64,000 nt of DNA from Lysobacter firmicutimachus. GTDB taxonomy: Bacteria; Pseudomonadota; Gammaproteobacteria; Xanthomonadales; Xanthomonadaceae. The notes under the pieces are model-generated. The model worked only from the letters and a program-made list of their open reading frames with translations, had not been told where the DNA came from and ran no database searches. This document shows positions 1-64,000 of this stretch, in pieces; position 1 is the stretch's first letter, and each line of letters starts with the position of its first letter. The stretch lies in assembly GCF_037027445.1 (NCBI RefSeq), contig NZ_JBANDL010000002.1, positions 1 through 64,000 of the forward strand, read 5' to 3'. A program made the translations under genes and the position numbers.

Positions 1-492
1 ACGGCCAGTGCCTTGTTGATCGTTTCGGTCAGTCCCAGGACCTTCCCGCTGCGAGCCGCCCTGATCCTTCAATGCGCTGGTCAGGCGCCCGAACAGCGTG
101 GCAGTCGAATCCAGTTGGGTCGACGTACGCTGCGCGATCGCAAAGACCGCCGCTTCGGCTTGATTAAAGCCGGCCTGCGAGGTGGTCGCCAGCTTGATCT
201 TGGCCGACAGATTGGCATAGCTGTCGGCCGCTCGGACCAGACGGCCGACCGCGTCGCCCACGCCCTGGAGCCCGACAAATGCGAAGAGCTGGGTCTTGGC
301 TTGCGCCAGTTGCGTGCTGATCGACGCGACGCTGGCGCGGATGTGGTCGAACTGCCGATGGCTGCGGCTTGCGGCTCGCTCGGCTTCGGTGGCGAACCCG
401 CGCACCTGTCGGCTGGACTGCTGAAGCGCAGCATTGAGCGTCGCCGCATTGCCCTTGAGCAACAGCGTGATTGTGGTATCGCGATTGGCCAT
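1..492 (-). CDS. Phage tail tape measure protein, N-terminal part (runs off left edge)
   Basis: The tape measure protein sets siphophage tail length and is ejected with the DNA. The ATG at 492 opens MANRDTTITLLLKGNAATL, followed by a heptad-rich helical stretch and a segment like the tape-measure N-terminal domain (ANLSAKIKLATTSQ, then AQRTSTQLDSTATLFGRL). The expected continuation VLGLTETINKALA is present, but in the neighbouring frame: the ATG frame reads QREGPGTDRND after about position 45. This implies a one-base insertion near 40-45, either a real frameshift or a sequencing error. The gene follows the lysis cassette and its start lies just before the Rz1 stop. Identity is inferred from sequence style and position after the tail chaperones. 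Confidence 0.75.
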   Translation of the reverse strand, partial: MANRDTTITLLLKGNAATLNAALQQSSRQVRGFATEAERAASRSHRQFDHIRASVASISTQLAQAKTQLFAFVGLQGVGDAVGRLVRAADSYANLSAKIKLATTSQAGFNQAEAAVFAIAQRTSTQLDSTATLFGRLTSALKDQGGSQREGPGTDRNDQQGTGR

Positions 493-495
493 GAC

Positions 496-750
496 TCAGG
501 GGCGCGTCGGGTCCGCCGGTGGGTTCGGCTGCCAGCCGCACAGACGGCGGCCGGCTTCGTTATGCGCCAGGATCTGTCGAGCGGTCAGATCCGTCAGCTG
601 ATCCTGACGGGACACCCGAATCGGCCGCGTCCAGGCGCGGCCGGTCGTCACCTCCGTCACGCGACCAGTCGTCGTACAAGCGGTCAGCAGCGGAATCAGG
701 CACAGCCACCGCCAGCGGCGCCGGGCTGCCGGACGGCAGTTGAAGAACAT
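496..750 (-). CDS. Rz1-like outer-membrane spanin lipoprotein
   Basis: An 84-residue protein with a basic N-terminus, a hydrophobic stretch and a lipobox (LLTAC, Cys25), followed by TTTGRVTEV and a proline-rich C-terminus. This is the pattern of Rz1 o-spanins, which sit in the inner leaflet of the outer membrane and join Rz to fuse the envelopes at lysis. Its start lies inside the Rz gene in another frame and it extends past the Rz stop, the classic overlapping Rz/Rz1 arrangement. The stop lies within a few bases of the tape-measure start. Confidence 0.75.
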   Translation of the reverse strand: MFFNCRPAARRRWRWLCLIPLLTACTTTGRVTEVTTGRAWTRPIRVSRQDQLTDLTARQILAHNEAGRRLCGWQPNPPADPTRP

Positions 751-952
751 CGGTCTCTACCTCGGTGCGTACTTCGTAGTCGCGACGCTCGCGTTCTGCG
801 GTCACCGCACGGCGTTCGGCGTCGGCCGCCCGCCGCTCGGTGTGTTCGCGCGCCCGACGCGTGCCCTGGATGCGCCCCCAGCCGAACGCTGCCAGGACGG
901 CGACGAACGCGGCTAGCACCGCGGAGCCCCATGCTTGGAGTCGGGCGATCAC
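560..952 (-). CDS. Rz-like inner-membrane spanin
   Basis: A 130-residue protein with one N-terminal membrane segment (about residues 8-27), then a long charged helix rich in Arg, Ala and Glu (RRAREHTERRAADAERRAVT), as expected for the periplasmic coiled coil of an i-spanin. It overlaps the endolysin stop by a few bases and contains the start of the Rz1 gene. The C-terminal tail is acidic and low in complexity because it is constrained by the overlapping frame. The call rests on topology and gene order; Rz families share little sequence. Confidence 0.72.
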   Translation of the reverse strand: MIARLQAWGSAVLAAFVAVLAAFGWGRIQGTRRAREHTERRAADAERRAVTAERERRDYEVRTEVETDVLQLPSGSPAPLAVAVPDSAADRLYDDWSRDGGDDRPRLDAADSGVPSGSADGSDRSTDPGA

Positions 953-1425
953 GCGAGCTGGCCTCCGGCCTTCTGATAGACCGCCAGCAACGTCTCCAGC
1001 GGCAGTTCGCGCTGGCCGTAGCCGGCGTCCGGCAACGAGGCCCAGGTCTTGCGCGACTTGCGGATGGCCGAGCTGATCCAGCCCTTCTTGATGTCGGCCA
1101 GCGCGCCGGTCTCGCGCAGCAGTTCGATCGCGGCGCGGTCCTGCGACGCCGGACCGAAGTCCGGCAGCTTCAGCCGGAGACGCAGGCTATTCCAAGTCTT
1201 CCATAGGAACTGATAGCGCCCCGCGGCGGTGGAGTTGATCCGATACTTCGGCAGCCACACCATCTTTCGTGGATGGTCGCTATAGGACGTGAAGCGCCCG
1301 CCGCCGACCATGACGTCGTAGCCGTGGTGGTCGCTGAACCGCTCCACGCCTTCGGCATGGGCGATCATGTCCAGAAAGGCCAGGACGTTCTGGCCGCCGG
1401 CCTGCTCAGCGGAGAGTCGTGCCAT
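949..1425 (-). CDS. Phage endolysin, lambda R-type lytic transglycosylase (GH104)
   Basis: This cytoplasmic endolysin cleaves the glycan strands of peptidoglycan once the holin opens the membrane. The 158-residue protein matches lambda R along its length: FLDMIAHAEG with the likely catalytic Glu25, HGYDVMVGGGRFTSYSDHP, then STAAGRYQFL and WASLPDAGYGQ, with QKAGGQ near the end. There is no signal peptide, so it depends on a holin. The start overlaps the holin gene and the stop overlaps Rz, forming a compact lysis operon. Family assignment is firm. Confidence 0.93.
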   Translation of the reverse strand: MARLSAEQAGGQNVLAFLDMIAHAEGVERFSDHHGYDVMVGGGRFTSYSDHPRKMVWLPKYRINSTAAGRYQFLWKTWNSLRLRLKLPDFGPASQDRAAIELLRETGALADIKKGWISSAIRKSRKTWASLPDAGYGQRELPLETLLAVYQKAGGQLA

Positions 1426-1627
1426 CGGCCCCTCGCTGCTGAAACAGCCGGCCGATCAGGCCGAGCAGGAGGATGCCCGCGGTCACGGTGGCCGCGATCC
1501 GGTCGGGCACGTGCGTGCGCAAATCCTCGGGCAGATTCAGCCAGACACCCTGCAAAGCGATGGCGCAGGTCATCGCCTGCACGCTGACGAAACGCCAGGC
1601 TTGGCGCCAGTTGTCGATCAGTTTCAT
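1406..1627 (-). CDS. Small holin-like membrane protein
   Basis: A 73-residue protein starting MKLIDNWRQAWRFVSVQA, with a hydrophobic stretch (residues 15-28) and a second one near residues 42-60 (TVTAGILLLGLIGRL). Its size, topology and place directly upstream of the endolysin, with overlapping reading frames, fit a phage holin of the type annotated DUF7940. The ATG at 1627 was chosen because it overlaps the TGA of the frameshifted tail chaperone (ATGA), which suggests translational coupling. A longer in-frame extension upstream is arginine-rich shadow sequence. Confidence 0.7.
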   Translation of the reverse strand: MKLIDNWRQAWRFVSVQAMTCAIALQGVWLNLPEDLRTHVPDRIAATVTAGILLLGLIGRLFQQRGADGTTLR

Positions 1628-2240
1628 GGGAGTTCCCGAAGGGAGGTTACGAAAGCGGTGACGTCCTTGCCGCCAGCGAAGCCGGCGTTGACGTCTTCGA
1701 TGCGGTCGGCGCGCAGCGCGCGTTCGCGCTGGAGCGTGACGCGGTAGAACATGGCGAGCTGGCGCGCGGTCGCGCGCTCGATCCACGGCCAGTCGTGGCC
1801 GTGGGCGATCAGGGTGGCGAGGACGCTGGGCCAGTCGCTGTCGGCGCCGCGCGGCGCAGCTCCAGCGCCGCCAGTACGCGCTGCAGAAAAAAATCGGCGT
1901 TGACCGCCCAGAACGTCAGCAACAGCAGGTCGCCGTGGGCGCCGGAGAGGGCTTGGACCCAGTCGGCCGGCTGGTCGCAGGCCTGAGCGAGCAGTGCGAT
2001 GGTGGCCGCGGGGTGTTGGGCGCAGACCCGGTGCAGGCGACCCAGATCGATGCTGCTGTCGTCGGTTTGCTCGACGAGGTCGGCGACGAGCGCCGCGATG
2101 GCGTCGTGCAGCTTCAGGCTTTCGAAGAAGCCGATCTCGCGCACGGTGACGGTGCGATCGCCGAGCGGTAGCGTCCGATTCGGTTGCAACACGACCAGTT
2201 CATCGGCAGCGGGCTGGGGGCGTCGAACTTTTCGCGCCAT
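1624..2240 (-). CDS. Tail assembly chaperone, -1 frameshift product (gpGT-like)
   Basis: A second reading frame without its own good start covers 1624 to about 1890 and reads as ordinary protein (DWPSVLATLIAHGHDWPWIE, then MFYRVTLQRERALRADRIED). It lies in the -1 frame relative to the chaperone that begins at 2240. A T TTT TTT heptamer at 1893-1887, in the correct register, would join them into a product of about 205 residues. Siphophages commonly make a short and a frameshifted long tail chaperone that load the tape-measure protein. The join is inferred from register and composition. Confidence 0.72.
1809..2240 (-). CDS. Tail assembly chaperone, zero-frame product (gpG-like)
   Basis: A 143-residue protein directly after the tail tube gene and before the lysis genes, where lambda G sits. 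It begins MARKVRRPQPAADELVVLQP and includes TVREIGFFESLKLHD, typical of phage tail-chaperone proteins. The ATG overlaps the last base of the tail tube gene, so translation is probably coupled. The last 20 residues (RRAAPTATGPASSPP) are low in complexity, as expected for the part after the shift site that only the non-shifting product reads. Confidence 0.78.
   Translation of the reverse strand: MARKVRRPQPAADELVVLQPNRTLPLGDRTVTVREIGFFESLKLHDAIAALVADLVEQTDDSSIDLGRLHRVCAQHPAATIALLAQACDQPADWVQALSGAHGDLLLLTFWAVNADFFLQRVLAALELRRAAPTATGPASSPP
1887..1893 (-). promoter_or_regulatory. Programmed -1 frameshift slippery heptamer (T TTT TTT)
   Basis: Seven consecutive T residues on the minus strand, in register GA-T TTT TTT-CTG of the chaperone frame, fit the X XXY YYZ rule for tandem -1 slippage. 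The -1 frame stays open from here to 1624. Such an A/T run is conspicuous in this GC-rich DNA. Confidence 0.75.
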
Positions 2241-2998
2241 TACACCCTCGCCAGTTCGATGCGGCCGAAGCCGCCCAGGTCCGGGTCCAGCGCGCGCGAC
2301 TCATCGAACAGGGCCGCACCCGACAGCTGCAGGCTGCCCCACTCCTCTGAGATCAGCGCCAGCTGCTCGATGGGATTGAAGGTCAGGCGGTACAGCGTCA
2401 CCTTGGCGCGCTGACCGGTGACGGTGTTGATTCCGTCCAGAATCAGCATCCGCTCCGGCGGCGGGGTGTTGAACAGGGCGATGTTGACCGTCTCGCCGTG
2501 CTTGTAACTGGCCTTGAACGGCTGGGTCAGGCCGTCGACCTTGCGCAAGCCGATCACACCGCCGGACGCCGACTCCGTCCACCAATTCGCCGCTGGCACC
2601 GTGACCGGCGGATTGGCGCTGTCAGTGATCGCGACGTCGCTCACCCAGCCTCGGTCCAGCGCGACCAGGTCGTTGGCTTTTAGGCCTGGCGGCAGCAGTT
2701 CGTTGTTGACCGATCCCGCCGGCAGGGTCGCCGGAATCGAGTACAGGCCCTCGGCCAGGTTTTCCGGGGTCGCCTCGTCCAGGGTCAGGTTGACGTTGGC
2801 GGTCTTCGACTGGACGAGGCGGCCGTACAGCAGGCGATTGCCGCTGAACGATTCGAACTTGTCCGAGTTTTGGACTTCCAGCGCGAGTTCCAGCTGGGGC
2901 GCGTTGCCGACCCAGCGCAGCGGACCGGGCTTGCCGGTGGACTGGCGCTGGGCGAGGTAGACCTTGCCCTGGAACGAAAAAAGGTTCGGCGCGGCCAT
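2240..2998 (-). CDS. Major tail tube protein (lambda gpV-like role)
   Basis: A 252-residue protein, MAAPNLFSFQGKVYLAQRQS, with alternating polar and hydrophobic beta-strand segments and the recognisable phage tail-tube style (PLRWVGNAPQLELALEVQNS, then TLDEATPENLAEGLYSIPAT). It would form the polymeric tail tube. It lies between the minor tail genes and the tail chaperones, the standard place for the tube gene. About 50 bp of non-coding DNA separate it from the gene upstream. Confidence 0.8.
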   Translation of the reverse strand: MAAPNLFSFQGKVYLAQRQSTGKPGPLRWVGNAPQLELALEVQNSDKFESFSGNRLLYGRLVQSKTANVNLTLDEATPENLAEGLYSIPATLPAGSVNNELLPPGLKANDLVALDRGWVSDVAITDSANPPVTVPAANWWTESASGGVIGLRKVDGLTQPFKASYKHGETVNIALFNTPPPERMLILDGINTVTGQRAKVTLYRLTFNPIEQLALISEEWGSLQLSGAALFDESRALDPDLGGFGRIELARV

Positions 2999-3052
2999 CG
3001 GGTCGCGTGCTCCTATAGATTAGGTGTGGGGCCGCCGATGGGCGGCCGAGAC

Positions 3053-3610
3053 TCAGCGGCGCAGCGAGCGCAGCAGTTGCCGATCCAGATCGGCGGTGAT
3101 GACGTCGAGACCGGCTTGGGCCATGCGCGCAGGGCGGTCGCCCTTGCGCAGCATCTGGGCCAGCGACGGGCCGAACAGCGGTTCGATCGGGTAACGCGGC
3201 ACCCGCCGCGACCCGCCGCTGCCGATCAGGGGCTCGCGCTCCCAGGCCTTGTCGATGCCCTGACCGCGCCGCGCACGGACGAAGCCGTGGGGTTCGTGGC
3301 CTGGCCGGTTGCGGAAGATTCGGTACCGAAGACCGGACGGTGTCCCGCGCCCGGCGAAGTTCAGCAGACCGATGCCGTGCACCCGGCCCACCAGCGCAAT
3401 GCCGTCCCGGGTGATGCGCACGCTCAGCCCGTCGCGTATCCGGGTCGCCGACAGCGCGTATTCGGTCTGGATGTCGCGGCGCGCCAGGACCGGCCAGCGG
3501 CGCCGGAGCGTACCGAGCGCGCGGCGCTGGGCGACCAGCACCTTGCCCGGCAGATCGCTGAGGCGCTGGGCGGCCTCCAGGGCGCCATCGGCGTCGATGG
3601 AAATCCGCAT
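3053..3610 (-). CDS. Minor tail / tail completion protein (gpZ-like)
   Basis: A 185-residue basic protein beginning MRISIDADGALEAAQRLSDL, resembling prophage minor tail protein Z (lambda gpZ), which acts during head-tail connection. The pattern GKVLVAQRRALGTLRRRW and TRIRDGLSVRI is typical of this family. The start overlaps the stop of the tail terminator gene by one base. Family call is from sequence style plus synteny with lambda Z-U-V. Confidence 0.72.
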   Translation of the reverse strand: MRISIDADGALEAAQRLSDLPGKVLVAQRRALGTLRRRWPVLARRDIQTEYALSATRIRDGLSVRITRDGIALVGRVHGIGLLNFAGRGTPSGLRYRIFRNRPGHEPHGFVRARRGQGIDKAWEREPLIGSGGSRRVPRYPIEPLFGPSLAQMLRKGDRPARMAQAGLDVITADLDRQLLRSLRR

Positions 3611-4038
3611 CAGCGCCGGTACCGCACGGTCAGGGTGACCTGCACGGCCACCACCGCCAGCCCTTCGGGCCGGTCGAGGAACACGATGTCCTCGACCTGC
3701 AACGGCAGGGCCTGGGGCAGCGGAATCCAGGCGTCGAGCGCGTCCTCGACGTCGGCGGCGATGGCATGGGCCCGGGCATGGGCGTCGTTGAGATGGGCCG
3801 GCAAGGTCGCTTCGACGATGGCCTGGAGCAGCCGATGCTGGCCATGTGGTTTCTGGGTGTCGCGGTGCACGCCCAGCGCGGCCAGGGTGAGTCCCGGTAC
3901 GTCGGGTTCGGCATGTTGGGCCGGCTCCAGAGCCACAGCGGTGCCGATGTCGGTCCGATAGCCGCCATCGGTGCGGATATCGGCCAGGCGCGCAGCGATC
4001 CGCTCCAGCAGCACCCAGGTCGGCGTCGGCTCAGCCAT
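3610..4038 (-). CDS. Tail terminator-like protein (gpU-like role)
   Basis: A 142-residue protein if started at MAEPTPTWVLLERIAARLAD; this ATG at 4038 overlaps the stop of the upstream joining gene, whereas the longer upstream extension is probably not translated. Such small proteins between the connector genes and the tail tube cap the tail tube in lambda-like phages. The segment LQAIVEATLPAHLNDAHARA is typical of this class. Function is inferred mainly from position. Confidence 0.6.
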   Translation of the reverse strand: MAEPTPTWVLLERIAARLADIRTDGGYRTDIGTAVALEPAQHAEPDVPGLTLAALGVHRDTQKPHGQHRLLQAIVEATLPAHLNDAHARAHAIAADVEDALDAWIPLPQALPLQVEDIVFLDRPEGLAVVAVQVTLTVRYRR

Positions 4039-4321
4039 GCAGGACGGCCTCATTGACCCGACCGTCGTCCCGGACAAGGGCCTCGACGGATTGGGTCCGG
4101 CCGTCCAGGCTCACTTCGTCGCCGCGGCGAAACACCCACTCGGCATTGCGAGCCAGCACGTGGCGGGCCCGCCCGACAACCTGCTGGAACTCCCCCAATC
4201 GCTCGACGCCGTCGCGCACGACAAGGCGGATCGACACCGAGGGGTTAGGGCGGCGCTGAATCTGCGCGACGACGCCGAGCGCGTCGAACACGACGGCATC
4301 CGCCGTCGAGAAGGCATCCAC
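4031..4321 (-). CDS. Head-tail joining protein (gpFII-like role)
   Basis: A 96-residue protein directly after the capsid gene: MDAFSTADAVVFDALGVVAQ, then SIRLVVRDGVERLGEFQQVV and RGDEVSLDGRTQSVEALVRD. Short beta-rich proteins of this kind at this position complete the connector in lambda-like phages. It is separated from the capsid stop by 4 bp and overlaps the next gene. The specific family is not certain; it could equally be annotated as a head-tail adaptor. Confidence 0.6.
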   Translation of the reverse strand: MDAFSTADAVVFDALGVVAQIQRRPNPSVSIRLVVRDGVERLGEFQQVVGRARHVLARNAEWVFRRGDEVSLDGRTQSVEALVRDDGRVNEAVLHG

Positions 4322-4325
4322 GGCA

Positions 4326-5333
4326 TTACGCCTTCAGCTTCGGCAGCAGCGCGGGTCGATGACACATGGGCAACGGATTGGACTGGGTGTGCAGGTCGGT
4401 GCCGCGGTCGAACTTGCGCGGCGCCTGCTTGCTGTAGAGCAGTTGGCCGAGGGTGTTGACCGTCTCGTTGAAATCGGCTGGGGCGACGTAGGTGGCGAAG
4501 GTGTCAAGGGTACCCAGCGGAAAAGCATGGCCCTCGCCTTCGGCGATGAAGCGGCGGGGCTCGCCGTCCGGACCGCTGGCTTCGCCGGTGTACTCCTCGA
4601 AGCGTACGCCTGCCAGTCGGAAATCGGCGCGCATGTCGTCTCGCATCGCAGCGCCTTCCTGCCAGCGTTCGTAGGCCTTTTCCACCTTGGGATGGCTGGT
4701 CAGCGCGTCGAAGAACTCGCTGGATACCAGAACGTGAATACCGCTCATCCGTTCACCCTGGAGCGACTGGCTCATGTAGCGCTTGAGCTCCAGACACTTC
4801 TTGCGAACATCGGTTTCCTTGTTGCTCAGTTGGAAATCGAACGTCTTCGGAGTGATCTTGAAGATCTCGAACAGGTTCGCCAGTTCACTTCCATCGGCGT
4901 CCAGGATCACGCCCTTGAGCGCGCCCATGCGCAGATGCTCCAAGGTAATGGCGTGCTTGTTGCGCATCGTCTGCAGGTGGTCGGCCATAACCCCTGCGAC
5001 TGTTTCCAGATCGGTCTCGGTGCCGAATGCGCGAACGCCGACGACCTCTTCCGGCAGCACTACGTCGTCGTGGGGGATGTGCGGCACGTTGAACGCCCGC
5101 AGGGTTCGTTTGCCGCGCTTGCCCACCGAGCCAGGTGAACCCACCGGTTGCGTCTGCAGCAACGACAGCACACCGTTGCGCTCCTCGATCGTGACCTGGC
5201 GCGTGCGCACCGGCTTGATCGGAAACAGGTTCAACTCGTCCAGCCGGCCGTACTGGTTCGGCAGGAGATTGATTGCCGCGGTCAGGGCGCTGACCGAGAA
5301 CGCGGGGTTGTGGAACGGGTTGTTCATCGACAT
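4326..5333 (-). CDS. Major capsid protein (lambda gpE family)
   Basis: A 335-residue protein of the lambda E type, close to the usual length of about 340. Typical features are NPFHNPAFSVSALTAAINLL at the start, the ERNGVLSLLQTQPVGSPG region, HIPHDDVVLPEEVVGVRAFG, and the C-terminal DFNETVNTLGQLLYSKQAP. It forms the HK97-fold head shell, stabilised by the gpD-like protein encoded immediately upstream. No proteolytic signal is evident. Family call is strong. Confidence 0.92.
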   Translation of the reverse strand: MSMNNPFHNPAFSVSALTAAINLLPNQYGRLDELNLFPIKPVRTRQVTIEERNGVLSLLQTQPVGSPGSVGKRGKRTLRAFNVPHIPHDDVVLPEEVVGVRAFGTETDLETVAGVMADHLQTMRNKHAITLEHLRMGALKGVILDADGSELANLFEIFKITPKTFDFQLSNKETDVRKKCLELKRYMSQSLQGERMSGIHVLVSSEFFDALTSHPKVEKAYERWQEGAAMRDDMRADFRLAGVRFEEYTGEASGPDGEPRRFIAEGEGHAFPLGTLDTFATYVAPADFNETVNTLGQLLYSKQAPRKFDRGTDLHTQSNPLPMCHRPALLPKLKA

Positions 5334-5336
5334 GGA

Positions 5337-5729
5337 TCAGGTTCCTTGACGCACGAGCACGCCGGCAACGCGCAGTTGCTGGAGGCAAGCCGAGCGCTGT
5401 TCGGGGGTAATGGCTTTCGGCCAGACCAGAGCGTGGTCGGCCACGGTCGCGTGACGCGCGACGATCAGGCCGTCCGGGCTCGGCGCGTCGGCGGTGAGGA
5501 TCGGCACAATCACGACGCCGACCGCCTGCTCGCGGCCATCGGTGGCGGCCGGGTCGAGCGCCGCCACTTCGCCGGTCGCGGTGATGCGTCCGACCACATG
5601 ACCCAGTTGCAACGCTTGCTGCGCCGCCACGGTCACGCGATCGCGCGAGTACAGGTTGTCGGCTTCGAACTTGAGCAGGTCGCCCAGGTTGTTGGGCTCT
5701 GACTGCGGCGGGTAGACGGTGATGCCCAT
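5337..5729 (-). CDS. Head decoration protein (lambda gpD-like)
   Basis: A 130-residue beta-rich protein beginning MGITVYPPQSEPNNLGDLLK, with RVTVAAQQALQLGHVVGRIT and a C-terminal segment TPEQRSACLQQLRVAGVLVR, the pattern of lambda D-type decoration proteins that trim the expanded capsid. It lies between the protease/scaffold gene (1 bp gap) and the capsid gene (3 bp gap), as in lambda. Confidence 0.85.
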   Translation of the reverse strand: MGITVYPPQSEPNNLGDLLKFEADNLYSRDRVTVAAQQALQLGHVVGRITATGEVAALDPAATDGREQAVGVVIVPILTADAPSPDGLIVARHATVADHALVWPKAITPEQRSACLQQLRVAGVLVRQGT

Positions 5730-5730
5730 C

Positions 5731-6045
5731 TCAGCGCTCCCTCTTACAGCGCGCGGCCCGTGCCTCGACGGCGTGGATCAGCGGGTTGTCGTCCAGCGAC
5801 GTTGTGGCCGCCACGGACGCAGCAGTCGGGGACAGGTGGCTGGTGATCTCAGCCGTCTCGGCGCGCAGACCGAGCAGCTTCCGACGCACGTCAACGGTAC
5901 TCAGGCCTTCGCCCAGGAACTCCGCGGTCAGGTCGGGGCGCCCGGCGAGCGCGCACAGCTCGGCGATCGCCAGGGCATCGCCGTGCGCTTGCGCGCGCGC
6001 GGCGTCAATGTCGACGGCAGGCGCCGTCGATTCGGGGGTGGACAT
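5731..6045 (-). CDS. Nested scaffolding protein (lambda Nu3-like), in frame within the protease gene
   Basis: An internal ATG at 6045 (MSTPESTAPAVDIDAARAQA) is preceded by GGAG about 9 bases upstream and opens a 104-residue protein identical to the protease C-terminus. Lambda Nu3 is made in just this way from the end of gene C. The segment is charged and alanine-rich, as scaffolds are. Internal initiation is predicted, not shown. Confidence 0.5.
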   Translation of the reverse strand: MSTPESTAPAVDIDAARAQAHGDALAIAELCALAGRPDLTAEFLGEGLSTVDVRRKLLGLRAETAEITSHLSPTAASVAATTSLDDNPLIHAVEARAARCKRER

Positions 6046-6909
6046 CGTGGGGAACTCCAAGGAAGAGGGACGCGCGACCGCGTCCAGTTCGGTGTGCATC
6101 TGCAGCACGGCGTCGCCGAGCGTGCCGAGCCGGTCGGCCAGTCCCGCGTCGATCGCGTTCTGGCCGAAGAACAAGCCGGCCTCGGTCTGGCGGATGGCAT
6201 CGGCGGGCAGGCCGCGGTGATGAGCGACCGTCTGCACGAACAGTTCGTACAGGCGGTTCACTTCGGCCTGGATCGAGGCTCGGGCTTCGGGCGTCAGCGG
6301 CTCATGGGGGTTGCCGTCGTTCTTGCGCGCACCGGCCAGGATCGGGGTGTAGCTCAGACCTTGATGGGCGTCGCGCTGGGATTGGTCGACATGGAGCGCG
6401 ATCACGCCGATCGAGCCGATGCCGGCCGTGCGGGACACGAACACCTGCTCGGCCGCGCTCGCCAACGCATACGCCGCCGAAAACGCGGCATCGTTGGCGA
6501 CTGCCCAGATCGGCTTTTGGTCGCGGCCGGCGCGAATGCGGTCGGCCAGGTCGAACACGCCCGCGGCTTCGCCGCCGGCGCTATCGACATCTAGCACAAT
6601 GCCGCGCACAGACCGATCCGCCAGCGCGGCGTCCAGGCGTGCCGCGATGTTCTCGTAGCTGAGCAGGCCGGACATCGCGTCCAGTCCGCCGGTCCGTTGC
6701 ACCAGCGTGCCGTGTATCGGCAGAACCGCGATGCCTTGCGCCTCGCCAACGCGCGACGGCGCGGGCTGGGGCGGCCCCAACTGCGGGGGCGGCCCCGTCT
6801 GCAGTTCGAACTTGGGCGCGAGTACGTTCAGGATTACGTCCAGCTTGGCGCGCTGGATCAGCAGCGGCGTGTTGAACACGCGCGCCGCCAGGTAGGGCAG
6901 TCCGGTCAT
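5731..6909 (-). CDS. S49 family head maturation protease with C-terminal scaffold (lambda C-like)
   Basis: A 392-residue SppA/S49-type serine protease that processes the procapsid. The core includes VLDVDSAGGEAAG (residues 105-117), the likely nucleophile Ser144 in NDAAFSAAYALAS and the candidate general base Lys196 in LAGARKND, a Ser-Lys dyad arrangement. The C-terminal 100 residues are rich in Ala, Glu and Asp and separable as a scaffold, with an internal start at Met289. The gene overlaps the portal gene by 4 bp (ATGA), as in lambda B-C. Confidence 0.88.
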   Translation of the reverse strand: MTGLPYLAARVFNTPLLIQRAKLDVILNVLAPKFELQTGPPPQLGPPQPAPSRVGEAQGIAVLPIHGTLVQRTGGLDAMSGLLSYENIAARLDAALADRSVRGIVLDVDSAGGEAAGVFDLADRIRAGRDQKPIWAVANDAAFSAAYALASAAEQVFVSRTAGIGSIGVIALHVDQSQRDAHQGLSYTPILAGARKNDGNPHEPLTPEARASIQAEVNRLYELFVQTVAHHRGLPADAIRQTEAGLFFGQNAIDAGLADRLGTLGDAVLQMHTELDAVARPSSLEFPTMSTPESTAPAVDIDAARAQAHGDALAIAELCALAGRPDLTAEFLGEGLSTVDVRRKLLGLRAETAEITSHLSPTAASVAATTSLDDNPLIHAVEARAARCKRER

Positions 6910-8396
6910 GCGGGAAGGTCGGTCTCAGGCGGCGGCTCGGCCGGCACGGATTGGAAGGCGCCGTTGCGGGCGACGCGGCGCGGATCGGTGTCGAACACCA
7001 GGCCGAGGTCGTCGGCGCGCGCCGCGTCAGCCGCAATCTCTCGATCGATGGTCTCGGCGTCGTAGCCGGAACTGGCGATGGCTTCCGCGCGCGAGAGCAG
7101 GCCCGCCCGGATCGCCAGAATCATCGCGTTGAACTCCTTCTCCGGGTCCACCCAGTTCCAGCCCTGCGGCACCCATTTGCAGGCGCGGTACTGGCGCTTG
7201 CGGCGGCGATAGCCGGGCAGTTCGACGGCGCCGGCCAGGACGGCGGCGTCCACGAACGCGTTCCAGACGGGCCGGCACAGCTGGAACACCAGCACCGTGT
7301 GCTGGACCTGCTCGCAGCGGCGCCGGAACTCCAGCAGCCCGGCGCGGATGGACGAGTAGTTGACCCCGGTCAGGTCGCCGGTCAGCTGCTCATAGGTGAT
7401 GCCCATCGCCGCGGCGACGGCGCGGAATTGCGAGCGCAGGAACGCCTCGTAACTCGCGCCCACGTCGGCCGGCTGGGCGAAGGCGACGTTCTCTCCCGGC
7501 TCCAGGATCTGCAAGCTGCCTGGTTCCAGCCCCAGCGGCGCGTTGCCGTGCTCGTCCGCCGGGGCATCACCCGGCAGCGGATCGTCGGGGCCGCCGCGGG
7601 TAATGAAGCCGGCGAACATCGCCGCGGTCTTCTTGCGAACCAGCTCGGCATCGTCGTACTGATCCAGCTCGTTCAGCTTGACCAGCGCGCGCGCCAGCCA
7701 CGGCTCCCCGCGGATCTGTCCGGGACGCAGGGGGCGGAAGACGTGCAGGATTTCGGAGGCGCGGATCCTCACTGTGTCCATCCCGCCCTGGCGGGTCATC
7801 GGCGCCATAGCGCCGTCCTGCGGATGCGACAGGTAGAGGTGGTACGCCACCCGCCGGCCGAGCCGGTCGAACTCGATGCCGGCGCGAATGACGTTGCCGT
7901 TCGGCTCCTCCCGGTTCAGATGCAGCGGCAGGTGCTCGGGCTCCAGCACCTGCAGTTGCAGCGGCACCGCGAGCCCATCCTCTGGCCGGCGCGGGCGCAG
8001 GCGCACCAGGCACTCGCCCCCCTCCACCAGTGCGCGGCAGGCCAGCGCTTGCAACCCGTACAGATCGGTCAGGCCGGCCGCGTCGGCTTCGTCCACGAAG
8101 TCCCACCAAAGCGTGTGCAGCGCTTCGCGTTGGGCGGTGTCGGCGATCAGCGACTGCGGCTTGATCCCGGTGCCGACCGCGTTGGCGACGAACGCCTCCA
8201 CCGCGGCGTTGGCCCAGGCATTGCGCCGCACCAGATCGCGCGAGCGCACCCGCAGCGCATCCCCGGTCGCGACCAGCACTGCGACGGCGCCGGGATTACC
8301 GGGCTGCCAGGCCGTCGAGCGCCGGCCGTGGCCGGCGACCTCGTGTATGGGCGTTCCGCCGAACATCGCGGCGCGCAGCCGTCCCCACCAGCCCAT
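6906..8396 (-). CDS. Portal protein (lambda gpB family)
   Basis: A 496-residue portal subunit forming the dodecameric DNA gateway at one capsid vertex. Typical portal segments are LRVRSRDLVRRNAWANAAVE and FVANAVGTGIKPQS near the N-terminus, EILHVFRPLRPGQIRGEPWL in the middle, and GITYEQLTGDLTGVNYSSIR near residues 350-370. Length agrees with lambda-type portals. It starts 3 bp after the gpW stop and overlaps the protease gene. Confidence 0.92.
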   Translation of the reverse strand: MGWWGRLRAAMFGGTPIHEVAGHGRRSTAWQPGNPGAVAVLVATGDALRVRSRDLVRRNAWANAAVEAFVANAVGTGIKPQSLIADTAQREALHTLWWDFVDEADAAGLTDLYGLQALACRALVEGGECLVRLRPRRPEDGLAVPLQLQVLEPEHLPLHLNREEPNGNVIRAGIEFDRLGRRVAYHLYLSHPQDGAMAPMTRQGGMDTVRIRASEILHVFRPLRPGQIRGEPWLARALVKLNELDQYDDAELVRKKTAAMFAGFITRGGPDDPLPGDAPADEHGNAPLGLEPGSLQILEPGENVAFAQPADVGASYEAFLRSQFRAVAAAMGITYEQLTGDLTGVNYSSIRAGLLEFRRRCEQVQHTVLVFQLCRPVWNAFVDAAVLAGAVELPGYRRRKRQYRACKWVPQGWNWVDPEKEFNAMILAIRAGLLSRAEAIASSGYDAETIDREIAADAARADDLGLVFDTDPRRVARNGAFQSVPAEPPPETDLPA

Positions 8397-8398
8397 GA

Positions 8399-8617
8399 TC
8401 AGAAGCCCTTGGCGGTGGTGGTCAGCAAGCGGCGTACCCGGCGAGGTCGGCCCTCGGTGCCGGCGAGCGCGGCCTCGATCTCGCGAATCGCGGCCAGTAG
8501 CTCGTTGACGGAGCGGTACTCGACCAGACGGTCGCCGAAACTGACGCGGCGCTCGCCGCGCGCGAGTGCGTTGCGCAAGGCCTGCAACTGTTCGTGGGTA
8601 TACGGAAGATCGCTCAT
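8399..8617 (-). CDS. Head-tail joining protein gpW
   Basis: A 72-residue protein, MSDLPYTHEQLQALRNALAR, with RRVSFGDRLVEYRSVNELLA, close in size and pattern to lambda gpW (68 residues), which binds below the portal. The ATG at 8617 overlaps the terminase TGA (ATGA), fixing the start; a much longer upstream extension in this frame is a shadow of the terminase gene. Confidence 0.85.
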   Translation of the reverse strand: MSDLPYTHEQLQALRNALARGERRVSFGDRLVEYRSVNELLAAIREIEAALAGTEGRPRRVRRLLTTTAKGF

Positions 8618-10551
8618 CGCATGAAACGGCTCGAAATTACCCGGCGCCGTGGGCGCGGGCCAGAAGCAGAAAGGCCGCCCGAGGGGGCGGCCGTGGGAAT
8701 GGGTAGCGCAGTTGGAGCGGGCGATGCGGTCGGTGGGGCCAGGCCCAGCGTCCGCTCCATCTCCCGCCAGTGGCGTTCTTCGAAGCGGTCGACGCCGGTC
8801 TGCATCGCGCCGGCGCGCGCCATGACGTAGCAGTCGAGGGCTTCGTTGCGGTCGCGGCGCTTTTCCCACACCCGCTGCGGATAGCCGTGCCGGTCGCGCC
8901 GGGTGATCAGGTGCTCGGCAGTCAGCTGCTGGAGGAACTCGCCATCGACCTTGGGCAGATGGACATAGCCGGCCGGAAACACCGGCTGCCCGTCCGGGCC
9001 GATCTCGATCGACAGCCGCAGGGCGTTGTACAGCTCCAGCTTGGCGATCCCGCCCGCGACGGCAAACAGCTTCAGGCCGCGGCGCAGACGCTTGCCCGGT
9101 ACGCTGACATCGACCGCGGTCGGGATGCCGATCAACGCGGCGCCGCTGCCGACGCCCTTCATTGGCAGCAGGCGCGGGTCGGCGACGTCCCGGGCGAAGG
9201 CGTACGCCTCTTGCGTCGCGTAGCCGGTGTCCAAGCCGAGCCGGGTCAGCGGCAGCAGGGCGCCGGAGGCATGGGTCCACTGCTCACGCAGCAGCCCGGC
9301 CAGCTCGGTCCAGACCGCGGCGCGCGCCGTGTCGCCCATCAACACCCGGTGCTCGACCAGCCAGGTCTCACGCTCGCGGCCGAATGCCCAGACCGAGACC
9401 TCGATCCGGTCCTTCTGCACGTCGGCGCCGCCGGCCAGCAACAGGCCACCGGCCGGCACCGTGCCGACCCGGTAGTCCTCGCGGCGCTCCAGCAGACGCT
9501 CCCAATCGGGGGCCTCGCCCTCCTCTTCCCAGGTCTCGCCGAGCTCGGTGTTCTTGAACGCCTTGAGCGCTGTCGCCGAGCCCTGCGCGGCCTCCCAGGC
9601 GGCGGCGATGTCCGCCCAGCTACGCCAGCCGACCGGCGAGTACAGCGACGACAAGTGGTAGCCCGCGGTCTTGCCACGGTTCTGCGGCGCAGTGGCGATC
9701 CATCGACCGGCGGCCAACATCGCGGTCTTGTGATGCTCGCCGATCGGCTGCTCGCAGGTTTCGCAGATGTACCGGGCCGACCGCGGGTCGCCCCAGGTCC
9801 AGCGCAATTGTTCGAACCGCAGCCACTGTTCGTGCGCACAGTGTGGACACGGGACAAAGTACCGGCGCTGGTCGGAGGCCAGGTACTCGCGCTCGATGGT
9901 CGAGGCGCCGGCAATCGTCGGTGTCGACACCAGCAGGATCTTGCGGCGGGTGAAGGTGCGGGTGCGGGCTTCGGCCAGCGCCACCGCGTCGCCTTCGCCC
10001 TCCACGTCGCGCGGGTAGCCGTCCACCTCGTCCAGAAACAGGTAGCGGACCGGCATCGAGCGCAGGCCGACCGCGCTGTTGGCGCCGGTCAGGACCAGAA
10101 CCCCGCCGCGGAACTCCTTGGCGAGGATGGTGTTGCCCGAATCGCGTGCGCGCGAGGGCGCGATGCGCTCCCGCAGCGACGGCGATTCCTCGATCAGCGG
10201 ATCGACGCGCTGCTTGGAGTTGCGCTTGGCCATCTCGACCGTGGGCGCCACGGCCATCATCGGCCCCGGCGCGCACGCGATCACATAGCCGATCCAGTTG
10301 TTCCCGCACTCCGTGCCGCCGACTTGCGCGCCCTTCATGAATACGACGCGCTCGATCGCCGAGGCCGGCGACAGGTCGTTCATGATGTCGCGCAGGTAAG
10401 GCGTGCGCGCGGTGCGCCATCGCCCGGGCTCCGACGACGAGGTGCTCGACAGCACCCGGTCCTGGTCCGCCCAGTCCGACACGTCCAAGAACGGATCGGG
10501 CGCTAGCCCGTCGCGCCAGGCGCGGGCGACCTCATCGAAGCCGTCGTACAA
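8614..10551 (-). CDS. Terminase large subunit (lambda gpA family)
   Basis: A 645-residue packaging motor with ATPase and cos/pac-cleaving nuclease. A Walker A-like motif FMKGAQVGGTE lies at residues 71-81 and Walker B LFLDEVD at 171-177. A CPHC...CETC pair around residues 235-275 looks like a zinc knuckle. The C-terminal half carries gpA nuclease features (GLDTGYATQEAYAFARD). Length matches lambda A (641). It sits 3 bp after the small subunit. Confidence 0.95.
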   Translation of the reverse strand: MYDGFDEVARAWRDGLAPDPFLDVSDWADQDRVLSSTSSSEPGRWRTARTPYLRDIMNDLSPASAIERVVFMKGAQVGGTECGNNWIGYVIACAPGPMMAVAPTVEMAKRNSKQRVDPLIEESPSLRERIAPSRARDSGNTILAKEFRGGVLVLTGANSAVGLRSMPVRYLFLDEVDGYPRDVEGEGDAVALAEARTRTFTRRKILLVSTPTIAGASTIEREYLASDQRRYFVPCPHCAHEQWLRFEQLRWTWGDPRSARYICETCEQPIGEHHKTAMLAAGRWIATAPQNRGKTAGYHLSSLYSPVGWRSWADIAAAWEAAQGSATALKAFKNTELGETWEEEGEAPDWERLLERREDYRVGTVPAGGLLLAGGADVQKDRIEVSVWAFGRERETWLVEHRVLMGDTARAAVWTELAGLLREQWTHASGALLPLTRLGLDTGYATQEAYAFARDVADPRLLPMKGVGSGAALIGIPTAVDVSVPGKRLRRGLKLFAVAGGIAKLELYNALRLSIEIGPDGQPVFPAGYVHLPKVDGEFLQQLTAEHLITRRDRHGYPQRVWEKRRDRNEALDCYVMARAGAMQTGVDRFEERHWREMERTLGLAPPTASPAPTALPIPTAAPSGGLSASGPRPRRRVISSRFMR

Positions 10552-10554
10552 CGA

Positions 10555-11097
10555 TCACTCCAGGCGGGCGACGAAGTCGCCGAGTTCGGCCAAGTGCTGG
10601 CGCACCTCGCGCTCCAGCGACACGTGCATCGCATGAGGATCGATGCCGAGCTCGGCGGCCAGCATCGAACTGATGCGCGCCGGCCAGTTCAACCAGGCGT
10701 CGCGCTCGGCACGAGCCAGGGCGAAGACCTGGCCGATGGCCTGCTGCCGGTCGATCAGTTCGCCGCGCAGCTGCGCGATGCGCAGCTTGTGGTGCTGGGC
10801 CTTGAGGACTTCGTTGGCAGTCCGCGCCTGTGCGTAGCTGTTGCCGGTGGGAGCGCCAGACGGTGCAGCAATGGTCTCCTCGCCACGGGCCGCTGCGCGC
10901 GCCCGCGCCGGTCGGGGGGCCGCGCGTGATTCAGCCAGCTCGGCCTTGGTCGTGTTCGCGTCCCACTCGGCATCGGCGCAGGCGGCGTCGATGGTGCCGT
11001 CCGGCAACGCCGAGATGCGCCCGGTGGCGATGGCTTTGCGGACGGCGGTGTCCGAGACGCCGCGATGGCGCCCGTAGGCGCGAATGCTGATTCCCAC
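10555..11097 (-). CDS. Terminase small subunit / Nu1-like DNA packaging protein
   Basis: A 180-residue protein with an N-terminal helix-turn-helix (IRAYGRHRGVSDTAVRKAIA, residues 5-24) followed by GRISALPDGTID, as in Nu1-type proteins often annotated as 'elements of external origin'. A low-complexity Ala/Arg linker follows, then a helical C-terminus (RDAWLNWPARISSMLAAELG). It would recognise the packaging site and recruit the large subunit encoded next. Confidence 0.8.
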   Translation of the reverse strand: MGISIRAYGRHRGVSDTAVRKAIATGRISALPDGTIDAACADAEWDANTTKAELAESRAAPRPARARAAARGEETIAAPSGAPTGNSYAQARTANEVLKAQHHKLRIAQLRGELIDRQQAIGQVFALARAERDAWLNWPARISSMLAAELGIDPHAMHVSLEREVRQHLAELGDFVARLE

Positions 11098-11171
11098 AGG
11101 CGGTCAATCGCAGGTTCGGGCCTCCGCGACCGCCGGCCATCGGCGCAGATTGGGGTGAATGGAAGAGGGAA

Positions 11172-11201
11172 CACCCCAGCCCCCATTGAGGGATTGGGGT
11201 G
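11172..11201 (-). terminator. Hairpin terminator after the 11217 cassette gene
   Basis: Inverted repeat CACCCCA / TGGGGTG with inner pairing, just past the stop at 11217 and followed on the minus strand by TTCCCTCTTCC. Two neighbouring cassette genes end in similar hairpins flanked by the same GAAGAGGGAA sequence on the plus strand. Confidence 0.5.
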
Positions 11202-11216
11202 CGCGCTCTCAGGGTA

Positions 11217-11747
11217 TTAGTTGCGCGGCGCGCACATCGCGGCCGTGATGGCTTGCTCCAGATGCCGAATGGCCGAGCGGAGGCTGGGCTGGTACTTGGC
11301 GTCCGCCACGTCCCACACCTGCATCAACCGAGCCTGTTGTACCGCTCGATTGAGTTGATGCACCGGCAATCCTACGAATTCTGGCTCCAGAGCTTCGATG
11401 TAGCGCACGATTTCATCGTGCAACCAGCGCAACGTCATCTCATCCGCGCAGATCTCACTGGGAACCCAGCGCTTCGCGGACCAACTGCCGGTCTGATCGA
11501 TGGCGCGCTCGACCGGCGCCAGTTCCCTACGGCACTCGGCCACCAGCCGTCCAATGTTCGTCGGGTCGAGGCGGCGCGTACGAACTGTGTCCGTGCGTTC
11601 GGCGAGGATGCAGGCCAAGCCGTAGCAGGCGAACAAGGTCAAGCTCGATTCGGGTTGTGAGAATGTGTGTCCGGACCGCAGTATCCGTTCCAAATAGTCG
11701 CTGAGGCTTCGCAGCTCAGCGTCCGCAATGAAGATCTCCTGATTCAT
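11217..11747 (-). CDS. Hypothetical prophage cassette protein
   Basis: An unrecognised 176-residue, mainly helical protein (MNQEIFIADAELRSLSDYLE). It has no visible catalytic motif, signal peptide or membrane segment. What stands out is its surroundings: it is preceded by the repeated CTGTC-N6-CTGTC / GAAGCGTTCAT module (11785-11858) and followed by its own hairpin terminator, so it is a self-contained transcription cassette lying between the terminase and early regions. The segment LHDEIVRYIEALEPEFVGLP resembles helical regulators, but no function can be given. Confidence 0.7.
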   Translation of the reverse strand: MNQEIFIADAELRSLSDYLERILRSGHTFSQPESSLTLFACYGLACILAERTDTVRTRRLDPTNIGRLVAECRRELAPVERAIDQTGSWSAKRWVPSEICADEMTLRWLHDEIVRYIEALEPEFVGLPVHQLNRAVQQARLMQVWDVADAKYQPSLRSAIRHLEQAITAAMCAPRN

Positions 11748-11784
11748 GGTTCGCTCCTCTCACACCGCGTCGTTGCGGCAGCGG

Positions 11785-11858
11785 CATGAACGCTTCAGTT
11801 GCGGCGGAAGCCAAGCAGAACTTGCGGAACACGATGACGACGGACAGGTGCCCGACAG
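11785..11858 (-). promoter_or_regulatory. Repeated promoter/leader module, copy 1 (for the 11217-11747 gene)
   Basis: Reading toward the gene: CTGTC-N6-CTGTC (11858-11843), a spacer with CTTGGCTTCCGCC, then CTGAAGCGTTCATG (motif 11797-11785). The start codon follows 37 bp further on. One of seven copies; see findings. Confidence 0.65.
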
Positions 11859-11878
11859 CTTCGCCGGGCGCCCGTTAC

Positions 11879-12385
11879 CTACTCTGGGAACTGACCCAGC
11901 GCCTCTTCCAGCCCACCGACCGCCAAGCTGATTGCGTGCTGGAAATCGGCGTCGCAGGATCGCAGCACGTGCAGCCGTTCGACCGAGACGAGCGCCTTCT
12001 CGACCCATTGGCGCGGCGTCAGCGGCGACCGGCATTCCAGGTAGTCCTCGATCTGCTGCGCCGTGGCCGCCAGGAGGGCGGCGACCGCTTCGTTTCGGCG
12101 CTTGGGGCGTTGCTTGAGGCGATTGGCGCCGCTGAGGACGCGCAAACTCCACCGCCCCATTTCCTCGTTCACCACGGCCACCCGCGCGTGCAGTTCGATG
12201 CCGTCGATACGCCGTGCCCGGTCGATCCGCGTCCAGGGCTCCAAGAACCGGGTCAAGGCGGCGCATCCATCCACCGAGCACGTGCCGTACTCCCAGACCG
12301 GCTCCAAATCCGTCGGCGCGGTCAGCAGCCATCGAATCTGGCTCCCCAACGCACGCAAAGTGAAGAGATCTTGCTCGATATCCAT
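11879..12385 (-). CDS. Hypothetical prophage cassette protein
   Basis: A 168-residue protein (MDIEQDLFTLRALGSQIRWL) with a predicted helical fold and a C-terminal half containing EAVAALLAATAQQIEDYLEC and WVEKALVSVERLHVLRS. No known domain is recognised. Like its neighbours it carries the repeated upstream module, here at 12424-12498. No clear terminator was seen between it and the next leader. It could be an anti-host or anti-restriction moron, but nothing in the sequence shows this. Confidence 0.7.
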   Translation of the reverse strand: MDIEQDLFTLRALGSQIRWLLTAPTDLEPVWEYGTCSVDGCAALTRFLEPWTRIDRARRIDGIELHARVAVVNEEMGRWSLRVLSGANRLKQRPKRRNEAVAALLAATAQQIEDYLECRSPLTPRQWVEKALVSVERLHVLRSCDADFQHAISLAVGGLEEALGQFPE

Positions 12386-12423
12386 TGTTGCTGTTCCTAG
12401 GTCACCGCCCAGCGCGGCGATCG

Positions 12424-12498
12424 CATGAACGCTTCAATCCCCTGCGATTCCAAGCGTGAAAGCGAGGTAATAGGTCCCGGTAGACAGGCGACGGACAG
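12424..12498 (-). promoter_or_regulatory. Repeated promoter/leader module, copy 2 (for the 11879-12385 gene)
   Basis: CTGTC-N6-CTGTC at 12498-12483 and TGAAGCGTTCATG at 12436-12424 on the minus strand, with CGCTTGGAATCGCAGG between. The start codon lies 39 bp downstream. Confidence 0.65.
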
Positions 12499-12524
12499 CT
12501 TGCGGCGCGCGGCAGAAGAGGGAA

Positions 12525-12554
12525 AACCCCAGCGCCCGGTCGGGCGCTGGGGTT
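12525..12554 (-). terminator. Strong hairpin terminator after the 12570 cassette gene
   Basis: AACCCCAGCGCCCG and its exact complement form a 14-bp inverted repeat with almost no loop. On the minus strand it is followed by TTTTCCCTCTTC. It lies 16 bp past the stop of the gene ending at 12570. Confidence 0.75.
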
Positions 12555-12569
12555 GACGCTCTCGTGCTG

Positions 12570-12818
12570 TCAGCCAGCGGCGTTGTTCAGTTCATCAAGT
12601 ACCGGTGCAAGGTCCATGTCCGGCTCAAATTCCAATTCGCCACGCTCGGCCAATAGCTGGACGATGTTGACGCAGCTGGCTACCAATTGCTTCGCAGCGC
12701 TCAGTTCGTCATCGCTAAGCTTCTCGGGGTCACCATCCGTCAAATCTTCCAGCACGTGTTCGCAAACGCTCAAAGCAATGGCCGTGTTCTGGAATCGGCA
12801 GTAAGACATGTTCGACAT
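12570..12818 (-). CDS. Small hypothetical cassette protein (MSNMSYCRFQNT family)
   Basis: An 82-residue acidic protein starting MSNMSYCRFQNTAIALSVCE. Proteins opening with this MSYCRFQNT signature are recurrent, uncharacterised phage and bacterial proteins. The ATG at 12818 is preferred because a longer frame runs back through the repeated leader module. The remainder is helical (LSDDELSAAKQLVASCVNIV) and resembles the next cassette gene in layout: both end in an acidic tail after a FEANDREFELN- or LAERGELEFEP-type motif, so the two may be distant paralogues. No function known. Confidence 0.75.
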   Translation of the reverse strand: MSNMSYCRFQNTAIALSVCEHVLEDLTDGDPEKLSDDELSAAKQLVASCVNIVQLLAERGELEFEPDMDLAPVLDELNNAAG

Positions 12819-12857
12819 GGCTTCGCTCTCAAGTTCGCCGCGACGTTGCGGCGTGGG

Positions 12858-12930
12858 CATGAACGCTTCCTTCGAGCGGAATCGCAAGTGAATATCGCGG
12901 TCCATGGTAGGGCAGACAGCACAGGGACAG
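12858..12930 (-). promoter_or_regulatory. Repeated promoter/leader module, copy 3 (for the 12570-12818 gene)
   Basis: CTGTC-N6-CTGTC at 12930-12915, then GGAAGCGTTCATG at 12870-12858 on the minus strand. The start is 40 bp downstream, after a CCGCAACG-type sequence shared with copies 1 and 4. Confidence 0.65.
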
Positions 12931-12957
12931 CGTCGGCCTAGAATTGAAGAGGGAACG

Positions 12958-12982
12958 CCCCAGCGCCCGGCAGGCGCTGGGG
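12958..12982 (-). terminator. Hairpin terminator after the 13002 cassette gene
   Basis: CCCCAGCGCC and GGCGCTGGGG form a 10-bp stem around CGGCA, located 20 bp past the stop at 13002. The stem matches the core of the terminator at 12525-12554 almost base for base. Confidence 0.65.
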
Positions 12983-13001
12983 ACTTCGCTCTTCGTCTGG
13001 C

Positions 13002-13259
13002 TCAGGCGTCGGCCAGGCCGTTGAGGTATTCGACCGTCATGTTCACATCGATGTTGAGTTCAAACTCCCTATCGTTGGCTTCGAACAACGCCTGGATCAG
13101 GCGCAGGGACTCGGTGGCCAACGCTTTGGCCGCCTCCAGCTCCTCGGGGCCAAGGCGCGGGGCCATCTGCACCGCCATGTCCGCGAGGCGATTGGCGCAT
13201 GCTTCTTGCAGCGCATGAGCGGTGCGAAACAGGTGGGTCTGTGCAATTTCAATCTTCAT
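13002..13259 (-). CDS. Small hypothetical cassette protein
   Basis: An 85-residue helical protein, MKIEIAQTHLFRTAHALQEA, with an acidic C-terminus (ANDREFELNIDVNMTVEYLN) whose layout resembles that of the neighbouring 82-residue protein. The ATG at 13259 is preferred over an upstream in-frame extension that merely translates the leader module. It is divergently transcribed from the 13496 gene, with the two modules back to back in 13300-13462. No domain recognised. Confidence 0.72.
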   Translation of the reverse strand: MKIEIAQTHLFRTAHALQEACANRLADMAVQMAPRLGPEELEAAKALATESLRLIQALFEANDREFELNIDVNMTVEYLNGLADA

Positions 13260-13299
13260 GCTGAGGTTCCTGGCACTCGCCGCTCCGTTGCGGCGTCGA

Positions 13300-13364
13300 C
13301 ATGAACGCTTCATTCGGCGGCAAAGCCAAGCGAATCCGTAGCGGCGTAGACAGGAAACGGACAT
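13300..13364 (-). promoter_or_regulatory. Repeated promoter/leader module, copy 4 (for the 13002-13259 gene)
   Basis: ATGTC-N6-CTGTC at 13364-13349 and TGAAGCGTTCATG at 13312-13300 on the minus strand, with CGCTTGGCTTTGCCGCC between. It abuts copy 5, which points the other way. Confidence 0.65.
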
Positions 13365-13377
13365 CCTTCGAACGAAC

Positions 13378-13462
13378 CTGTCAGACACCTGTACACGCTG
13401 GAGAACGCGCGCTCTCTATCCCGAGAATGCGCTTGCTATGTGGGGCGAATGAAGCGTTCATG
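13378..13462 (+). promoter_or_regulatory. Repeated promoter/leader module, copy 5 (for the 13496-13882 gene)
   Basis: CTGTC-N6-CTGTA at 13378-13393 followed by ACACGCTGGAGAACGCGCG (also in copy 6) and TGAAGCGTTCATG at 13450-13462. The start codon is 33 bp further on, after an AAGGAGG Shine-Dalgarno-like stretch. Confidence 0.65.
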
Positions 13463-13495
13463 CGTCCACCCAACGCATGGCCAAGGAGGCCGCAC

Positions 13496-13882
13496 ATGGA
13501 CGACGCATTGCTCACCGAGATTGCGACGCAGAACTTCCGCCTATCCACGCTCGAAACTCGCCACAGCGACGAGCTGGATTTCCATAGCGTTGCCGTCTGG
13601 AGTATCCGGGCGGCGCTACGGTCTGCCTATCTGGCCGGCTACGCCGCCTCGATGCGTGCCGTGCGAGGCAAGGAGACCCCGCTGCCGACCGAGCACCACA
13701 CCATGATTCACGGTGTCTGGTTGGGTCAGGGCGAGGCGGCCGATGTCTCCGATGACCGGCGGGCCGAAACGATCGAGACGCTGCACATCCACGAGGTGGA
13801 ACTGCTCGCATCCCGCGACACGGAGCGCCTCGCCTGCGATGTGCTCATCCCTGCGGCGATTCGCCAGCGCCGCATCGGCTAG
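13496..13882 (+). CDS. Hypothetical prophage cassette protein
   Basis: A 128-residue protein (MDDALLTEIATQNFRLSTLE) preceded by a good Shine-Dalgarno sequence (AAGGAGG) and the repeated module, and followed by an intrinsic terminator. It contains VAVWSIRAALRSAYLAGYAA and a C-terminal block of acidic helices (RRAETIETLHIHEVELLASR). It is the first of a plus-strand block that runs against the surrounding minus-strand phage genes. No family recognised. Confidence 0.7.
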   Translation: MDDALLTEIATQNFRLSTLETRHSDELDFHSVAVWSIRAALRSAYLAGYAASMRAVRGKETPLPTEHHTMIHGVWLGQGEAADVSDDRRAETIETLHIHEVELLASRDTERLACDVLIPAAIRQRRIG

Positions 13883-13899
13883 CCGCACGCTGCGCCAGC

Positions 13900-13923
13900 G
13901 CCCCCGGAAACGGGGCTTTTCTT
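13900..13923 (+). terminator. Intrinsic terminator after the 13496-13882 gene
   Basis: A GC-rich stem (GCCCC/GGGGC with a GAAA loop) is followed by TTTTCTTT, 18 bp past the stop. This is a canonical Rho-independent terminator. Confidence 0.8.
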
Positions 13924-13939
13924 TACGTGCGCGACGAAG

Positions 13940-14023
13940 CTGTCCGACACCTGTCCACGCTGGAGAACGCGCGTTCTTTATCGCGAAAACCGCTTGGCTT
14001 CTCCGCAGGGTGAAGCGTTCATG
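13940..14023 (+). promoter_or_regulatory. Repeated promoter/leader module, copy 6 (for the 14057-14293 gene)
   Basis: CTGTC-CGACAC-CTGTC at 13940-13955, CACGCTGGAGAACGCGCG as in copy 5, CGCTTGGCTTCTCCGC, then TGAAGCGTTCATG at 14011-14023. The start is 34 bp downstream. Confidence 0.65.
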
Positions 14024-14056
14024 TCGCCACACCAACGACGGCCACGGAGGCCAGCG

Positions 14057-14293
14057 ATGAAAGTTCAGACCGAACAGCTCAAGCATTTCCTGCGCGGCAT
14101 GAAGCGGGCTGACCGCGCGAAGCTGGCGCAGCTGACCGCCTACGCGGACTGGCACGGCGCCGCCAGACGCGAACTCGAGCGCCGCGCCGAGCAGCTTTTG
14201 GAAACCTTGCCCGGGGACATCTTGTTGGGGCTGGTCTCCGGCGAGATCCAGATGCGCGAGACCATCGCCGATGTTCTTGCCGAGCAGCCCTGA
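14057..14293 (+). CDS. Small hypothetical cassette protein
   Basis: A 78-residue basic helical protein, MKVQTEQLKHFLRGMKRADR, with repeated charged helices (RRELERRAEQLLETLPGDIL). The last bases overlap the start of the next gene by about 20 bp, so the two are probably translated together. It is preceded by the repeated module at 13940-14023. No recognised domain. Confidence 0.68.
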   Translation: MKVQTEQLKHFLRGMKRADRAKLAQLTAYADWHGAARRELERRAEQLLETLPGDILLGLVSGEIQMRETIADVLAEQP

Positions 14294-14474
14294 ACTCAGG
14301 TTCCTCAAGGCGGTGCACAGCTCGGTTCTAGTCGCCGCCGCCAGCGGAACCCTCGACCTCAACCAACTGGCTCGCGACGAACTGATTCGTCGCGGGCTGG
14401 ACCCCAGCGGCGAATGGGTAGGTCCCCGCCGCGCCTACGAATTGCATCACCCCATCCAAGGAGCATCATCATGA
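14271..14474 (+). CDS. Small hypothetical protein (DLNxLARxELxxRGLD type)
   Basis: A 67-residue protein with VAAASGTLDLNQLARDELIR and RGLDPSGEWVG, a short pattern that recurs in small plasmid and phage proteins annotated only as hypothetical. It lacks its own copy of the leader module, overlaps the gene before it, and shares 4 bases with the start of the DUF3489 gene, so it is the middle member of a three-gene unit. Confidence 0.65.
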   Translation: MFLPSSPELRFLKAVHSSVLVAAASGTLDLNQLARDELIRRGLDPSGEWVGPRRAYELHHPIQGASS

Positions 14475-15076
14475 GCACCATCGAACTGTCCGCCAACCAG
14501 CGCAGCGTCCTCGAACTGGCCCTCGACACCGAGGGCCGCATCGAGCGCTATCCTGCCAGCTTGCTGGGCGGCGCGCGGACCAGCGTCATGCGCGGCCTGC
14601 TGCGAAACGAACTGGTCGAAGCGCACGATGCCGGCTACCGCCTTACCGCTGCCGGCTACGCGGCCATCGGCGCCAATGAGCCGGCTGGCGAGGACATCGC
14701 CAGCGAGAATGCAGGCGCCGAGCCGGAGGCCGATGCGGGCGAAGGCACCGAGCCGAGTTCGGACCATGCACTGCCCGAGCCCGCACCCGCACCCGCACCG
14801 GCTAAGCCGAAGCGCGCCGCGCGCGGGGACACCAAACTGGCGACGGTCGTCGGCATGCTGATGCGCCCGGATGGCGCCACCATCGCCGAGATCATGGCCA
14901 AGACCGACTGGCAGCAGCACTCGGTGCGCGGCTTCCTCGCCGGCGCAGTCAAGAAGAAGGGCTACACCGTGACCAACACCAAGGAAGGCCAGGGCGAGCG
15001 GGTGTACCGCATCGCGACCGAGGCGCCGCAAGCGGACGCCGGCAACACCGGCCCGCAGGCCGACGAAGAAGAGTAA
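14471..15076 (+). CDS. DUF3489 domain protein
   Basis: A 201-residue protein from the ATG at 14471 (MSTIELSANQRSVLELALDT), which has AAGGAG 7-12 bases upstream; a longer frame is possible but unlikely. The N-terminal part looks like a winged helix, then an acidic and Ala/Pro linker, then the DUF3489 region (LATVVGMLMRPDGATIAEIM, TDWQQHSVRGFLAGAVKKKG), a winged-helix-like domain found in phages and many proteobacteria. It probably binds DNA; its role is unknown. Confidence 0.85.
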   Translation: MSTIELSANQRSVLELALDTEGRIERYPASLLGGARTSVMRGLLRNELVEAHDAGYRLTAAGYAAIGANEPAGEDIASENAGAEPEADAGEGTEPSSDHALPEPAPAPAPAKPKRAARGDTKLATVVGMLMRPDGATIAEIMAKTDWQQHSVRGFLAGAVKKKGYTVTNTKEGQGERVYRIATEAPQADAGNTGPQADEEE

Positions 15077-15083
15077 GCCCACC

Positions 15084-15113
15084 CAGCGAGCTGGACACCT
15101 GCCCGGCTCGCTG
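15084..15113 (+). terminator. Hairpin after the DUF3489 gene
   Basis: CAGCGAGC and GCTCGCTG form an 8-bp stem with a 14-base loop, followed by TCTCGTT. The last bases overlap the CTGTC element of module copy 7. Confidence 0.45.
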
Positions 15114-15193
15114 TCTCGTTCGTGTCTGCCTCGATTCCAGCAGCAGATCACACGAGAATCCGCTTGATGTTCCGTCGCGATGAAGCGTTCATG
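15111..15193 (+). promoter_or_regulatory. Repeated promoter/leader module, copy 7 (for the 15218-15499 gene)
   Basis: CTGTC-N6-GTGTC at 15111-15126, then CGCTTGATGTTCCGTCGCG and TGAAGCGTTCATG at 15181-15193. The start codon is 25 bp downstream after GGAGAACGACC. Confidence 0.62.
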
Positions 15194-15217
15194 GCCTCCC
15201 AGCCACGGAGAACGACC

Positions 15218-15499
15218 ATGCACGACGCAGTGCCAACCCAGTCAGGATACGATCTCGCCGCCCTGCCGGCCACGTTGCTTCAGATGGTCGAAGAGATCTT
15301 GTCCAACGATGAAAGCAGCAGCGACGCCGAACTGGCACAGTACCTGACCGAAGTCGGCCTGTCCGACACGCAAGCCCGAGACGCGCTGGCCTACCGGGAT
15401 CTGTACCGCTTGAATCTCTGGGTAGCCGGCTGCACGCCGATTCGCGGCGGTGTCCAACTGCGCTACAACGGGACCATCGGCCAGTTCGAACTCGCCTGA
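15218..15499 (+). CDS. Small hypothetical cassette protein
   Basis: A 93-residue protein, MHDAVPTQSGYDLAALPATL, mostly acidic helix (MVEEILSNDESSSDAELAQY) with a short basic end (GGVQLRYNGTIGQFELA). It is the last plus-strand cassette and converges on the methyltransferase gene ending at 15531. The ATG at 15218 was chosen over an upstream ATG that lies inside the repeated leader. No function recognised. Confidence 0.68.
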   Translation: MHDAVPTQSGYDLAALPATLLQMVEEILSNDESSSDAELAQYLTEVGLSDTQARDALAYRDLYRLNLWVAGCTPIRGGVQLRYNGTIGQFELA

Positions 15500-15530
15500 T
15501 GCTCGGGCCGCCGCCCCGCGCCGTGCAGCG

Positions 15531-16568
15531 TCAGGGGCGCAGTGCTCTCAGGATCTCGGCGGCGACTTGCGGGACGATCGCGTTGCCGGCGGCGCGCAGC
15601 CGAGGAATTCTTCCGGGTATCCCATGAGCCAGAAGACGAATTCCGGGTTCAGGTATCCGCCGGCCGGCGAGGGTGCGACCTGCCGCCCAAGCATCCCATT
15701 CTCCGGCGCGCTGCCAACGCTCGATGCATCCTTGTGGTCCCGCGTCGTCGGTGTTGCCCATACTGCCTGCGCCGGGAGCGGCTGCGTGCTGCCGCTGCCG
15801 AAGGCCTGGTTCGGCCCGCCCTTCTCCCCGTCGCGCGCGCGCGGGGTGCTCCACACCGCCTTCGCCACCCCCGGCAGGCCATTGCGTCGCTCGGCCGCAA
15901 AGTCGCCGCGCTTCTCGGCGTCGTTCGCCGTGGCCGTTGGCCAGACCATTCGCGCCACCTGAGCCAGTTCGATGGTCCGCTTCTTCCCGCCCGGCGTCTG
16001 GCCGGTCAGTGTTGTCCCCGCCGGCACCGTGCGCCCGCCGCTCGGCGTCAGCGCGGTGGGCCAGACGGCGCCCGACGATCCAAACCCGGTCGCGCCGATG
16101 GGGGGCGTTGACGGCGCAAGCTGGAACAACAATCGCCCGGCCGGCGTAGCCTTCGCCTTCCAGGTCAGCGAGAACTCCATCGAGCCCCAGCGGGATGAGG
16201 CCAGTAACGTTCTCGCCCAGGAATAGAGCGGGTCGCGCTTGTGCAATAAGGCGATGCAGTTCCGGCCAGAGGTGACGGTCATCCGCTTGCGCACGCTGGC
16301 GCCCAGCGACGCTGAACGGCTGGCAGGGGAAGCCGCCGGTCCACAGCGGCACGTCGTCGGGCCACCCGGCGAGGCGGGCGGCGTAAGCGAATCCGCCGAT
16401 GCCGGCGAAGAAGTGGCATTGGGCGTAGCCGCGGACATCAGCGGCGGAAACAGATCGGATGTCCCGGTCATCGACGTCGCCGGGCGGGATCAGCTCGGCC
16501 CGGATCAGGTTGCGCAGCCAGTCGCATAGGTAAGGGTCGTTCTCGTTGTAGTAGGCAAGGCGGGTCAT
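15531..16568 (-). CDS. DNA (cytosine-5-) methyltransferase, phage type
   Basis: A 345-residue C5-methyltransferase. SAM-binding motif I is CHFFAGIGGFAYA (residues 51-63), the catalytic motif IV GGFPCQPFSVAGR has Cys82, ENV is at 119-121 and a motif VIII-like NAPHRRDRVWIVG follows. The end (RLRAAGNAIVPQVAAEILRA) matches motif X. Between motifs VIII and X the product is an odd run of Arg, Gly and Ala, while another minus-strand frame there reads like normal protein. The stop of the upstream ParB-methyltransferase gene overlaps its ATG. Likely modifies phage DNA against restriction. Confidence 0.88.
   Translation of the reverse strand: MTRLAYYNENDPYLCDWLRNLIRAELIPPGDVDDRDIRSVSAADVRGYAQCHFFAGIGGFAYAARLAGWPDDVPLWTGGFPCQPFSVAGRQRAQADDRHLWPELHRLIAQARPALFLGENVTGLIPLGLDGVLADLEGEGYAGRAIVVPACAVNAPHRRDRVWIVGRRLAHRADAERRAHGAGGDNTDRPDAGREEADHRTGSGGANGLANGHGERRREARRLCGRATQWPAGGGEGGVEHPARARRGEGRAEPGLRQRQHAAAPGAGSMGNTDDAGPQGCIERWQRAGEWDAWAAGRTLAGRRIPEPGIRLLAHGIPGRIPRLRAAGNAIVPQVAAEILRALRP
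15548..16237 (-). CDS. Overlapping alternate-frame segment within the C5 methyltransferase gene
   Basis: In the other open minus-strand frame, this stretch reads SWARTLLASSRWGSMEFSLT, WKAKATPAGRLLFQLAPSTP, repeated WPTATANDAE- and WATPTTRDHK-like units, and LNPEFVFWLMGYPEEF. This W-P-T-P and NP-x-W-LMG-P pattern is itself a widespread sequence in phage cytosine-methyltransferase loci. Either the region encodes two proteins, or it is the true target-recognition sequence reached by a frameshift. No good start codon of its own is evident. Confidence 0.4.
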   Translation of the reverse strand, partial: RDPLYSWARTLLASSRWGSMEFSLTWKAKATPAGRLLFQLAPSTPPIGATGFGSSGAVWPTALTPSGGRTVPAGTTLTGQTPGGKKRTIELAQVARMVWPTATANDAEKRGDFAAERRNGLPGVAKAVWSTPRARDGEKGGPNQAFGSGSTQPLPAQAVWATPTTRDHKDASSVGSAPENGMLGRQVAPSPAGGYLNPEFVFWLMGYPEEFLGCAPPATRSSRKSPPRS

Positions 16569-17815
16569 TCGGCGTCTACTGGCTCAAGTTCGCTAGCGGC
16601 ATCTTCGAAGCGGGCCCCGTCCCCTTGCCGGATCGCCGCCTGGCCGGTGTGGTCCTGCCAGCGCCGGACGATCACGTCGGCGTACTTCGGGTCCAGTTCG
16701 ATCAGCCGCGCGCGGCGCCCAGTCTTCTCGCAGGCGATCATCGTCGTGTCCGACCCGCCGAAGGGGTCAAGCACCAGGTCGCGGCTCTTGCTGCTGTTGC
16801 GGATTGCACGCTCGACCAGCGCAACCGGTTTCATGGTCGGGTGCAGGTCGTTCTTGCTGGTGCGGTCGATGAACCAGACGTCGCCCTGGTCGCGCGCGCC
16901 GCACCAATAGCGCTCCGTTCCATCGCGCCAACCGTAGAGAATGGGCTCGTACTGCCGTTGGTAGTCGGCATGGCCCATCGTGAACTTGTTCTTGGCCCAG
17001 ATGATGAAGGTGGACCAGCGGCCGCCGGCTGCGCGGAACGCGGTCTGGAGCCGATCCAGTTCCGACGACGACATGGCGATGTAGATCGCGCCCTTGGTCA
17101 GCGCGACGATCTGGGTGCAGCAGGCTTCCAAGAACGCGCCGAAGTCCCCGCCGAGGTTGTCGTTGAGGATCGGGCGGTGCTTGCCGCGCAGCTTGTCCTT
17201 GGGGTTGTTGGCGTAGTCGACGTTGTAGGGCGGATCAGTGAACGTCATGTCCACCAGCTCGTCGCCAAGTAGCGCGCCGTAGTCCGCGGTATCCGTCGCG
17301 TCGCCGCACAGTACCTTGTGGCTACCGCAGATCCAGACATCGCCGCGCCGGGAAATCGGCCGTTCCTGCACCTCGGGGACCGCATCGTCCTCGGTCAGCC
17401 CGGTCTGGTCGTCGTCGGTGAGCAGGTCGTCCAGCTCGGCATCGGTGAAGCCGAGCAGATCCAGGTCGAACTCGACATCGCGCAGCTCGGCCAGCTCCAG
17501 CCGGAGCAGGCCATCGTCCCAGCCCGCGTTCTCGGCCAGGCGATTGTCGGCGATGACGTAAGCGCGCTTCTGCGCCGGGGTCAGATGCGCCAGCTCGATC
17601 ACCGGCACCTGAGCGAGCTTCAACTGGCGCGCGGCGAGCAGCCGGCCGTGGCCGGCGATGATGCCGTTGTTGCCATCGACCAGGATCGGATTGGTCCATC
17701 CGAACTCGATGATGCTGGCGGCGATCTGCGCCACCTGCGCATCGGAGTGCGTCCGGGCGTTCCGTGCAAAAGGGATCAGCGCCTCGATCGGGCGCAGTTC
17801 GATCTGAGGGCTCAA
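16565..17815 (-). CDS. ParB-like domain fused to DNA N6/N4 methyltransferase
   Basis: A 416-residue fusion. Residues 1-100 form a ParB/Srx-type domain (ARNARTHSDAQVAQIAASII, then GIIAGHGRLLAARQL). Residues 160-400 form an amino-methyltransferase: catalytic DPPY at 194-197 before the SAM motif LDPFGGSDTT at 349-358, the beta-class order. Such fusions are common in prophages and modify adenine or cytosine, protecting DNA from host nucleases. It is encoded just upstream of the C5 enzyme with a 4-bp overlap. Confidence 0.92.
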   Translation of the reverse strand: MSPQIELRPIEALIPFARNARTHSDAQVAQIAASIIEFGWTNPILVDGNNGIIAGHGRLLAARQLKLAQVPVIELAHLTPAQKRAYVIADNRLAENAGWDDGLLRLELAELRDVEFDLDLLGFTDAELDDLLTDDDQTGLTEDDAVPEVQERPISRRGDVWICGSHKVLCGDATDTADYGALLGDELVDMTFTDPPYNVDYANNPKDKLRGKHRPILNDNLGGDFGAFLEACCTQIVALTKGAIYIAMSSSELDRLQTAFRAAGGRWSTFIIWAKNKFTMGHADYQRQYEPILYGWRDGTERYWCGARDQGDVWFIDRTSKNDLHPTMKPVALVERAIRNSSKSRDLVLDPFGGSDTTMIACEKTGRRARLIELDPKYADVIVRRWQDHTGQAAIRQGDGARFEDAASELEPVDAE

Positions 17816-18210
17816 GGGAAGTCCGAGTGCGAACCGGGTCGCAACGACTGCGAACCCGATAAAGAAGGTTGACGCTAGCGGGGTTTTGCGGCTATGCCCC
17901 CCGCTTCAGGGATCGCTCAGGAAGGACCCGCGATTTCTGCCCGAAGGGTGCAGCGTGTCGCCGCGTGTGGGGCGCGCGCCGTCGTGGCGTACGGCCGCGG
18001 CCTCGACTGACGCCGCCGCGTGGCGCGCGACACATCGCGTCGAGACTGAAGAAGAATTGGTCAGCCCGAAGCGCTCGATGCTGTGCTGAAGCGCTTCGGG
18101 CCGACCTGCGCTGGGTGGCTTGTCCCCCGACAGACCACGATCAGCATGGGGATCAGACTAGGGTAATTCGTGGACTTTTGGGACAGCGGATTGTGTTCCC
18201 AGAGCTGCGA
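17816..18210 (-). other. Non-coding stretch between early operon and methyltransferase genes
   Basis: About 395 bp without a convincing gene. It holds a 17-bp inverted repeat (18059-18106) and a shorter AGCGGGG/CCCCGCT pair at 17877-17905. It probably separates early transcription from the methyltransferase/late operon; no promoter could be fixed by eye. Confidence 0.5.
18059..18106 (-). terminator. Large hairpin, probable early-operon terminator
   Basis: GGTCAGCCCGAAGCGCT and AGCGCTTCGGGCCGACC form a 17-bp stem with one mismatch and a 14-base loop. On the minus strand it is followed by AATTCTTCTTC, a weak T-rich tail, about 105 bp past the stop at 18211. Confidence 0.5.
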
Positions 18211-18660
18211 TTAGCCACGTTTACCTGCGTTAAGCGAAACCCTCTCGGCAGCCAGACCAATCTCCACGTCGGCAAATCGCGGCAACGTCCCGTTGAGATG
18301 CACCGCGACCAGGCTGAGCGCATGCTGCCAGCGACGCCATGCGGTCTTCCGGATCAGGCCGGTGCGGTTGCACACTTCACGCCAGGGAACGTACTGCGCT
18401 CGCAGCCAGATCAACCTGCGCTGCTCTTCGTCCAGCCAATGCAGCCAGCGTACGGTCTCGCCGAACCGGTCGATGGCTGCGGGTGACGCAGCGAAGCGCA
18501 GGATGATGCGCTCGTCGGCGTAGCCCTCCCACGACTGGCGGTGGATGTCGGGCCAGAACGACGCATACCCCTGCACCCGTGCGGGCGGCAAACGCCGCGC
18601 GGTAATCGCCGCTTCTTGGAAGCGGTCGGCTACTTGGTCGATCGTCCAGACCGTGCTCAT
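18211..18660 (-). CDS. DUF6362-like phage protein
   Basis: A 149-residue basic protein, MSTVWTIDQVADRFQEAAIT, containing ARRLPPARVQGYASFWPDI and RRLIWLRAQYVPWREVCNRT followed by a helix-turn-helix-like GLIRKTAWRRWQHAL. This matches the DUF6362 pattern, common next to phage replication genes. It may bind DNA. The start overlaps the RuvC-like gene stop (ATGA), so the two are co-translated. Family name is from memory of the motif. Confidence 0.65.
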   Translation of the reverse strand: MSTVWTIDQVADRFQEAAITARRLPPARVQGYASFWPDIHRQSWEGYADERIILRFAASPAAIDRFGETVRWLHWLDEEQRRLIWLRAQYVPWREVCNRTGLIRKTAWRRWQHALSLVAVHLNGTLPRFADVEIGLAAERVSLNAGKRG

Positions 18661-19211
18661 GCTGCGGTCTCTCGTGACACCGCCCAGTACAGCAGGGCAA
18701 GCGCGTCTGCTTCGTTGTCATCCTTGGGGTGATGCCCGCGCTGCTGCGCCGCCGCGATCATCGCCGCCTTGTCCGAGTTGCCCTTGCCGGTGGCGAACTT
18801 CTTGATCGTTCCGACGGGCACGCCCTGGTAGGGAATCCCGTGCTGCTCGCACCATGCCGTGAGCTGGGCCAGGAAGCCGCCGTAGGCGTGCGCGGCGTCG
18901 ACGCCGCGATGCCGGCGCACTTCCTCAAAGTAGACCGCCTCGAATGGGCCGGCAAAGGCACGGGCTTCATCCAGCCAGTGGGCAAAGCGCAGGTAGCGCA
19001 TGCCGCCGCCTTCGAAGCGGCCCAGCTTGAAGTGCTCAGTGCCGCTGATGACCAGGCCGGTAAACCGCAGTGCCCAGCCCAAGCTGGTGCCGAGATCGAG
19101 CGCCAGAATCGTGGGCGCGTGGTCGTCGTGATCGGGGTACGTCGATGGGCGAAGTTGATCGGCTTTGACGACACCGGGCTCTGCACCCAGCGCGCGTGCT
19201 TCGTAAGTCAT
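18657..19211 (-). CDS. RuvC-like Holliday junction resolvase / RNase H-fold nuclease
   Basis: A 184-residue protein with an RNase H fold: LALDLGTSLGWAL puts the first acidic residue at Asp39, YFEEVRRHRG the second at Glu96/Glu97, and HPKDDNEADALALL the last at about Asp169. The layout DxG...E...DxxD is that of phage RuvC-type resolvases, which cut branched DNA before packaging or during recombination. It sits downstream of the primase-helicase in the early operon. Confidence 0.85.
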   Translation of the reverse strand: MTYEARALGAEPGVVKADQLRPSTYPDHDDHAPTILALDLGTSLGWALRFTGLVISGTEHFKLGRFEGGGMRYLRFAHWLDEARAFAGPFEAVYFEEVRRHRGVDAAHAYGGFLAQLTAWCEQHGIPYQGVPVGTIKKFATGKGNSDKAAMIAAAQQRGHHPKDDNEADALALLYWAVSRETAA

Positions 19212-19236
19212 TGTTTTGCCTCTTCGTCATTGTCGT

Positions 19237-19331
19237 AGTGACCGAAGGAGACCGTAATTTCGTAAGTCTATACGCGTGTGTGCGCGCGCACACGTAAGGA
19301 ACTTACGATTCTTCGGCCTCTTTCGGTCACT
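19237..19331. repeat. Nested inverted repeat between primase-helicase and resolvase genes
   Basis: Two 31-bp arms (19237-19267 and 19301-19331), both reading AGTGACCGAA-GAG-CCG-...CGTAAGT in opposite directions with a few mismatches, enclose a 33-bp loop. The loop contains a perfect 16-bp palindrome of alternating G/T and C/G (19278-19293). CGTAAGT occurs again at 19202-19208. There is no T-run, so this is not an ordinary terminator; an origin or cruciform site beside the primase gene is possible. Confidence 0.6.
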
Positions 19332-19335
19332 CGGC

Positions 19336-21624
19336 TCAGTTGTCGGCGTAGGGAAGGCGGGTGTTGTGCGCGCGCGGCTTGAGCGAAATTCCGACGAGGC
19401 CCTTCACACCACCGGTCAGGCGCATCCGCGTAAAGCCACGCGCCATCAGCTGCTGCACCAGCCAGCGGGACGTACCGATGTACTCGCCGCGCTGCTCGCC
19501 GCGCTCGCGCCAGCGGTGGAAGACGTCCTCGATCGACACTCGCGCGTCGCGGTGGACGTAGCAGTCTTCGGTGACGAACTCGCCCACGCGGTCTTCCTCT
19601 TCGAAGTATTCCTCGGTGGCGTCGATCACGCACTGCGGCGCGCGCAGGCCGGTCAGTTGCCATTCCAGGCAGCCCTGGACTGCCCAGGCCATGATCCCGT
19701 CGCGCTCGGCGAGGAGCTTTTCGGTCAGGCGGCGGTCGCGCCGCTCGGGCGGGATGGTGACCGTGAACGGCACCATGTGCAGGCGCCGCTTCATCGCTTC
19801 GTCCACGTTGCGCATCGCCGGCTTGTGGTTACCGGCGATCACCAGCTTGAACTGCGGGACGTATTCGAAGAAGTCTTGGCGCATGAAGCGCGCGCTGATC
19901 TTGTCGCCGCCGGTGATCGCCTTGAGCTTGGCCTCGTTCCACCGGCGGCCCTGCTCGGTCTCGCTGGCGGCGACGAAGCGCGCGCCGCGAAGACCGGCCA
20001 GATCCGTCGGATGCCGATCGCCACGGGTCTCCATGAAGGTCTCCATCGGCGCGTTGGTGGCGTAGTCGCCCAGGATCGTGGCCAGGGTGTTGACGAACAC
20101 GGACTTGCCGTTGGCCCCGGTGCCGTAGAGGAAGAACAGCGCATGCTCGGTAGTGACCCCGGTCAGGCAGTAGCCGACCACCCGTTGCAGGTAGGCGGCC
20201 AAGTCTCCGTCGCCGCCGGTCACATCACCCAGGAAGTGCTGCCACGTCGGGCAGTCGCCCGCCGGGCTGGCCGTGGTCAGCTTGGTCATGTGCTCGCCGC
20301 GGGCGTGCCGGCGCAGGGTGCCGCGGCGCAGGTCCACGATGCCGTTGGGCGTGTTCAGCGCCCACAGGTCGCGATCCCAGCTTTCGGCAAACGAGGCGTG
20401 GCGCGGATCGCTGCGCGCAAGCCGCTCCACCCCGCCCACGGTCGACGCCGAGGCGAGCTTCGCACGCTGCGTTGGTCGCTCGGCGAAGACCTGCGCTGCC
20501 CGGCAGACACCGCGCACCAGGTGCTGCAAGACCAGGGTCCGATCCGGGTTCCAGCGCGTGCCGGTCCAGCTCAGCCATTGACCCCAGGCGGCGCAATAGC
20601 GCCAGTCCTCCGCGTAGTGGCGGGTGAACGCCAGGCCGAGGCCGTCGTCGCTGCTCCAGTCCAGGCCGGCGAAGTCGATCGGCGGCGGCGCGTCGTCGCT
20701 GCCGGGCGCAAGGTACGTACGCTCCCCTGCGCGCAGGAAGCCGTCAATGTCAAAGCCGTCTTCGGCGGCATCGGCCGCGTCCCAGGCCTCGGGCTTGTCC
20801 TCGGGCAGGTGCAACATCGCGCAGGACTCGGCGCCGGCCTTGAGGGCCGCTTGCGCCGCCTGCATCGCGTACTCCCAGCCGGGCTTGTCCTTGTCCGGCC
20901 ACAGCAGGAGGTGCTTGCCGGCCAGCGGCGACCAGTCGGTCTTCTCGATCGGGGCATTGGCGCCGTTCATCGCGGTTGTGGCGCAGAAGCCGCGGGCGAT
21001 CAGCGCATCGGCCGACTTCTCGCCTTCCACGAGGACTACCTCCAGCGCCGCGACCACACCCGGCTGGTTATAGAGCGGCCGCGGCGTCGGCGCCTGGTGC
21101 TTGCCGCGCTTGGCATCCCAGGGGCGGTACTGCTTGCCTTCGGGCGGGTCGTATCGGTAGATGCAGGCGATCAGCTCGCCCTGCGCGCTCAGGTAGTCCC
21201 AGCGCGCGGTGTGCGGACCGAGCTCGTCGATCGCCGGTTCGGACCGGCGCCGCTTGCCCGGTTGCGCTAGTGCCGGCACGTGGCCGACCAACTCGGCGGC
21301 CATCGCCAGGACGATGGCGAAGTCGTCGCGCGCGTCCAGGTTCGCGTGTGCGGCGATGAGGTCGAAGATGTCGCCGCCGTCGCCGGTGGCGTGATCGGTC
21401 CACAGACCCGCCTTGTCGCCGCCGAGCGCGATCTCTAGGCTGTCGCCTGCCGCGCCGTGGATGTCGCCCACGCTGAACGTGCCGCGGCGCGTGCGGCCCT
21501 GCGGATATAGCAATTTGAGTACGCCCTCCAAGCGCTGCAGAATCAGCGCCCGCACTTCTTCACGCTCGGGCCGATCGGATCGCCGCGTGGGCTCCGGCGG
21601 ATCGACCTCGTTGAAGTTCATCAT
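19336..21624 (-). CDS. TOPRIM primase-helicase (P4/D5-type superfamily 3 ATPase)
   Basis: A replication protein of about 762 residues. The N-terminal part holds a primase-like segment and a TOPRIM domain (VVLVEGEKSAD near 196-206 and WPDKDKPG near 242). The C-terminal half is a D5_N/SF3 helicase: WDRDLWALNTPNGIVDLRRG, Walker A GTGANGKS (about 501-508), VAASETEQGRRWNEAKLKAI, and VIAGNHKPAMRN (sensor). The start was placed at the ATGATG preceded by AAGG. It would prime and unwind phage DNA. Confidence 0.92.
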   Translation of the reverse strand: MMNFNEVDPPEPTRRSDRPEREEVRALILQRLEGVLKLLYPQGRTRRGTFSVGDIHGAAGDSLEIALGGDKAGLWTDHATGDGGDIFDLIAAHANLDARDDFAIVLAMAAELVGHVPALAQPGKRRRSEPAIDELGPHTARWDYLSAQGELIACIYRYDPPEGKQYRPWDAKRGKHQAPTPRPLYNQPGVVAALEVVLVEGEKSADALIARGFCATTAMNGANAPIEKTDWSPLAGKHLLLWPDKDKPGWEYAMQAAQAALKAGAESCAMLHLPEDKPEAWDAADAAEDGFDIDGFLRAGERTYLAPGSDDAPPPIDFAGLDWSSDDGLGLAFTRHYAEDWRYCAAWGQWLSWTGTRWNPDRTLVLQHLVRGVCRAAQVFAERPTQRAKLASASTVGGVERLARSDPRHASFAESWDRDLWALNTPNGIVDLRRGTLRRHARGEHMTKLTTASPAGDCPTWQHFLGDVTGGDGDLAAYLQRVVGYCLTGVTTEHALFFLYGTGANGKSVFVNTLATILGDYATNAPMETFMETRGDRHPTDLAGLRGARFVAASETEQGRRWNEAKLKAITGGDKISARFMRQDFFEYVPQFKLVIAGNHKPAMRNVDEAMKRRLHMVPFTVTIPPERRDRRLTEKLLAERDGIMAWAVQGCLEWQLTGLRAPQCVIDATEEYFEEEDRVGEFVTEDCYVHRDARVSIEDVFHRWRERGEQRGEYIGTSRWLVQQLMARGFTRMRLTGGVKGLVGISLKPRAHNTRLPYADN

Positions 21625-21712
21625 GCCGACCGCCTTGTTACGTCCCAACGGGGGTGGTTGGAAGCGGCCGGGACAGGTGTGTGAAGAGTCTCCGCAGTCA
21701 TCGATTTCTCAG

Positions 21713-22462
21713 TCAGTGCAACTTGGGGGATAGCGGCAAGGACCAGCAGCGGTCCTGCCATGGACATTGGCGACAGGTTTGATGGGTGGGTGTAGTGGCG
21801 ACGCGGGGAAGAAGCTCAGCGGCATCGCAGGCTCGCAGGATCTCGACGGCGCGATCGGACGCGCGCTGCGCCAGGCCACGGTCGAACACCACGCGCTCGG
21901 CGTAGATCGCCATGTCGTCGGCGCAGATCGCGGTGAACAGCGCAGGGTGCCCGTGCAAGCCGAGATACGCCTGGTACAGCGCGATCTGAGTGGCGTAGAC
22001 CGGCCGGCTGGCGGCGAGCCGCTTCTTCTGTAGTTCGCGGAACGTCTTGGTGCCGACCGCCTTGTTCTCCCAGAGCATCGGGTAGTGGAAGCTGTCGGGT
22101 CCCCCGACGATCACGCCATCGGCGTGGCCGCGCATTCGGCCGTCGGCCGTGGCAAAGCCGAACTGTTCACCCCGGTCATCGCGGGTGCGCAGGTCGAAGC
22201 CGGCGAGGCGCAGCCAGTCGGCCATCCAATCCTCGACGCGGTGGCCGCGTGCGAACACCCGGAGCAGCCGGCCGGGAAAGTGGCGGCCGATGTCCTTGGG
22301 AGCGTCGAAGTACTGGAATTGCAGGCGGCGGCCGCAGTCCTCGCCGAGGCTGGAGGCACCCAGATAAGCACGAGGCGGCAGGGTCGCCGCCTCGCGCTCC
22401 ATCGCGGCATCGACCAGTCGTCCTAGGTGCTCGGAGACATCGTGGGTGTTGAAGTCGAGCAT
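21713..22462 (-). CDS. Cas4/RecB-like PD-(D/E)XK exonuclease with predicted 4Fe-4S cluster
   Basis: A 249-residue nuclease. Asp115 in RGHADGVI and Glu132-Asn133-Lys134 in LWENKAVG give the D...ExK core. Cys43 (EDCGRR) plus Cys230, Cys233 and Cys239 (TCRQCPWQDRC) match the one-plus-three cysteine layout of Cas4- and AddB-type iron-sulphur nucleases. In a phage early operon next to a Sak4-like ATPase and a candidate SSB, it probably supplies the exonuclease of a recombination module. There is no CRISPR array nearby. Confidence 0.82.
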   Translation of the reverse strand: MLDFNTHDVSEHLGRLVDAAMEREAATLPPRAYLGASSLGEDCGRRLQFQYFDAPKDIGRHFPGRLLRVFARGHRVEDWMADWLRLAGFDLRTRDDRGEQFGFATADGRMRGHADGVIVGGPDSFHYPMLWENKAVGTKTFRELQKKRLAASRPVYATQIALYQAYLGLHGHPALFTAICADDMAIYAERVVFDRGLAQRASDRAVEILRACDAAELLPRVATTPTHQTCRQCPWQDRCWSLPLSPKLH

Positions 22463-22468
22463 GGCGGC

Positions 22469-22900
22469 CTAGAAGGGGATGGGGTCGTCGAAGGGCGCGT
22501 CGTCGGTGGGTGTCTTGGTCGGTTTCTTGCTCGGCTCGGACTGCAAATGCAGCAATTGCTGGTAGGCCATCGTTACGGCTTCGATCACCTCGGTGGCTTG
22601 CACCTGGGTGTACTTCGCCAGCGGCACATCGAAACCGACACGAGCAGCGGCGGAAGCCAGCGCGCGCAAACAGGCTCGCTGCGCGTCAGGGGTTAGCGGG
22701 TGAGTCACAGGCAAAAGCTCCTCTAGCGACGCCGGATCGCTCCGGCGTCGGGTGTCGTAGAGTTGATGGAAGGCGTTCTGGCAGCTCATCGAGCAGAACG
22801 CCCAGCGGTACGGTGTCCGCCGTGGATCACCGATCCGGCGGCGCAGGTCCAGATGACCGAACCCACGCGCCGGCCTGCCACAGGCCCAGCACGGCGTCAT
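22469..22900 (-). CDS. DUF6511-like zinc-binding phage protein
   Basis: A 143-residue protein with an N-terminal CWACGRPARGFGHLD and, 30 residues later, FCSMSCQNAFHQLY, a four-cysteine treble-clef-like zinc site. The middle is helical (AQRACLRALASAAARVGFD) and the C-terminus is a lysine/threonine/acidic tail. This matches small phage proteins often annotated DUF6511. It sits between two recombination genes and overlaps the preceding gene by 4 bp. Confidence 0.65.
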   Translation of the reverse strand: MTPCWACGRPARGFGHLDLRRRIGDPRRTPYRWAFCSMSCQNAFHQLYDTRRRSDPASLEELLPVTHPLTPDAQRACLRALASAAARVGFDVPLAKYTQVQATEVIEAVTMAYQQLLHLQSEPSKKPTKTPTDDAPFDDPIPF

Positions 22901-23094
22901 CGGCCATGGCGGGACATGTCGACCACGCGTTCGCGGTAGGCGATCAGCGCCTGAGCATGCGCCCGGTGCAGGTCAGCTTGGTGCTGGTAGTGCTGAACCA
23001 GGGCGTCCAGGTCGGCGCCGGAGAGCTTGCGCAGTTCGATGTAGATGCCGTGCTGGTTCGGATACCGGTCCTGCAGGGGTGAGGTTCGCGTCAT
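22897..23094 (-). CDS. Small hypothetical early-operon protein
   Basis: A 65-residue protein, MTRTSPLQDRYPNQHGIYIE, followed by a coiled helix rich in Gln, His and Ala (LVQHYQHQADLHRAHAQALI). It overlaps the following gene by 4 bp (ATGA) and is 15 bp after the candidate SSB gene, so it belongs to the operon. No family is recognised. Confidence 0.6.
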   Translation of the reverse strand: MTRTSPLQDRYPNQHGIYIELRKLSGADLDALVQHYQHQADLHRAHAQALIAYRERVVDMSRHGR

Positions 23095-23109
23095 CAGCCG
23101 TTGCCCGCG

Positions 23110-23721
23110 CTACTCTGCCCACACGGGGCGACTGGGAACGGACGAATTCGGGGCCGGCGACAGCGATCCGGTAGCGAGGTGAACCGGCGCCGCCGTCGGG
23201 CTGGTTCGCGAGGGCGACACCGCTCCCATGACCTCTTTGTATTGCGGGTGGTCGGGCATGATCGGAACCTTGACCACGGCCTTGTCTTCGTCGTCGTTGT
23301 CCTTCTCCCAGTCGACCTTACCGGCGAACACGATGCCGTCCAGGTCCGCGAAGCTCTCGATGCAGCGACCTGCCTGCGCCGCTGCGCTCTGATCGTCCGG
23401 ATGGAGCCCGAACGCGGAGTTGAGTACGCCCTTGATGAAGCTGCGTCCCATCTGGCCCCAAGTCGGCCCCTTGGGGCTGTGCAGGCCGATCAACGACCAC
23501 AGCTTGCGCCTGGCGTATTTTCCTTCGACCACGACGAACTCGGCATTGAGGTAGACGGCGCCGGTTTCGGGCTTGCGGGTGGCCCAGCCGTGCAGCCAGC
23601 CATTGGCCTCGTCGCTGTAGCCACCCGGTCGAATCGTCATGCGGACCTTGACCAGGGTGCCTTTTGGGATGAGAGAGAACGCCGGATTCTCGGCGCTGTT
23701 GAAGTCGTTCCAGCTGGACAT
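23110..23721 (-). CDS. Candidate single-stranded DNA-binding protein (DUF669-like)
   Basis: A 203-residue protein: NPAFSLIPKGTLVKVRMTIR, then YLNAEFVVVEGKYARRKLWS, and a proline/serine-rich acidic tail. This 'pattern of KGT-V-V, growing beta strands, FVVVEGKYARRK' is typical of phage proteins annotated DUF669 or ssDNA-binding, usually encoded beside a Sak4-type ATPase, as here. The disordered tail also fits an SSB. Assignment is by resemblance and context. Confidence 0.55.
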   Translation of the reverse strand: MSSWNDFNSAENPAFSLIPKGTLVKVRMTIRPGGYSDEANGWLHGWATRKPETGAVYLNAEFVVVEGKYARRKLWSLIGLHSPKGPTWGQMGRSFIKGVLNSAFGLHPDDQSAAAQAGRCIESFADLDGIVFAGKVDWEKDNDDEDKAVVKVPIMPDHPQYKEVMGAVSPSRTSPTAAPVHLATGSLSPAPNSSVPSRPVWAE

Positions 23722-23736
23722 CGCGTCTCCTGCGAA

Positions 23737-24564
23737 TTAGTGAAGGGGAGGGGCGTCGGCCGCGGCAGCCTCGGGCGCGCCGAGCTTGCGCATCAGCCGG
23801 CCCAGGTCCGGCGGCTCGACCAGGTCGAGGCGGCCGGATCGGTCTTTGGCGGGGTAGCCCCAGGGATTGGCGGTGTGGCAGACGAACGCGCGGTACGGCT
23901 CACCCTCGGCTGGCTTGATCTCCGCCAGGGTGATCACCTCGTCCACGATGCCCGGCAGTTCCAGACCGGTCTTGGAGCCGTCGATCTGCAGTTCGTGGTA
24001 GCGGCGATTGAACTCGTCGGTCCGCTCATCGAGGATGCCGACGAACCAGACGTGCTTGTCCCGCGCATGCTGGAGATGGGTCAACCACGCCACCATTTCC
24101 TGACCGAGCAGGCCGTACGCCCCGCGCAGATCGGGCTTGTTGTTCCGGTCCGAGCACGCCTGCGGCTGGCCCTTGCACCATTGGAAGCACAGGCGACCTG
24201 CGACGGTGATCGAGTCGATGAACAGCGTGCGGTAGCGATCCAGCACGTGCGGATTGCCGTAGCGCAGACAGGCCTGTTCGTAATGCCACTGGCTGAAGTG
24301 CTGGCCGTCGCGCAGCGCCGGATTCGGACCGCCCAGGAACACGGCCAGGTCTCGGCAGTCGTCCCAGGTTCGCGGGCGCAGGCTGTCGCCCGGCCAGTGT
24401 TTGACCGCCAGGTCCCCAGCTTCGATGTCCACGAATAGGGTGGTGGCCGGGTCTAGCGACCACAGCTGGTAGGTCTTACCCAGGCCCCAGCGCCCGACCA
24501 ACACGCCTTTGACGCCGCGCGTCTCGGCCAATCGCTCGGTGGCGGTGATAATCGGCAGGGCCAT
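23737..24564 (-). CDS. RecA-fold ATPase, Sak4-like annealing recombinase
   Basis: A 275-residue P-loop ATPase from the ATG at 24564: VKGVLVGRWGLGKTYQLWSL places Walker A at residues 24-31, TLFVDIEAGDLAVK follows, and a Walker B-like YRTLFIDSITV lies about 100 residues later. This layout fits AAA_24/Sak4-type phage proteins that anneal ssDNA with an SSB partner. It starts at a TGATG overlap with a tiny upstream ORF. Neighbours (SSB-like, Cas4-like nuclease) support a recombination module. Confidence 0.75.
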   Translation of the reverse strand: MALPIITATERLAETRGVKGVLVGRWGLGKTYQLWSLDPATTLFVDIEAGDLAVKHWPGDSLRPRTWDDCRDLAVFLGGPNPALRDGQHFSQWHYEQACLRYGNPHVLDRYRTLFIDSITVAGRLCFQWCKGQPQACSDRNNKPDLRGAYGLLGQEMVAWLTHLQHARDKHVWFVGILDERTDEFNRRYHELQIDGSKTGLELPGIVDEVITLAEIKPAEGEPYRAFVCHTANPWGYPAKDRSGRLDLVEPPDLGRLMRKLGAPEAAAADAPPLH

Positions 24565-24644
24565 CAGTCCCCTCCCGGCAGGCATTCGCCCGAAACGGAC
24601 TGGCTCGGTGCTTGGCTGATGCCACTCAAAATTGCGATGCGCAT
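24564..24644 (-). CDS. Possible 26-residue translationally coupled peptide
   Basis: MRIAILSGISQAPSQSVSGE... opens at the ATG at 24644, sharing an A with the TGA of the preceding gene (TGATG), and its own TGA shares an A with the ATG of the Sak4-like gene (TGATG). A short frame with overlap at both ends may only carry ribosomes from one gene to the next. No domain can be assigned to so short a peptide. Confidence 0.4.
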   Translation of the reverse strand: MRIAILSGISQAPSQSVSGECLPGGD

Positions 24645-25114
24645 CACGATTTGCCTTCCGTCAGCGACAGGCGGAATGTGGGCTTGCCGCTTTTGAGCGT
24701 CCGTGCCGCATCGAACGAGGCCCGCATCGACGCTGGCCATGCGCTGTATTTGGCCTCGCTGATGCGGTAACTGATCTCCACGAACTCGCCAGGGTCTTCG
24801 CCGGCTGCACGAATGCGCTCCACGATCTGGCTCAACCGCGTTTGGTCCCACTCGACGCGCTTGGGCAACTCGACGCTGACGCGAACGACGCCATCGCGGA
24901 AGGTCACCGTTCCGGTGTCCTTCCCTTCGGCCAGTCGCTGTTGTTCCGCAATCCGGTGGTATCGAAGACCGAGCGCTCGATCGATGAGGTCGTAATGTGC
25001 TTTCGCACTGGCAACGGCGTCTGCGGCCTGCAGTTTCAGATCCAGCAGCATCTCCGGCGGGTACTCGGCCAGTTCCGATGCAGGGCGGCCGATGCAACGC
25101 TCCAACAGCGTCAT
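24644..25114 (-). CDS. Hypothetical phage early protein
   Basis: A 156-residue protein from the ATG at 25114 (MTLLERCIGRPASELAEYPP). Its middle is LQAADAVASAKAHYDLIDRA and TFRDGVVRVSVELPKRVEWD, and the C-terminal part GEFVEISYRISEAKYSAWPA is of a kind seen in uncharacterised phage proteins near recombination genes. No catalytic motif is visible. The start overlaps the stop of the AlpA-like HTH gene by 4 bp. Confidence 0.65.
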   Translation of the reverse strand: MTLLERCIGRPASELAEYPPEMLLDLKLQAADAVASAKAHYDLIDRALGLRYHRIAEQQRLAEGKDTGTVTFRDGVVRVSVELPKRVEWDQTRLSQIVERIRAAGEDPGEFVEISYRISEAKYSAWPASMRASFDAARTLKSGKPTFRLSLTEGKS

Positions 25115-25317
25115 GCCGCGGCTCCCGCGGCGCCGATGCCGCATGAGCGCAGCGACGCGCCCTCGTAGGCCTCAATGTCCTCAAGGCGATATCGGATGCG
25201 GCGTTCGACTTTGAAAAAGCGTGGGCCGACCTTTTCGCGGCGCCAGCGCTGCAGGGTATCGAGCGTGACTTCCCAGCGCGCGGCGAGCTGCTCAGGGGAA
25301 AGGTTGTTGCTGCTCAC
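25111..25317 (-). CDS. AlpA/excisionase-like helix-turn-helix protein
   Basis: A 68-residue DNA-binding protein with NNLSPEQLAARWEVTLDTLQ (HTH), RWRREKVGPRFFKVERRIRY and LEDIEAYE, the MerR/AlpA 'helix_turn_helix_17' pattern. The GTG at 25317 is preferred because GAGGAG lies 8 bases upstream; an ATG in between runs straight into a stop in another frame. It heads the minus-strand early operon and probably controls it or acts as an excisionase. Confidence 0.75.
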   Translation of the reverse strand: MSSNNLSPEQLAARWEVTLDTLQRWRREKVGPRFFKVERRIRYRLEDIEAYEGASLRSCGIGAAGAAA

Positions 25318-25873
25318 TCCATGACTCCTCGGTTCGATCAACGGCACGGTGTGCCGAGGACGCGAGGGTCTTCCGAAAGCTGCTATAGGTTGAAGCCGTG
25401 TTTGATATAAGTTGCTAGAGATCTGCTCGAATTTCGCGCCGCCAACCGGTGAAAGCGTAACGAAGCATGAATCGAACCGATACAGAACTGTCTCAGGACG
25501 TCCGAGTAGTGCGAGTCGTATTGCGGGCTGTTCATGTGCGCGATAGGCTGCGATCAAGGTCACATACCACCACTTGAAGTGGTCATCCCCCGGACTCCCC
25601 CATGAACAAAGGACTGTTGCACCTCACTCGCACTACTCGTTCCTGCCATCGCCAACGTTGCGCTGATCGATTCCGCGCCCCCATCCGCGTCGCCTCCGTA
25701 GGCCGATGCGAGCTACCGCACCTACCGAATCCGGCCCAGATCGGATCGCGGCGACATCGCTCGATTTCGCCGTAACCCGCTGCTGCACCACCTTCGACGA
25801 GCCGTACTGCATCGGGCCGGAACTGGCCTGATCGACGGGTTGCGTCCAGAAAAACATCAAGGAAGTATCTTGC
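25318..25873. other. Divergent control region of the prophage
   Basis: A 556-bp non-coding stretch between the minus-strand early operon and plus-strand control genes. It is less GC-rich than its flanks. It carries a 15-bp palindrome ACCACTTGAAGTGGT at 25569-25583. Early and repressor promoters are expected here, but I could not place -10/-35 boxes with confidence. Confidence 0.5.
25569..25583. promoter_or_regulatory. Candidate operator palindrome
   Basis: ACCACTT-G-AAGTGGT is a perfect dyad with a single central base, in the divergent control region, a plausible site for the HTH proteins encoded on either side. Only one copy was seen. Confidence 0.35.
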
Positions 25874-26806
25874 GTGCTCAATCTCTATTTGCGCTGGTTC
25901 GAAAGCGAACCGGTCGACGCCCTGCTGCCCGCGAAGGGCGCAGACGTCATGGCCGATCTCGCTGCGCTGGGCGCATTCCACGCGCCCCGGCGAACACGCC
26001 GCGTCCAGTGCAAGGACTGCGGCCGGCAGCAGGCCCGACATGTCTACGAAGCCGGCGAGCACCGCTTGCTGCCGTGCATGGAGTGCGGTGGTCAAGTCGA
26101 ATCGCAAGGGCCGCCTTTCGAGTCGGTGCAGCTGCATCGCGACTGGTTGCCCGAGACCCTGAGCCGCCAAATGGCCGGCGATCGAGCCAAGCCTACCGTG
26201 CTGTTGGCGCAACGCGTGTGGAACCTGGCGAGTATCGATACGCCGCGCGGCGTAGTCTCCGTCGTGCTCTTGCGCTGCGGATGGCAGGTCGACTATGCCG
26301 AGGTGGTCAATGCTCTGCGCAAGATCCTCGCGCCGCGATTGATCATCCTGACCACGTCGCGGATGCATCATGACGCGCTCGGCAAGCCAGGTTGGTCAGT
26401 CGTGCCGCTCATTGGCGTGGCCAAGCTGGAGACCAACGGCCTGTGGCTGGAACGCGAGGCGCTGATCGAACGTCAGATTCGTGCAGATCCGTCATCCCGA
26501 AACCCGCAGCCGAACTCGAACGCTGGTAGCGAGAAGCCACTTTGGTTCGAGATGGGACCAGACAATGCCTGGCTCAGGGTCCGGCACCGCCAGCTAAGCC
26601 TGCGCGGAAAGCAGCGCGCGTTTGTCGCCTCGATCGCCCGCGCGCACGAGCGAGGTCGAGCGCACCATCGTCTGTCCGATGCGGTCACCGATGCCAACTA
26701 CGACCGCGACATCCGCAGCTTGCAGCAGATCTGCACCCGCCGTGAATTCCGCGACTTTATCGGCGTCGCCGACGGTTTCGTCTGGATTCGCGACGATGTG
26801 GACTGA
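25874..26806 (+). CDS. Zinc-ribbon protein of unknown function
   Basis: A 310-residue protein starting at GTG 25874, with AAGGAAG 9 bases upstream and a stop just before that excludes a longer form. Cys pairs in RRVQCKDCGRQQARH and LLPCMECGGQVES (about residues 50-76) form a zinc ribbon. The middle (RGVVSVVLLRCGWQVDYAEV) looks like a small alpha/beta domain, and the C-terminus (RGKQRAFVASIARAHERGRA, then DRDIRSLQQICTRREFRDFI) resembles a winged helix. Placed beside a repressor-like gene, it may be a phage regulator; function is unknown. Confidence 0.65.
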   Translation: MLNLYLRWFESEPVDALLPAKGADVMADLAALGAFHAPRRTRRVQCKDCGRQQARHVYEAGEHRLLPCMECGGQVESQGPPFESVQLHRDWLPETLSRQMAGDRAKPTVLLAQRVWNLASIDTPRGVVSVVLLRCGWQVDYAEVVNALRKILAPRLIILTTSRMHHDALGKPGWSVVPLIGVAKLETNGLWLEREALIERQIRADPSSRNPQPNSNAGSEKPLWFEMGPDNAWLRVRHRQLSLRGKQRAFVASIARAHERGRAHHRLSDAVTDANYDRDIRSLQQICTRREFRDFIGVADGFVWIRDDVD

Positions 26807-26884
26807 GGCGGTCTGCACCCCCGTCACGGGACCGCTCATCTCGCCCAACTCAATGCCCCACTTCCCCCAACCCCAGGACTCAAC

Positions 26885-27313
26885 ATGATCGCCAAGGAAG
26901 CAAAGCTCAAGAACGACATGGTTCGAATCGCTCGGAAAGAAGCTCGGCTGCTAATCGCGCCGCTGCTTGAGCGGATCGCCGCACAGAAGAAGGAGTTGAT
27001 CGCGCTCAAGCGCGGCCGGCCCCTTCCCTCCTCCCCGGCCAGGCAGGGGGCGCGCGGGCCGCGCCGCCCCTCGCAGGTCTCCCTTCAGGAAGCACGCGAC
27101 TGGTTCTCGGCCCAAGCCCTGGTCGAACTGCGAGCTCGCCTGGACCTCAGCGCCGCACAGCTCGGTCGGCTGGCCGGCTCGTCGGTCGGCTCGATCTATC
27201 TCTGGGAATCGGGCAAGACGCCCAGCGACAACTTCGTAGTGAAGCTGGCGTCGCTGCGGAAGATCGGGAAGCGGCGCGCCCGGCAGTTACTGGAGGCGAC
27301 AGCGGCGCAGTGA
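26885..27313 (+). CDS. XRE-type helix-turn-helix regulator
   Basis: A 142-residue protein with an N-terminal basic helical stretch, a Pro/Ser/Arg linker (residues 47-60) and a C-terminal HTH: LDLSAAQLGRLAGSSVGSIY followed by LWESGKTPSDNFV. The HTH at the C-terminus rather than the N-terminus is uncommon for lambda-type repressors but frequent in phage and plasmid regulators. It is the best candidate here for control of lysogeny. Confidence 0.75.
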   Translation: MIAKEAKLKNDMVRIARKEARLLIAPLLERIAAQKKELIALKRGRPLPSSPARQGARGPRRPSQVSLQEARDWFSAQALVELRARLDLSAAQLGRLAGSSVGSIYLWESGKTPSDNFVVKLASLRKIGKRRARQLLEATAAQ

Positions 27314-27356
27314 ACGCTAAAGCTGGCCGGGTACCCCGGCCAGCCACGGGGCTCGG

Positions 27357-27902
27357 TCACACCGTAGTCTGCAACACCCGGATCAACTGCTCGGGGGCCA
27401 GAGAATCGGCGTCCGCCGATATTTGCTCTTGTCGGTAACGCGCGATCATTGCCTCGTAGAGCGGCAGCATTTGCTGGCCGGCGATATAGTCGGCTCGGTC
27501 GGCCAGTTCCATGTGCATCTGCATGTACTCGACCGTAAAGCGCGTCACGGCTAGATAGTCTCGTTCGTGCTGAGCGTCGTAGCCCGGAAACTGCACCGGC
27601 ATCCGGCTCGGTCCTACCGCGGCCGCGACGCGCTCTTGTTCGACGGGGGGCAGTTCGGCGTAGCAACGTTCCAATGCAGTCCACATGGAAAGGTGTTCCC
27701 GAACCTCGTCAACCACGGGAGGCAGCGCTTCCGGGGAGAATAGCCCCGGATATCTGGCGGGTATTGCCCACTGCTGTCCCGCGTAGATCGCTCCCATGAC
27801 GAAGTCCGGATCAACTTCATCGTGCTCCTCCATGATGCCAAGCCTACGCTGGACGCTCGCCAGCATGGCCACGATCAGCCTCTCCTCGTTCGACAACTTC
27901 AT
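27357..27902 (-). CDS. YfbU family protein
   Basis: A 181-residue protein from MKLSNEERLIVAMLASVQRR. The C-terminal half matches E. coli YfbU: VEQERVAA, then FPGYDAQHERDYLAVTRFTV and a tail region like YfbU's. The start is the internal ATG at 27902; a longer upstream frame reads as Arg/Pro shadow sequence. YfbU is of unknown function but overproduction has been linked to cell death in E. coli. It runs opposite to both neighbours, as a lysogenic moron often does. Confidence 0.75.
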   Translation of the reverse strand: MKLSNEERLIVAMLASVQRRLGIMEEHDEVDPDFVMGAIYAGQQWAIPARYPGLFSPEALPPVVDEVREHLSMWTALERCYAELPPVEQERVAAAVGPSRMPVQFPGYDAQHERDYLAVTRFTVEYMQMHMELADRADYIAGQQMLPLYEAMIARYRQEQISADADSLAPEQLIRVLQTTV

Positions 27903-28075
27903 TGCAGCCCCTGTTGGTGATGTGACATCCATTACGGCCACAGAACTGCCGGCGATCCACTGCCAAAAGTTGGATTCCGGCTGCCATGGCCTACCCAAGT
28001 GTACGACGCAGAACCCATGCTCTCCCGACCAATGGGTCTCGGCGTTTGCGACGGGACAGGGGTAGTGTTCACCCA

Positions 28076-28393
28076 ATGGACAGGACGACCGCGATTCTCG
28101 CCGAGCTACCCAGTGGCTTTCATTGGGAGGTGGCCGCGCTGGGGGCCAGCCGCCACTGCATCGCCGTGCCTGACGCCGCACCCCAGGTTTGGCTGGCGAC
28201 CATCGGCCAGAACGGCGCGACCTGTACCGCAACCATCCGCCGGCACAAGGCGCGCACCATGCAGATCGACCGACCGTTCCGAACGTCCGTAGCGGCGGCG
28301 GGCTGGGTCGCTCGATGGTTGGATCGGCAAGGGCACTTGATACAAGCCGAGCTCAAGGATCGCGTCCCCGGTGCCTTGGCATACCCGCGATAA
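28076..28393 (+). CDS. Small hypothetical protein
   Basis: A 105-residue basic protein, MDRTTAILAELPSGFHWEVA, with beta-strand-like segments (VWLATIGQNGATCTATIRRH) and a tryptophan-containing helix (VAAAGWVARWLDRQGHLIQA). It has no recognised family. It lies at the head of the integration gene block, 112 bp before the HTH gene. The ATG at 28076 was taken rather than an upstream one because the extra residues are atypical. Confidence 0.6.
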   Translation: MDRTTAILAELPSGFHWEVAALGASRHCIAVPDAAPQVWLATIGQNGATCTATIRRHKARTMQIDRPFRTSVAAAGWVARWLDRQGHLIQAELKDRVPGALAYPR

Positions 28394-28504
28394 GCATGGA
28401 TTAGCTTGGGCTAACTGAGTCCAGCTCCGTTTAGCGGAATCGTGTTTCACGGATTGGCGTCCGGCGGCACTAGCCTTCACGCACGTTCCCACTGGAAAAG
28501 ATGC

Positions 28505-28726
28505 GTGCCCGCCCCAGACTCCTCCTCGTCTGCCCCCATCTCCCTGCTGCGTACTCGCGCCCTGGCCGAGCGCTGGCAGATCAATGAATGCACCATTCGC
28601 AAATGGCGCAGTCAGGGACGCGGCCCAGCGTTCGTTCTGCTCAGCGCTGGAACGGTACGGTATCGACCCGACGACATCGTTGCGTACGAGTTCGCCGCCG
28701 GACTGCACCACGAGGTCCGGGCTTGA
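28505..28726 (+). CDS. Excisionase-like helix-turn-helix protein
   Basis: A 73-residue protein from a GTG at 28505: LRTRALAERWQINECTIRKW and RSQGRGPAFVLLSAGTVRYR followed by DDIVAYE, the MerR/AlpA-like fold. Sharing a block with a serine recombinase, it is a plausible recombination directionality factor, though serine integrases usually use unrelated ones. The start codon is uncertain. Confidence 0.65.
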   Translation: MPAPDSSSSAPISLLRTRALAERWQINECTIRKWRSQGRGPAFVLLSAGTVRYRPDDIVAYEFAAGLHHEVRA

Positions 28727-28731
28727 ACACG

Positions 28732-28920
28732 ATGCCCATCAATGCCGCCGAACTGTCCCCAGATCAACGTCGGCAGGCCGTAGCGAAACTGCTCGCGCTT
28801 GCTCTCGTTCGTTTCCGCACTGGCTCAGCGCCTGTCGGTTGGACCCAGAAGGGGGTTGCACTATCCCGCGCGGGAAGCGTGCATACGCACCCCGACCAAC
28901 CACGTCCAACCCGCCGATGA
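28732..28920 (+). CDS. Small recombinase-associated protein
   Basis: A 62-residue protein, MPINAAELSPDQRRQAVAKL, with LALALVRFRTG in the middle. Short proteins with 'RRxxVAxLLAxALxR' commonly precede DUF2924 and large serine recombinase genes in prophages. Its TGA overlaps the ATG of the DUF2924 gene (ATGA). Function is unknown. Confidence 0.6.
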   Translation: MPINAAELSPDQRRQAVAKLLALALVRFRTGSAPVGWTQKGVALSRAGSVHTHPDQPRPTRR

Positions 28921-29396
28921 AACTAGAAGCTCCCCGTATCAGTTCGAACACCGTCGCACTCGTCATGGCATTACCGAAGATGACCATGGCCGAACTCAAA
29001 GTGCAGTGGCGCCAGCTGTTCGAACAGGAACCGATCGTCGACCAGCGCCGCTTCATAGAGCGCCGCATCGCTTACCGCCTGCAGGAACTGGAGTGGGCCA
29101 GGACTCATGCCGCCAAGCTGGAGGACAATCGCGTGCGCATCGATGCCTTCGTAGAGAAGGGAACGATTGGGCCGCGCATCCGGAACGGCAAACCGATGCC
29201 GGGCTCCGTTATGGTCCGGCACTTCGGCGGCGAGGACCACGTTGTGGCGGTCATGCCCGACGGTCGCTTCGACTATCGCGGCCAATGCTTCACCAGCTTG
29301 TCTGCGATAGCGAAGTACATCACTGGAACGCCCTGGTCTGGCCCGGTGTTCTTCGGGCTTCGCGCCGCGAAAGCAAAGGGGAAGGGCGATGAGTGA
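28917..29396 (+). CDS. DUF2924 domain protein
   Basis: A 159-residue protein: ALPKMTMAELKVQWRQLFEQ, then RRIAYRLQELEWARTH, GPRIRNGKPMPGSVMVRHFG, and CFTSLSAIAKYITGTPWSGP with VFFGL near the end, diagnostic of DUF2924. The family is almost always encoded directly upstream of a large serine recombinase, as here (8-bp overlap), and the KYITGTPWSGPVFFGL part resembles a small beta domain. It is presumed to assist integration. Confidence 0.88.
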   Translation: MKLEAPRISSNTVALVMALPKMTMAELKVQWRQLFEQEPIVDQRRFIERRIAYRLQELEWARTHAAKLEDNRVRIDAFVEKGTIGPRIRNGKPMPGSVMVRHFGGEDHVVAVMPDGRFDYRGQCFTSLSAIAKYITGTPWSGPVFFGLRAAKAKGKGDE

Positions 29397-30741
29397 GCGA
29401 ACGGACCAGAAGCGACTCCGGTGCGCCGTATACACGCGCAAGTCGACTCAGGAGGGACTGGAGCGGGAATACAACTCTATTGAAGCCCAGCGCGATGCGG
29501 GGCATGCGTACATCGCCAGTCGGCGATGCGAGGGCTGGATTCTGGCAAGCGATGACTACGACGATGCTGGCTTCTCGGCGGCGACAATGCTTAGACCAGC
29601 GCTACAGCGACTTCTGTCTGATATCCGTTCAGGAAAGATTGATGTCGTCCTCGTCTACAAGCTGGACCGCTTGTCCAGAAGCCTCCGTGACTTTGTCCAC
29701 CTGTACTGGGAGGTGATGCAAGAGAACAACGTAGCATTCGTATCCATCACGCAGCATTTCAATACCGCAGATGCGATCGGAAAACTCATGATGAACATTA
29801 TGATGTCGTTCGCTGAGTTCGACCGAGATCTCGATGTGGACCGCGCCCGCGACAAGATGATCGCGAGCAAGAAGAAGGGGCTGTGGATGCACGGCGTCCC
29901 GCCACTAGGCTATGACCTACGGAATCGTCGTCTTGTACCCGACCCAAAGGAGGCGCCGTTGGTTCGCTGGATTTTCGAACAAGTCGCGGAGGGTGTCCCC
30001 ACCGCGCAGTTGGTGGCCAAGCTGCGTTCTCGGGGCGCGACCTCGAAGTTCTGGACCACAAGGAACGGGCGAGAGATCGTCGGGAAGCCCATCGACAAGT
30101 CGTTGCTGTACAAGATGCTGGCGAACCGCACCTATCTCGGAGAGCTTCGCCACGGGGCCGACTGGTTTTCGAGCGCGCACGAGCCGATCATCGACCCGGA
30201 ACTGTGGGCGCGGGCGCAGGCGGCGACGGGAACCCGAGTGCGTGCCCTGGCGGCGCCGGACGCTTCTAAAATTCCCTTCCCTCTACGTGGGTTGGTGTTT
30301 GCCGCAGATGGGCGCGCCATGACGCCTTGGCACACGACCAAGCGCAACGGCCGTACATATCGCTACTACGTTCATACACGCGCGCTGCATGAGAGCGCCA
30401 AGCTGCTGAAGCTACCCCGCGTCCCGGCCGGTGAGCTTGAGGCGGCTATCATCGAGCAATTGCGTCTAGTTCTTCGAACCCCTGAGTTGATTTCCGCGAT
30501 ATTGCCGCAGGCGGCGGCGCTGGACCCCGATCTGGACGAACCGAAGATCATGGTGTCCATGCTGCGTCTCCATGAGATTTGGGAGTACCTTGCCGGCCAC
30601 GAGCAGGCACAGATGCTTCAACTGCTGATTGAACGTATCGTCGTCCACGAGGACCGTGCCGAGCTGCGTCTTCGCCCCATGGGCCTTACCAGCTTCGTGC
30701 GGGAACTGGAGACGCATGAAGGGATCGGGGAATCCGCATGA
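29389..30741 (+). CDS. Large serine recombinase (prophage integrase)
   Basis: A 450-residue serine recombinase. The N-terminal catalytic domain contains VYTRKSTQEGLEREYNSIEA with nucleophile Ser19, then VLVYKLDRLSRSLRDF and FNTADAIGKLMMNIMMSFAE. A recombinase domain follows (GVPPLGYDLRNRRLVPDPKE, LANRTYLGELRH) and a coiled C-terminal region. It integrates and, with a partner factor, excises the prophage. Overlaps flank it on both sides, so DUF2924, recombinase and the downstream gene form one unit. Confidence 0.95.
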   Translation: MSERTDQKRLRCAVYTRKSTQEGLEREYNSIEAQRDAGHAYIASRRCEGWILASDDYDDAGFSAATMLRPALQRLLSDIRSGKIDVVLVYKLDRLSRSLRDFVHLYWEVMQENNVAFVSITQHFNTADAIGKLMMNIMMSFAEFDRDLDVDRARDKMIASKKKGLWMHGVPPLGYDLRNRRLVPDPKEAPLVRWIFEQVAEGVPTAQLVAKLRSRGATSKFWTTRNGREIVGKPIDKSLLYKMLANRTYLGELRHGADWFSSAHEPIIDPELWARAQAATGTRVRALAAPDASKIPFPLRGLVFAADGRAMTPWHTTKRNGRTYRYYVHTRALHESAKLLKLPRVPAGELEAAIIEQLRLVLRTPELISAILPQAAALDPDLDEPKIMVSMLRLHEIWEYLAGHEQAQMLQLLIERIVVHEDRAELRLRPMGLTSFVRELETHEGIGESA

Positions 30742-31160
30742 GCAAGTTCAAAGTAGAGATCGCCCTGGGAAGCGATGGCTCTGTTTCCTTCGATGTCCCG
30801 CTCCGGATTTCCAAGCGCGGCTATCGCAAGCTCGTCCAGCTGACCGGCCCGAACGCCGCCGAGCGGCCCTGGGATGCCCAGTCCACCGCGTTACAGCGCG
30901 CGCTTGGTCGGGCGGAACGCTGGCGCCGAATGCTGGAGTCCGGCGAGTCGACGTCGATCTTGGATCTGGCGAAGCGGGAGTGTACCGACTTTAGCTACAT
31001 CGCACGGCTGCTAAACTTGACGACACTGGCACCACCGCTGGTAGCGGCAATTCTGGATGACACGCTACCGAACGGGACCACGGTCAACGATCTCGCGATC
31101 AATCCTCCGCTGCTCTGGGCTGAGCAGGTCGCTCGACTGCAAGTTGAGCGAGGCGGCTAA
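30738..31160 (+). CDS. Recombinase-associated helix-turn-helix protein
   Basis: A 140-residue protein, MSKFKVEIALGSDGSVSFDV, with ESTSILDLAKRECTDFSYIA and RLLNLTTLAPPLVAAILDDT, a KorB/ParB-like HTH signature commonly encoded right after prophage serine recombinases. It overlaps the recombinase stop by 4 bp. It may tune recombinase activity or direction; no direct evidence. Confidence 0.7.
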   Translation: MSKFKVEIALGSDGSVSFDVPLRISKRGYRKLVQLTGPNAAERPWDAQSTALQRALGRAERWRRMLESGESTSILDLAKRECTDFSYIARLLNLTTLAPPLVAAILDDTLPNGTTVNDLAINPPLLWAEQVARLQVERGG

Positions 31161-31268
31161 CCGACCATTGCCGCCAGCAGGTCTGCGATGATCGAGATCA
31201 TCGCCCCCCAGAAAGCGAGAGCCCCACGATCGCTCGCAGGGCTTGGGGAACAGCTGGTGGGATGTCGA

Positions 31269-31550
31269 CTACCGTTTGATACTTTGATCTCGCTCGATAT
31301 CACTCAACTGCGACGCATGCAGGTACTGCCCCGGTACGGGTGGAATCGAAATCAGGTGCGGGGCACGGCGTTTACCGATCTCGTGACCGAAGGCCCCGAC
31401 AAGCCCGATGACGGTCCCGTCTTCGCCTATTCCCCAAGCAGCCAGCCTGTAAACCGTCGGTGGATTCTTTGGATTTGCATCCGCGTGGACGAAGAACCAG
31501 TCTAACGCGGGAGAGATAGAAGCATACCGCTGAGTTGTCACTTCACTCAT
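31269..31550 (-). CDS. Small hypothetical protein (moron)
   Basis: A 93-residue protein, MSEVTTQRYASISPALDWFF, with AAWGIGEDGTVIGLVGAFG and RAPHLISIPPVPGQYLHASQ. AAGGA lies 9 bases upstream of the ATG at 31550, supporting translation. It faces the recombinase block and is the first of a series of small, lower-GC genes between the integrase and the prophage end. No family assigned. Confidence 0.65.
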   Translation of the reverse strand: MSEVTTQRYASISPALDWFFVHADANPKNPPTVYRLAAWGIGEDGTVIGLVGAFGHEIGKRRAPHLISIPPVPGQYLHASQLSDIERDQSIKR

Positions 31551-31688
31551 GAATACGTCCTTTCTGAAGGGAGCGTCAATCCTATCCTCTACACCCTGTC
31601 CGTCGCTTACGCATACGCCACAGTTTTCGCTAGGAATTTTGGGGCAATTCTTGGCTGTGACGATGCTGGACTTTATGTGCGTAACGCA

Positions 31689-32021
31689 TCAAGCATCGCG
31701 GCGATCATACTCCGAAAAGTACCAAGCCAGTTCGTCGATTAAAGTCGAAAATCGTTGCCGCTGGTCAACGTCCATCGTGCGGGCAAGTACTGTGTGCAGT
31801 CCTTCTCGATGAGGATCTGCAAGTCCATCTGTCTTCATCATTTCGTTTAGTTCGCGCAACTGGCGTGCAGCGTCTTCATTGAAATCTTCCGGCACCTTAT
31901 AGTCGTCAAGACCGAGCGTAACGTTGAACATGGCGTTCGCCATAGAAAACTCTTCGCCCTGGGGATGCGGAAGCATCAGACAGCTCCTGGCGACGCTAAA
32001 CTTCTCGGATTGATACGACAC
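31689..32021 (-). CDS. Small acidic hypothetical protein
   Basis: A 110-residue protein beginning at GTG 32021; AAAGGAGG eight bases upstream is a strong ribosome-binding site that decides this start over an internal ATG at 31943. The product has a central acidic helical region (DYKVPEDFNEDAARQLRELN) and ends FSTLIDELAWYFSEYDRRDA. No family recognised; likely a lysogenic moron. Confidence 0.65.
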   Translation of the reverse strand: MSYQSEKFSVARSCLMLPHPQGEEFSMANAMFNVTLGLDDYKVPEDFNEDAARQLRELNEMMKTDGLADPHREGLHTVLARTMDVDQRQRFSTLIDELAWYFSEYDRRDA

Positions 32022-32120
32022 CGTAGCCTCCTTTAAGCGGCGATCCTGCCGCGCATGAAGTCTAACCCGCGCAGAAGCTTCCGGTGGTACTGCCTAACCG
32101 ATAGCGCGGCACCATAACCG

Positions 32121-32480
32121 TTAACGCTTAGCCGGCGGGACGAAGACTAGTCCACGCTGATAGGCGTCGAACACCGTAAACACACCGTTCTTCGCGGGAA
32201 TGTAGACCGTCTTACAGTTATCAACGAGAAGCTTCCAGCAGTCGCAAGCTTCTCCGTTTTTCTTCATCGCTTTCGCCTTCCGGCCCGACAGGTCGACTGC
32301 CTGTACCTGCAGAAGCTTATCGCCGCTGTAGCTGATACCTGAGTAGGCATTGGGCGGCGCCGCCAAGTGTGGGATGAACTGTATCTCCACGCCCGACATG
32401 GCCTGTTCATAGGCCTCGCATTGGGTTTGCGCCCAGGCTGGCGCCGCAGTCAGCGCTAGGAGGAACAACCATTCCCGCAT
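32121..32480 (-). CDS. Small secreted hypothetical protein
   Basis: A 119-residue protein with a classical signal peptide (MREWLFLLALTAAPAWAQ, cleavage likely after AWA) and four cysteines in the mature part (QCEAYEQ, CDCW, NCKTVY), which could form disulphides in the periplasm. No domain is recognised. A secreted moron could alter the lysogen's surface, but that is speculation. Confidence 0.65.
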   Translation of the reverse strand: MREWLFLLALTAAPAWAQTQCEAYEQAMSGVEIQFIPHLAAPPNAYSGISYSGDKLLQVQAVDLSGRKAKAMKKNGEACDCWKLLVDNCKTVYIPAKNGVFTVFDAYQRGLVFVPPAKR

Positions 32481-32677
32481 CGTCTTGTCCTTGTATGTGC
32501 TGAGCCGAGTTGGTCGGCATAAGGCGGCTACTTTGCCAACCGACGCGGTTGCGCGTCCAGCCGGTATCGTGCGATGCGGCCTCGTTACTTGGAGCGCAGT
32601 TGGGCAACGCCCTTAACGGTTTAAAGAATACGACAAGCGGTCTCAGCCAGTGAGACAAGAAGGCGCAGAATCCGCGC

Positions 32678-33046
32678 ATGGCCGCGCATCGACTCCCGTC
32701 ACAGTACTCATGGGGCCGGTGGCAACCAGGCCGGATTCGCCACTGGAGGCCGGGAGACCCCAGCCCGGACGACGAGATCTGGTTTCTGCGCCTCGACGTG
32801 TACGAGGTCGCCAAGATCCTTGCGCTCGGAAACGGCCAGTGGCTTGTGACGGTCTACGCCTGGTGCCGATTGGATCAGCGTAAGCACGCGGTCGCCGACT
32901 CGGAGACACAGGCTCGGCGCTGGTGTGAAAGGTGGGCCGCTAAGAACGATGACTTCTTGCGAGATAGATTTCCGCTTGCCTTCGTACGCTCCCTTGGGAA
33001 AACTCATGACCCCAGAAACCCTAACGCTCCTCAGCGGGAGCCTTAA
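32678..33046 (+). CDS. Small hypothetical protein
   Basis: A 122-residue protein, MAAHRLPSQYSWGRWQPGRI, with DEIWFLRLDVYEVAKILALG and ARRWCERWAAKNDDFLRDRF. Its end overlaps the next gene by about 40 bp. Codon use is consistent with coding in this frame; no family is recognised. Confidence 0.55.
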   Translation: MAAHRLPSQYSWGRWQPGRIRHWRPGDPSPDDEIWFLRLDVYEVAKILALGNGQWLVTVYAWCRLDQRKHAVADSETQARRWCERWAAKNDDFLRDRFPLAFVRSLGKTHDPRNPNAPQREP

Positions 33047-33245
33047 AGCCCTTGAGCGGCATGCGGTCCAGATCGCTCTCCAGCACCACGACGATGCTGA
33101 GTTCTGGCCCGCCTTTGCCTGCTATGCGGACCCGATTGTCGAGCAGGCCGGCAGCGACGGCGATGCACACGAATTCGTGTGCACGCAGATCGATGAGATC
33201 CTGATTGCCCTCGGCAAAATGGACCCGGCGGAGCGCCAGACCTGA
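33006..33245 (+). CDS. Small acidic hypothetical protein
   Basis: A 79-residue acidic protein, MTPETLTLLSGSLKALERHA, with FWPAFACYADPIVEQAGSDG. It starts inside the end of the preceding gene and converges on the SRAP gene with no gap (stop at 33245, SRAP stop at 33246). Function unknown. Confidence 0.58.
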   Translation: MTPETLTLLSGSLKALERHAVQIALQHHDDAEFWPAFACYADPIVEQAGSDGDAHEFVCTQIDEILIALGKMDPAERQT

Positions 33246-34256
33246 TCAGGCTGCCGCGGCGAACTGATGTTCGTAGTAAGGGCGTTCGCGATCATCGAGG
33301 ATGGCATGCAGGGCTGCCAGGTTCTCGGGGTCTGGCTGCAACCACGCGTCCACGTTTTCTGGCCTGATCGGAATTACGCAGCGATCGTGCCCAGCGGCGG
33401 CGACTTCGGGCGGCGGGTCGTCGGTGATGAACGCGAACGACTGTAGGTCTGGCTCGTCGGGCTCGCCAGCACCCGCGCCGGTCCAGTGCGACCACAAGCA
33501 TGCAATGAGCATTGTCTTGCCAGTGTTCGGAACGAATTCGAGGATCACATCTTCCGGCTTCTCGCCTGGACGCAGCTCCCGTCCTTCCATGTCGTGTCTC
33601 GCGACGTGCTCGAAAAAGGTATCGGCAATTACGATGCCGTGGCTATACCCGAACTCTTTTCGCCAGTAACGCTCCAGATTGTCGCGGCGAGCGTTGTACG
33701 TACCAGACATCCGTTTCCTCTTGGTCACTCGGTCGATCACCCAGTCGCTGCTCGATGGCGCGCCAGCCTTTCGGCACTGGAAGCGCATCATCTTAACGAC
33801 GCGTCGGCCGTTCTCCCACACCATGACGGGCGCAGTCGACTGCGGAAAGATGCGGGCAGTCTCCGCCGCGGCGCTCGGCTTCGTAAGAGACTTAAGCATC
33901 GCCGCCGTCGACTCAATCTTTGCCGTGGCTTTGCGCACTTCCTCTTGAGCGGTCTTGGTGACCTTCTTAGCCAGCTTCCGCTCGTTCTCCTCCAGGCGGG
34001 CGAGCTGCTTCGCCAGCTCAGCCTCATATTCCGGGATCTGCCTGGCTGTCCAATCCTCGATGGCCCTGGCGACCTGGGCCTTGTCCTCAGTCCCGGGGCC
34101 GCGGAACCAGGCGCGGAAGGCAGAGGGCATCTTCTTTACCCAATCGTCCCCCATCTGCTCCCAGTACTCGGCGACGTATTGATCGAGCGAGAGGATCGCC
34201 CCGAACTCCTTCACGTACTCTCGGTACTCGGCTCGGACCTTGGCGGAATAGCACAT
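33246..34256 (-). CDS. SRAP (YedK/HMCES) family protein with inserted coiled coil
   Basis: SRAP proteins crosslink abasic sites in ssDNA through Cys2. This 336-residue member starts MCYSAKVRAEYREYV and retains Asn188 (TYNARRDN), Glu216 (TFFEHV) and the AAGHDRCVIPIRPE motif. Length is greater than typical YedK (about 220) because of a charged coiled-coil insertion, residues 70-125 (EYEAELAKQLARLEENERKL). Common in phages and prophages. A decayed N-terminal copy of a related gene lies at 50464-50535. Confidence 0.85.
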   Translation of the reverse strand: MCYSAKVRAEYREYVKEFGAILSLDQYVAEYWEQMGDDWVKKMPSAFRAWFRGPGTEDKAQVARAIEDWTARQIPEYEAELAKQLARLEENERKLAKKVTKTAQEEVRKATAKIESTAAMLKSLTKPSAAAETARIFPQSTAPVMVWENGRRVVKMMRFQCRKAGAPSSSDWVIDRVTKRKRMSGTYNARRDNLERYWRKEFGYSHGIVIADTFFEHVARHDMEGRELRPGEKPEDVILEFVPNTGKTMLIACLWSHWTGAGAGEPDEPDLQSFAFITDDPPPEVAAAGHDRCVIPIRPENVDAWLQPDPENLAALHAILDDRERPYYEHQFAAAA

Positions 34257-34329
34257 GGCTGGTCTCCGGCTGGATCTGGCCAGATCTTACGCCCGGCGGG
34301 TCAAAATGTGACCGGCGTCGGGCTACCAT

Positions 34330-34617
34330 ATGTCGGCCATGCCGATCTGCATCTCCCGTTACCCCTGCCGACTTAAGAGCACCAGTAAGCCGGCCTTCTA
34401 TGCGGACGGCGAAGCCGTAGCCGTCCTGATTGAGGAGCGAGAAGCGGATGAATGGGGGGAACCTTCGCGCCTGGTCCACCGAAAACTACTCCGTGTGGAG
34501 GGGCCCTTTGGGGACACCTGGGCGGACATGCATCGATCGAAGCAATCCGAATGGCAACTTGTCCTTGGCCCTAGGATTGGCGGCCTGAGTTGGGACCGGA
34601 CTGGGACCAGTCGTTAA
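34330..34617 (+). CDS. Small hypothetical protein at prophage end
   Basis: A 95-residue frame, MSAMPICISRYPCRLKSTSK, with a plausible central part (YADGEAVAVLIEEREADEWG). It overlaps, in the opposite strand, the non-homologous tail of the truncated ltrA frame, so it is more likely the real gene there. No family is recognised. Confidence 0.45.
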   Translation: MSAMPICISRYPCRLKSTSKPAFYADGEAVAVLIEEREADEWGEPSRLVHRKLLRVEGPFGDTWADMHRSKQSEWQLVLGPRIGGLSWDRTGTSR

Positions 34618-34652
34618 GCAAAACTGACGCAGACTCCTTCGTCCAGGCTGAC

Positions 34653-34717
34653 CCGCGAAGCGGCTTCGGCTTGGTATTCGACGACATGGCGTTTCAGGGG
34701 CGGGCCTTTGAAAGTGC
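34653..34717. repeat. Terminator-like repeat, copy A
   Basis: A 65-bp sequence (CGCGAAGCGGCTTCGGCTT... GCGTTTCAGGGGCGGGCC ... GTGC) closely matching 40826-40892. It lies about 30 bp before the ltrA break. Copy A is degenerate in its T-run. Confidence 0.6.
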
Positions 34718-34748
34718 ACTCTGCCCCCTGTTTCTGTGGGGTTCTGAC

Positions 34749-35205
34749 TGGCCGCCCGTAGCCACTGCAGCACCAGGGCGACGCGCATGACCACGTAGCC
34801 GAAGACCATCATGCCCGTGCTGGCGCGTCCATCATCGCTCTCCAGCGAAGCAAATAAGCGTGGACGCCCAATAGCGAAGATCAACACGCCGATCATCTGG
34901 GTCATGGTCATGATCCGGAACAGCCAGTCGTCGGTGTCGTACGCCGCCGAGAACCAGGAAAAGTTCACCCATACCCAGCAAATGCCGAAGCTGGTCAAGC
35001 CGAAGCCGATCAGCGCTGTGGAGTAGTGCCCCTCGGCCAACGCATGCGCGAACTGCGAAGCGGCAGAGCCGAAGCTAATGACGAAGGTAAGGTCGAACAG
35101 CAGTTCCAGCGGCGTCGCGACCCGGTGCGCTTCGTGGGGGTCGCGTCCGCCCATGCGCCGCACGTGGTGGTGGAGGCTTTTGGGGTCGGATGAGTTGTTC
35201 ATCAA
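34749..35205 (-). pseudogene. ltrA: Truncated low-temperature-requirement A (LtrA) gene
   Basis: The first ~150 residues are a normal LtrA start: RRMGGRDPHEAHRVATPLEL, LFDLTFVISFGSAASQFAHA, GFGLTSFGICWVWVNFSWFS and VVMRVALVLQWLRAA, with at least three membrane segments. LtrA proteins are usually about 370-400 residues. After LRAASQ the frame continues as unrelated sequence (NPTETGGRVHFQRPAP) to a stop at 34486. The gene is therefore broken at about 34,735-34,755, most simply by insertion of the prophage. Confidence 0.75.
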
Positions 35206-35289
35206 CGAAGTCCACCCATATCCATTCGATTCGCGGGGTTCCGGCGTTGGCGGTCGCAGAACGCACCCGGCGGCGCGAAGACCAACCTA

Positions 35290-36702
35290 TCAGCAACCGC
35301 CGACGACTGCCTTGGTTTCCAGATACTCCTCAAGGCCCGCCAGGCCCCAAATGCGTCCATTGCCGGACTGCTTGTAGCCGCCGAAGGGCGCATGAAAATC
35401 GGGTCCTTTGCCATTGAGCATCACCTGCCCGGCCCGCAACCGGCTCGCGACCGCCTGGACGACGGCTTGGTCGCCGCCGTCGACGTAGGCGGCCAAGCCA
35501 TAAGGCGTGTCGTTGGCAATCGCGATGGCCTCCTCCACCGTGTCGTAAGCGATTAGCGACATGACCGGGCCGAAGATTTCCTGGCGCGCAATGGACATGT
35601 CATTGCGGACGTCGGTGAAGACGGTCGGACGCTCGAACCAGCCGTCATTCAGCCCTTCGGGGCGCCCCGGTCCGCCGGTCAGCAGTGTCGCGCCTTCGTC
35701 GATACCCGCCTGGATGTACTTCTGCACCGTATGCCATTGCGCTTCATTGGCGGCCGGTCCCATGAAGACATCGGTCAGGGGATCGCCGACGAGGATGGCT
35801 TCTGCGGCCGTGCGGATCAACGCTTCCAGCTCGGCCTTATGCACGCGCGGGATCAGCGTGCGCGTCGGCGCGGCGCAGGTCTGCCCGCTGTTACGCATGA
35901 CTTTGGCGACCGCGCTTTGCGCCGCGGCCTGCAGATCGGCGTCGGGCAGGATGATGTGCGGCGACTTGCCACCCAGTTCCAGGCTGACGCGCTTGATTGT
36001 ATCGGCCGCATTCTTCTGTACTTCGATGCCGACAGCGGTCGATCCGGTAAAGGCGATCATGTCGACATGGGGATGGCGACTGAGCGACGTACCGATCACC
36101 GATCCGCGACCGTTGACTAGATTGAACACGCCCTTGGGCACGCCGGCTTCGTGCAGGATCTCCGCCAGCACCTGATTGGTGTAGGGCGTTCCGGGCTTCA
36201 AGATCATGGTGCAGCCGGCTGCGAGCGCGGGCGCGATCTTTTCGGCCGATTGGAGCGCGGGATAATTCCACGGCGGGATCATTCCGACCACGCCGATGGG
36301 ATCCTTGACGATCCGCGTGCCGCCCTGATCCTCTGCAAAGGGGTAAGTCTCGATCGCTTTGGCGAGAAGGCGGAATTGTCCGGCGCCCACTTGCACGATC
36401 GTGCGGGCGTAGGCGACGGGCGTGCCGATATCCGCCGTGACAGCCCGCGCCATGTCTTCCGCGCGTGCTTCATGGCCATCGGCGATGCGGTTCAGCAGGG
36501 CAGAGCGTTCTTCCAGGCTGGTTTGCGAATAGCTCGCAAAAGCCTGTCGCGCCGCCGCGACCGCGCGATCCACATCCTCTCCTGTGCTGAGCGCCAACCG
36601 CCCCGATACCGATCCCGTTGTCGGATTGACGATCTCCTGCGTGGCGTCACTTGATGGGGCGACCCAAGCGTGGTCGATGTAATTCTTGAGAATGTCGCGC
36701 AT
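35290..36702 (-). CDS. NAD(P)-dependent aldehyde dehydrogenase
   Basis: A 470-residue aldehyde dehydrogenase of normal length. Asn146 (IPPWNYPAL), Glu242 (LELGGKSPHI) and the nucleophile Cys276 (NSGQTCAAPTR) are present, as is FTGSTAVG for coenzyme binding. It oxidises aldehydes to acids; the substrate cannot be read from sequence. The ATG at 36702 gives the family length, while a longer upstream frame is shadow. It is downstream of, and probably co-regulated with, the alcohol dehydrogenase. Confidence 0.93.
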   Translation of the reverse strand: MRDILKNYIDHAWVAPSSDATQEIVNPTTGSVSGRLALSTGEDVDRAVAAARQAFASYSQTSLEERSALLNRIADGHEARAEDMARAVTADIGTPVAYARTIVQVGAGQFRLLAKAIETYPFAEDQGGTRIVKDPIGVVGMIPPWNYPALQSAEKIAPALAAGCTMILKPGTPYTNQVLAEILHEAGVPKGVFNLVNGRGSVIGTSLSRHPHVDMIAFTGSTAVGIEVQKNAADTIKRVSLELGGKSPHIILPDADLQAAAQSAVAKVMRNSGQTCAAPTRTLIPRVHKAELEALIRTAAEAILVGDPLTDVFMGPAANEAQWHTVQKYIQAGIDEGATLLTGGPGRPEGLNDGWFERPTVFTDVRNDMSIARQEIFGPVMSLIAYDTVEEAIAIANDTPYGLAAYVDGGDQAVVQAVASRLRAGQVMLNGKGPDFHAPFGGYKQSGNGRIWGLAGLEEYLETKAVVGGC

Positions 36703-36920
36703 CGCCGTTCCTTCTTGAGCCGGACGAGTTTTCGGAAAATGATCGTCTATAGAAGCTTGAGCTTCTCCGCGTCCGGTCCTAGTCGGTCGCGAACGGCGCC
36801 TTTGCGCCACAGCAGCGAACACCTTCGCTCCTGCCGTATGGAATTGCGTCCTGAGATACCTCTTGCGCGAGAGCACTCCGGTGAAACCGGGATCACCGGA
36901 GTGGCTCTCGCGATGAATGC

Positions 36921-37952
36921 TTACGCGCCCTGCGACGGCAAGAACACGCCGCGGAAGCGCATCTTCCCGGAGGACAGCTTGTCGTACGCTTCCGTGGCCT
37001 GGTCGAGCCGGAAGGTTTCGACGATCGGCTTGACCTTCCCGCGTGCGGCGAGATCGAGGATCTCGGCCAGGTAATGCTGCCCGCCATGCGTGGAGCCGAT
37101 CACGCGCTGCCGCATCATGTGGAACGGCTTGCCGTCGGACGGAATCGAGAACGGCTTGCTGAAGTCCAGCCCGCACAGTACGACGCGACCGTCAGGATTG
37201 ACGCCCGCGAGCGCCTTTTTGGCGGTCTCGAAGTCGTTGGTGGTGATCAGCAGCACGTCGGCGCCACCAGCAGCTAGCAGCTCTTCGGCATTGGCGACGA
37301 CGTGGTCGGCACCCAGGTCGGTCGCGAGCTTGCGCTTGTCCGGGGAATGCGTGATCGCGATGGTCTCGAAGCCACACGCCTTGGAGAACTGCAAAGCGAC
37401 GTGGCCCAATCCGCCGATTCCCAGCACCGCGACGCGGTCGCCCGGCTTGGGTTCTGCATCGCGCAGACCGCTCCAGGTGGTATAGCCCGCGCACATCATC
37501 GGCGCGGCGTCCGTGTAGGCCAGGCCATCGGGCAACAGCACCGTGCCTTCGGCGGCGATCGCGATGTACTCGGCATGCCCGCCCTGCGTGGCGAACCCGG
37601 TCGTACGCGGCGAAACACAGTTCATCGCCGTCTGGCCGGTCAGGGGGCGGTTCTGGCGGCAGTACGGGCAGCGGCCGCAGGAGGACTGCACCCAGGTCGT
37701 GCCGACCCGATCGCCCACCTTGCGCGAGCGCACACCGGCGCCGACTTCAACGATCTCGCCGACCACCTCATGCCCCGGGGTCTGGGGATAGATGTCGCCA
37801 CCGGCCCCCTGGGTCGCCCAGACGTCCGTGAAGCACATGCCGGACGCGTGGATTTTTACTAGGACGAGTCCGGGCTCGGCCTTGGGAATCGGAACCTCTT
37901 GGACCTCCCAGGGCCGATTAGCCCCGGTCATCACTACGGCCTTCATTTTCAT
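36921..37952 (-). CDS. Zinc-dependent alcohol dehydrogenase (MDR family)
   Basis: A 343-residue medium-chain dehydrogenase from MKMKAVVMTGANRPWEVQEV. Catalytic zinc ligands lie in SGMCFTDVW and PGHEVVGEI, structural zinc cysteines in SCGRCPYCRQN, and NAD-binding GIGGLGHVAL in the middle. It resembles AdhA-like enzymes that oxidise alcohols to aldehydes, which the adjacent dehydrogenase could take to acids. It is transcribed divergently from the LysR regulator. Confidence 0.92.
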   Translation of the reverse strand: MKMKAVVMTGANRPWEVQEVPIPKAEPGLVLVKIHASGMCFTDVWATQGAGGDIYPQTPGHEVVGEIVEVGAGVRSRKVGDRVGTTWVQSSCGRCPYCRQNRPLTGQTAMNCVSPRTTGFATQGGHAEYIAIAAEGTVLLPDGLAYTDAAPMMCAGYTTWSGLRDAEPKPGDRVAVLGIGGLGHVALQFSKACGFETIAITHSPDKRKLATDLGADHVVANAEELLAAGGADVLLITTNDFETAKKALAGVNPDGRVVLCGLDFSKPFSIPSDGKPFHMMRQRVIGSTHGGQHYLAEILDLAARGKVKPIVETFRLDQATEAYDKLSSGKMRFRGVFLPSQGA

Positions 37953-38102
37953 CGACTTGTCCTCGTTCAGGCGGTCCGCGCGGTCAGGGCTGGCGGGGTT
38001 CTTGGAGTAACACCAGCACGCGGGGAAGCCGCGACGCTGCACCCTCAATTAGCCTAGGATGCGTGGACTATCTCAACAATCCGCTCAATATTTGATGTGA
38101 CG

Positions 38103-39020
38103 ATGAAAACGATTCATCAATCAAGAGGCAATGATCTGGCGGCCTACGCCGCGTTTTTGGCGGTCGCGACCCACCGAAGTTTTCGCAGCGCCGCCGTCGA
38201 GCTGGACATGACGCCCTCAGCGATCAGTCACTCGATCAAGGTGCTCGAGCAGCGGTTGAATATCCGCCTGTTCAACCGGACGACGCGCAGCGTCTCCCTG
38301 ACCGAGGCGGGAGAGCGCCTGGCTTTGAAACTAAAGCCGGCAATGGCCGCGCTTGACGAGGCGCTTTGCGACGTAGAGCGCGATGATCACGTTCCCAGCG
38401 GCACGGTGCGGATCAATGCCAGTGAAGGCGCGATCCGTTTGGTCCTGCAGCCTGTGCTCGCCCGCTTTCTGAGCACGTATCCGCAGGTGCATCTGGACAT
38501 CGTCAGTGATGGCCGTCTCACGGATATCACCGCGGAGGGCTTCGATGCCGGCATTCGCTTGGCGGAAGCCATTCCCAAAGACATGGTGGCTGTCGCCGTC
38601 TCGAAAGAGGTACGTTTTGCGGCCATTGCCTCGCCCGGGTACCTCGAGCGACGCGGCTATCCCCAGGTCCCGCAGGATCTCTATCGCCACGATTGCATCC
38701 GCTTCCGGTTTGAAAGTGGTGCCATCTATCGATGGGAGCTGGAGCGTCAGGGCGTGATCGAAAGGATCAACCCTTCCGGCCCACTCACCCTGACGGATCA
38801 ACCACTGATGGTGGAAGCGGCCATCGATGGCATCGGCATCGCTTTCGTGCCCGACCATTTGGCGACAGGGGCACTCCAGGACGGCCGACTCCAACGCGTC
38901 CTGGAGGAATGGTGCCCGCCTTTTCCAGGCCTGTGCCTGTACTACTCAGGGCATCGTCACCTATCGTCCGGCCTGCGTGCGTTGATCAACATGATGACGG
39001 AAGCGCTGGTAGCCAAATAG
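38103..39020 (+). CDS. LysR family transcriptional regulator
   Basis: A 305-residue regulator with an N-terminal winged HTH (LAAYAAFLAVATHRSFRSAA, VELDMTPSAISHSIKVLEQR, then LFNRTTRSVSLTEAGERL) and a C-terminal effector domain (VRINASEGAIRLVLQPVLAR, RFAAIASPGYLERRG). The start could be GTG 38097 or ATG 38103. It is divergent from the alcohol dehydrogenase (about 150 bp apart), so it probably controls it and perhaps the downstream SDR gene. Confidence 0.92.
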   Translation: MKTIHQSRGNDLAAYAAFLAVATHRSFRSAAVELDMTPSAISHSIKVLEQRLNIRLFNRTTRSVSLTEAGERLALKLKPAMAALDEALCDVERDDHVPSGTVRINASEGAIRLVLQPVLARFLSTYPQVHLDIVSDGRLTDITAEGFDAGIRLAEAIPKDMVAVAVSKEVRFAAIASPGYLERRGYPQVPQDLYRHDCIRFRFESGAIYRWELERQGVIERINPSGPLTLTDQPLMVEAAIDGIGIAFVPDHLATGALQDGRLQRVLEEWCPPFPGLCLYYSGHRHLSSGLRALINMMTEALVAK

Positions 39021-39280
39021 ACACGCTTGTAGAGGCGTCTCCCACGACCGCCAAAACATCATCCTAGGCGCGCCGACCGCTGCGTCTCGATTGATGAAAG
39101 ATTCTTGTCTTGTCATCAAACATTGTTGGGATTGTTGCAGCAGTCGAGATTGTCTAGCGTTCATCGCTCGGCCGAGACGCCTGGGCGGAGATACACGTTC
39201 TGCCCCGGATCGTCTTGTGGCATTGGGATCGGACCTCCGCGCGACGTCCGAACACTCTTCGGACCTAGACAGAAGGCAGG

Positions 39281-40063
39281 ATGAGCATGAGCAAGAAGAT
39301 TCTTATCACCGGCGCGAGTTCCGGTTTCGGCCTGGGCGCGGCGATCGAACTGGCCCGCCGGGGGCACGCCGTGGTGGCCACCGCGGAGACCTGGCCGCAA
39401 GTGCGCAGCCTACGCGATGAGGCGGCGCATGCGGGCGTCACGTTGGAAGTCATCAAGCTCAACTTGCTCGACGATGCCGATCTCGCGCGTGCGGCGACTT
39501 ACGACCCCGACGTGCTAGTGCTCAACTCCGGCATCATGGAAAGCGGATCGGTCGTCGACATTCCGATGGCGCGCGTGCGCGAATCCTTCGAGGTCAATGT
39601 GTTTCGCCACATCGAACTGGCGCAAGGCATCGTCCCCAAGATGGTAGCGCGCCAGTGCGGCAAGGTAGTGTGGGTGTCGTCGATGGGCGGCATCATGGTC
39701 ATTCCGTTCATCGGCATCTACTGCGCCACCAAGCACGCGATCGAGGCCATTGCCGGCGCGATGAGGACGGAGCTGGCACCCTTTGGCGTCAAGGTCGCCA
39801 CCATCAATCCGGGCCTGTTCGGCACGGGCTTCAACGACACCGGCGCAGAAAGTCACGTGCAGTGGTACGACGCCAAGACTGCGGTCGTGCCGATGCCCGA
39901 TTTCAGCGCCCCCCTGTCCGCCCAAAGCGATCCGAAGGAAATGATCGACGCCATGGTCGACATCATTCCGGCCGAGGATCACCTCTACCGCACGATGCGT
40001 CCGTTCGAAACGATCGACGCGGCCAAGCAGTGGCAAGAGACCGAGTGGACTCAACAGGCCTGA
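39281..40063 (+). CDS. Short-chain dehydrogenase/reductase (SDR)
   Basis: A 260-residue SDR: ILITGASSGFGLGAAIELAR is the TGxxxGxG cofactor motif (residues 7-26) and YCATKHAIEAIAGAMRTEL the YxxxK active site. NSGIMES replaces the usual NNAG. Classical SDRs reduce or oxidise carbonyl/alcohol groups with NAD(P)H. It follows the LysR gene, 261 bp apart, and precedes DUF1330. Confidence 0.9.
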   Translation: MSMSKKILITGASSGFGLGAAIELARRGHAVVATAETWPQVRSLRDEAAHAGVTLEVIKLNLLDDADLARAATYDPDVLVLNSGIMESGSVVDIPMARVRESFEVNVFRHIELAQGIVPKMVARQCGKVVWVSSMGGIMVIPFIGIYCATKHAIEAIAGAMRTELAPFGVKVATINPGLFGTGFNDTGAESHVQWYDAKTAVVPMPDFSAPLSAQSDPKEMIDAMVDIIPAEDHLYRTMRPFETIDAAKQWQETEWTQQA

Positions 40064-40123
40064 CAGCGCCGCCGGATTGGCATCGGTCGCAAGCTTTCTA
40101 CCGCACAGCGCCTGGAGGCATCG

Positions 40124-40429
40124 ATGGCCGCGTACGTCATTTTCTGTATCACCAACGTGCATGATGAGGAGCGCCTCGCGGAGTACCGTTGCCAAGTGGT
40201 GCCGTTGCTCGAAGCGACTCCCGGAGTGAAGTTCTTTGCCGGCCCGATGCCGCTCACCGTGGAGAAAGGGCCGCCGATCACCTATGGCGTGGTCGTGGAA
40301 TGCGCCGACCTCGAAGCCGCAAAGCGCTGGTATTACTCCGAAGACTATCAGCGGGTTGCCGCGATCAGACACGAAGCCTCGGACGGCTTCGCCTTCATCG
40401 TCGCGTCTTGGACGGGTCCTGTTCACTAG
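40124..40429 (+). CDS. DUF1330 domain protein
   Basis: A 101-residue ferredoxin-fold-like protein: AAYVIFCITNVHDEERLAEY, VVECADLEAAKRWYYSEDYQ and FAFIVASW fit DUF1330, small dimeric alpha/beta-barrel proteins of unknown biochemical role. It is 60 bp downstream of the SDR gene and probably in one transcript with it. Confidence 0.85.
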   Translation: MAAYVIFCITNVHDEERLAEYRCQVVPLLEATPGVKFFAGPMPLTVEKGPPITYGVVVECADLEAAKRWYYSEDYQRVAAIRHEASDGFAFIVASWTGPVH

Positions 40430-40819
40430 TCCAGGCTGTCAGCGATGTAATCGTCGTTGACCGAACGCTGAGTCGCGCCGGGGTTTTGCGGAGCCTCGCG
40501 TTATGTTCGCCGACGCGCCCACCGCGTCTGTTGTCGGCGCCCGTGACCGCGCGTAGCGTTCTCCCGAACACCCCGTGTCTGCGCATGGCGCCGGCGCCCC
40601 CCTGTACGGCCGCGCCGACGGTATGTCCTCTAGCTTATTCGGTTCTCCGCCCAAGAGAGATATCGCGGTGCTATGGGGCTCAGCCAGTGGCGCCGAAACG
40701 CTGACACCATTTAGTGGTAGAGCAAAGTGATATGGCTATCCGCTTATGGTCGATGGCGGATGTAGAGTTCGTGACACTTCGATCATTCAGTTGGCCGTTG
40801 TCACTAACAACGTGTTGCG

Positions 40820-40854
40820 GCCGAGCCGCGAAGCGGCTTCGGCTCGGTTTTTTC
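40820..40854 (+). terminator. Rho-independent terminator
   Basis: GCCGAGCCGC-GAA-GCGGCTTCGGC forms a long GC stem with one bulge, followed by TCGGTTTTTT. It would stop plus-strand transcription from the SDR/DUF1330 unit. Confidence 0.75.
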
Positions 40855-40892
40855 AACAGCTATAGCGTTTCACGGGCGGGCCTTGAAGGTGC
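40826..40892. repeat. Terminator-like repeat, copy B
   Basis: A 67-bp sequence matching 34653-34717 (GCGAAGCGGCTTCGGCTCGG, GCGTTTCACGGGCGGGCC, GTGC). The copies are in the same orientation, 6.2 kb apart. Confidence 0.6.
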
Positions 40893-40919
40893 GTTATCAC
40901 CCCTGCTCTCGATAGCGCG

Positions 40920-41369
40920 CTACGCGCTAGCCGGACTCGCCCCTTTTCGGCCCGTCCGGTGGTAGGCGTACTGAGCCTTGCACACGACGCAGCGCGTGGG
41001 TTCATCGGTTCGTTTAGGGTAGCTGAGGTGGAACAGGCGGTGGTCAATCTCATAGCAGCGCATGCAGTAGGCCGGTCCGGTCGGGCCGCCGTCTGCACCG
41101 ATCTCGTAATACCCCTCATCGACCTTGGTCACCTTAGCCTTGTTCTGCAGCGCTTCCTCAAGGCGCTTTATCTCCTGGTCTCGCTTTTCAATCACCGACT
41201 GCGCGTCGAGCACCGCCACTTTCGCGTCCAGGAGTTGCTGCGCCGCCTCAGCCAGATGGAACTTGAGTTCGGCCTCGCCGAGTGCCTTGTCGGCCTTCAG
41301 CACCGCTCCGATTGCATCTGTGGTCGCCTTGATCGCCCCGAGGGCAGTTGTGATTTCTGCGATGGCCAT
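40920..41369 (-). CDS. Coiled-coil protein with C-terminal zinc ribbon
   Basis: A 149-residue protein from MAIAEITTALGAIKATTDAI (GGAGG 8 bases upstream decides this start). An amphipathic coiled coil (about residues 40-80, VLDAQSVIEKRDQEIKRLEE) is followed by YCMRCYEIDHR and RCVVCKAQYAYHRTGRKG, a CxxC-CxxC zinc site. This arrangement is familiar from phage-borne and genomic-island hypothetical proteins. Role unknown. Confidence 0.65.
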   Translation of the reverse strand: MAIAEITTALGAIKATTDAIGAVLKADKALGEAELKFHLAEAAQQLLDAKVAVLDAQSVIEKRDQEIKRLEEALQNKAKVTKVDEGYYEIGADGGPTGPAYCMRCYEIDHRLFHLSYPKRTDEPTRCVVCKAQYAYHRTGRKGASPASA

Positions 41370-41599
41370 AGGTGATCCTCCCTGAAAGGTGCAGCCTACA
41401 TCAGCAACTAGCACCGCGCCGCAAAGAAACCAGAGCCTTGGCAAGCGCACTAGAGTCACTGACCTCCGGGACTAGGAAGGCCGGCCGCGCGCAAGCGCAG
41501 GTCAATAGGCCAAAAAGCAGTGGTCAAGCGGGGCTGACGCCGTTCCCTTCAAGCCGAACTGCGACGAACCTTCACGTTTGAATTTCGAGGTGCTATCAA

Positions 41600-42469
41600 T
41601 TAGGCCCAATCAATAGACCCATCCGGCAGAATAGCTTTAGCGACATTAATGCATTCAACAAGGAGGCCCGGTGTAGGCCGAAGTACGCTGCTAACCACAC
41701 GAACCACAAAGCAGCCAACGGGTCTGAATAAGCGATCGGCAGATACTGGCTTGACTGCCAAATTGACACCGCCTCCGCTTGCAGTGCCGTCGCCAGCCAT
41801 GCTCGGATACTCAATTCCGTCAATCTCGGCGCTAGAGATAAGCTGATCACAGATAGCTGCAGAGACCTTAAATCTATGCGTGTCGGCGAGGTCGATGATT
41901 TGTGTGACTTCTTTTGCTAGGAAGCTGCGGATCAAAAGATTCTTGTTTACCTCACCGCCTAAGTACGCTTGACCTCCGACCGTGTTCTCTAAAATATTTG
42001 CTGTAGACGGAAGGTTGTACTGAGATGCCTTCTCAACAGTGCCAATTTCCATCACATGAGGTAAGTCCGCTCCTGACTTAAGACCAAGTTCAAGCACTGT
42101 AACCAGGTCCCCAGGGCTAGGCCTTACCTCCAGAACGGCCGTTTGATGGCTTGCAGAAATGTAAAACATTGGTTTATTAGGTTGGTTCATCCGCCCGAAG
42201 GTTCTTACATACTCAGGCTTCGGATACCACAGCTCGCTTACATTATGGAAGAGGTCGGCACCATGGTTCTTCCTGGCTCTCCACGCCGGACTGCAATGGA
42301 CGAAACGGGTTAGGCAGGCATAGCCAGGAAAAATTGCGTCAACGTGTTGTTTGACAAAAGGGTAAGTGGCTTCGAGCAAATCTAACTCGCTTACTGCTCG
42401 AATGCGATCAGCGATTTGCGCCTCAGAAATTTGCTTCAAGATATCGTTGCACGGCGGTATTGCGCTCAT
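41600..42469 (-). CDS. RES-domain-like protein
   Basis: A 289-residue protein. The segment FGRMNQPNKPMFYISASHQT followed by AVLEVRPSPGDLVTVLELGL, and later IEYPSMAGDGTASGGGVNLA, fits the RES domain (an NAD-degrading fold used by many toxins) with its conserved Arg, Glu and Ser spots, though I could not align all of them. Its partner antitoxin is not obvious. It lies 104 bp downstream of the giant nuclease-ATPase gene on the same strand and may be part of that operon. Confidence 0.55.
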   Translation of the reverse strand: MSAIPPCNDILKQISEAQIADRIRAVSELDLLEATYPFVKQHVDAIFPGYACLTRFVHCSPAWRARKNHGADLFHNVSELWYPKPEYVRTFGRMNQPNKPMFYISASHQTAVLEVRPSPGDLVTVLELGLKSGADLPHVMEIGTVEKASQYNLPSTANILENTVGGQAYLGGEVNKNLLIRSFLAKEVTQIIDLADTHRFKVSAAICDQLISSAEIDGIEYPSMAGDGTASGGGVNLAVKPVSADRLFRPVGCFVVRVVSSVLRPTPGLLVECINVAKAILPDGSIDWA

Positions 42470-42573
42470 AATTTCCGGGGCTCGTAATTGGGATCAATAC
42501 GCCGAGTGGACGTCAGCTATGTGGTCAGTTGTAGGCATTCTGACTAGACGTCGAACGAGGTGTCGCTCGACCG

Positions 42574-45500
42574 CTATCGCAGTCGCTTAATGCGCTCCTG
42601 GAGAGCCAGTGCGTTTGGAATGTTCTTGACTGCAAGGGCAGCGGCTAATTCGACAAGTGCCTGCCGCGCCTGGGCATCCTGTGAAAGGACCTGCGCGTCA
42701 GAACTCAACGCCATCAACACCAGCTCCACCAACGCGTCGCCCGTACCCTCACGATGCCAGGCAGCGGAAGGCTTGCGCTCCCTCAGCATACCGGCGAGCC
42801 AGCGAAGACCGTCCAGCCGGAGTGGGGCTCCGAAATTTGTTGTCAAGAACTGACAGAAGCGTGTGATGCATTCTTCGTCGCGAGCCAAGTGCGTGGTAGC
42901 CCAGCGCTCGTATACATCCTTCATCCGTAGAGCCGCACCTGGGTTCAACCGAGACAGCGGGTCCTCATTGCCGAAACCGAGTAGGTCACAAATCAAACGC
43001 TCGCCGTGGAACCAAAGGCCGTATTGAGACCAGTTGGCCGCGAGGCCGTACTCCGCCATCGCCCGCCAGACGCGCTCGAACGCTACCGGATCGTCGCCTT
43101 TACCGAGACGCAGGAACAAGCCAAGAACGAAGCGCCGCAGCGCGTAATGCGCCGCCGGACCGTGGGAGAGCACAGGTTCCCAAACCGCACGCGCTTCCCC
43201 TGCGGGCGCCACGATCGACAGCGCTCCGAGCTTCAGGAGAATGTCGTAGCCGAGATTCTGGCTCGGCGAGTCATACTCACCATGCTTCTTCTCCGCTCCC
43301 GACTTGGCGCGCGTGGCGTCGTAGTCCCAGATGAGTAGTGCCAAGCGCGTGTCGAGGTCGGGGTCGCCACTGCCGTCGCCTTCGATGAGCCAGTCGAATA
43401 GGACTCCGAGGAAGTCACTGTCCAGCGAACACCCTCGTTCGCGCTTCGGCCTTCCACGCCAGGCCTGGTCGCCGGCGTTGTAGAGCCGTGTCCGGCGCTG
43501 AAAGTCCAAACGTTCTAGTCCTGCGACGACACGCTTGAAATTGAGGTCATTCGGGTTCGCGGTCAGACCACGGAGTGGAAAGCGCCGAAACCTCGCAAGC
43601 CACACCCTCCAAGCGCGCTCCGCACCGTCGCCATCGCCGTGCCGCGGGGCGAGCATGATGAGGCCCGACCAGAACAGCCCAGCGCGCAGCAGCCGCCACC
43701 ATGCGGTGCCAAGCTGCTCTCGATTGGCATAGGCGACGCCGACCACAACGGCGGTCGCTCGCATGTCGCCGCTCGTCAGAAGACGTAAAACAGCGGCCTC
43801 CCATTCCCGGACGCCATCTCCTTGGCCGAGCCATAAGTGCATGACCGCGTAGGCGACGAACTTTAGCTCGTCGCGCAGGATGCCCATGCGCCGCCCGCGA
43901 AACTCCTCTCCAGTCGACGCGATCGCTGCTACACCAGCGCGCACTAATTCGAGCGCGTGCTCCTGCGCTTCGGGATTCTCAGCGAGCCAAGCGCCTCCCA
44001 ACGTGATGAGCGTGCTAGCCGCAGCGAAACGGCATTTCGATTTTACTTCGTCATCTTCGTCTTTCGCCCCGATCAAACACTCTTGGAGCAGATTGAAGAG
44101 GTACGCAGCCTCCTCGTCGGTGAGCGGCTGGCCGCCCCTAAGACGCCGCTCGCACCACTCCGGCACGAGCAAGAATGTCGTGGTCGGCGCGCTGGCGGTT
44201 TGCCACGACTGCACCTCGATGCTCAGTTCGTCAGGACAGACGAAGACCCGTGTTTCCGCGCCTGTCGTTGGGTCGGCAACGGTCGGATAGTTGGCCTGGT
44301 CGAGCTCGGCAGTAAGTAGCTTGAACTCCAACGCCTCCTTCGGGTCTCCAGGCAGCGCCCAGGTCGGCAGCAGCGCTTGAAGACGCAGCGCAACATCGTT
44401 ATCCGCCAGCAAGAGCCTGACAACGACATCGAGGAACTTCTCGCAGCGATGGGGCGCCAGCGTCCAATCACGGGCGAAGTCAAACATTGCTTGGCCGCCC
44501 TGGTGGAAGCTCCAACCGATGAAGGTATTTCCAACCTGCCCCACGCGGGCGCTGTCCCAAAAAAACAGGTCCGGAAACGTTAGCAGAGGGGCGAGTGGAC
44601 CCGTCAGCAATGACGGCCGATATTTGGCGACATTGAGGAGCACGCTGATGAGTGCGGAGGAGTTCCCTTCCCGGAGTATTCTCTCGATATCAGTGGCTAT
44701 GTCCTTACCCGCGTCGAGGCGCAGCGCAAACCAGCGCTCCAACGCATCGAGAGCGCAGTACAGGTTCCCGTTGTGCAAGTCACTGGACTGCGGCCAGCCG
44801 AAAACCTGCCACGAGCCGAGGAAAGCTTTCTCCGACCCATCCGCGAGCTGCAAAGTCACTCGACGAGGCGCGCCGGTGCGGCCGTTCATGACCGCGGCGA
44901 CCCAGCGTTCCGTGCAGAAGTTCACCAGCGCGATGAGCGAAGTGAGCGCCGTTTCCGGTGCCAGCTGGAAGAACGCAAAGAATGGGCTCTTCCAGAAGGC
45001 CGTCGGGTACGCGTCGTCGGGAAATTCGAGGCCAAGGTCTATTTCAGATCGGCTGGACCGATACTCCCGTTCCGGCTCGTCTTCGATGATCAGCGCGAGC
45101 AGAACTTCGGCCGCCAGCTCAGGCTGCGCACGCATCAAAAAATAGATACCGTTCCTTTTGATGCACGCGGTCCGGAAATCTATGTCGACCTTTTTGCTGG
45201 CGCCAAGCGGCCAAGGCGGCAAGCGCTCGCGCATCGATCCGAGAGAGTACGGTATCTGGTTCCGTGCTTCGTGCCGAGACTTGTATAAGGCATCAGTCTT
45301 CAGACGCTGGGCGTGCACCTTCGCCTTCTGTAGTTGAACCGCGGCGATGCGGCCTCTGACAGTAGCGTCAGTTTCTCGGCGTCCCGCGAGTTCGAGCGCC
45401 CAGTTCCCTACCTCGACCGGTAGATCGGCCGCGCCAGCCAATGGCGCGGTGTACAGTGACGACTCAGACATGAGATACATCACGCCTTGGCCTTTTTCGA

Positions 45501-47841
45501 TCTGAACGGTCCGCGCCATGGCGAGCGCCACGCCCGCCATCTCAAGGCGGAAAGGCATCACAGTGCCGTTGCTCAGCAGACGTGGCGTCTTCGTCAGCCA
45601 AGTCTCTATGACTTTCGCGAGAGCGGGCGAAACCAGACTAACTAGTCGCTCCCGCTGCGCGACGAGGAAGCGGAGAACGGGCCACCACCGGCCAAAGACT
45701 ATTGAACGGTGCTGCGCCTCCATGTACAAGCTGATCGCCGCGTTCAAGCTCATTTCGCCTCTGGTCGCCACCGTCGCGATGTGGTGGAAGCGCAGAAGCA
45801 GTCGCGTGAAGTGCTTAGCATTGTTGTCGAGCAGGAGGTCGACGCGTTCGGTCAGGAAACGTTCGGCGTCGGGATCAAGGCAAAGTGCGTCGAGAAGGAT
45901 GTCGCCCGCTAGCTCGCTTCTCGCGACCTCCGCGCGTCCAAAAGCGACGTCCCAGGCCGTGCCAGTCTCCGTAGGCTGCCGCAGCAGGAACTGACCCAAC
46001 ATCCGGAGCGCATTCGTCCAGAGCGGATTAACCGCTAGCGTGGCCCATCGCGGCGTATCAGTCCAAATCTGCTTCAAAAACTGAAAGCGCGCCCAATCCG
46101 CTGCGAGATCGTGCTCGAACTCAATGCGGTTGGTTCCCTCATTTAGGCGAAGCGGAAGCTCGTCTGGCCGACTCCTAAACGTCGCAGTGTCCACCGGCTC
46201 CAATTCGGTCAGCGCGAAACTGCGCTCGAACGATGCCTCTCGCTGGGCGAGGCGCATCATCAGCGCCTGCACGTCCTCGCGGCCACTCGTCCAGTGCTTC
46301 CAGAGGCGGTCGGCGATAGCGGTATGAGACGCCAGTCCACCGGCGTTCGCCCCCAGCGCTGCGCCCGCCTCGATGACCCACGCCAGTGTCCGCAGGTTCG
46401 TCAAGGCCCCGATGGTGTCGTCATGCGCGACCAACCAGCTCAAAGTAGGTGACGACTGAAGCGCCAACTTCACAGCTTCACTCTTGAGCGCCTCAACCTC
46501 GACTAAATGCCCTTTCCGTCCGCCGAGTATCGCCTCTTCGCTTTCAATCCAACTTTGCGTCTGCGTGACGATGACGACCCGCCACGCATCTTCGACCTCT
46601 TTGCCAGCATTCGACAGGATGGCTTGAAGCAGTTGGCGGATGACGACGAACTCGCTGGCATCGATGCGTTCCGCAGAGTCGATGACAAGCACGTTCTGCG
46701 GCTTCACCGTGGCGTTCAGCACATGCGAAAGTTCGTGCGTCAGGGGAAGGGTGCTACGGCGAGCTGCGCTGAGCGCCGTTTGCAGGTTTTCCGGACCGAA
46801 CCACACCTGGTTCCAAGATGGATACGAGCCGTCCAGCACCAACTTAACCAGCGCCGACTTACCCGAGCCCGACTCCCCGAAGACCACCGTGACTGGGTTA
46901 TTGGCGACCGCTGCCTGAAGCGACGCCCTCTCCACGGTACGAGGCACGGCATAGCCTGATGGCAGCTCGGTCTCAATCCGCGCCTTGTGGTCCGCGGTAA
47001 TGTTGAGGAGAGTTCCCCAATCACGCTCAAAGTCTGGGTGATGGCGTAGGCCAAACTGACTCCTGAGCAAGGACAACAGGTTCGGGATAGTGATGGTCCC
47101 GCTGCGAAGGCGCACATCTTTCGCGACGTTGAGGAGCCCTGTCCAGAGAGCCTGCGCTTCGTCGTCATGACCAGACGCGAGTAAGCGGCGACATTGCGCA
47201 ATAGCCTGATTTTCGTCGTCCGAGTGCGCGAACTGCAAGTCGGTCGGCAGCACGTGCAGGCGACGAATGAGTTCGACGGTCTCCTCGGCGGACGCGCTCC
47301 CTGGTACCTGGACGCTGTCGAACACGCCCGACTGACTCTTGTTACTTCGAATGCGGCTCATCGCGAGCGCGGCATCCGCGCCGCTGCACGCGTTCTTCAC
47401 TTCACGCCAAGCCGAGTTGAACACCTGATGTGTACCGAGCGTGGCCAAAGCCAGTCCGTCGGTCGCACGATCGAACGGCCCATGCGGCTCACGCCACTGT
47501 TTCCAGGCGCGGCTTACGAAGTCAGCGGGGAGACCGGCCGCAGTCACCTGCAAATTGCCTTTCGCAGAGATCGCCAACCGTCGCGGCGCGCCGGTAGCCT
47601 GGGCGGTCAGCAGCAGGTCATCGATGTGCCAGCCCAAGGTCGAGACTTGGGCTTGGACCTGTGTGACAACGCCCCGAATGCCCGGTGCATGCTCACCCGA
47701 TAGGGCCTTCACCAACTGCCAGGCGCTTATCAGATCCTCGAATTCGAACCCAGCGCCGCTTGTCGACCGCAACGTGGCGGGCGCGCGTTTCGCGCCCCCG
47801 CGAGACGCTTTTGGCTTCGATGTGCTCTTAGACCGGGCCAT
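42574..47841 (-). CDS. Giant putative nuclease-STAND ATPase, candidate antiviral protein
   Basis: A 1755-residue protein. Residues 1-140 look like a PD-(D/E)XK endonuclease (Cap4/Mrr-like): GAGFEFEDLISAW near 29-41, HIDDLLL with Asp74/75, and AISAKGN with Ser92 and Lys94. Residues 310-450 form a P-loop NTPase: Walker A GESGSGKS (322-329), Walker B-like VLVIDSAERID (384-394) and VVIVTQTQSW. The remaining ~1300 residues are helical and repeat-like without a recognised domain. The size and order match Avs/STAND antiphage sensors, in which the C-terminus senses a phage protein and the nuclease is unleashed. Function is inferred. Confidence 0.72.
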   Translation of the reverse strand: MARSKSTSKPKASRGGAKRAPATLRSTSGAGFEFEDLISAWQLVKALSGEHAPGIRGVVTQVQAQVSTLGWHIDDLLLTAQATGAPRRLAISAKGNLQVTAAGLPADFVSRAWKQWREPHGPFDRATDGLALATLGTHQVFNSAWREVKNACSGADAALAMSRIRSNKSQSGVFDSVQVPGSASAEETVELIRRLHVLPTDLQFAHSDDENQAIAQCRRLLASGHDDEAQALWTGLLNVAKDVRLRSGTITIPNLLSLLRSQFGLRHHPDFERDWGTLLNITADHKARIETELPSGYAVPRTVERASLQAAVANNPVTVVFGESGSGKSALVKLVLDGSYPSWNQVWFGPENLQTALSAARRSTLPLTHELSHVLNATVKPQNVLVIDSAERIDASEFVVIRQLLQAILSNAGKEVEDAWRVVIVTQTQSWIESEEAILGGRKGHLVEVEALKSEAVKLALQSSPTLSWLVAHDDTIGALTNLRTLAWVIEAGAALGANAGGLASHTAIADRLWKHWTSGREDVQALMMRLAQREASFERSFALTELEPVDTATFRSRPDELPLRLNEGTNRIEFEHDLAADWARFQFLKQIWTDTPRWATLAVNPLWTNALRMLGQFLLRQPTETGTAWDVAFGRAEVARSELAGDILLDALCLDPDAERFLTERVDLLLDNNAKHFTRLLLRFHHIATVATRGEMSLNAAISLYMEAQHRSIVFGRWWPVLRFLVAQRERLVSLVSPALAKVIETWLTKTPRLLSNGTVMPFRLEMAGVALAMARTVQIEKGQGVMYLMSESSLYTAPLAGAADLPVEVGNWALELAGRRETDATVRGRIAAVQLQKAKVHAQRLKTDALYKSRHEARNQIPYSLGSMRERLPPWPLGASKKVDIDFRTACIKRNGIYFLMRAQPELAAEVLLALIIEDEPEREYRSSRSEIDLGLEFPDDAYPTAFWKSPFFAFFQLAPETALTSLIALVNFCTERWVAAVMNGRTGAPRRVTLQLADGSEKAFLGSWQVFGWPQSSDLHNGNLYCALDALERWFALRLDAGKDIATDIERILREGNSSALISVLLNVAKYRPSLLTGPLAPLLTFPDLFFWDSARVGQVGNTFIGWSFHQGGQAMFDFARDWTLAPHRCEKFLDVVVRLLLADNDVALRLQALLPTWALPGDPKEALEFKLLTAELDQANYPTVADPTTGAETRVFVCPDELSIEVQSWQTASAPTTTFLLVPEWCERRLRGGQPLTDEEAAYLFNLLQECLIGAKDEDDEVKSKCRFAAASTLITLGGAWLAENPEAQEHALELVRAGVAAIASTGEEFRGRRMGILRDELKFVAYAVMHLWLGQGDGVREWEAAVLRLLTSGDMRATAVVVGVAYANREQLGTAWWRLLRAGLFWSGLIMLAPRHGDGDGAERAWRVWLARFRRFPLRGLTANPNDLNFKRVVAGLERLDFQRRTRLYNAGDQAWRGRPKRERGCSLDSDFLGVLFDWLIEGDGSGDPDLDTRLALLIWDYDATRAKSGAEKKHGEYDSPSQNLGYDILLKLGALSIVAPAGEARAVWEPVLSHGPAAHYALRRFVLGLFLRLGKGDDPVAFERVWRAMAEYGLAANWSQYGLWFHGERLICDLLGFGNEDPLSRLNPGAALRMKDVYERWATTHLARDEECITRFCQFLTTNFGAPLRLDGLRWLAGMLRERKPSAAWHREGTGDALVELVLMALSSDAQVLSQDAQARQALVELAAALAVKNIPNALALQERIKRLR

Positions 47842-48180
47842 TAGCTTCTTAGTGCCTGTAGTTCTGGACTACTGCCATACATGGCGGTGAAAAGCAGAGC
47901 ACGAAGGCTGCTCAAAACCTTGTGGTTGGGCCTGAAACGCATCGTAAATTCCTAACGATAGTTCAGCACAGCGGAGATGTGAACAAACATATTCACGCGC
48001 TTGATAGGGTATCGGGCATCGAGTTATCTTTTGCCTTGGGGCGGCCTCCTGTTTGCCACGCTAAGCGCTGCAAGCTCTACAGCGCCGAATAGACGGGCTT
48101 GCGCTCGTCATTACTGCGCCCTAAGCCGGGCCGCGCCCCCCGCCGTTCGATGGTGAACGGCGGGGGCCTCAACATCCCTA
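47842..48180. other. Non-coding stretch upstream of the giant ATPase gene
   Basis: About 340 bp with no gene. It holds the strong hairpin at 48137-48166 and, nearer 47842, a less GC-rich stretch that could carry the promoter of the giant gene. Confidence 0.5.
48137..48166 (-). terminator. Strong hairpin downstream of the 48181 gene
   Basis: CCCCCGCCGTTC and its exact complement form a 12-bp stem with a six-base loop, 15 bp past the stop at 48181. No T-run follows, so it may be a processing or Rho-assisted site. Confidence 0.5.
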
Positions 48181-48891
48181 TTACGACTCGCTATTTCGTT
48201 GAATAGTCAGACTCAGCTGATCCAAGCGCTTGAGATAATGAGTGGCCAGTTCCCGAGATCCCCAAGGAGCACAAACGTCCGCGTAAAGAAATGCATCCTT
48301 TGCGCCAGGCCAAGCGAACTGTTGCCACTGATCGTCGCGCAACTTCAACGCATGCTGAGGAAATTGTTCGTAATCAACCCAATCACCGCTCGTCATGCCG
48401 ACCGGCTTATACATACGGTTGACCAAAAGGCGATTACCACGCTCACTCTCAATCGCGCCATAAGGCAGCCAGCAGCGCATTTCCCATTTCGCGACGCTCC
48501 CTTCAGCGACCAGAAAACGGACGCGCCTCAGCAGAGCCGTCATGTACGCGATCGAAAACTCGACGGCGTTAATCGGACTGATGAATTTCTGACTGAGGTC
48601 TTCGGTCTGACCGAGCGCCGCTTCACTGGAAGACTGTTGGTCCCACCGGCTCCTCGGAGCACGGACGACACGCAAAGACTGCGACACCTCGTCGTCAGTA
48701 CGGCGGAAGATAAAGGCCTGCGGAAGACTGGGGTCAGACACCCCATTCTTCCGAAGCAGCGACCAGTTCTTAAATCCATTCTCCTGAGCCAGCTTGTCGA
48801 GTGCATGGCCATGAGAAACGCCCTCAGCACGAGAAATCTTCTTCGCCGCGCGACGCAGGACTTCTACTTGATGAATGGTGAATTTTTGCAC
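48181..48891 (-). CDS. Hypothetical protein with plasmid-type helical N-terminus
   Basis: A 236-residue protein from the GTG at 48891 (preceded by AAAGG): VQKFTIHQVEVLRRAAKKIS and GHALDKLAQENGFKNWSLLR form a helical N-terminal module met in many plasmid and island proteins ('ALDxxAxxxGFxNWxxL'). The rest (FSIAYMTALLRRVRFLVAEG, GDWVDYEQFPQHALKLRDDQ) is not recognised. An upstream in-frame extension is possible but has no ribosome-binding site. Confidence 0.6.
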   Translation of the reverse strand: MQKFTIHQVEVLRRAAKKISRAEGVSHGHALDKLAQENGFKNWSLLRKNGVSDPSLPQAFIFRRTDDEVSQSLRVVRAPRSRWDQQSSSEAALGQTEDLSQKFISPINAVEFSIAYMTALLRRVRFLVAEGSVAKWEMRCWLPYGAIESERGNRLLVNRMYKPVGMTSGDWVDYEQFPQHALKLRDDQWQQFAWPGAKDAFLYADVCAPWGSRELATHYLKRLDQLSLTIQRNSES

Positions 48892-49591
48892 GGGGATAGA
48901 ACCTTTCTTCAAGGCCGCGGTCTTGCTGTATGCGTCCACACATAGAGCGTCGCGGCGGAAAAAAGGTGCCCGCGTAACAGACACGTTGCCGATACGGCTT
49001 CGCCAGTGTGGACGGGCTAGCCGACGTGATCGGCATTGCCCCAAACATACCGGAGCGGAAATCGACACGCAAGACCGATGCCGGCGGATGCATTTCGACC
49101 GGTCTGGGGGGCTCCAGCTACCGTGACTGGCCGACCGGGGCAGTCTCGCCGCCCGGATATGCGCCGCCGCAGATGCGGCGATTGGGCGTTTGTCCCACGG
49201 GTGGGAGGTTCCTGGGCGTAGCTAAGTGTAGCCACGCGTGAATAGACTGGTTTGAAAACCGTAGCCGTGGGCGCGCCATCCCCTTCGCATCGCTTCCTGT
49301 TCCGCCGGGTGTTCGGGCGGAGCGTCCTCGTCGCTGGCGGTTTTGCCCGAGACGAAGGCAACGGCGCCGTAGCCGACAGCGCCGGAACCGCGGCACCAAT
49401 GCGGATAAGAGAAAGCCGCCCCCAGCGCCCAGAAGCGCCGCTGTCCATGTTTTTCGATGGCAAACCGAGCGCGTCATGAAAATGCCTTTTCCGCTGATCT
49501 GCTGGAAAAGGTGCTCTGACCCCGTTTTTGGCCACCCGGGCAGCCGAACTCGCCCGGCGCACGGGCGGCGAACCCAATCCCGGCCTAGCCA
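48892..49591. other. Decayed intergenic stretch with att-like repeat
   Basis: About 700 bp with no complete gene. It includes a 29-bp tRNA-3'-end-like sequence (49250-49278) and, from about 49,510, sequence resembling the start of the TPR remnant but in a different frame. Confidence 0.5.
49250..49278 (+). repeat. att-like direct repeat, left copy
   Basis: A 29-bp sequence that matches 54419-54447 at 24 positions; the last 16 bases (AGCCGTGGGCGCGCCA) are identical. GTTTGAAAACC resembles a tRNA T-loop and the repeat ends in CCA. Confidence 0.4.
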
Positions 49592-50272
49592 GTGCGCTTG
49601 TGGGCTACCGCCATCGCACGCTCGCAGCTGGGCGATACGGCCGGCGCGCTCGACGACATCCGGCGGGTGATATCGATCAGAACGGCAATGAACGGCCCGA
49701 CGCACGAAGCAACGCTGCGCGCGTCGGCGGAACAGGCGCTGATCTTCTTGAACGCAGCCGATCGCGACCTCGCCCACCGCCGGGATTATCTGGAGCGAAG
49801 CCGCGTTCTGTACCGTCAGACGCTCGACGAGGCCGATCGGCAAAACCTGCCGATGCCGCTTGCGCGCATCGCCTACGGCAACGTGCTGCGCAAGATGGAC
49901 CTACTCGACCAGGCACTGCCGCAGTTGCTGCGAGCCAACGACGAAGTCACAGCGCGCCTGGGGCCACGACACAAGCGTGCGGTCTGGGCCCGATCGTCGT
50001 TGGCATCGCTGTACATGCAGCGACGCGAGTACGACGCGGCCGAGCGGCAGTTCGTGCGAGTCCTGACGGACGCGCGCGGCGAGGACGTCGGTCACTACCG
50101 GTTTCCGGTCAACGCCTTCGGCGCCCTGGACTCGTTAGGCGACATCCAACGCGAGCGCGGCCGATCCGAGCAAGCCCGCGCGTACTGGCGCCAGGCGGCC
50201 GAGATGGGACGGCAGACCCCGGCGATTGGTGCCGCGGAGCTAGCCCGGCTCGAAGAAAAAATGGCGCGGTAG
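49592..50272 (+). pseudogene. Remnant of a TPR-repeat protein
   Basis: The frame from GTG 49592 encodes 226 residues with three or four TPR-like units (LGDTAGALDDIRRVISIRTA, MDLLDQALPQLLRANDEVTA, RREYDAAERQFVRVLTDARG, RGRSEQARAYWRQAAEMGRQ). There is no ribosome-binding site, and the preceding 60 bp reads as matching protein (AAELARRTGGEPNPGLASAL) in another frame, so a frameshift is likely. It looks like the C-terminal end of a larger TPR regulator or kinase, now truncated. Confidence 0.6.
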
Positions 50273-50463
50273 CGGCACTGGAGCCGCAAACCGCCCGTGT
50301 CGGCCGAGGCCGCTATGGAAGAAACGCCAGCCCGCCCGAGGACGCTCTCGTGTTGCCGCACCAGAGGCTGAGGCGTCAGGGCTGCTTTCGCTATTGGCAC
50401 CCTTCCAGTTGCAGTTTCAATTTGCGAGCTGACAACCAAACAGCCCGTTGGTCTGCGCTTGTT

Positions 50464-50535
50464 GCAGGCTGAGCGTTGCCCCGAATTCCTTCACATATTC
50501 GCGGTATTTGACACAGTCCTTGGCGGAATAGCACA
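50464..50535 (-). pseudogene. N-terminal remnant of an SRAP (MCYSA-type) gene
   Basis: The minus strand reads (CTG)-CYSAKDCVKYREYVKEFGAT, matching the first 20 residues of the SRAP protein at 34256 (MCYSAKVRAEYREYVKEFGA) with the ATG changed to CTG. Homology then stops and a stop codon follows within about 60 bp. It is a fragment of a second, diverged copy. Confidence 0.75.
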
Positions 50536-50610
50536 GGGCGGGAGACCCCTATCCCCCCTCAATCGCCCCGAAGGGGGATCGGCAACGCTCACCGCCAAGA
50601 GCGACGGGGC

Positions 50611-50763
50611 CCGCCGCTTCGCCCAGATTGACACCGCCCTCGCCTTGTTGCGGCCCCTGCGCGCGGCAGCGGTCGAGGTACGCCTGGCCGACGCCGCGCC
50701 CCTACCGCCCGGGTGCCCCGCCGGCCTCGCCGCGCTGGAACGCCTGCACGCCGAGGCTGCCCC
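50611..50763 (+). repeat. Fragment of an unidentified repeated gene family, copy 1
   Basis: One frame reads RRFAQIDTALALLRPLRAAA, VEVRLADA and GLAALERLHAEAA. The segment at 54088-54255 reads alike (RLETALTLL, IDVRLADA, GLAALDRLHAEAA). The domain is not recognised. Confidence 0.45.
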
Positions 50764-51145
50764 GCCGACACCCGCCGTGCTGCGCCCCCCTAGCGCCACG
50801 TCGCCCCCAGCCCTGAACCGCCGCGATGTCCCTGTCGATCCGCCGTGCCAAGGCCCGCGCCGCCGCCCTGCTCGATGCCCTTCAGGTCGGCGAGACTGGG
50901 CCGCCCACGACGTCGAGGGCGCATTCAATTACGAGCGCCGTTGGGCCGCGCTGGACGCGTGCGCTGCGGGAAGATGACACGCTGGACACCTTTTCGAGGT
51001 TCTCGCAACTCCACCGCTTGATGGCGATGTGCCTCAGGTTCGCCGATGACCACAACATGGTCATTGCCAGACCGAGCCGTGTGGCGGGCACTGATTTGGT
51101 GATGGTTCAATAGGCGCACTAAAACGCCGAGCACAGGAGTACGGG

Positions 51146-51877
51146 ATGACCCGAACTAGGCGCACACTGCTGACACGGTACGGAAAGATCAGTGCTTGGC
51201 TGGTCACAGCAGTATTTGTAGTCGCCTGGATACTCAATCCGCAAGGCCCCTGGGAATCCTGGTTAGCTTTCATCGCGTTAGTAACTACAGCGCTGGCGGA
51301 AGTGTACTCATGGCTCAAGCCTGCACTATCAGAGAGGTTCGCTACGAGTGGTGAAAGAGCGCGCCACCGTGAGAACCTTCGACAGGTACTCCAGGAAGAG
51401 ATCTATCGCAGACGCGCAGAAGATCTACGTAGCGATGTGATCATCCGCGACGTAGACAGATTGGATGACTATCCGGACCTTCCGCCCTACGAGAAAGGAA
51501 TTTCTGCCTGGTTTCGCTTAGGGCTAATCGAAACCTACAGCAAAGGCGTCCGTGTCGGGCTACGTTATGGAGGATTGAAGGCTTGCGATAATGGCTATCG
51601 CTTCGTCGACTTTGTCAACAAGGAAAGCAGTGATCGTACGGTCCTCCTTCTGGGCGAGATACCATACGACTCCATCGCAACGGTCAATTTGGAAGGGGAT
51701 GAGATATACCCCTATGCCCACATCTACTGCCATTTCGATTTCGACGGCCAGCCTTATGAAAGGCTTTGGTTCGGCGAACGAATCGAGGTCGGAACGAGCT
51801 TCTACTACGAATTTGTCGCGTCATACGAGGAGGTAACGCGCAATAATCCGACAGATGGCCCGTTACACTTCGTTTAA
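51146..51877 (+). CDS. Membrane-anchored protein of unknown function
   Basis: A 243-residue protein starting MTRTRRTLLTRYGKISAWLV with two N-terminal membrane helices (about 12-31 and 39-57), then a charged coiled stretch and a beta-rich soluble domain (YGGLKACDNGYRFVDFVNKE, YAHIYCHFDFDGQPYERLWF). CAGGAG seven bases upstream supports the start. The coding DNA is clearly lower in GC than the flanks, suggesting transfer. It stands alone in a decayed region of the island, so a defence role is possible but unsupported. Confidence 0.68.
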   Translation: MTRTRRTLLTRYGKISAWLVTAVFVVAWILNPQGPWESWLAFIALVTTALAEVYSWLKPALSERFATSGERARHRENLRQVLQEEIYRRRAEDLRSDVIIRDVDRLDDYPDLPPYEKGISAWFRLGLIETYSKGVRVGLRYGGLKACDNGYRFVDFVNKESSDRTVLLLGEIPYDSIATVNLEGDEIYPYAHIYCHFDFDGQPYERLWFGERIEVGTSFYYEFVASYEEVTRNNPTDGPLHFV

Positions 51878-52100
51878 TGCAAGCTTCGCACGTAGCTCCA
51901 CCTATCCTGCGACCCTGGCCGCCCTCGACCTCCTCCCGCCGATGACGTCCTCTCCCATCACACCGCGCGAGACCTTCTTCGACAGCGCCGAGGAGTGAGT
52001 CGCTTCGGTCGCGTGAGCCCGCACGTACCAGTTCGCTCTTCGTCCGCCAGTCGGAACTAGTACTGGGTGAATGCCCCACTGCCATCGATAACATTCGCGA

Positions 52101-53150
52101 TCATGCCAGCGCCAAGCGGGCTGACTCGTCGCGCTGGATATCGTCAATGGAAAAAAGAAGATCGCGCAGTTCCCCCTCCGGGATACCAAGGTCAGCAGCA
52201 ATTCGAGACGGAGTAAGCTTCTCGCTCCACATAATCTTCAGTACTCGATCCCATACCGCGGAGCGCTCTCTATCGATGGGGTTGGGCTCAGATTTGCCGT
52301 GGCGGGAATTCAACTCGATGCAGATGTCTCGATACTTCCAGTCAGACAGTAGGCCGAGCTTGTGAAGGCGGTAGGCTAGGGCAGCAGCCGAAACTCGCCA
52401 GCGCACCTTTCTCCGAATGATGTCAGCCAGCCCCATGCCTGCGACACAATGGGCGAGCACATCGCCTTTCGGCATGAGGAATGCCGAAGCGAAACTGTTC
52501 GCTTGATCCTCTGCTGTACGGCCCTCTTCTTGCCCATCCTGATGGAGGACCAAATGACCAAGCTCATGAGCCGCATCGAAGCGGCTGCGCTCAGCTGTCT
52601 TCAAGCCGTTCAAGAAAACGTGAGGTCGACCTTTCCGCCATAGGGAGTATGCATCCACCTTGGCGGTGTTCTCTGCAAGAGAAAAAACACGCACCCCCTT
52701 GCTTTCCAGCAAGTGCACGATATTGGAGATAGGCCGCTCTCCCAAACTCCATCTCTCACGCAGAACTCGCGCTGCTTCTTCTGGAGGGTATTCGCCTAGT
52801 TCCGGCACTGCATTCGGTGGAAATGAAAAGCGAGCATCGAACCAATCTGAGATCAAATACGCTACTGCGCCTGCTGCCAGAGCCGCATCGCGAGATGCGG
52901 CACTCATCGACGTCTGACTGCGAAAGCTGGCGCGTTCCGGAACCTCGACATCTTCACCGAAGAAGAATCGCTCGGGAAATCCGAGAGCCCGGCTGATCGC
53001 CCGAATATTCTCAGGCGACGGCTCCTCAGTGCTTCCTTTGTCCCACCTGGTGATGGTGTGCTGCGTTACCCCGATCGCCTCTGCGAATGCTTTCTTAGTC
53101 AGCATCCGCCGTTTTCTTGCTATTGCGAGGCGAGCGGGATTGAAGTTCAT
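52101..53150 (-). CDS. XRE regulator fused to ImmA/IrrE metallopeptidase
   Basis: A 349-residue protein with an XRE HTH at residues 6-65 (LTKKAFAEAIGVTQHTITRW, then DKGSTEEPSPENI) and an ImmA/IrrE zinc-peptidase domain with HELGH at 195-199 in FDAAHELGHLVLHQDG. Family members cleave a partner repressor or control toxin genes on mobile elements. It overlaps the 53147 gene by 4 bp, forming a two-gene operon. The palindrome at 53816-53859 is a likely operator. Confidence 0.88.
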   Translation of the reverse strand: MNFNPARLAIARKRRMLTKKAFAEAIGVTQHTITRWDKGSTEEPSPENIRAISRALGFPERFFFGEDVEVPERASFRSQTSMSAASRDAALAAGAVAYLISDWFDARFSFPPNAVPELGEYPPEEAARVLRERWSLGERPISNIVHLLESKGVRVFSLAENTAKVDAYSLWRKGRPHVFLNGLKTAERSRFDAAHELGHLVLHQDGQEEGRTAEDQANSFASAFLMPKGDVLAHCVAGMGLADIIRRKVRWRVSAAALAYRLHKLGLLSDWKYRDICIELNSRHGKSEPNPIDRERSAVWDRVLKIMWSEKLTPSRIAADLGIPEGELRDLLFSIDDIQRDESARLALA

Positions 53151-53806
53151 GTCTGTGGAAGTCGCTCTACTAGGATGTCAAATTCTTCTGCTGCGTCGGG
53201 CGCCAAGCTATCGTCCCCAAGGGGAGTGAACATGTTCGGAGACAGGAATATCCTCTCCTTGAACTGGGTGAAGAACCCACCCGCTATTCCGACCGGGCAC
53301 GACAACTCGGCGCGAATGGTGTCGCCTTCGCAAAAAACAAACAAGTACCAAGAGACCGTTTCCAGCAAGCGATCAGGAAGAGCAGCTTCGCCCTGGTCGA
53401 GCAGCATGTCCGGAAAAGCCAGACTGAGCTGATCGACGTTCGTCTGAACTGCTCTTTCGGCCGCGGCCCCCCTCTTATTCCTGTTCTGCGGGTCTTGCTC
53501 TTTGACACCGGCAGCTTCGTTGGAGTTCACCACCGTGAATTTCACGCCGCTCCCGACGTCTATGGTCCAGGGAACTTGATCGATCTCGGTGCGACGCCAG
53601 CCCTTGGTCGCTCCAATTTCACGAATGCGCCGCACCCCCTCCTTCCAAGCCATCCAGCCAGGAGCAGATACGGGATCGTTGGCCGTGCAGCCGTTGCGCC
53701 CGGCAACCATCGCGTAGACGACCTCCACCAGTTCGATCTGTTCCCAACCGAGCTCGCTCAGTCGGCTTTGCACTTCCACAGGGGAGTTGATGATTTGGGT
53801 CTGCAC
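53147..53806 (-). CDS. Partner protein of the XRE-ImmA/IrrE gene
   Basis: A 219-residue protein from GTG 53806 (GAGG eight bases upstream): VEVQSRLSELGWEQIELVEV, RIREIGATKGWRRTEIDQVP and a C-terminal part LLETVSWYLFVFCEGDTIRA. I do not recognise the fold. Unknown proteins of this size are often paired with XRE-ImmA/IrrE genes on mobile elements, where one partner is a toxin, effector or substrate. It lies first in the operon. Confidence 0.65.
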   Translation of the reverse strand: MQTQIINSPVEVQSRLSELGWEQIELVEVVYAMVAGRNGCTANDPVSAPGWMAWKEGVRRIREIGATKGWRRTEIDQVPWTIDVGSGVKFTVVNSNEAAGVKEQDPQNRNKRGAAAERAVQTNVDQLSLAFPDMLLDQGEAALPDRLLETVSWYLFVFCEGDTIRAELSCPVGIAGGFFTQFKERIFLSPNMFTPLGDDSLAPDAAEEFDILVERLPQT

Positions 53807-53815
53807 AGACGCCTC

Positions 53816-53859
53816 ATGTTCATTTTTTCCACCTCGATTGTGATGGAAAAAATGAACAT
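53816..53859. promoter_or_regulatory. Large perfect palindrome, probable operator
   Basis: ATGTTCATTTTTTCCA and its exact complement (16 bp each, 53816-53831 and 53844-53859) flank a 12-bp spacer immediately before the start codon at 53806. AT-rich and unlike the surroundings, it is the expected place for the promoter and XRE binding. Confidence 0.7.
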
Positions 53860-54040
53860 GTCAATCCCTCACGTTCTTCATCCTGGGCGCCCGGCATCCT
53901 CGCAGCCGGGTTGCAGCTCTCGTAAGTTGATGCACGATCGATGAAGGCCTTCTCCTGAGGCGTGAGGCAAACCAACCCAGGCCAACAAACGCCTACTGAT
54001 ATCTTTCATCGCCGTGCCGGTGGCCACGGCACCCAAGGGT

Positions 54041-54066
54041 GATGACGGCCTCGCGAGGCCGTCATC
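54041..54066. repeat. 26-bp perfect palindrome
   Basis: GATGACGGCCTCG and its exact complement meet without a spacer. No T-run follows. It lies at the start of the copy-2 family fragment and may be a relic of a terminator or a mobile-element end. Confidence 0.5.
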
Positions 54067-54087
54067 CCGCGAAGCACGGCGGTGCCC

Positions 54088-54255
54088 GCCGCTCCGTACG
54101 CCTCGAGACCGCTCTCACCTTGCTGTGCACCTCGAGCATGGCCGCGATCGACGTGCGCTTGGCCGACGCCGTAATGTCCCCGTGGCCTTGCCGCCGGGGC
54201 CGACCCGTCGGCTTGGCCGCGCTGGACCGGCTGCATGCCGAGGCCGCCATCGGCC
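54088..54255 (+). repeat. Fragment of an unidentified repeated gene family, copy 2
   Basis: One frame reads RRSVRLETALTLL, IDVRLADA and VGLAALDRLHAEAAIG, related to 50611-50763. It has no start or stop of its own that fits. Confidence 0.45.
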
Positions 54256-54418
54256 GCGCCACTCACACATAAGCCAACTGCTTGTCCCTTTCGTCTGCCG
54301 CGCCGACGCGCGCCACCGTTGCCAGCCCAGAAGCCAGACTTCGGCGCGAAGTCCTAGCCTGAACGGCTACCCCAACCTACGGTTAGGTTGCCCTAGCTGG
54401 CATCCGGTGAACCTACTA

Positions 54419-54447
54419 GTTCGAATCCGGGAGCCGTGGGCGCGCCA
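54419..54447 (+). repeat. att-like direct repeat, right copy
   Basis: Begins GTTCGAATCC, which is the tRNA T-loop consensus, and ends CCA, sharing AGCCGTGGGCGCGCCA with the left copy 5.2 kb away. The pairing needed for a full T-arm and acceptor is not present, so no intact tRNA gene is called. Confidence 0.4.
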
Positions 54448-54693
54448 ATTTCCGGCGGGGAACTCTCTCCGCACTCCGCACGCCCCTCCGAAAGCCCCAA
54501 TACTGGCGGGCTTCAGCGAGGGGCGTTTGGTTTCAGCTCTTCGGCGATAACCCGGAATTCGCCCTTTTTCCTCTCTCTCCGCCCCGTCTTTCTCCGGTCG
54601 GTTGGTCCTGAGACCAAACGCTCGTGTGCGCAAAGCGCCGAAAACAAGGTGGATTCGGAGGCCGGCAGTTCAGCGGTTGGATTGACGTTTAGG

Positions 54694-55350
54694 TCAGCTA
54701 CCACGATTCGGACGGCCTGAGCCGCCGCCACCCGCCGGCGGAAGCAGCCCGTACTCCATCGCTAGCCGGATCAGGCCTAGATCTCCTTGGACGCCCAACT
54801 TGGCCATCACCTTGGTCCGCACGGTACGGACGGTCGAGGTGGTCAGTCCCAGCTCCAGCGCGATATCGCCGTTTTGCCTGCCCCGTAGCACCAGCCAGAC
54901 CACTTCCATTTGACGTGGACTGAGCTGGTCGAACGGCGAGACTTCGAATATCAGCCGGGCGCCCAGTGCGTCGTCCAGAAAACGACGCCCCGCCGCGACC
55001 TCGCGGACCGCACGCACGATAGCCCCGCCATCCTGCGCCTTGGAGACATATCCCCTGGCACCGGCGGCCAACAGCCGGCGGGGCACGGGCCCCGCCTCCA
55101 CGACGGAGATGATCAGGATTCGAAGACTGGGGTGCCGTGCCAGCAGTCGGCGCGTGACCTCCAGCCCGTCCCAGCCGGGCAGATGAAAGTCGCACAACAC
55201 CACGTCAGGAATACCCGATCCGATGGCCGTGAGAGCATCCTCGCCATTCGACGCCTCCCCAACGATCTCCATGTCGCCTTGCGCCTCTAGCACGCCCCGT
55301 AGGCCAACTCGCACCAGCGGGTGATCGTCAATCACAAACACACGAATCAT
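54694..55350 (-). CDS. NarL/FixJ family response regulator
   Basis: A 218-residue two-component regulator. The receiver domain has Asp7-Asp8 near the start (VFVIDDHPLV), phosphoacceptor Asp54 (VLCDFHLPGWDG) and a lysine in GYVSKAQDGG. The C-terminal LuxR HTH is SPRQMEVVWLVLRGRQNGDI followed by GLTTSTVRTVRTKVMAKLGV. No sensor kinase is encoded nearby. The internal ATG at 55350 was chosen as start because the few residues before it are not part of the receiver fold. It may act on the RHS locus, which begins 0.6 kb away. Confidence 0.92.
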   Translation of the reverse strand: MIRVFVIDDHPLVRVGLRGVLEAQGDMEIVGEASNGEDALTAIGSGIPDVVLCDFHLPGWDGLEVTRRLLARHPSLRILIISVVEAGPVPRRLLAAGARGYVSKAQDGGAIVRAVREVAAGRRFLDDALGARLIFEVSPFDQLSPRQMEVVWLVLRGRQNGDIALELGLTTSTVRTVRTKVMAKLGVQGDLGLIRLAMEYGLLPPAGGGGSGRPNRGS

Positions 55351-55368
55351 CTTTATCCTCGGCACCAA

Positions 55369-55985
55369 CGACCGAGGATGGACTTAGCCAATACGGCCTG
55401 CTCGTTATCAACCGAATCATCTGGATTCTGCTTTTAGCTGATGCGCGGCCAAGCGAAACGCGCCTCTTGGCGGACAGATGTCTACTCGTCACCAACTAAT
55501 TCCGAGAAAGAATCAGAATTTCCCTACACCAAAAGCGCTCACCAAGTGCTAGCTTTTGCACCCTGTCTGTAGCGCTCAGAAAAGCACAGTTGAGGCGATG
55601 ACTGCTTGGCCTCGGCTCCACGCGACATGGCCCGAGATCGGTCGGTCGCTATGCTCGGTATGAAACAGTCTCGCCAGAAGAGATCGTTCTCGGCGATGCT
55701 GGATCAAAGGAAGAAGTGACGAGACGTCGCAATCGGCTAATAGCGTTTAGACCCTGGACATGGAACGTCGTATGCATCCCCTGTAGCCCATCGGCGCTGA
55801 CTTAGACCGCGTTCGCGATCTTGTCGGTAATCATCAATCTCCCTCTTTCCCCAGGCACTGGCACTTGTCCGTGCTGTCTCGTCGTGCGAACAGGAGTAGC
55901 ACCCAATACGTATGGACCACAGAAGATTCAGCGCCACCCCGGATTGGTACAGCCGGGCCGTAGATCAGCGCACCAAGGAGTAGGT
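55369..55985. other. Non-coding stretch upstream of the RHS gene
   Basis: About 620 bp without a convincing gene, lower in GC than the flanks. It must hold the promoters of the response regulator (minus) and RHS gene (plus). No terminator or operator pattern was obvious to me. Confidence 0.45.
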
Positions 55986-58900
55986 ATGTCGATAGTTCAC
56001 AAGTGTCAAAGAAAACGCAGAGTAGCCGCCAGATCTCTTGCTGCGGCTGCGCTCATGGTGGCTGCCCTAACGCAAAATGCGGTGGCGCAGGAGAGCGGCC
56101 AGCCCTGGACCTTCCAGGGCCAGACCTACAACACCCAATACGAGGCCGAGCTCGCCATCAAGGCACAGGGCGGTGCCTACCAGTACGTCGACTCGGTGCG
56201 CGAGCGGCAGATCACCGAGACCGATGTCCAGCTGACCTACGGCATTGCTCCGGAAACCGGGCAGGTACGCGATTGGTCGGCCTACCTCTCGGGCAATAGC
56301 GGCGGCACCAAGCTCAGCGAGCAAGCGCTGGTCGATGCGCTGATCGCCCACTACACCAACCGCAGCACCTCGCTCGGCTGCGCACCCAGCACTTCGGTGG
56401 TTCGCAAGGGCGATTGGCGCCCATTCAATAAATGGTCCGACGGTGTCGCGTGGCGCGAGCTCGCCGACTTCGAGGTCCGATACGTGGGCACGGCGGTCGG
56501 CGGCGCGACCTGCCAGAACCTTGTCACTAACGAACCCGCGGACCGACAGCGCACGCGTTGCTCACAGGAGTTCCTGACTTGGAACCAGAGCGGAAACGTC
56601 TGCACCAACGACTCGTACACCGCGACCATCCGTTCGTCCCTGCTGGCCTGCGATGCTTGCAATATGGTCGGCAATCCCGCCGACGTGTCGACCGGCGACA
56701 AGTACGAAACCGAGCCCGACTTCGATCTGGGATGGGTCAGTTTCGCCCGCGTCTACCATTCCGCCGCCGCCAACAACGGCAATGCCGGCTTCGGCCACGG
56801 CTGGGGGCATACCCATGAGATCCGCCTGGCGATCAATTCCGACGGCACCTTGGGTCTGATCCAAGCCAACGGCTCGCAGCTGGGATTCAAGAACGTCGAC
56901 ACCGGAATCGCCGAGGCCGGCGACGGCAGCGGCGACCGCATCGTTCAGGACGGCAGCCAATGGCGGCTGTACCGCGCCGATGAGGTGCTGGTATTCGACG
57001 AAACCGGAATGCTGCTCGAGCGTCTGTTCGAGGACGGTACCCGCCTCACCTACGCTTACGATAGCCTGGGTCGGCTGGCCACGATCACCCACTCGACCGG
57101 CCGTAGCCTGGACTTGGTCTACGACCGACCGTCGGCGCAGGCGGCCATTACTGCGATCAACACGGGTGGAGCCCAACTCGTTGGGTATGGATACAACGCC
57201 AACGGCCAAGTCCAGACGGCGCAGTATCTAGGCGGCACCACGCGTACCTATCACTACGAAGACGCCGCCTTTCCCCGGCACCTGACCGGTATTACCAACG
57301 AGCAAGCGCAGCGTTACAGCACCTTCAGCTACGACACGCAAGGCCGGCTCCTAGTCAGCCAGCATGCGGGCGGCGCCGACAAGGTCGCGCTTAGCTATAC
57401 CGCTGCCGGTGGCGCCATCGTCACCGATGCACTCGGCTACAAGACCACCTACGGCCTTAACGACGCTGGCGCGTACCGCAAACCACGCAAGCCCGGCAAT
57501 GTCGTCGATAGCCGCGGTTCCATCGTGCGTACCTACGTCGACGATTTCGACGACTTCCGCCGCCGCCTGGACACCGTCACCGACCGCAACGGCACCCAGA
57601 CCAAGCACAGCTACGCCGAGGCCAACGACCCGGTCACCGGCCAGCCGGCGCGCACGCACACGGTCGTCGAAGCCGTCGGCCTGCCCCAGGAGCGCACCAG
57701 CCTGGAGCGCCGCGACATCGCCGGCAACCGCACCGTGCTGACCCAGCTCGGCAACCGCGAGACGCGGATCGTGCGTAACGCGCGCCTGCAACCGGTCACG
57801 GTCACCGTGCGCGACACCACTACCAACCAGACCCGCACCACCACCTACGCCTACTGCGAAGCCGCCGACGTCGCCGCCGCCAACAGCACCTGCCCGACCC
57901 TGGGCCTGCTGAAGTCGGTCGACGGCCCGCGCAGCGACGTCAACGACGTGGTGACCTACCAGTACTACGGCAGCGACGACAGCACCTGCGCCACCCAGCC
58001 GGCGCTGTGCACCTACCGCAAGGGCGACCTGCGCAAAACGATCGATGCGCTCGGCCGCGCCACCGAGATCCTCGGCTACGACCCGCAGGGCCGGCCGCTG
58101 TCGATCCTCGATGCCAACAACGTGGTCACCGACTACGAGTACCACCCGCGCGGCTGGCTGGCCGCGACCAAGCTGCGCGGCGCCGACAACAGCGTCGAGA
58201 CCGACGACCGCATCACCCGCCTGGAGTACTGGCCGACCGGCCTGCTGCGCCGGGTCACCCCGCCGGGCGGCGCCTACGTCACCTACAACTACGACGCCGC
58301 CCAGCGCCTGACCTCGGTGACCGACAAGGCCGGCAACAAGCTCCAGTACACCCTGGACAAGGCCGGCAACCGCAAGCAGGAGGACACCCAGACCCCGACC
58401 GGCACGGTCCGCCAGACCCTGTCGCGGGTGTTCAACTCGCTCGGCCAGCTGCACCAGGCCAAGGACGCCGCCGCCCACGCCACCACCTTCACTTACGACG
58501 CCGACGGCAACCCCGACCTGACCACCGATGCGCTGGGCCGGATCAGCGACCAGAACCACGACCCGCTCAACCGGCTCAGCCGCCTGCTGCAGGACGTCAA
58601 CGGCCTGGCGGTCGAGACCCAGCTGGCCTACAACGCCTTCGACCAGGTGACCCAGGTCACCGACCCCAAGGGCCTGAACACCGTCTACGCCTACAACGGT
58701 TTCGGCGACCGCACCCAACTGAGCAGCCCGGACACCGGCGTCACCGACTACACCTACACCCCCGCCGGCCAATTGGCGACCAAGCAGGACGCCAACGACG
58801 CCGTCGCCCACAGCTATACCTACGACGCCCTGGGCCGGCCGAAGACCATCTCCTACGGCAGCGGTACGAACGATGTCGAGTACGACTACGACACGGTCAA

Positions 58901-59471
58901 CGCGGTCTGCGCCGCCGGCGAAACCTTCGCCCTGGGCCGGCTGACCGCGCTGCGCACCGAAGGCACCGAGCTGAAGTACTGCTACGACCGCTACGGCCAG
59001 TTGGTGCGCAAGGTGCAGGTGGTCGACAGCAAGTCGTTCACGCTGCGCTATGCGTATACGACCTCCGGCCAGGTACGCACGATCACCTACCCGGACAACG
59101 CCGTCGTCGACTACGTCCGCAACACCCTGGACCAGGTCACCGAAGTGGGCGTCAAGCCGGCCGGCGGCGTGCGCACGGTGCTGCTCAACGGCGTCGCCTA
59201 CGAGCCCTTCGGCCCGGCCACCGGCTGGACCTACGGCAATGGCCGCAGCCTGGCCCGCAGCTACGACCTGGACTACCGCGCCAAGACGATTCACGACAAC
59301 GCCGCCGGCGGCCTGTCGCTGGGCTACGGCTACAACGAAGTCGGCGAGCTGACCGAGCTCAAGGACGGCTTGCAAAGCGCCGTGCTGGCGAAGTACGACT
59401 ACGACACCCTGGGCCGGCTCAAGATCACCCGCGACGGCCCCAGCAACACCCCGATCGAAACCTACGGCTAA
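55986..59471 (+). CDS. RHS repeat protein, N-terminal and core part (ends at premature stop)
   Basis: Starts at ATG 55986 (AAGGAG upstream) with a signal peptide (AAAALMVAALTQNAVAQ), then a DUF6531-type region (CNMVGNPADVSTGDKYETEP) and many RHS/YD repeats (YDSLGRLATITHSTGRSLDL, YDADGNPDLTTDALGRISDQ and so on). Such repeats wind into a shell around a C-terminal toxin. The frame is broken by TAA at 59469-59471, where the repeat pattern GYDATGNRTS predicts TAC. The same frame continues for another 1370 bp, so this is one gene with a nonsense change or a sequencing error. Confidence 0.88.
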   Translation: MSIVHKCQRKRRVAARSLAAAALMVAALTQNAVAQESGQPWTFQGQTYNTQYEAELAIKAQGGAYQYVDSVRERQITETDVQLTYGIAPETGQVRDWSAYLSGNSGGTKLSEQALVDALIAHYTNRSTSLGCAPSTSVVRKGDWRPFNKWSDGVAWRELADFEVRYVGTAVGGATCQNLVTNEPADRQRTRCSQEFLTWNQSGNVCTNDSYTATIRSSLLACDACNMVGNPADVSTGDKYETEPDFDLGWVSFARVYHSAAANNGNAGFGHGWGHTHEIRLAINSDGTLGLIQANGSQLGFKNVDTGIAEAGDGSGDRIVQDGSQWRLYRADEVLVFDETGMLLERLFEDGTRLTYAYDSLGRLATITHSTGRSLDLVYDRPSAQAAITAINTGGAQLVGYGYNANGQVQTAQYLGGTTRTYHYEDAAFPRHLTGITNEQAQRYSTFSYDTQGRLLVSQHAGGADKVALSYTAAGGAIVTDALGYKTTYGLNDAGAYRKPRKPGNVVDSRGSIVRTYVDDFDDFRRRLDTVTDRNGTQTKHSYAEANDPVTGQPARTHTVVEAVGLPQERTSLERRDIAGNRTVLTQLGNRETRIVRNARLQPVTVTVRDTTTNQTRTTTYAYCEAADVAAANSTCPTLGLLKSVDGPRSDVNDVVTYQYYGSDDSTCATQPALCTYRKGDLRKTIDALGRATEILGYDPQGRPLSILDANNVVTDYEYHPRGWLAATKLRGADNSVETDDRITRLEYWPTGLLRRVTPPGGAYVTYNYDAAQRLTSVTDKAGNKLQYTLDKAGNRKQEDTQTPTGTVRQTLSRVFNSLGQLHQAKDAAAHATTFTYDADGNPDLTTDALGRISDQNHDPLNRLSRLLQDVNGLAVETQLAYNAFDQVTQVTDPKGLNTVYAYNGFGDRTQLSSPDTGVTDYTYTPAGQLATKQDANDAVAHSYTYDALGRPKTISYGSGTNDVEYDYDTVNAVCAAGETFALGRLTALRTEGTELKYCYDRYGQLVRKVQVVDSKSFTLRYAYTTSGQVRTITYPDNAVVDYVRNTLDQVTEVGVKPAGGVRTVLLNGVAYEPFGPATGWTYGNGRSLARSYDLDYRAKTIHDNAAGGLSLGYGYNEVGELTELKDGLQSAVLAKYDYDTLGRLKITRDGPSNTPIETYG

Positions 59472-60842
59472 GACGCCACCGGCAACCGCACCAGCCTGCT
59501 GCATGGCGGCACGACCACGACGTACACGTACCCGACCACCAGCCACCGCCTGACCAATGTCGGCGGCGTCGCCCGCGGCTACAACGCGGTCGGCAACACC
59601 ACCAGCATCGGTGGCACGGCCAAGGAGTTCGTCTACAACGGCAACGACCGCATGAGCCAGGTCAAGCTGGCCGGCGTGGTCAACCGCAGCTACCGCTACA
59701 ACGCCAAGGGCGAACGCGTCGCGGCCACCAACGGCGCCAGCGGCCCGGTCGCGGTCTACACCCTGTACGACGAAGCCGGCCGCTGGCTCGGCGACTACGA
59801 CGCCAACGGCTCCAGCAAGCAACAAGTCGTCTGGCTAGGCGAGTCCCCGGTCGGCGTCCTCGCCGGCGCCGGCACCGCGCAGAAACTGCACTACGTCCAA
59901 CCCGACCACCTGGGCACCCCGCGCACGGTGATCGACGCCACCCGCAATGTCGCGATTTGGAGTTGGAACGCCAAGGGCGAAGCCTTCGGCAACGACACCC
60001 CCAACCAGGACCCGGATCAGGACGGCACCGCCTTCGTGTTCGACCTGCGCTTCCCGGGGCAGCGGTATGACGCGGCGACGGGGCTGAATTACAACTACTT
60101 CCGGGATTACGATGCGGTTAGTGGCAGGTATGTGCAGAGTGATCCGATTGGGCTGGCTGGCGGCAATAGTACGTATTTGTACTCAGGCGGCAGCCCGATT
60201 GATTCCATAGATCTCTGGGGCTTGCAGTATCGCGAGGCTAACTGGGAGAACAAATACGTCCACAAAGTTATAGCCCCGCCGAGAAGTCCCGATGACTGGC
60301 TTGGTCCGACGATTGGTGTTGGTCTCGGTGTTATTTCGCTGCCTGCAATTGGCTACGGTCTCTATGAGCTAGGCATAGTTGCGCTAACCAATCCTGCAAC
60401 TACACAAGCACTTGCTATTGGTGCAACAGAAGTAGTCGCAGGAACGTCCGTTACTATTCCGGCAGCAGTAGGCACCGGGGCCGCATGCAAGGTAGCAGAA
60501 GAACTGGTAGATGCCGCAACACTTGCGAGCAGTGCTGCGCGTAAAGCGACCAGTACATTTACCCCGGGGCCGTATGCCGGCGCTTCGATTCCCGCTAGGT
60601 CTTCGGCACAAACTTTCACCACAGCGGAACGGGCGGCCATCAACGACATAGGACGAACTACGGGGTGCCATACTTGCGGCGCTACCACCGCGGGAACAAA
60701 GAGCGGAAATTTTGTCCCCGATCATCAGCCCGTGTCATCACTTAACATAAATAATGCTCCTCAACGACTCTATCCACACTGCATCAACTGCAGCAGGCAA
60801 CAAGGACTAGAGGCGGCACGCCAACTGAGAAAAAAGCCATGA
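59472..60842 (+). CDS. RHS core end plus C-terminal HNH-like toxin domain
   Basis: Continues the RHS frame: more YD repeats, the core motif PDHLGTPRTVIDA, then RDYDAVSGRYVQSDPIGLAG, after which the conserved core ends. The tip has a hydrophobic stretch (GVGLGVISLPAIGYGLYELG) and an HNH/ENDO VII-like nuclease: TGCHTCGATTAGTKSGNFVP, DHQP, and PHCINCSRQQGLEAARQL, a Cys-rich zinc fold with candidate catalytic His. The first internal ATG is at 59652. Codon use shifts at about 60,060, typical of a swapped toxin tip. Confidence 0.8.
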   Translation, partial: DATGNRTSLLHGGTTTTYTYPTTSHRLTNVGGVARGYNAVGNTTSIGGTAKEFVYNGNDRMSQVKLAGVVNRSYRYNAKGERVAATNGASGPVAVYTLYDEAGRWLGDYDANGSSKQQVVWLGESPVGVLAGAGTAQKLHYVQPDHLGTPRTVIDATRNVAIWSWNAKGEAFGNDTPNQDPDQDGTAFVFDLRFPGQRYDAATGLNYNYFRDYDAVSGRYVQSDPIGLAGGNSTYLYSGGSPIDSIDLWGLQYREANWENKYVHKVIAPPRSPDDWLGPTIGVGLGVISLPAIGYGLYELGIVALTNPATTQALAIGATEVVAGTSVTIPAAVGTGAACKVAEELVDAATLASSAARKATSTFTPGPYAGASIPARSSAQTFTTAERAAINDIGRTTGCHTCGATTAGTKSGNFVPDHQPVSSLNINNAPQRLYPHCINCSRQQGLEAARQLRKKP

Positions 60843-61213
60843 ACAAGTCCATAAAGATCGCCCCTCCAAACTCGCTCATACTTGTAATGGATCACTCGTT
60901 CGGCGAAGTTCCCGCTGAAATGGGCGGTCAACTGGTGTCGAGTACGGACTCATGCGTCGCTGTCGGGACTCTATCCGAGATCGATGGTGAGACCACAATC
61001 ACTCTAACGAGCGACCTTCAAATTGAGCCTGGGCTTGAAGAAGCGTTCAACGGCATTGTCCAAACGCCGAGTGGAGAGCTGTCCATCTGCAATTCACGGA
61101 ATGAAGCGCTAATTTCACTTAGAGAGCTTTCTCTAGAGACTAGGATTCGGATTCTTGTCAATGACAGTTACGAACCCGATCAAATCGTAGTGGTTGCAGA
61201 GCCTTCCTCTTAA
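60839..61213 (+). CDS. Probable immunity protein for the RHS toxin
   Basis: A 124-residue acidic protein (MNKSIKIAPPNSLILVMDHS, ETTITLTSDLQIEPGLEEAF) whose ATG overlaps the toxin TGA (ATGA). Small acidic proteins directly after an RHS tip are normally the cognate immunity protein. No named family is recognised. It is lower in GC than the RHS core, as is the toxin tip. A terminator follows. Confidence 0.75.
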   Translation: MNKSIKIAPPNSLILVMDHSFGEVPAEMGGQLVSSTDSCVAVGTLSEIDGETTITLTSDLQIEPGLEEAFNGIVQTPSGELSICNSRNEALISLRELSLETRIRILVNDSYEPDQIVVVAEPSS

Positions 61214-61226
61214 TAGAGACCTTTAG

Positions 61227-61255
61227 AAGGCCCCGGCAGCGGGGCCTTTCTTTTT
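61227..61255 (+). terminator. Rho-independent terminator after the immunity gene
   Basis: AAGGCCCCG-GCAG-CGGGGCCTT-type stem followed by TCTTTTT, 14 bp past the stop. Canonical. Confidence 0.88.
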
Positions 61256-61264
61256 GAGCGACTG

Positions 61265-61741
61265 CTACAGCATTGATCGCCGCGGCTCCCGCAGTTGCCG
61301 ATCAAGCGAGTGCCCCCTTCCTTCGCCGAGGACACCGACCAACGTGCCTGAGCTGATGCCCATGCCGTCCAGCCTCGCGAGTTCGTCGTGCAGTTCGATG
61401 GCGAAGTCGGCCAAGCCGTCCGTTTCGGCTGCTGGTTCGGTCTGGGCGTAGGCGGTTCGACCACCCGAAACGGACGTAGCTTCGACGAGGTGGAACATCT
61501 CGCCTTTCTGCCCCCTGGCCTCGGCCGCCAGCGCGCGGCCGAGCATGACCCGCTTGCGCGACGACTGGCGTGCCGGCGGCGCTGGTGCCAGTCGGTCCTT
61601 CCGCCATCCGCAAATCCAGCCGATGTCGGCGCAGATCTTCAGTAGCTTCGCCTCAAGGGCATCGTGCAGACCGGGGGCCCGCGATACGCGCCGCGGTTGA
61701 TTACGCTTCGTGTTCCTCATGCCGTTTCCTGCTGTAGTCAT
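61265..61741 (-). CDS. Hypothetical protein
   Basis: A frame of 158 residues from the ATG at 61741: NTKRNQPRRVSRAPGLHDAL, KLLKICADIGWICGWRKDRL and a C-terminal acidic half (GLADFAIELHDELARLDGMG). Composition is that of a real protein and the frame converges on the RHS terminator. No family is recognised. Tandem repeats (61796-61940) lie just upstream and may control it. Confidence 0.5.
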   Translation of the reverse strand: MTTAGNGMRNTKRNQPRRVSRAPGLHDALEAKLLKICADIGWICGWRKDRLAPAPPARQSSRKRVMLGRALAAEARGQKGEMFHLVEATSVSGGRTAYAQTEPAAETDGLADFAIELHDELARLDGMGISSGTLVGVLGEGRGHSLDRQLREPRRSML

Positions 61742-62054
61742 CTTGTGAACACGATGCGGCCGGGTCTGCGACGACTCAAGCATCTTCGCGGTGCCGTGAC
61801 GGTTGTGACGTTCGTGATGGTGTATCCGGACCTGGCACTACATGAAGGAAAGAGAAGACCAGGGCAAGCGCCGTCGCTGTGACGGTCGTGACGATTGTGA
61901 TGGTGTATCCGGATCTTGGAACGTAGTTGAGAGAGAGGAAGTGCCGTCCAGCTACTGGTTCTCCGCCGCTGCCAAGACTATTCACTAACCGATCGAGCGA
62001 CGACTACTATGGCGATGATGTAGTCGGTCTCCAGTTAGTGTTGAAAACAGGAAT
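61742..62054. other. Non-coding stretch with tandem repeat
   Basis: About 310 bp between the hypothetical gene and the end of the OLD gene, holding the two-copy repeat at 61796-61940. No gene is seen. Confidence 0.5.
61796..61940. repeat. Two-copy tandem repeat of about 62 bp
   Basis: Copies at 61796-61857 and 61879-61940, 83 bp apart, share GTGACGGTYGTGACG and GTGATGGTGTATCCGGA followed by similar purine-rich ends. Within each, GTGACG recurs. It sits upstream of the 61265-61741 gene. Confidence 0.6.
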
Positions 62055-63845
62055 CTATTCACTCGGCGAACTTCTAATCCATTCAAAGAGCGCCTTCAAT
62101 GCCGGCATAGACGCCTCTATCTCAGATGGACCAAGCACGCTAAGGCAGTTCTCTTGATAGAAGATTGCATCTTCGCCTTTATCACTGGCGCCGATGACAT
62201 GTTCGATGCATCCAGTTGACCAAAGCCAAACTCCTTTAGCGATAAGGGCGTCATGTGCTGATTCGGCATAGGTCTTTCCTTCCGAATCTTGTGCGAAAGC
62301 TGCCCACGTTTCTGCTGCTGTGTGACCCCCTCCTTTGATTGGTAGTCCGTTTTCGCCAAGGGGTAATCCACTGCTTGCGCTAAGACGGGCAAGTATGGCC
62401 TTTACTTGCTTAAGGTCATCAGCATCTTTACTCAGCCACGCAGATGCACCTCCCTTGCGGGCTTCGACAAAGGCGAAGTCGAGGTCGGCAACAGCAAAGG
62501 CGGAAATTCCCATAACGTGTAGTACCGGGAGACCTTTTGTTATGTCCGAGCCACTACCAAGAGAGACGAAGCAGATGCGATCTAGTTCCGGCGCGTGTCC
62601 ATAAATTCGTTCGTAGGCTAGTGGAAGCAAACGAAGTTCCGTCTTCCCCTCACAAAGTATTATCTTTTCACAGAAGTAAATCTCCGCAACGTTGCCAAGC
62701 TGGAAGAGTGCTCTAGATTGGGATTCAGAGTCACTTAAAGCTGAGGTCACGGCCTCACGAAGAGGGCGCCTAACCGTCGTTCCTGTGGATTTCCGACTTA
62801 CTATTACTGTGTCTGGAGCGATTTCTTTGCTCAACATCAATGGCGAGTGTGTCGAAAAAACTACTTGAAAGCCGGCTCCGGCTAGATTGCGGAGAGCTTC
62901 TCGCAAATGACGAACCCCTTGGGGGTGGAGAAAGAGCTCTGGTTCGTCAATTAGCAGTAAGCGCCGATAACTTATCGAATTTTCCGGCTTTCGTGCTTCT
63001 GCTAGATATCGAACTAGCGCCATCTGAATCGCTCGCTGTGTGCCGGTTCCCATCTGGTCAAATCTTCGACGCTCTCCTGTCAGCTGGTCAGTGACATATA
63101 GATCGCCAGCTCTAAAAAACTCCTTCAAGTCCACAATTGGTAGATCGACATCAAGGCTTAGGCCGGGAAAGAAGTCGGCCAACGCCTCGGTGGCCTTCTT
63201 GTCGAATGTCCGCAAGTGCGGTGATCTTTCCGTGCCGTTGGTAGAGAGGATTTCGCGGATAGTCGCCAATGCGCTGCTAAGGCTCTCATGTGTTGCTAGT
63301 ACCGGCGCCATAACTTCATCTAACAAGCCTTTAATAGTGGTTCCGCTCTTCGCCTTGCCGAGATCTTCAGTGAGGTCTTCCATTGCAACAATGTGCAGAG
63401 GCTCCGGAAGTAGAGCGGAAACCGCTTCAGGTAAACCAGTTGGATATGCACGCCATTGTTCTGGTATTCCTATCCCCGTGTAGCTGGATGGCTCCCAGAC
63501 CTGTTGGGTAGGTTTCTTGCCAGCAGCAGCGGCACTGATTCGTATCCATAGTTTTTCATCAACGATGTATGGGGACATGGCAGACCGGTGCTTCGGATCA
63601 GGTATTGTTGCCAATAGAGTTGCATCAATTCCTTCGATGCACGCTGCCACCGTCACAGGCAGGCTTGGATCTGAAAAATCACCGTTCGTCAATGCGCTTG
63701 GTGAGAGCACAAGTCCTATCGCTGAGAGGACGGTAGACTTGCCTGTATTGTTTTGACCAACCAGTGGGGTTAAGTCCCCCAGCAACAGCGAGACATGTCG
63801 GCAAGCCCGAAAGTTTGTGATGTGGATATGGCTGACCCTATGCAT
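62055..63845 (-). CDS. OLD family ATPase-TOPRIM nuclease
   Basis: A 596-residue overcoming-lysogenization-defect type protein. ABC-type ATPase: Walker A GQNNTGKST (30-38), RRFDQMGTGTQRAIQMALVR as the signature-like region, Walker B LLIDEPELFLHP (298-308) and a His switch in STHSP. TOPRIM nuclease: IILCEGKTE with Glu399, then AVADLDFAF with Asp454 and Asp456. OLD proteins act in antiphage defence (P2 OLD, Gabija GajA). It overlaps the upstream gene by 8 bp, so it is the second gene of an operon that continues beyond the window. Confidence 0.9.
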   Translation of the reverse strand: MHRVSHIHITNFRACRHVSLLLGDLTPLVGQNNTGKSTVLSAIGLVLSPSALTNGDFSDPSLPVTVAACIEGIDATLLATIPDPKHRSAMSPYIVDEKLWIRISAAAAGKKPTQQVWEPSSYTGIGIPEQWRAYPTGLPEAVSALLPEPLHIVAMEDLTEDLGKAKSGTTIKGLLDEVMAPVLATHESLSSALATIREILSTNGTERSPHLRTFDKKATEALADFFPGLSLDVDLPIVDLKEFFRAGDLYVTDQLTGERRRFDQMGTGTQRAIQMALVRYLAEARKPENSISYRRLLLIDEPELFLHPQGVRHLREALRNLAGAGFQVVFSTHSPLMLSKEIAPDTVIVSRKSTGTTVRRPLREAVTSALSDSESQSRALFQLGNVAEIYFCEKIILCEGKTELRLLPLAYERIYGHAPELDRICFVSLGSGSDITKGLPVLHVMGISAFAVADLDFAFVEARKGGASAWLSKDADDLKQVKAILARLSASSGLPLGENGLPIKGGGHTAAETWAAFAQDSEGKTYAESAHDALIAKGVWLWSTGCIEHVIGASDKGEDAIFYQENCLSVLGPSEIEASMPALKALFEWIRSSPSE

Positions 63846-64000
63846 ACGCGCTCCCGCAGTCGAAGGGCTCTATGCTGAGTATGTTGTTGGTCCAGTCACT
63901 TAGCACAGTAAGTGGGTACATCAGGACATAGAACGTTGCCTGATGACGATCGAGGCCAGGCAGCAGTAGCTGCTGTAGTGCCGGGTCCTTCCTGGCGGTC
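63838..64000 (-). CDS. C-terminal end of an unrecognised gene upstream of OLD (runs off right edge)
   Basis: The minus strand is open from the window edge to TAG at 63840-63838 and encodes 53 visible residues: TARKDPALQQLLLPGLDRHQ, ATFYVLMYPLTVLSDWTNNI, LSIEPFDCGSAYA. Its stop overlaps the OLD start by 8 bp, implying translational coupling and a shared function. It does not look like the UvrD-type helicase end expected of Gabija GajB, but 53 residues are too few to exclude it. Confidence 0.7.
   Translation of the reverse strand, partial: TARKDPALQQLLLPGLDRHQATFYVLMYPLTVLSDWTNNILSIEPFDCGSAYA

Follow-up and report, generated by a model that had tools for sequence, protein, structure and literature searches.

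Seven small genes of a Lysobacter firmicutimachus prophage, lying on both strands, are preceded by the same non-coding sequence, which raises the question of whether this sequence acts as DNA or as RNA, and which protein reads it. The window analysed here is a stretch of 64,000 nucleotides containing these genes.

Seven copies of one arrangement

The arrangement claimed in a preliminary description is real. All seven genes start with ATG, and the sequence TGAAGCGTTCATG is found at 11785, 12424 and 13300 on the minus strand and at 13450, 14011 and 15181 on the plus strand, with the variant GGAAGCGTTCATG at 12858 on the minus strand; a CTGTC-N6-CTGTC box precedes each of the seven copies, four times exactly and three times with one mismatch. 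Scored with a profile built from related copies, the seven sites (30.2–44.5 bits) are the sole matches above 10 bits in the window, and the best score in the segment from 32 to 62 kb is 5.3 bits. Of 22 host-genome sites with at most one mismatch to the motif 13-mer, four are isolated and 18 belong to phage modules, a number that includes redundant copies of the assembly and two copies lying just beyond the window. With one mismatch allowed, the box alone shows only a weak excess in the window (8 found versus 4.1 expected); the 13-mer shows none when three mismatches are allowed (19 versus 16.8). The signal therefore lies in exact copies and in the way they are arranged.

The minus-strand genes are 11217..11747 (176 aa, no family found), 11879..12385 (168 aa, no significant family), 12570..12818 (82 aa, phrog_8760, unknown function) and 13002..13259 (85 aa, no significant family). 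The plus strand carries 13496..13882 (DUF6900), the small gene 14057..14293 and 15218..15499 (93 aa, no significant family), while a DUF3489 gene (14471–15076) follows gene 14057..14293 without a core of its own. NCBIfam returned nothing for six proteins and PADLOC nothing for eight small genes. Searches with the region retrieved three annotated-phage records, all of AcaML1 and with a single matching segment of about 150 bp within the DUF3489 gene, and four plasmid records with short matches.

Geometry of the core

The pieces reported earlier are parts of one fixed 31-bp core, GCTTGGCTTC-N6-GAAnnnnGCGTTCAT, with TTG at -35, a 17-bp spacer and GTTCAT at -12 to -7, followed by a predicted start at a pyrimidine-purine step. 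The cores (-37 to -7) lie on the minus strand at 11786..11816 (39.1 bits; predicted start 11779), 12425..12455 (34.0 bits; 12418), 12859..12889 (32.2 bits; 12852) and 13301..13331 (44.5 bits; 13294), and on the plus strand at 13431..13461 (32.5 bits; 13468), 13992..14022 (37.7 bits; 14029) and 15162..15192 (30.2 bits; 15199, a C and no purine). The sequence CGCTTGGCTTCCGCC, said to occur often between the box and the downstream part, is no optional piece: TTG stands at a fixed distance in every copy. The copies do not conserve the proposed dyad ATGAA-GCG-TTCAT; in the first set, GAAGCG is mostly preceded by G (79 G, 52 T, 25 C and 8 A; n = 164).

The TTG at -35 and the 17-bp spacer agree with a canonical sigma-70 promoter. 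A scan found no canonical -10 element (A at -11, T at -7): GTTCAT and GTTACT have T at -7 and T at -11. The spacer element GAACAGCGC at -21 to -13 is nearly invariant in 79 non-Lysobacter copies and looser in the first set; judged by sequence, it is a conserved element between -35 and -10 of the 21Q/AlpA type. The first set also conserves CAACGA, at about +5 to +10; in the non-Lysobacter copies this is weaker.

Each copy would thus be a promoter rather than a leader-RNA element, from which RNA polymerase would start about 7 bp 3' of the core and transcribe a leader of 19–35 nt and one small gene. A terminator would follow three of the four minus-strand genes in the window: terminator-like hairpins with the tail TTCCCTCTTC lie on the minus strand at 11163..11202 (between the first gene and the terminase genes), 12516..12554 (after the third) and 12947..12982 (after the fourth). 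A terminator-like hairpin with a T tract follows the first plus-strand gene (13900..13916, plus strand). The plus-class leader with GGCCACGGAGGCC has a CsrA-like look.

The preliminary description also suggested leader-RNA control, in which the core would be an antitermination RNA, a riboregulator or a translational switch. Lysobacter-type leaders do out-fold mononucleotide-shuffled ones (mean z -1.66 for 50 minus-class and -1.51 for 25 plus-class leaders), having been chosen by hairpin-like strings, which favours the better-folding result. However, no folding is seen for 50 non-Lysobacter leaders (z -0.08). The tested Lysobacter leaders have a clear short hairpin, whereas none is clear for the remaining phages taken together. 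Within the core, candidate pairs are lost through one-sided changes: of 146 distinct first-set cores, 68 form the fourth GAAC/GTTC pair, and of 81 other cores, 62 form the pair -4/8. No compensatory changes were seen in the core helices. Rfam gave two matches at 10500–16500, both far below the gathering score, and the phased upstream site described below speaks for DNA. The core has promoter geometry and does not behave like structured RNA, and we regard leader-RNA control as the least probable of the explanations considered.

Distribution of the core in other phages

The search of related phages and genomes that had been suggested found the same core again, in many uncultured phages and together with DUF6362. 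In the pattern-found loci, the search pattern held most of the core, so that conservation there is partly by construction; from 69 such stretches, 23 non-Lysobacter records that were not chance-like were picked by eye, leaving out 13 lone chance-like genome stretches and those of Lysobacter type. The IMG/VR loci were found by protein only, and copies were then picked at a threshold of 24 bits with a profile that had itself been refined on these loci; because of this refinement, the count was repeated unrefined and leave-one-out. At least 513 DUF6362 relatives are found among the 600 IMG/VR stretches listed, and the core scores in every viral locus whose flanking DNA is long enough (38 of 38). 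In the window, a degenerate eighth copy (28854..28884, plus strand, 3.3 bits) lies 5' of an integrase-linked gene (28917–29396), and the homologous sites score 19–33 bits in six of six non-Lysobacter phages. The reading of a match inside an integrase gene of locus L305 was dropped.

The upstream box and its phasing

The box had been placed at a loose spacing of 50–70 bp; it falls instead into three phased classes. In the Lysobacter phages, its centres lie near -62, -72 and -82 from the predicted start, and three distances about 10 bp apart are as expected for an activator on one DNA face, here in the helical phase of class-I activators. The boxes of the window are located on the minus strand at 11843..11858 (centre -71.5), 12483..12498 (-72.5), 12915..12930 (-70.5) and 13349..13364 (one mismatch, -62.5), and on the plus strand at 13378..13393 (one mismatch, -82.5), 13940..13955 (-81.5) and 15111..15126 (one mismatch, -80.5). 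In 164 upstream regions, 71 exact boxes were found on the right strand and 18 on the opposite strand, taken as a control; the latter were put down to adjacent divergent promoters. As the null for phasing, a uniform distribution from -75 to -50 was used, which takes no account of duplication history; this effect is lessened in a set of 28 obtained from the 60 boxed copies at 60% identity. In the window there are three occurrences of the palindrome AGAACGNNCGTTCT with at most two mismatches, in line with the 2.45 expected by chance, and two of them lie between box and core.

The Pho box is an 11-bp direct-repeat response-regulator site. The present box looks like such a site, and certain copies, in one phage or in different ones, are so similar that they may be duplicates, as the reduction from 60 to 28 illustrates; one could therefore propose an ordinary host sigma-70 promoter served by a host activator alone, its sequence spread by cassette duplication. 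Yet the core is kept in phages without the box and between phages whose DUF6362 proteins are about 50–60% identical, and the box alone in the host genome equals its reversed control (17 versus 17), making this proposal very unlikely.

DUF6362 as the candidate regulator

A dedicated phage factor probably reads the core, since its 31 bp, including part of the spacer, are more constrained than an ordinary host promoter. The most likely reader is the DUF6362 protein, with a sigma region-4-like DNA-binding domain and a predicted fold that may be 21Q-like; its gene (18211..18660, minus strand) is surrounded by replication genes in the same phage. The core was found in eight of nine DUF6362-bearing genomes versus 3 of 360 others. 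As a co-occurrence control, phrog_159 failed because it matches the host RuvC (350 of 369 genomes). For the primase split, the cut at E 1e-60 was set once the values were known. DUF6362 is 76–84% identical among related prophages, the same-species prophage G007 left aside. The regulators first proposed, 26885 and 25874, are poor candidates for reading the core: they are 94–95% identical in G007 but only 29–58% identical among the related prophages, where the promoters are closely alike.

The best match of the predicted fold, over nearly the whole protein, is the phage-21 antiterminator Q, a claim that rests on a second-look alignment, as Foldseek alone gave no match at E 0.001 or below. A sequence search of solved structures gave two chance-level matches; the likeness to Q is one of predicted fold. 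According to published accounts, 21Q binds within the -35/-10 spacer, and the -21 to -13 element here occupies the same position as those of 21Q, AlpA and GafZ. The DUF6362 gene also resembles that of 21Q in lying late in an apparent early operon, as suggested by gene order.

These likenesses could point to Q-type processive antitermination, in which host polymerase starts weakly alone and spacer-loaded DUF6362 lets it read through terminators, so that the minus-strand cassette would be joined to the terminase and the late genes. The strong terminator-like hairpins behind three of four minus-strand genes, one just before the terminase, would fit, and CAACGA resembles the -10-like pause of the AlpA promoter (CACGAT). 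However, its final T is often missing in the leaders, and the 19–35 nt between promoter and first gene contain no terminator, in contrast to phage 21. Moreover, in the 28 of 38 non-Lysobacter loci where a terminase was found, all 87 core matches are directed away from it, so that late genes are not downstream there. Because of this orientation count, antitermination was rated lower and appears rather unlikely.

We favour, with moderate confidence, a regulon in which DUF6362 serves a set of near-identical phage promoters; it would bind the core and act by activation or, less probably, by antitermination, and this uncharacterised protein probably switches the whole gene set on together. In Lysobacter phages, a putative second protein would occupy the box on one DNA face at class-I activator distances. 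Conservation, geometry, phasing and the link to DUF6362 are read directly from the sequences, while the transcription start, DNA binding, activation and timing are inferred from them. The shared regulator and small prophage regulon first suggested are well supported.

Comparison with known systems

The DUF6362 regulon is best read as a variant within the known Q21/AlpA/Gaf-type regulators. Phage 21 has one late promoter, whereas up to 12 core copies occur here in one cluster (L043). AlpA of Pseudomonas aeruginosa (binding element GGGACG-N5-GGTA) is likewise a small DNA-binding regulator of the spacer with more than one target promoter, and GafY and GafZ of the Caulobacter gene transfer agent are phage-derived regulators of many promoters (about 18 for GafY) with degenerate -35 elements. 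The GafZ element lies within the spacer, while GafY differs in binding far upstream and needing IHF; the GafZ authors state that its AlphaFold-predicted structure has no similarity to known antiterminators.

The earlier comparison with the start-associated sequences (SAS/ESAS) of cluster K mycobacteriophages holds in spirit, both being repeated conserved sequences 5' of otherwise unrelated small phage genes, but not in position. SAS (GGGATAGGAGCCC) directly adjoins the gene starts on their upstream side (PMC3203893). The core is not such an asymmetric 13-bp sequence adjoining the start codon: it ends at least 25 bases before the ATG and has promoter geometry. Among the titles listed from one open-access library, no description of GAAGCGTTCATG, CTTGGCTTC, DUF6362 or a Lysobacter prophage promoter motif was found.

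A further-reaching view, which we hold only tentatively, is that DUF6362 represents a new class of phage promoter specificity: a free-standing sigma-region-4/Q21-like module that would let host polymerase use an otherwise ignored 31-bp promoter. In a large and nearly all uncultured phage lineage, it would govern regulons with several promoters each, comprising small accessory genes and the integrase. The three helically phased classes of box are a natural series in which class-I activation could be studied beyond the usual model systems. An uncharacterised family is now tied to a precise, near-invariant DNA target, so that binding and activation become directly testable, and one may ask how a Q-like protein has come to act at many promoters rather than at a single one. 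The core also provides a way to find and date small unknown genes that are probably co-expressed in this phage lineage.

Distribution of the Promoter-Like Element

All seven copies described previously upstream of small prophage genes (promoters 1–4 on the minus strand and 5–7 on the plus strand) are present in the window, where their 31-bp core scores 30.2 to 44.5 bits against a position profile built from relatives; with the same profile, no score exceeds 10 bits in the rest of the window, the best in 32–62 kb being 5.3. Across the genome, 22 places match the 13-mer within the core with at most one mismatch. The proposed confinement of the motif to phage cassettes held for 18 of these and failed for four isolated ones; the 18 count copies duplicated by redundant assembly as well as two additional sites (C2:64593 and C2:65157). 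Own-genome counts are inflated because the end of contig C2 (G000:C2:5296000–5307239) repeats window 1405–12644 at 100%, while window 1–16104 recurs in contig C3 at 99.9%. The two additional sites, at 2594 and 3158 of stretch L021, are boxed cores that lie just beyond the window, not within the conserved prophage, and appear to be left over from a related phage.

Related prophages and genomes were searched, as suggested in the preliminary description. The exact 13-mer occurs in 11 of 20 genomes of the genus, two of which (G005 and G011) have a single match without the remainder of the module, leaving nine of 20 with real clusters. In a family-wide sample, nine of 247 genomes contained the two-part pattern with at most one mismatch, six in this genus and three elsewhere with lone one-mismatch matches. 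The exact pattern search yielded 38 stretches in IMG/VR and 31 in named genomes: 10 from Lysobacter, seven betaproteobacterial (including Nitrosomonas communis and Ferriphaselus), one alphaproteobacterial, and 13 lone matches in unrelated bacteria, which look like chance.

Structure of the Core and Upstream Box

Deduplication of 225 first-set copies left 164. Nearly fixed in these are the 12-mer GAAGCGTTCATG itself and, counted from it, CTTG at −19 to −16 and T at −12; in loci taken from the pattern searches, these bases are present partly by construction. The DUF6362 protein search gave 80 further loci among the matches listed, and 36 of them provided 79 deduplicated non-Lysobacter copies with the general form GCTTGGCTTC-N6-GAACAGCGCGTT(CA or AC)T. 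Taking the predicted start (core position 17) as +1, block one occupies −37 to −28 and has TTG at −35, and block two occupies −21 to −7; the −10 is poor. A pyrimidine–purine step at −1/+1, positions that neither the refined profile nor the selection rules cover, is found in 68 of 79 non-Lysobacter and 126 of 164 first-set copies. The predicted leader is 19 to 35 nt long in the window copies.

A related, more degenerate promoter precedes an integrase-linked gene in six of six non-Lysobacter phages (19–33 bits). In the window, as in nine related prophages of Lysobacter, the same site is aligned but weak (−6.1 to 6.6 bits); its −35 is TTGATA in five of ten, which fits the −35 reading of TTG.

The box CTGTC-N6-CTGTC is present with at most two mismatches in 101 of 164 copies, 98 of them at offsets −73 to −71, −63 to −61, or −53 (consensus of the 98 sites, SCTGTCYGNCNSCTGTCYG); the window copies by themselves cover all three classes (−62, −63, −61, −53, −73, −72, and −71). 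Ten Lysobacter clusters together with L021 have the box in 60 of 78 copies. Removal of boxed copies more than 60% alike reduced the 60 to 28, of which 27 fall in the three classes and one at −42; phasing in this set gives R = 0.88 for a period of 10.5 bp and 0.91 for one of 10.0 bp, and none of 5000 uniform draws reached 0.88. Measured from the predicted start, the box centres lie near −62, −72, and −82, where a class-I activator would be expected. Since no box was found in the non-Lysobacter copies listed, as far as read, it appears to have been added in one lineage to a core that is shared more widely. In promoters 5 and 6, the interval from box to core contains a palindrome, AGAACGNNCGTTCT (13402–13415 and 13964–13977, one with a mismatch); it was also seen by eye in relatives, is not enriched across the window as a whole, and is a possible operator.

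Leaders and Terminators

The earlier suggestion of leader-RNA control was not borne out for the core. Its potential pairings are altered on one side without compensation, 50 leaders from other phages showed no folding, and no Rfam family reached the cut-off in 10500–16500; these results make a DNA element, not RNA, the best interpretation of the core. Lysobacter-type leaders, chosen by hairpin-like strings, fold well; in this lineage the hairpin could influence mRNA stability or translation. Promoters 5 and 6 have leaders with a hairpin of the GGCCACGGAGGCC type around the ribosome site (e.g., 14029–14056). This hairpin, for which paired changes were seen by eye in relatives, resembles a CsrA/RsmA target.

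In the window, three of the four minus-strand genes are each followed by a hairpin of 11–13 pairs that ends in the tail TTCCCTCTTC; one of these three hairpins separates gene 1 from the terminase small subunit. A search requiring this tail found 21 such hairpins in nine of the ten Lysobacter clusters. The minus-strand cassette thus consists of box, core, leader, gene, and usually a terminator. A general terminator scan of 10500–16000 found three, not above shuffles (mean 3.6), because the hairpin tails are not pure T.

Association with DUF6362

Among 23 core-bearing records, picked by eye from 69 pattern-found stretches as non-Lysobacter and not chance-like, DUF6362 (PF19889) was detected in 15 (9/9 viral contigs of at least 12 kb, 0/6 shorter ones, and 6/8 multi-contig genomes), and in none of 14 control genomes. 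Of 369 genomes of the class, nine have DUF6362 above the cut-off and four more match below it; the core, allowing up to two mismatches, occurs in 11, and eight genomes belong to both sets. The DUF6362 genome without the core, G610, is 75% complete. The core-only genomes are G536, by eye apparently with a prophage remnant, and G283 and G586, each with a single two-mismatch match.

In 38 of the 80 loci found by protein, the sequence extends 6 kb or more downstream of DUF6362, and every one of these reaches 20 bits or more with the refined profile. The unrefined profile gave 33/38 at 20 bits and 36/38 at 12, a leave-one-out profile 38/38 (lowest 26.0), and Markov shuffles 0/190 at 20 bits (highest 11.9). 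In loci with a match (n = 41), the nearest core is 2.0–7.6 kb downstream of DUF6362, except in L305, whose only match lies 9.5 kb on the other side. This core, at about 870 (−), is directly 5′ of an integrase-like segment (YNSIDAQKEAGHAYV; reading frame checked in L305 only) without the catalytic N-terminus, and is possibly a rearranged integrase promoter; its sequence is identical at G283:C5:23657 and near-identical at G550:C2:168965 and G400:C1:2902281.

The link is confounded by the membership of DUF6362 in a replication module: DUF6362 and RuvC occur in 19/19 full loci, and primase, MTase, and DUF3489 in 18 each. Counter to this confound, among 12 genomes with a strong primase relative (phrog_6088, E 1e-60 or lower), all four with DUF6362 carry the core, and none of the eight without DUF6362 above the cut-off does. 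Of the weak-primase DUF6362 genomes, G301, G400, G446, and G631 have the core, and the fifth, G610, has none. In genome G400, either of two DUF6362 genes is accompanied by a nearby core cluster, and the clusters differ in core sequence (GCGCCTTAAT/GCGCCTTCAT at C1:1028410–1030080 versus GCGCGTTCAT at C1:2954495–2955694); these two prophages would represent a natural specificity pair. No core was found in 20.8 of 42 kb of a Rhodobacter phage with a DUF6362 protein of 37% identity; the pairing thus appears to apply to a subfamily rather than to the whole family.

Proposed Mode of Action

The predicted fold of DUF6362 and the position of the site favour a Q-like protein. However, no terminator lies between any core and its gene, and the −10 is poor. 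Outside Lysobacter, in the 28 loci with an identified terminase relative, the cores face away from the terminase in 87/87 matches. DUF6362-dependent initiation is favoured for the small genes; in Lysobacter phages, read-through into the terminase operon may be a second effect. No published description of these promoters was found within the searches made. Judged from sequence comparison, the cores constitute a real, widely conserved family of predicted phage promoters, and DUF6362 is a strong candidate for its regulator.
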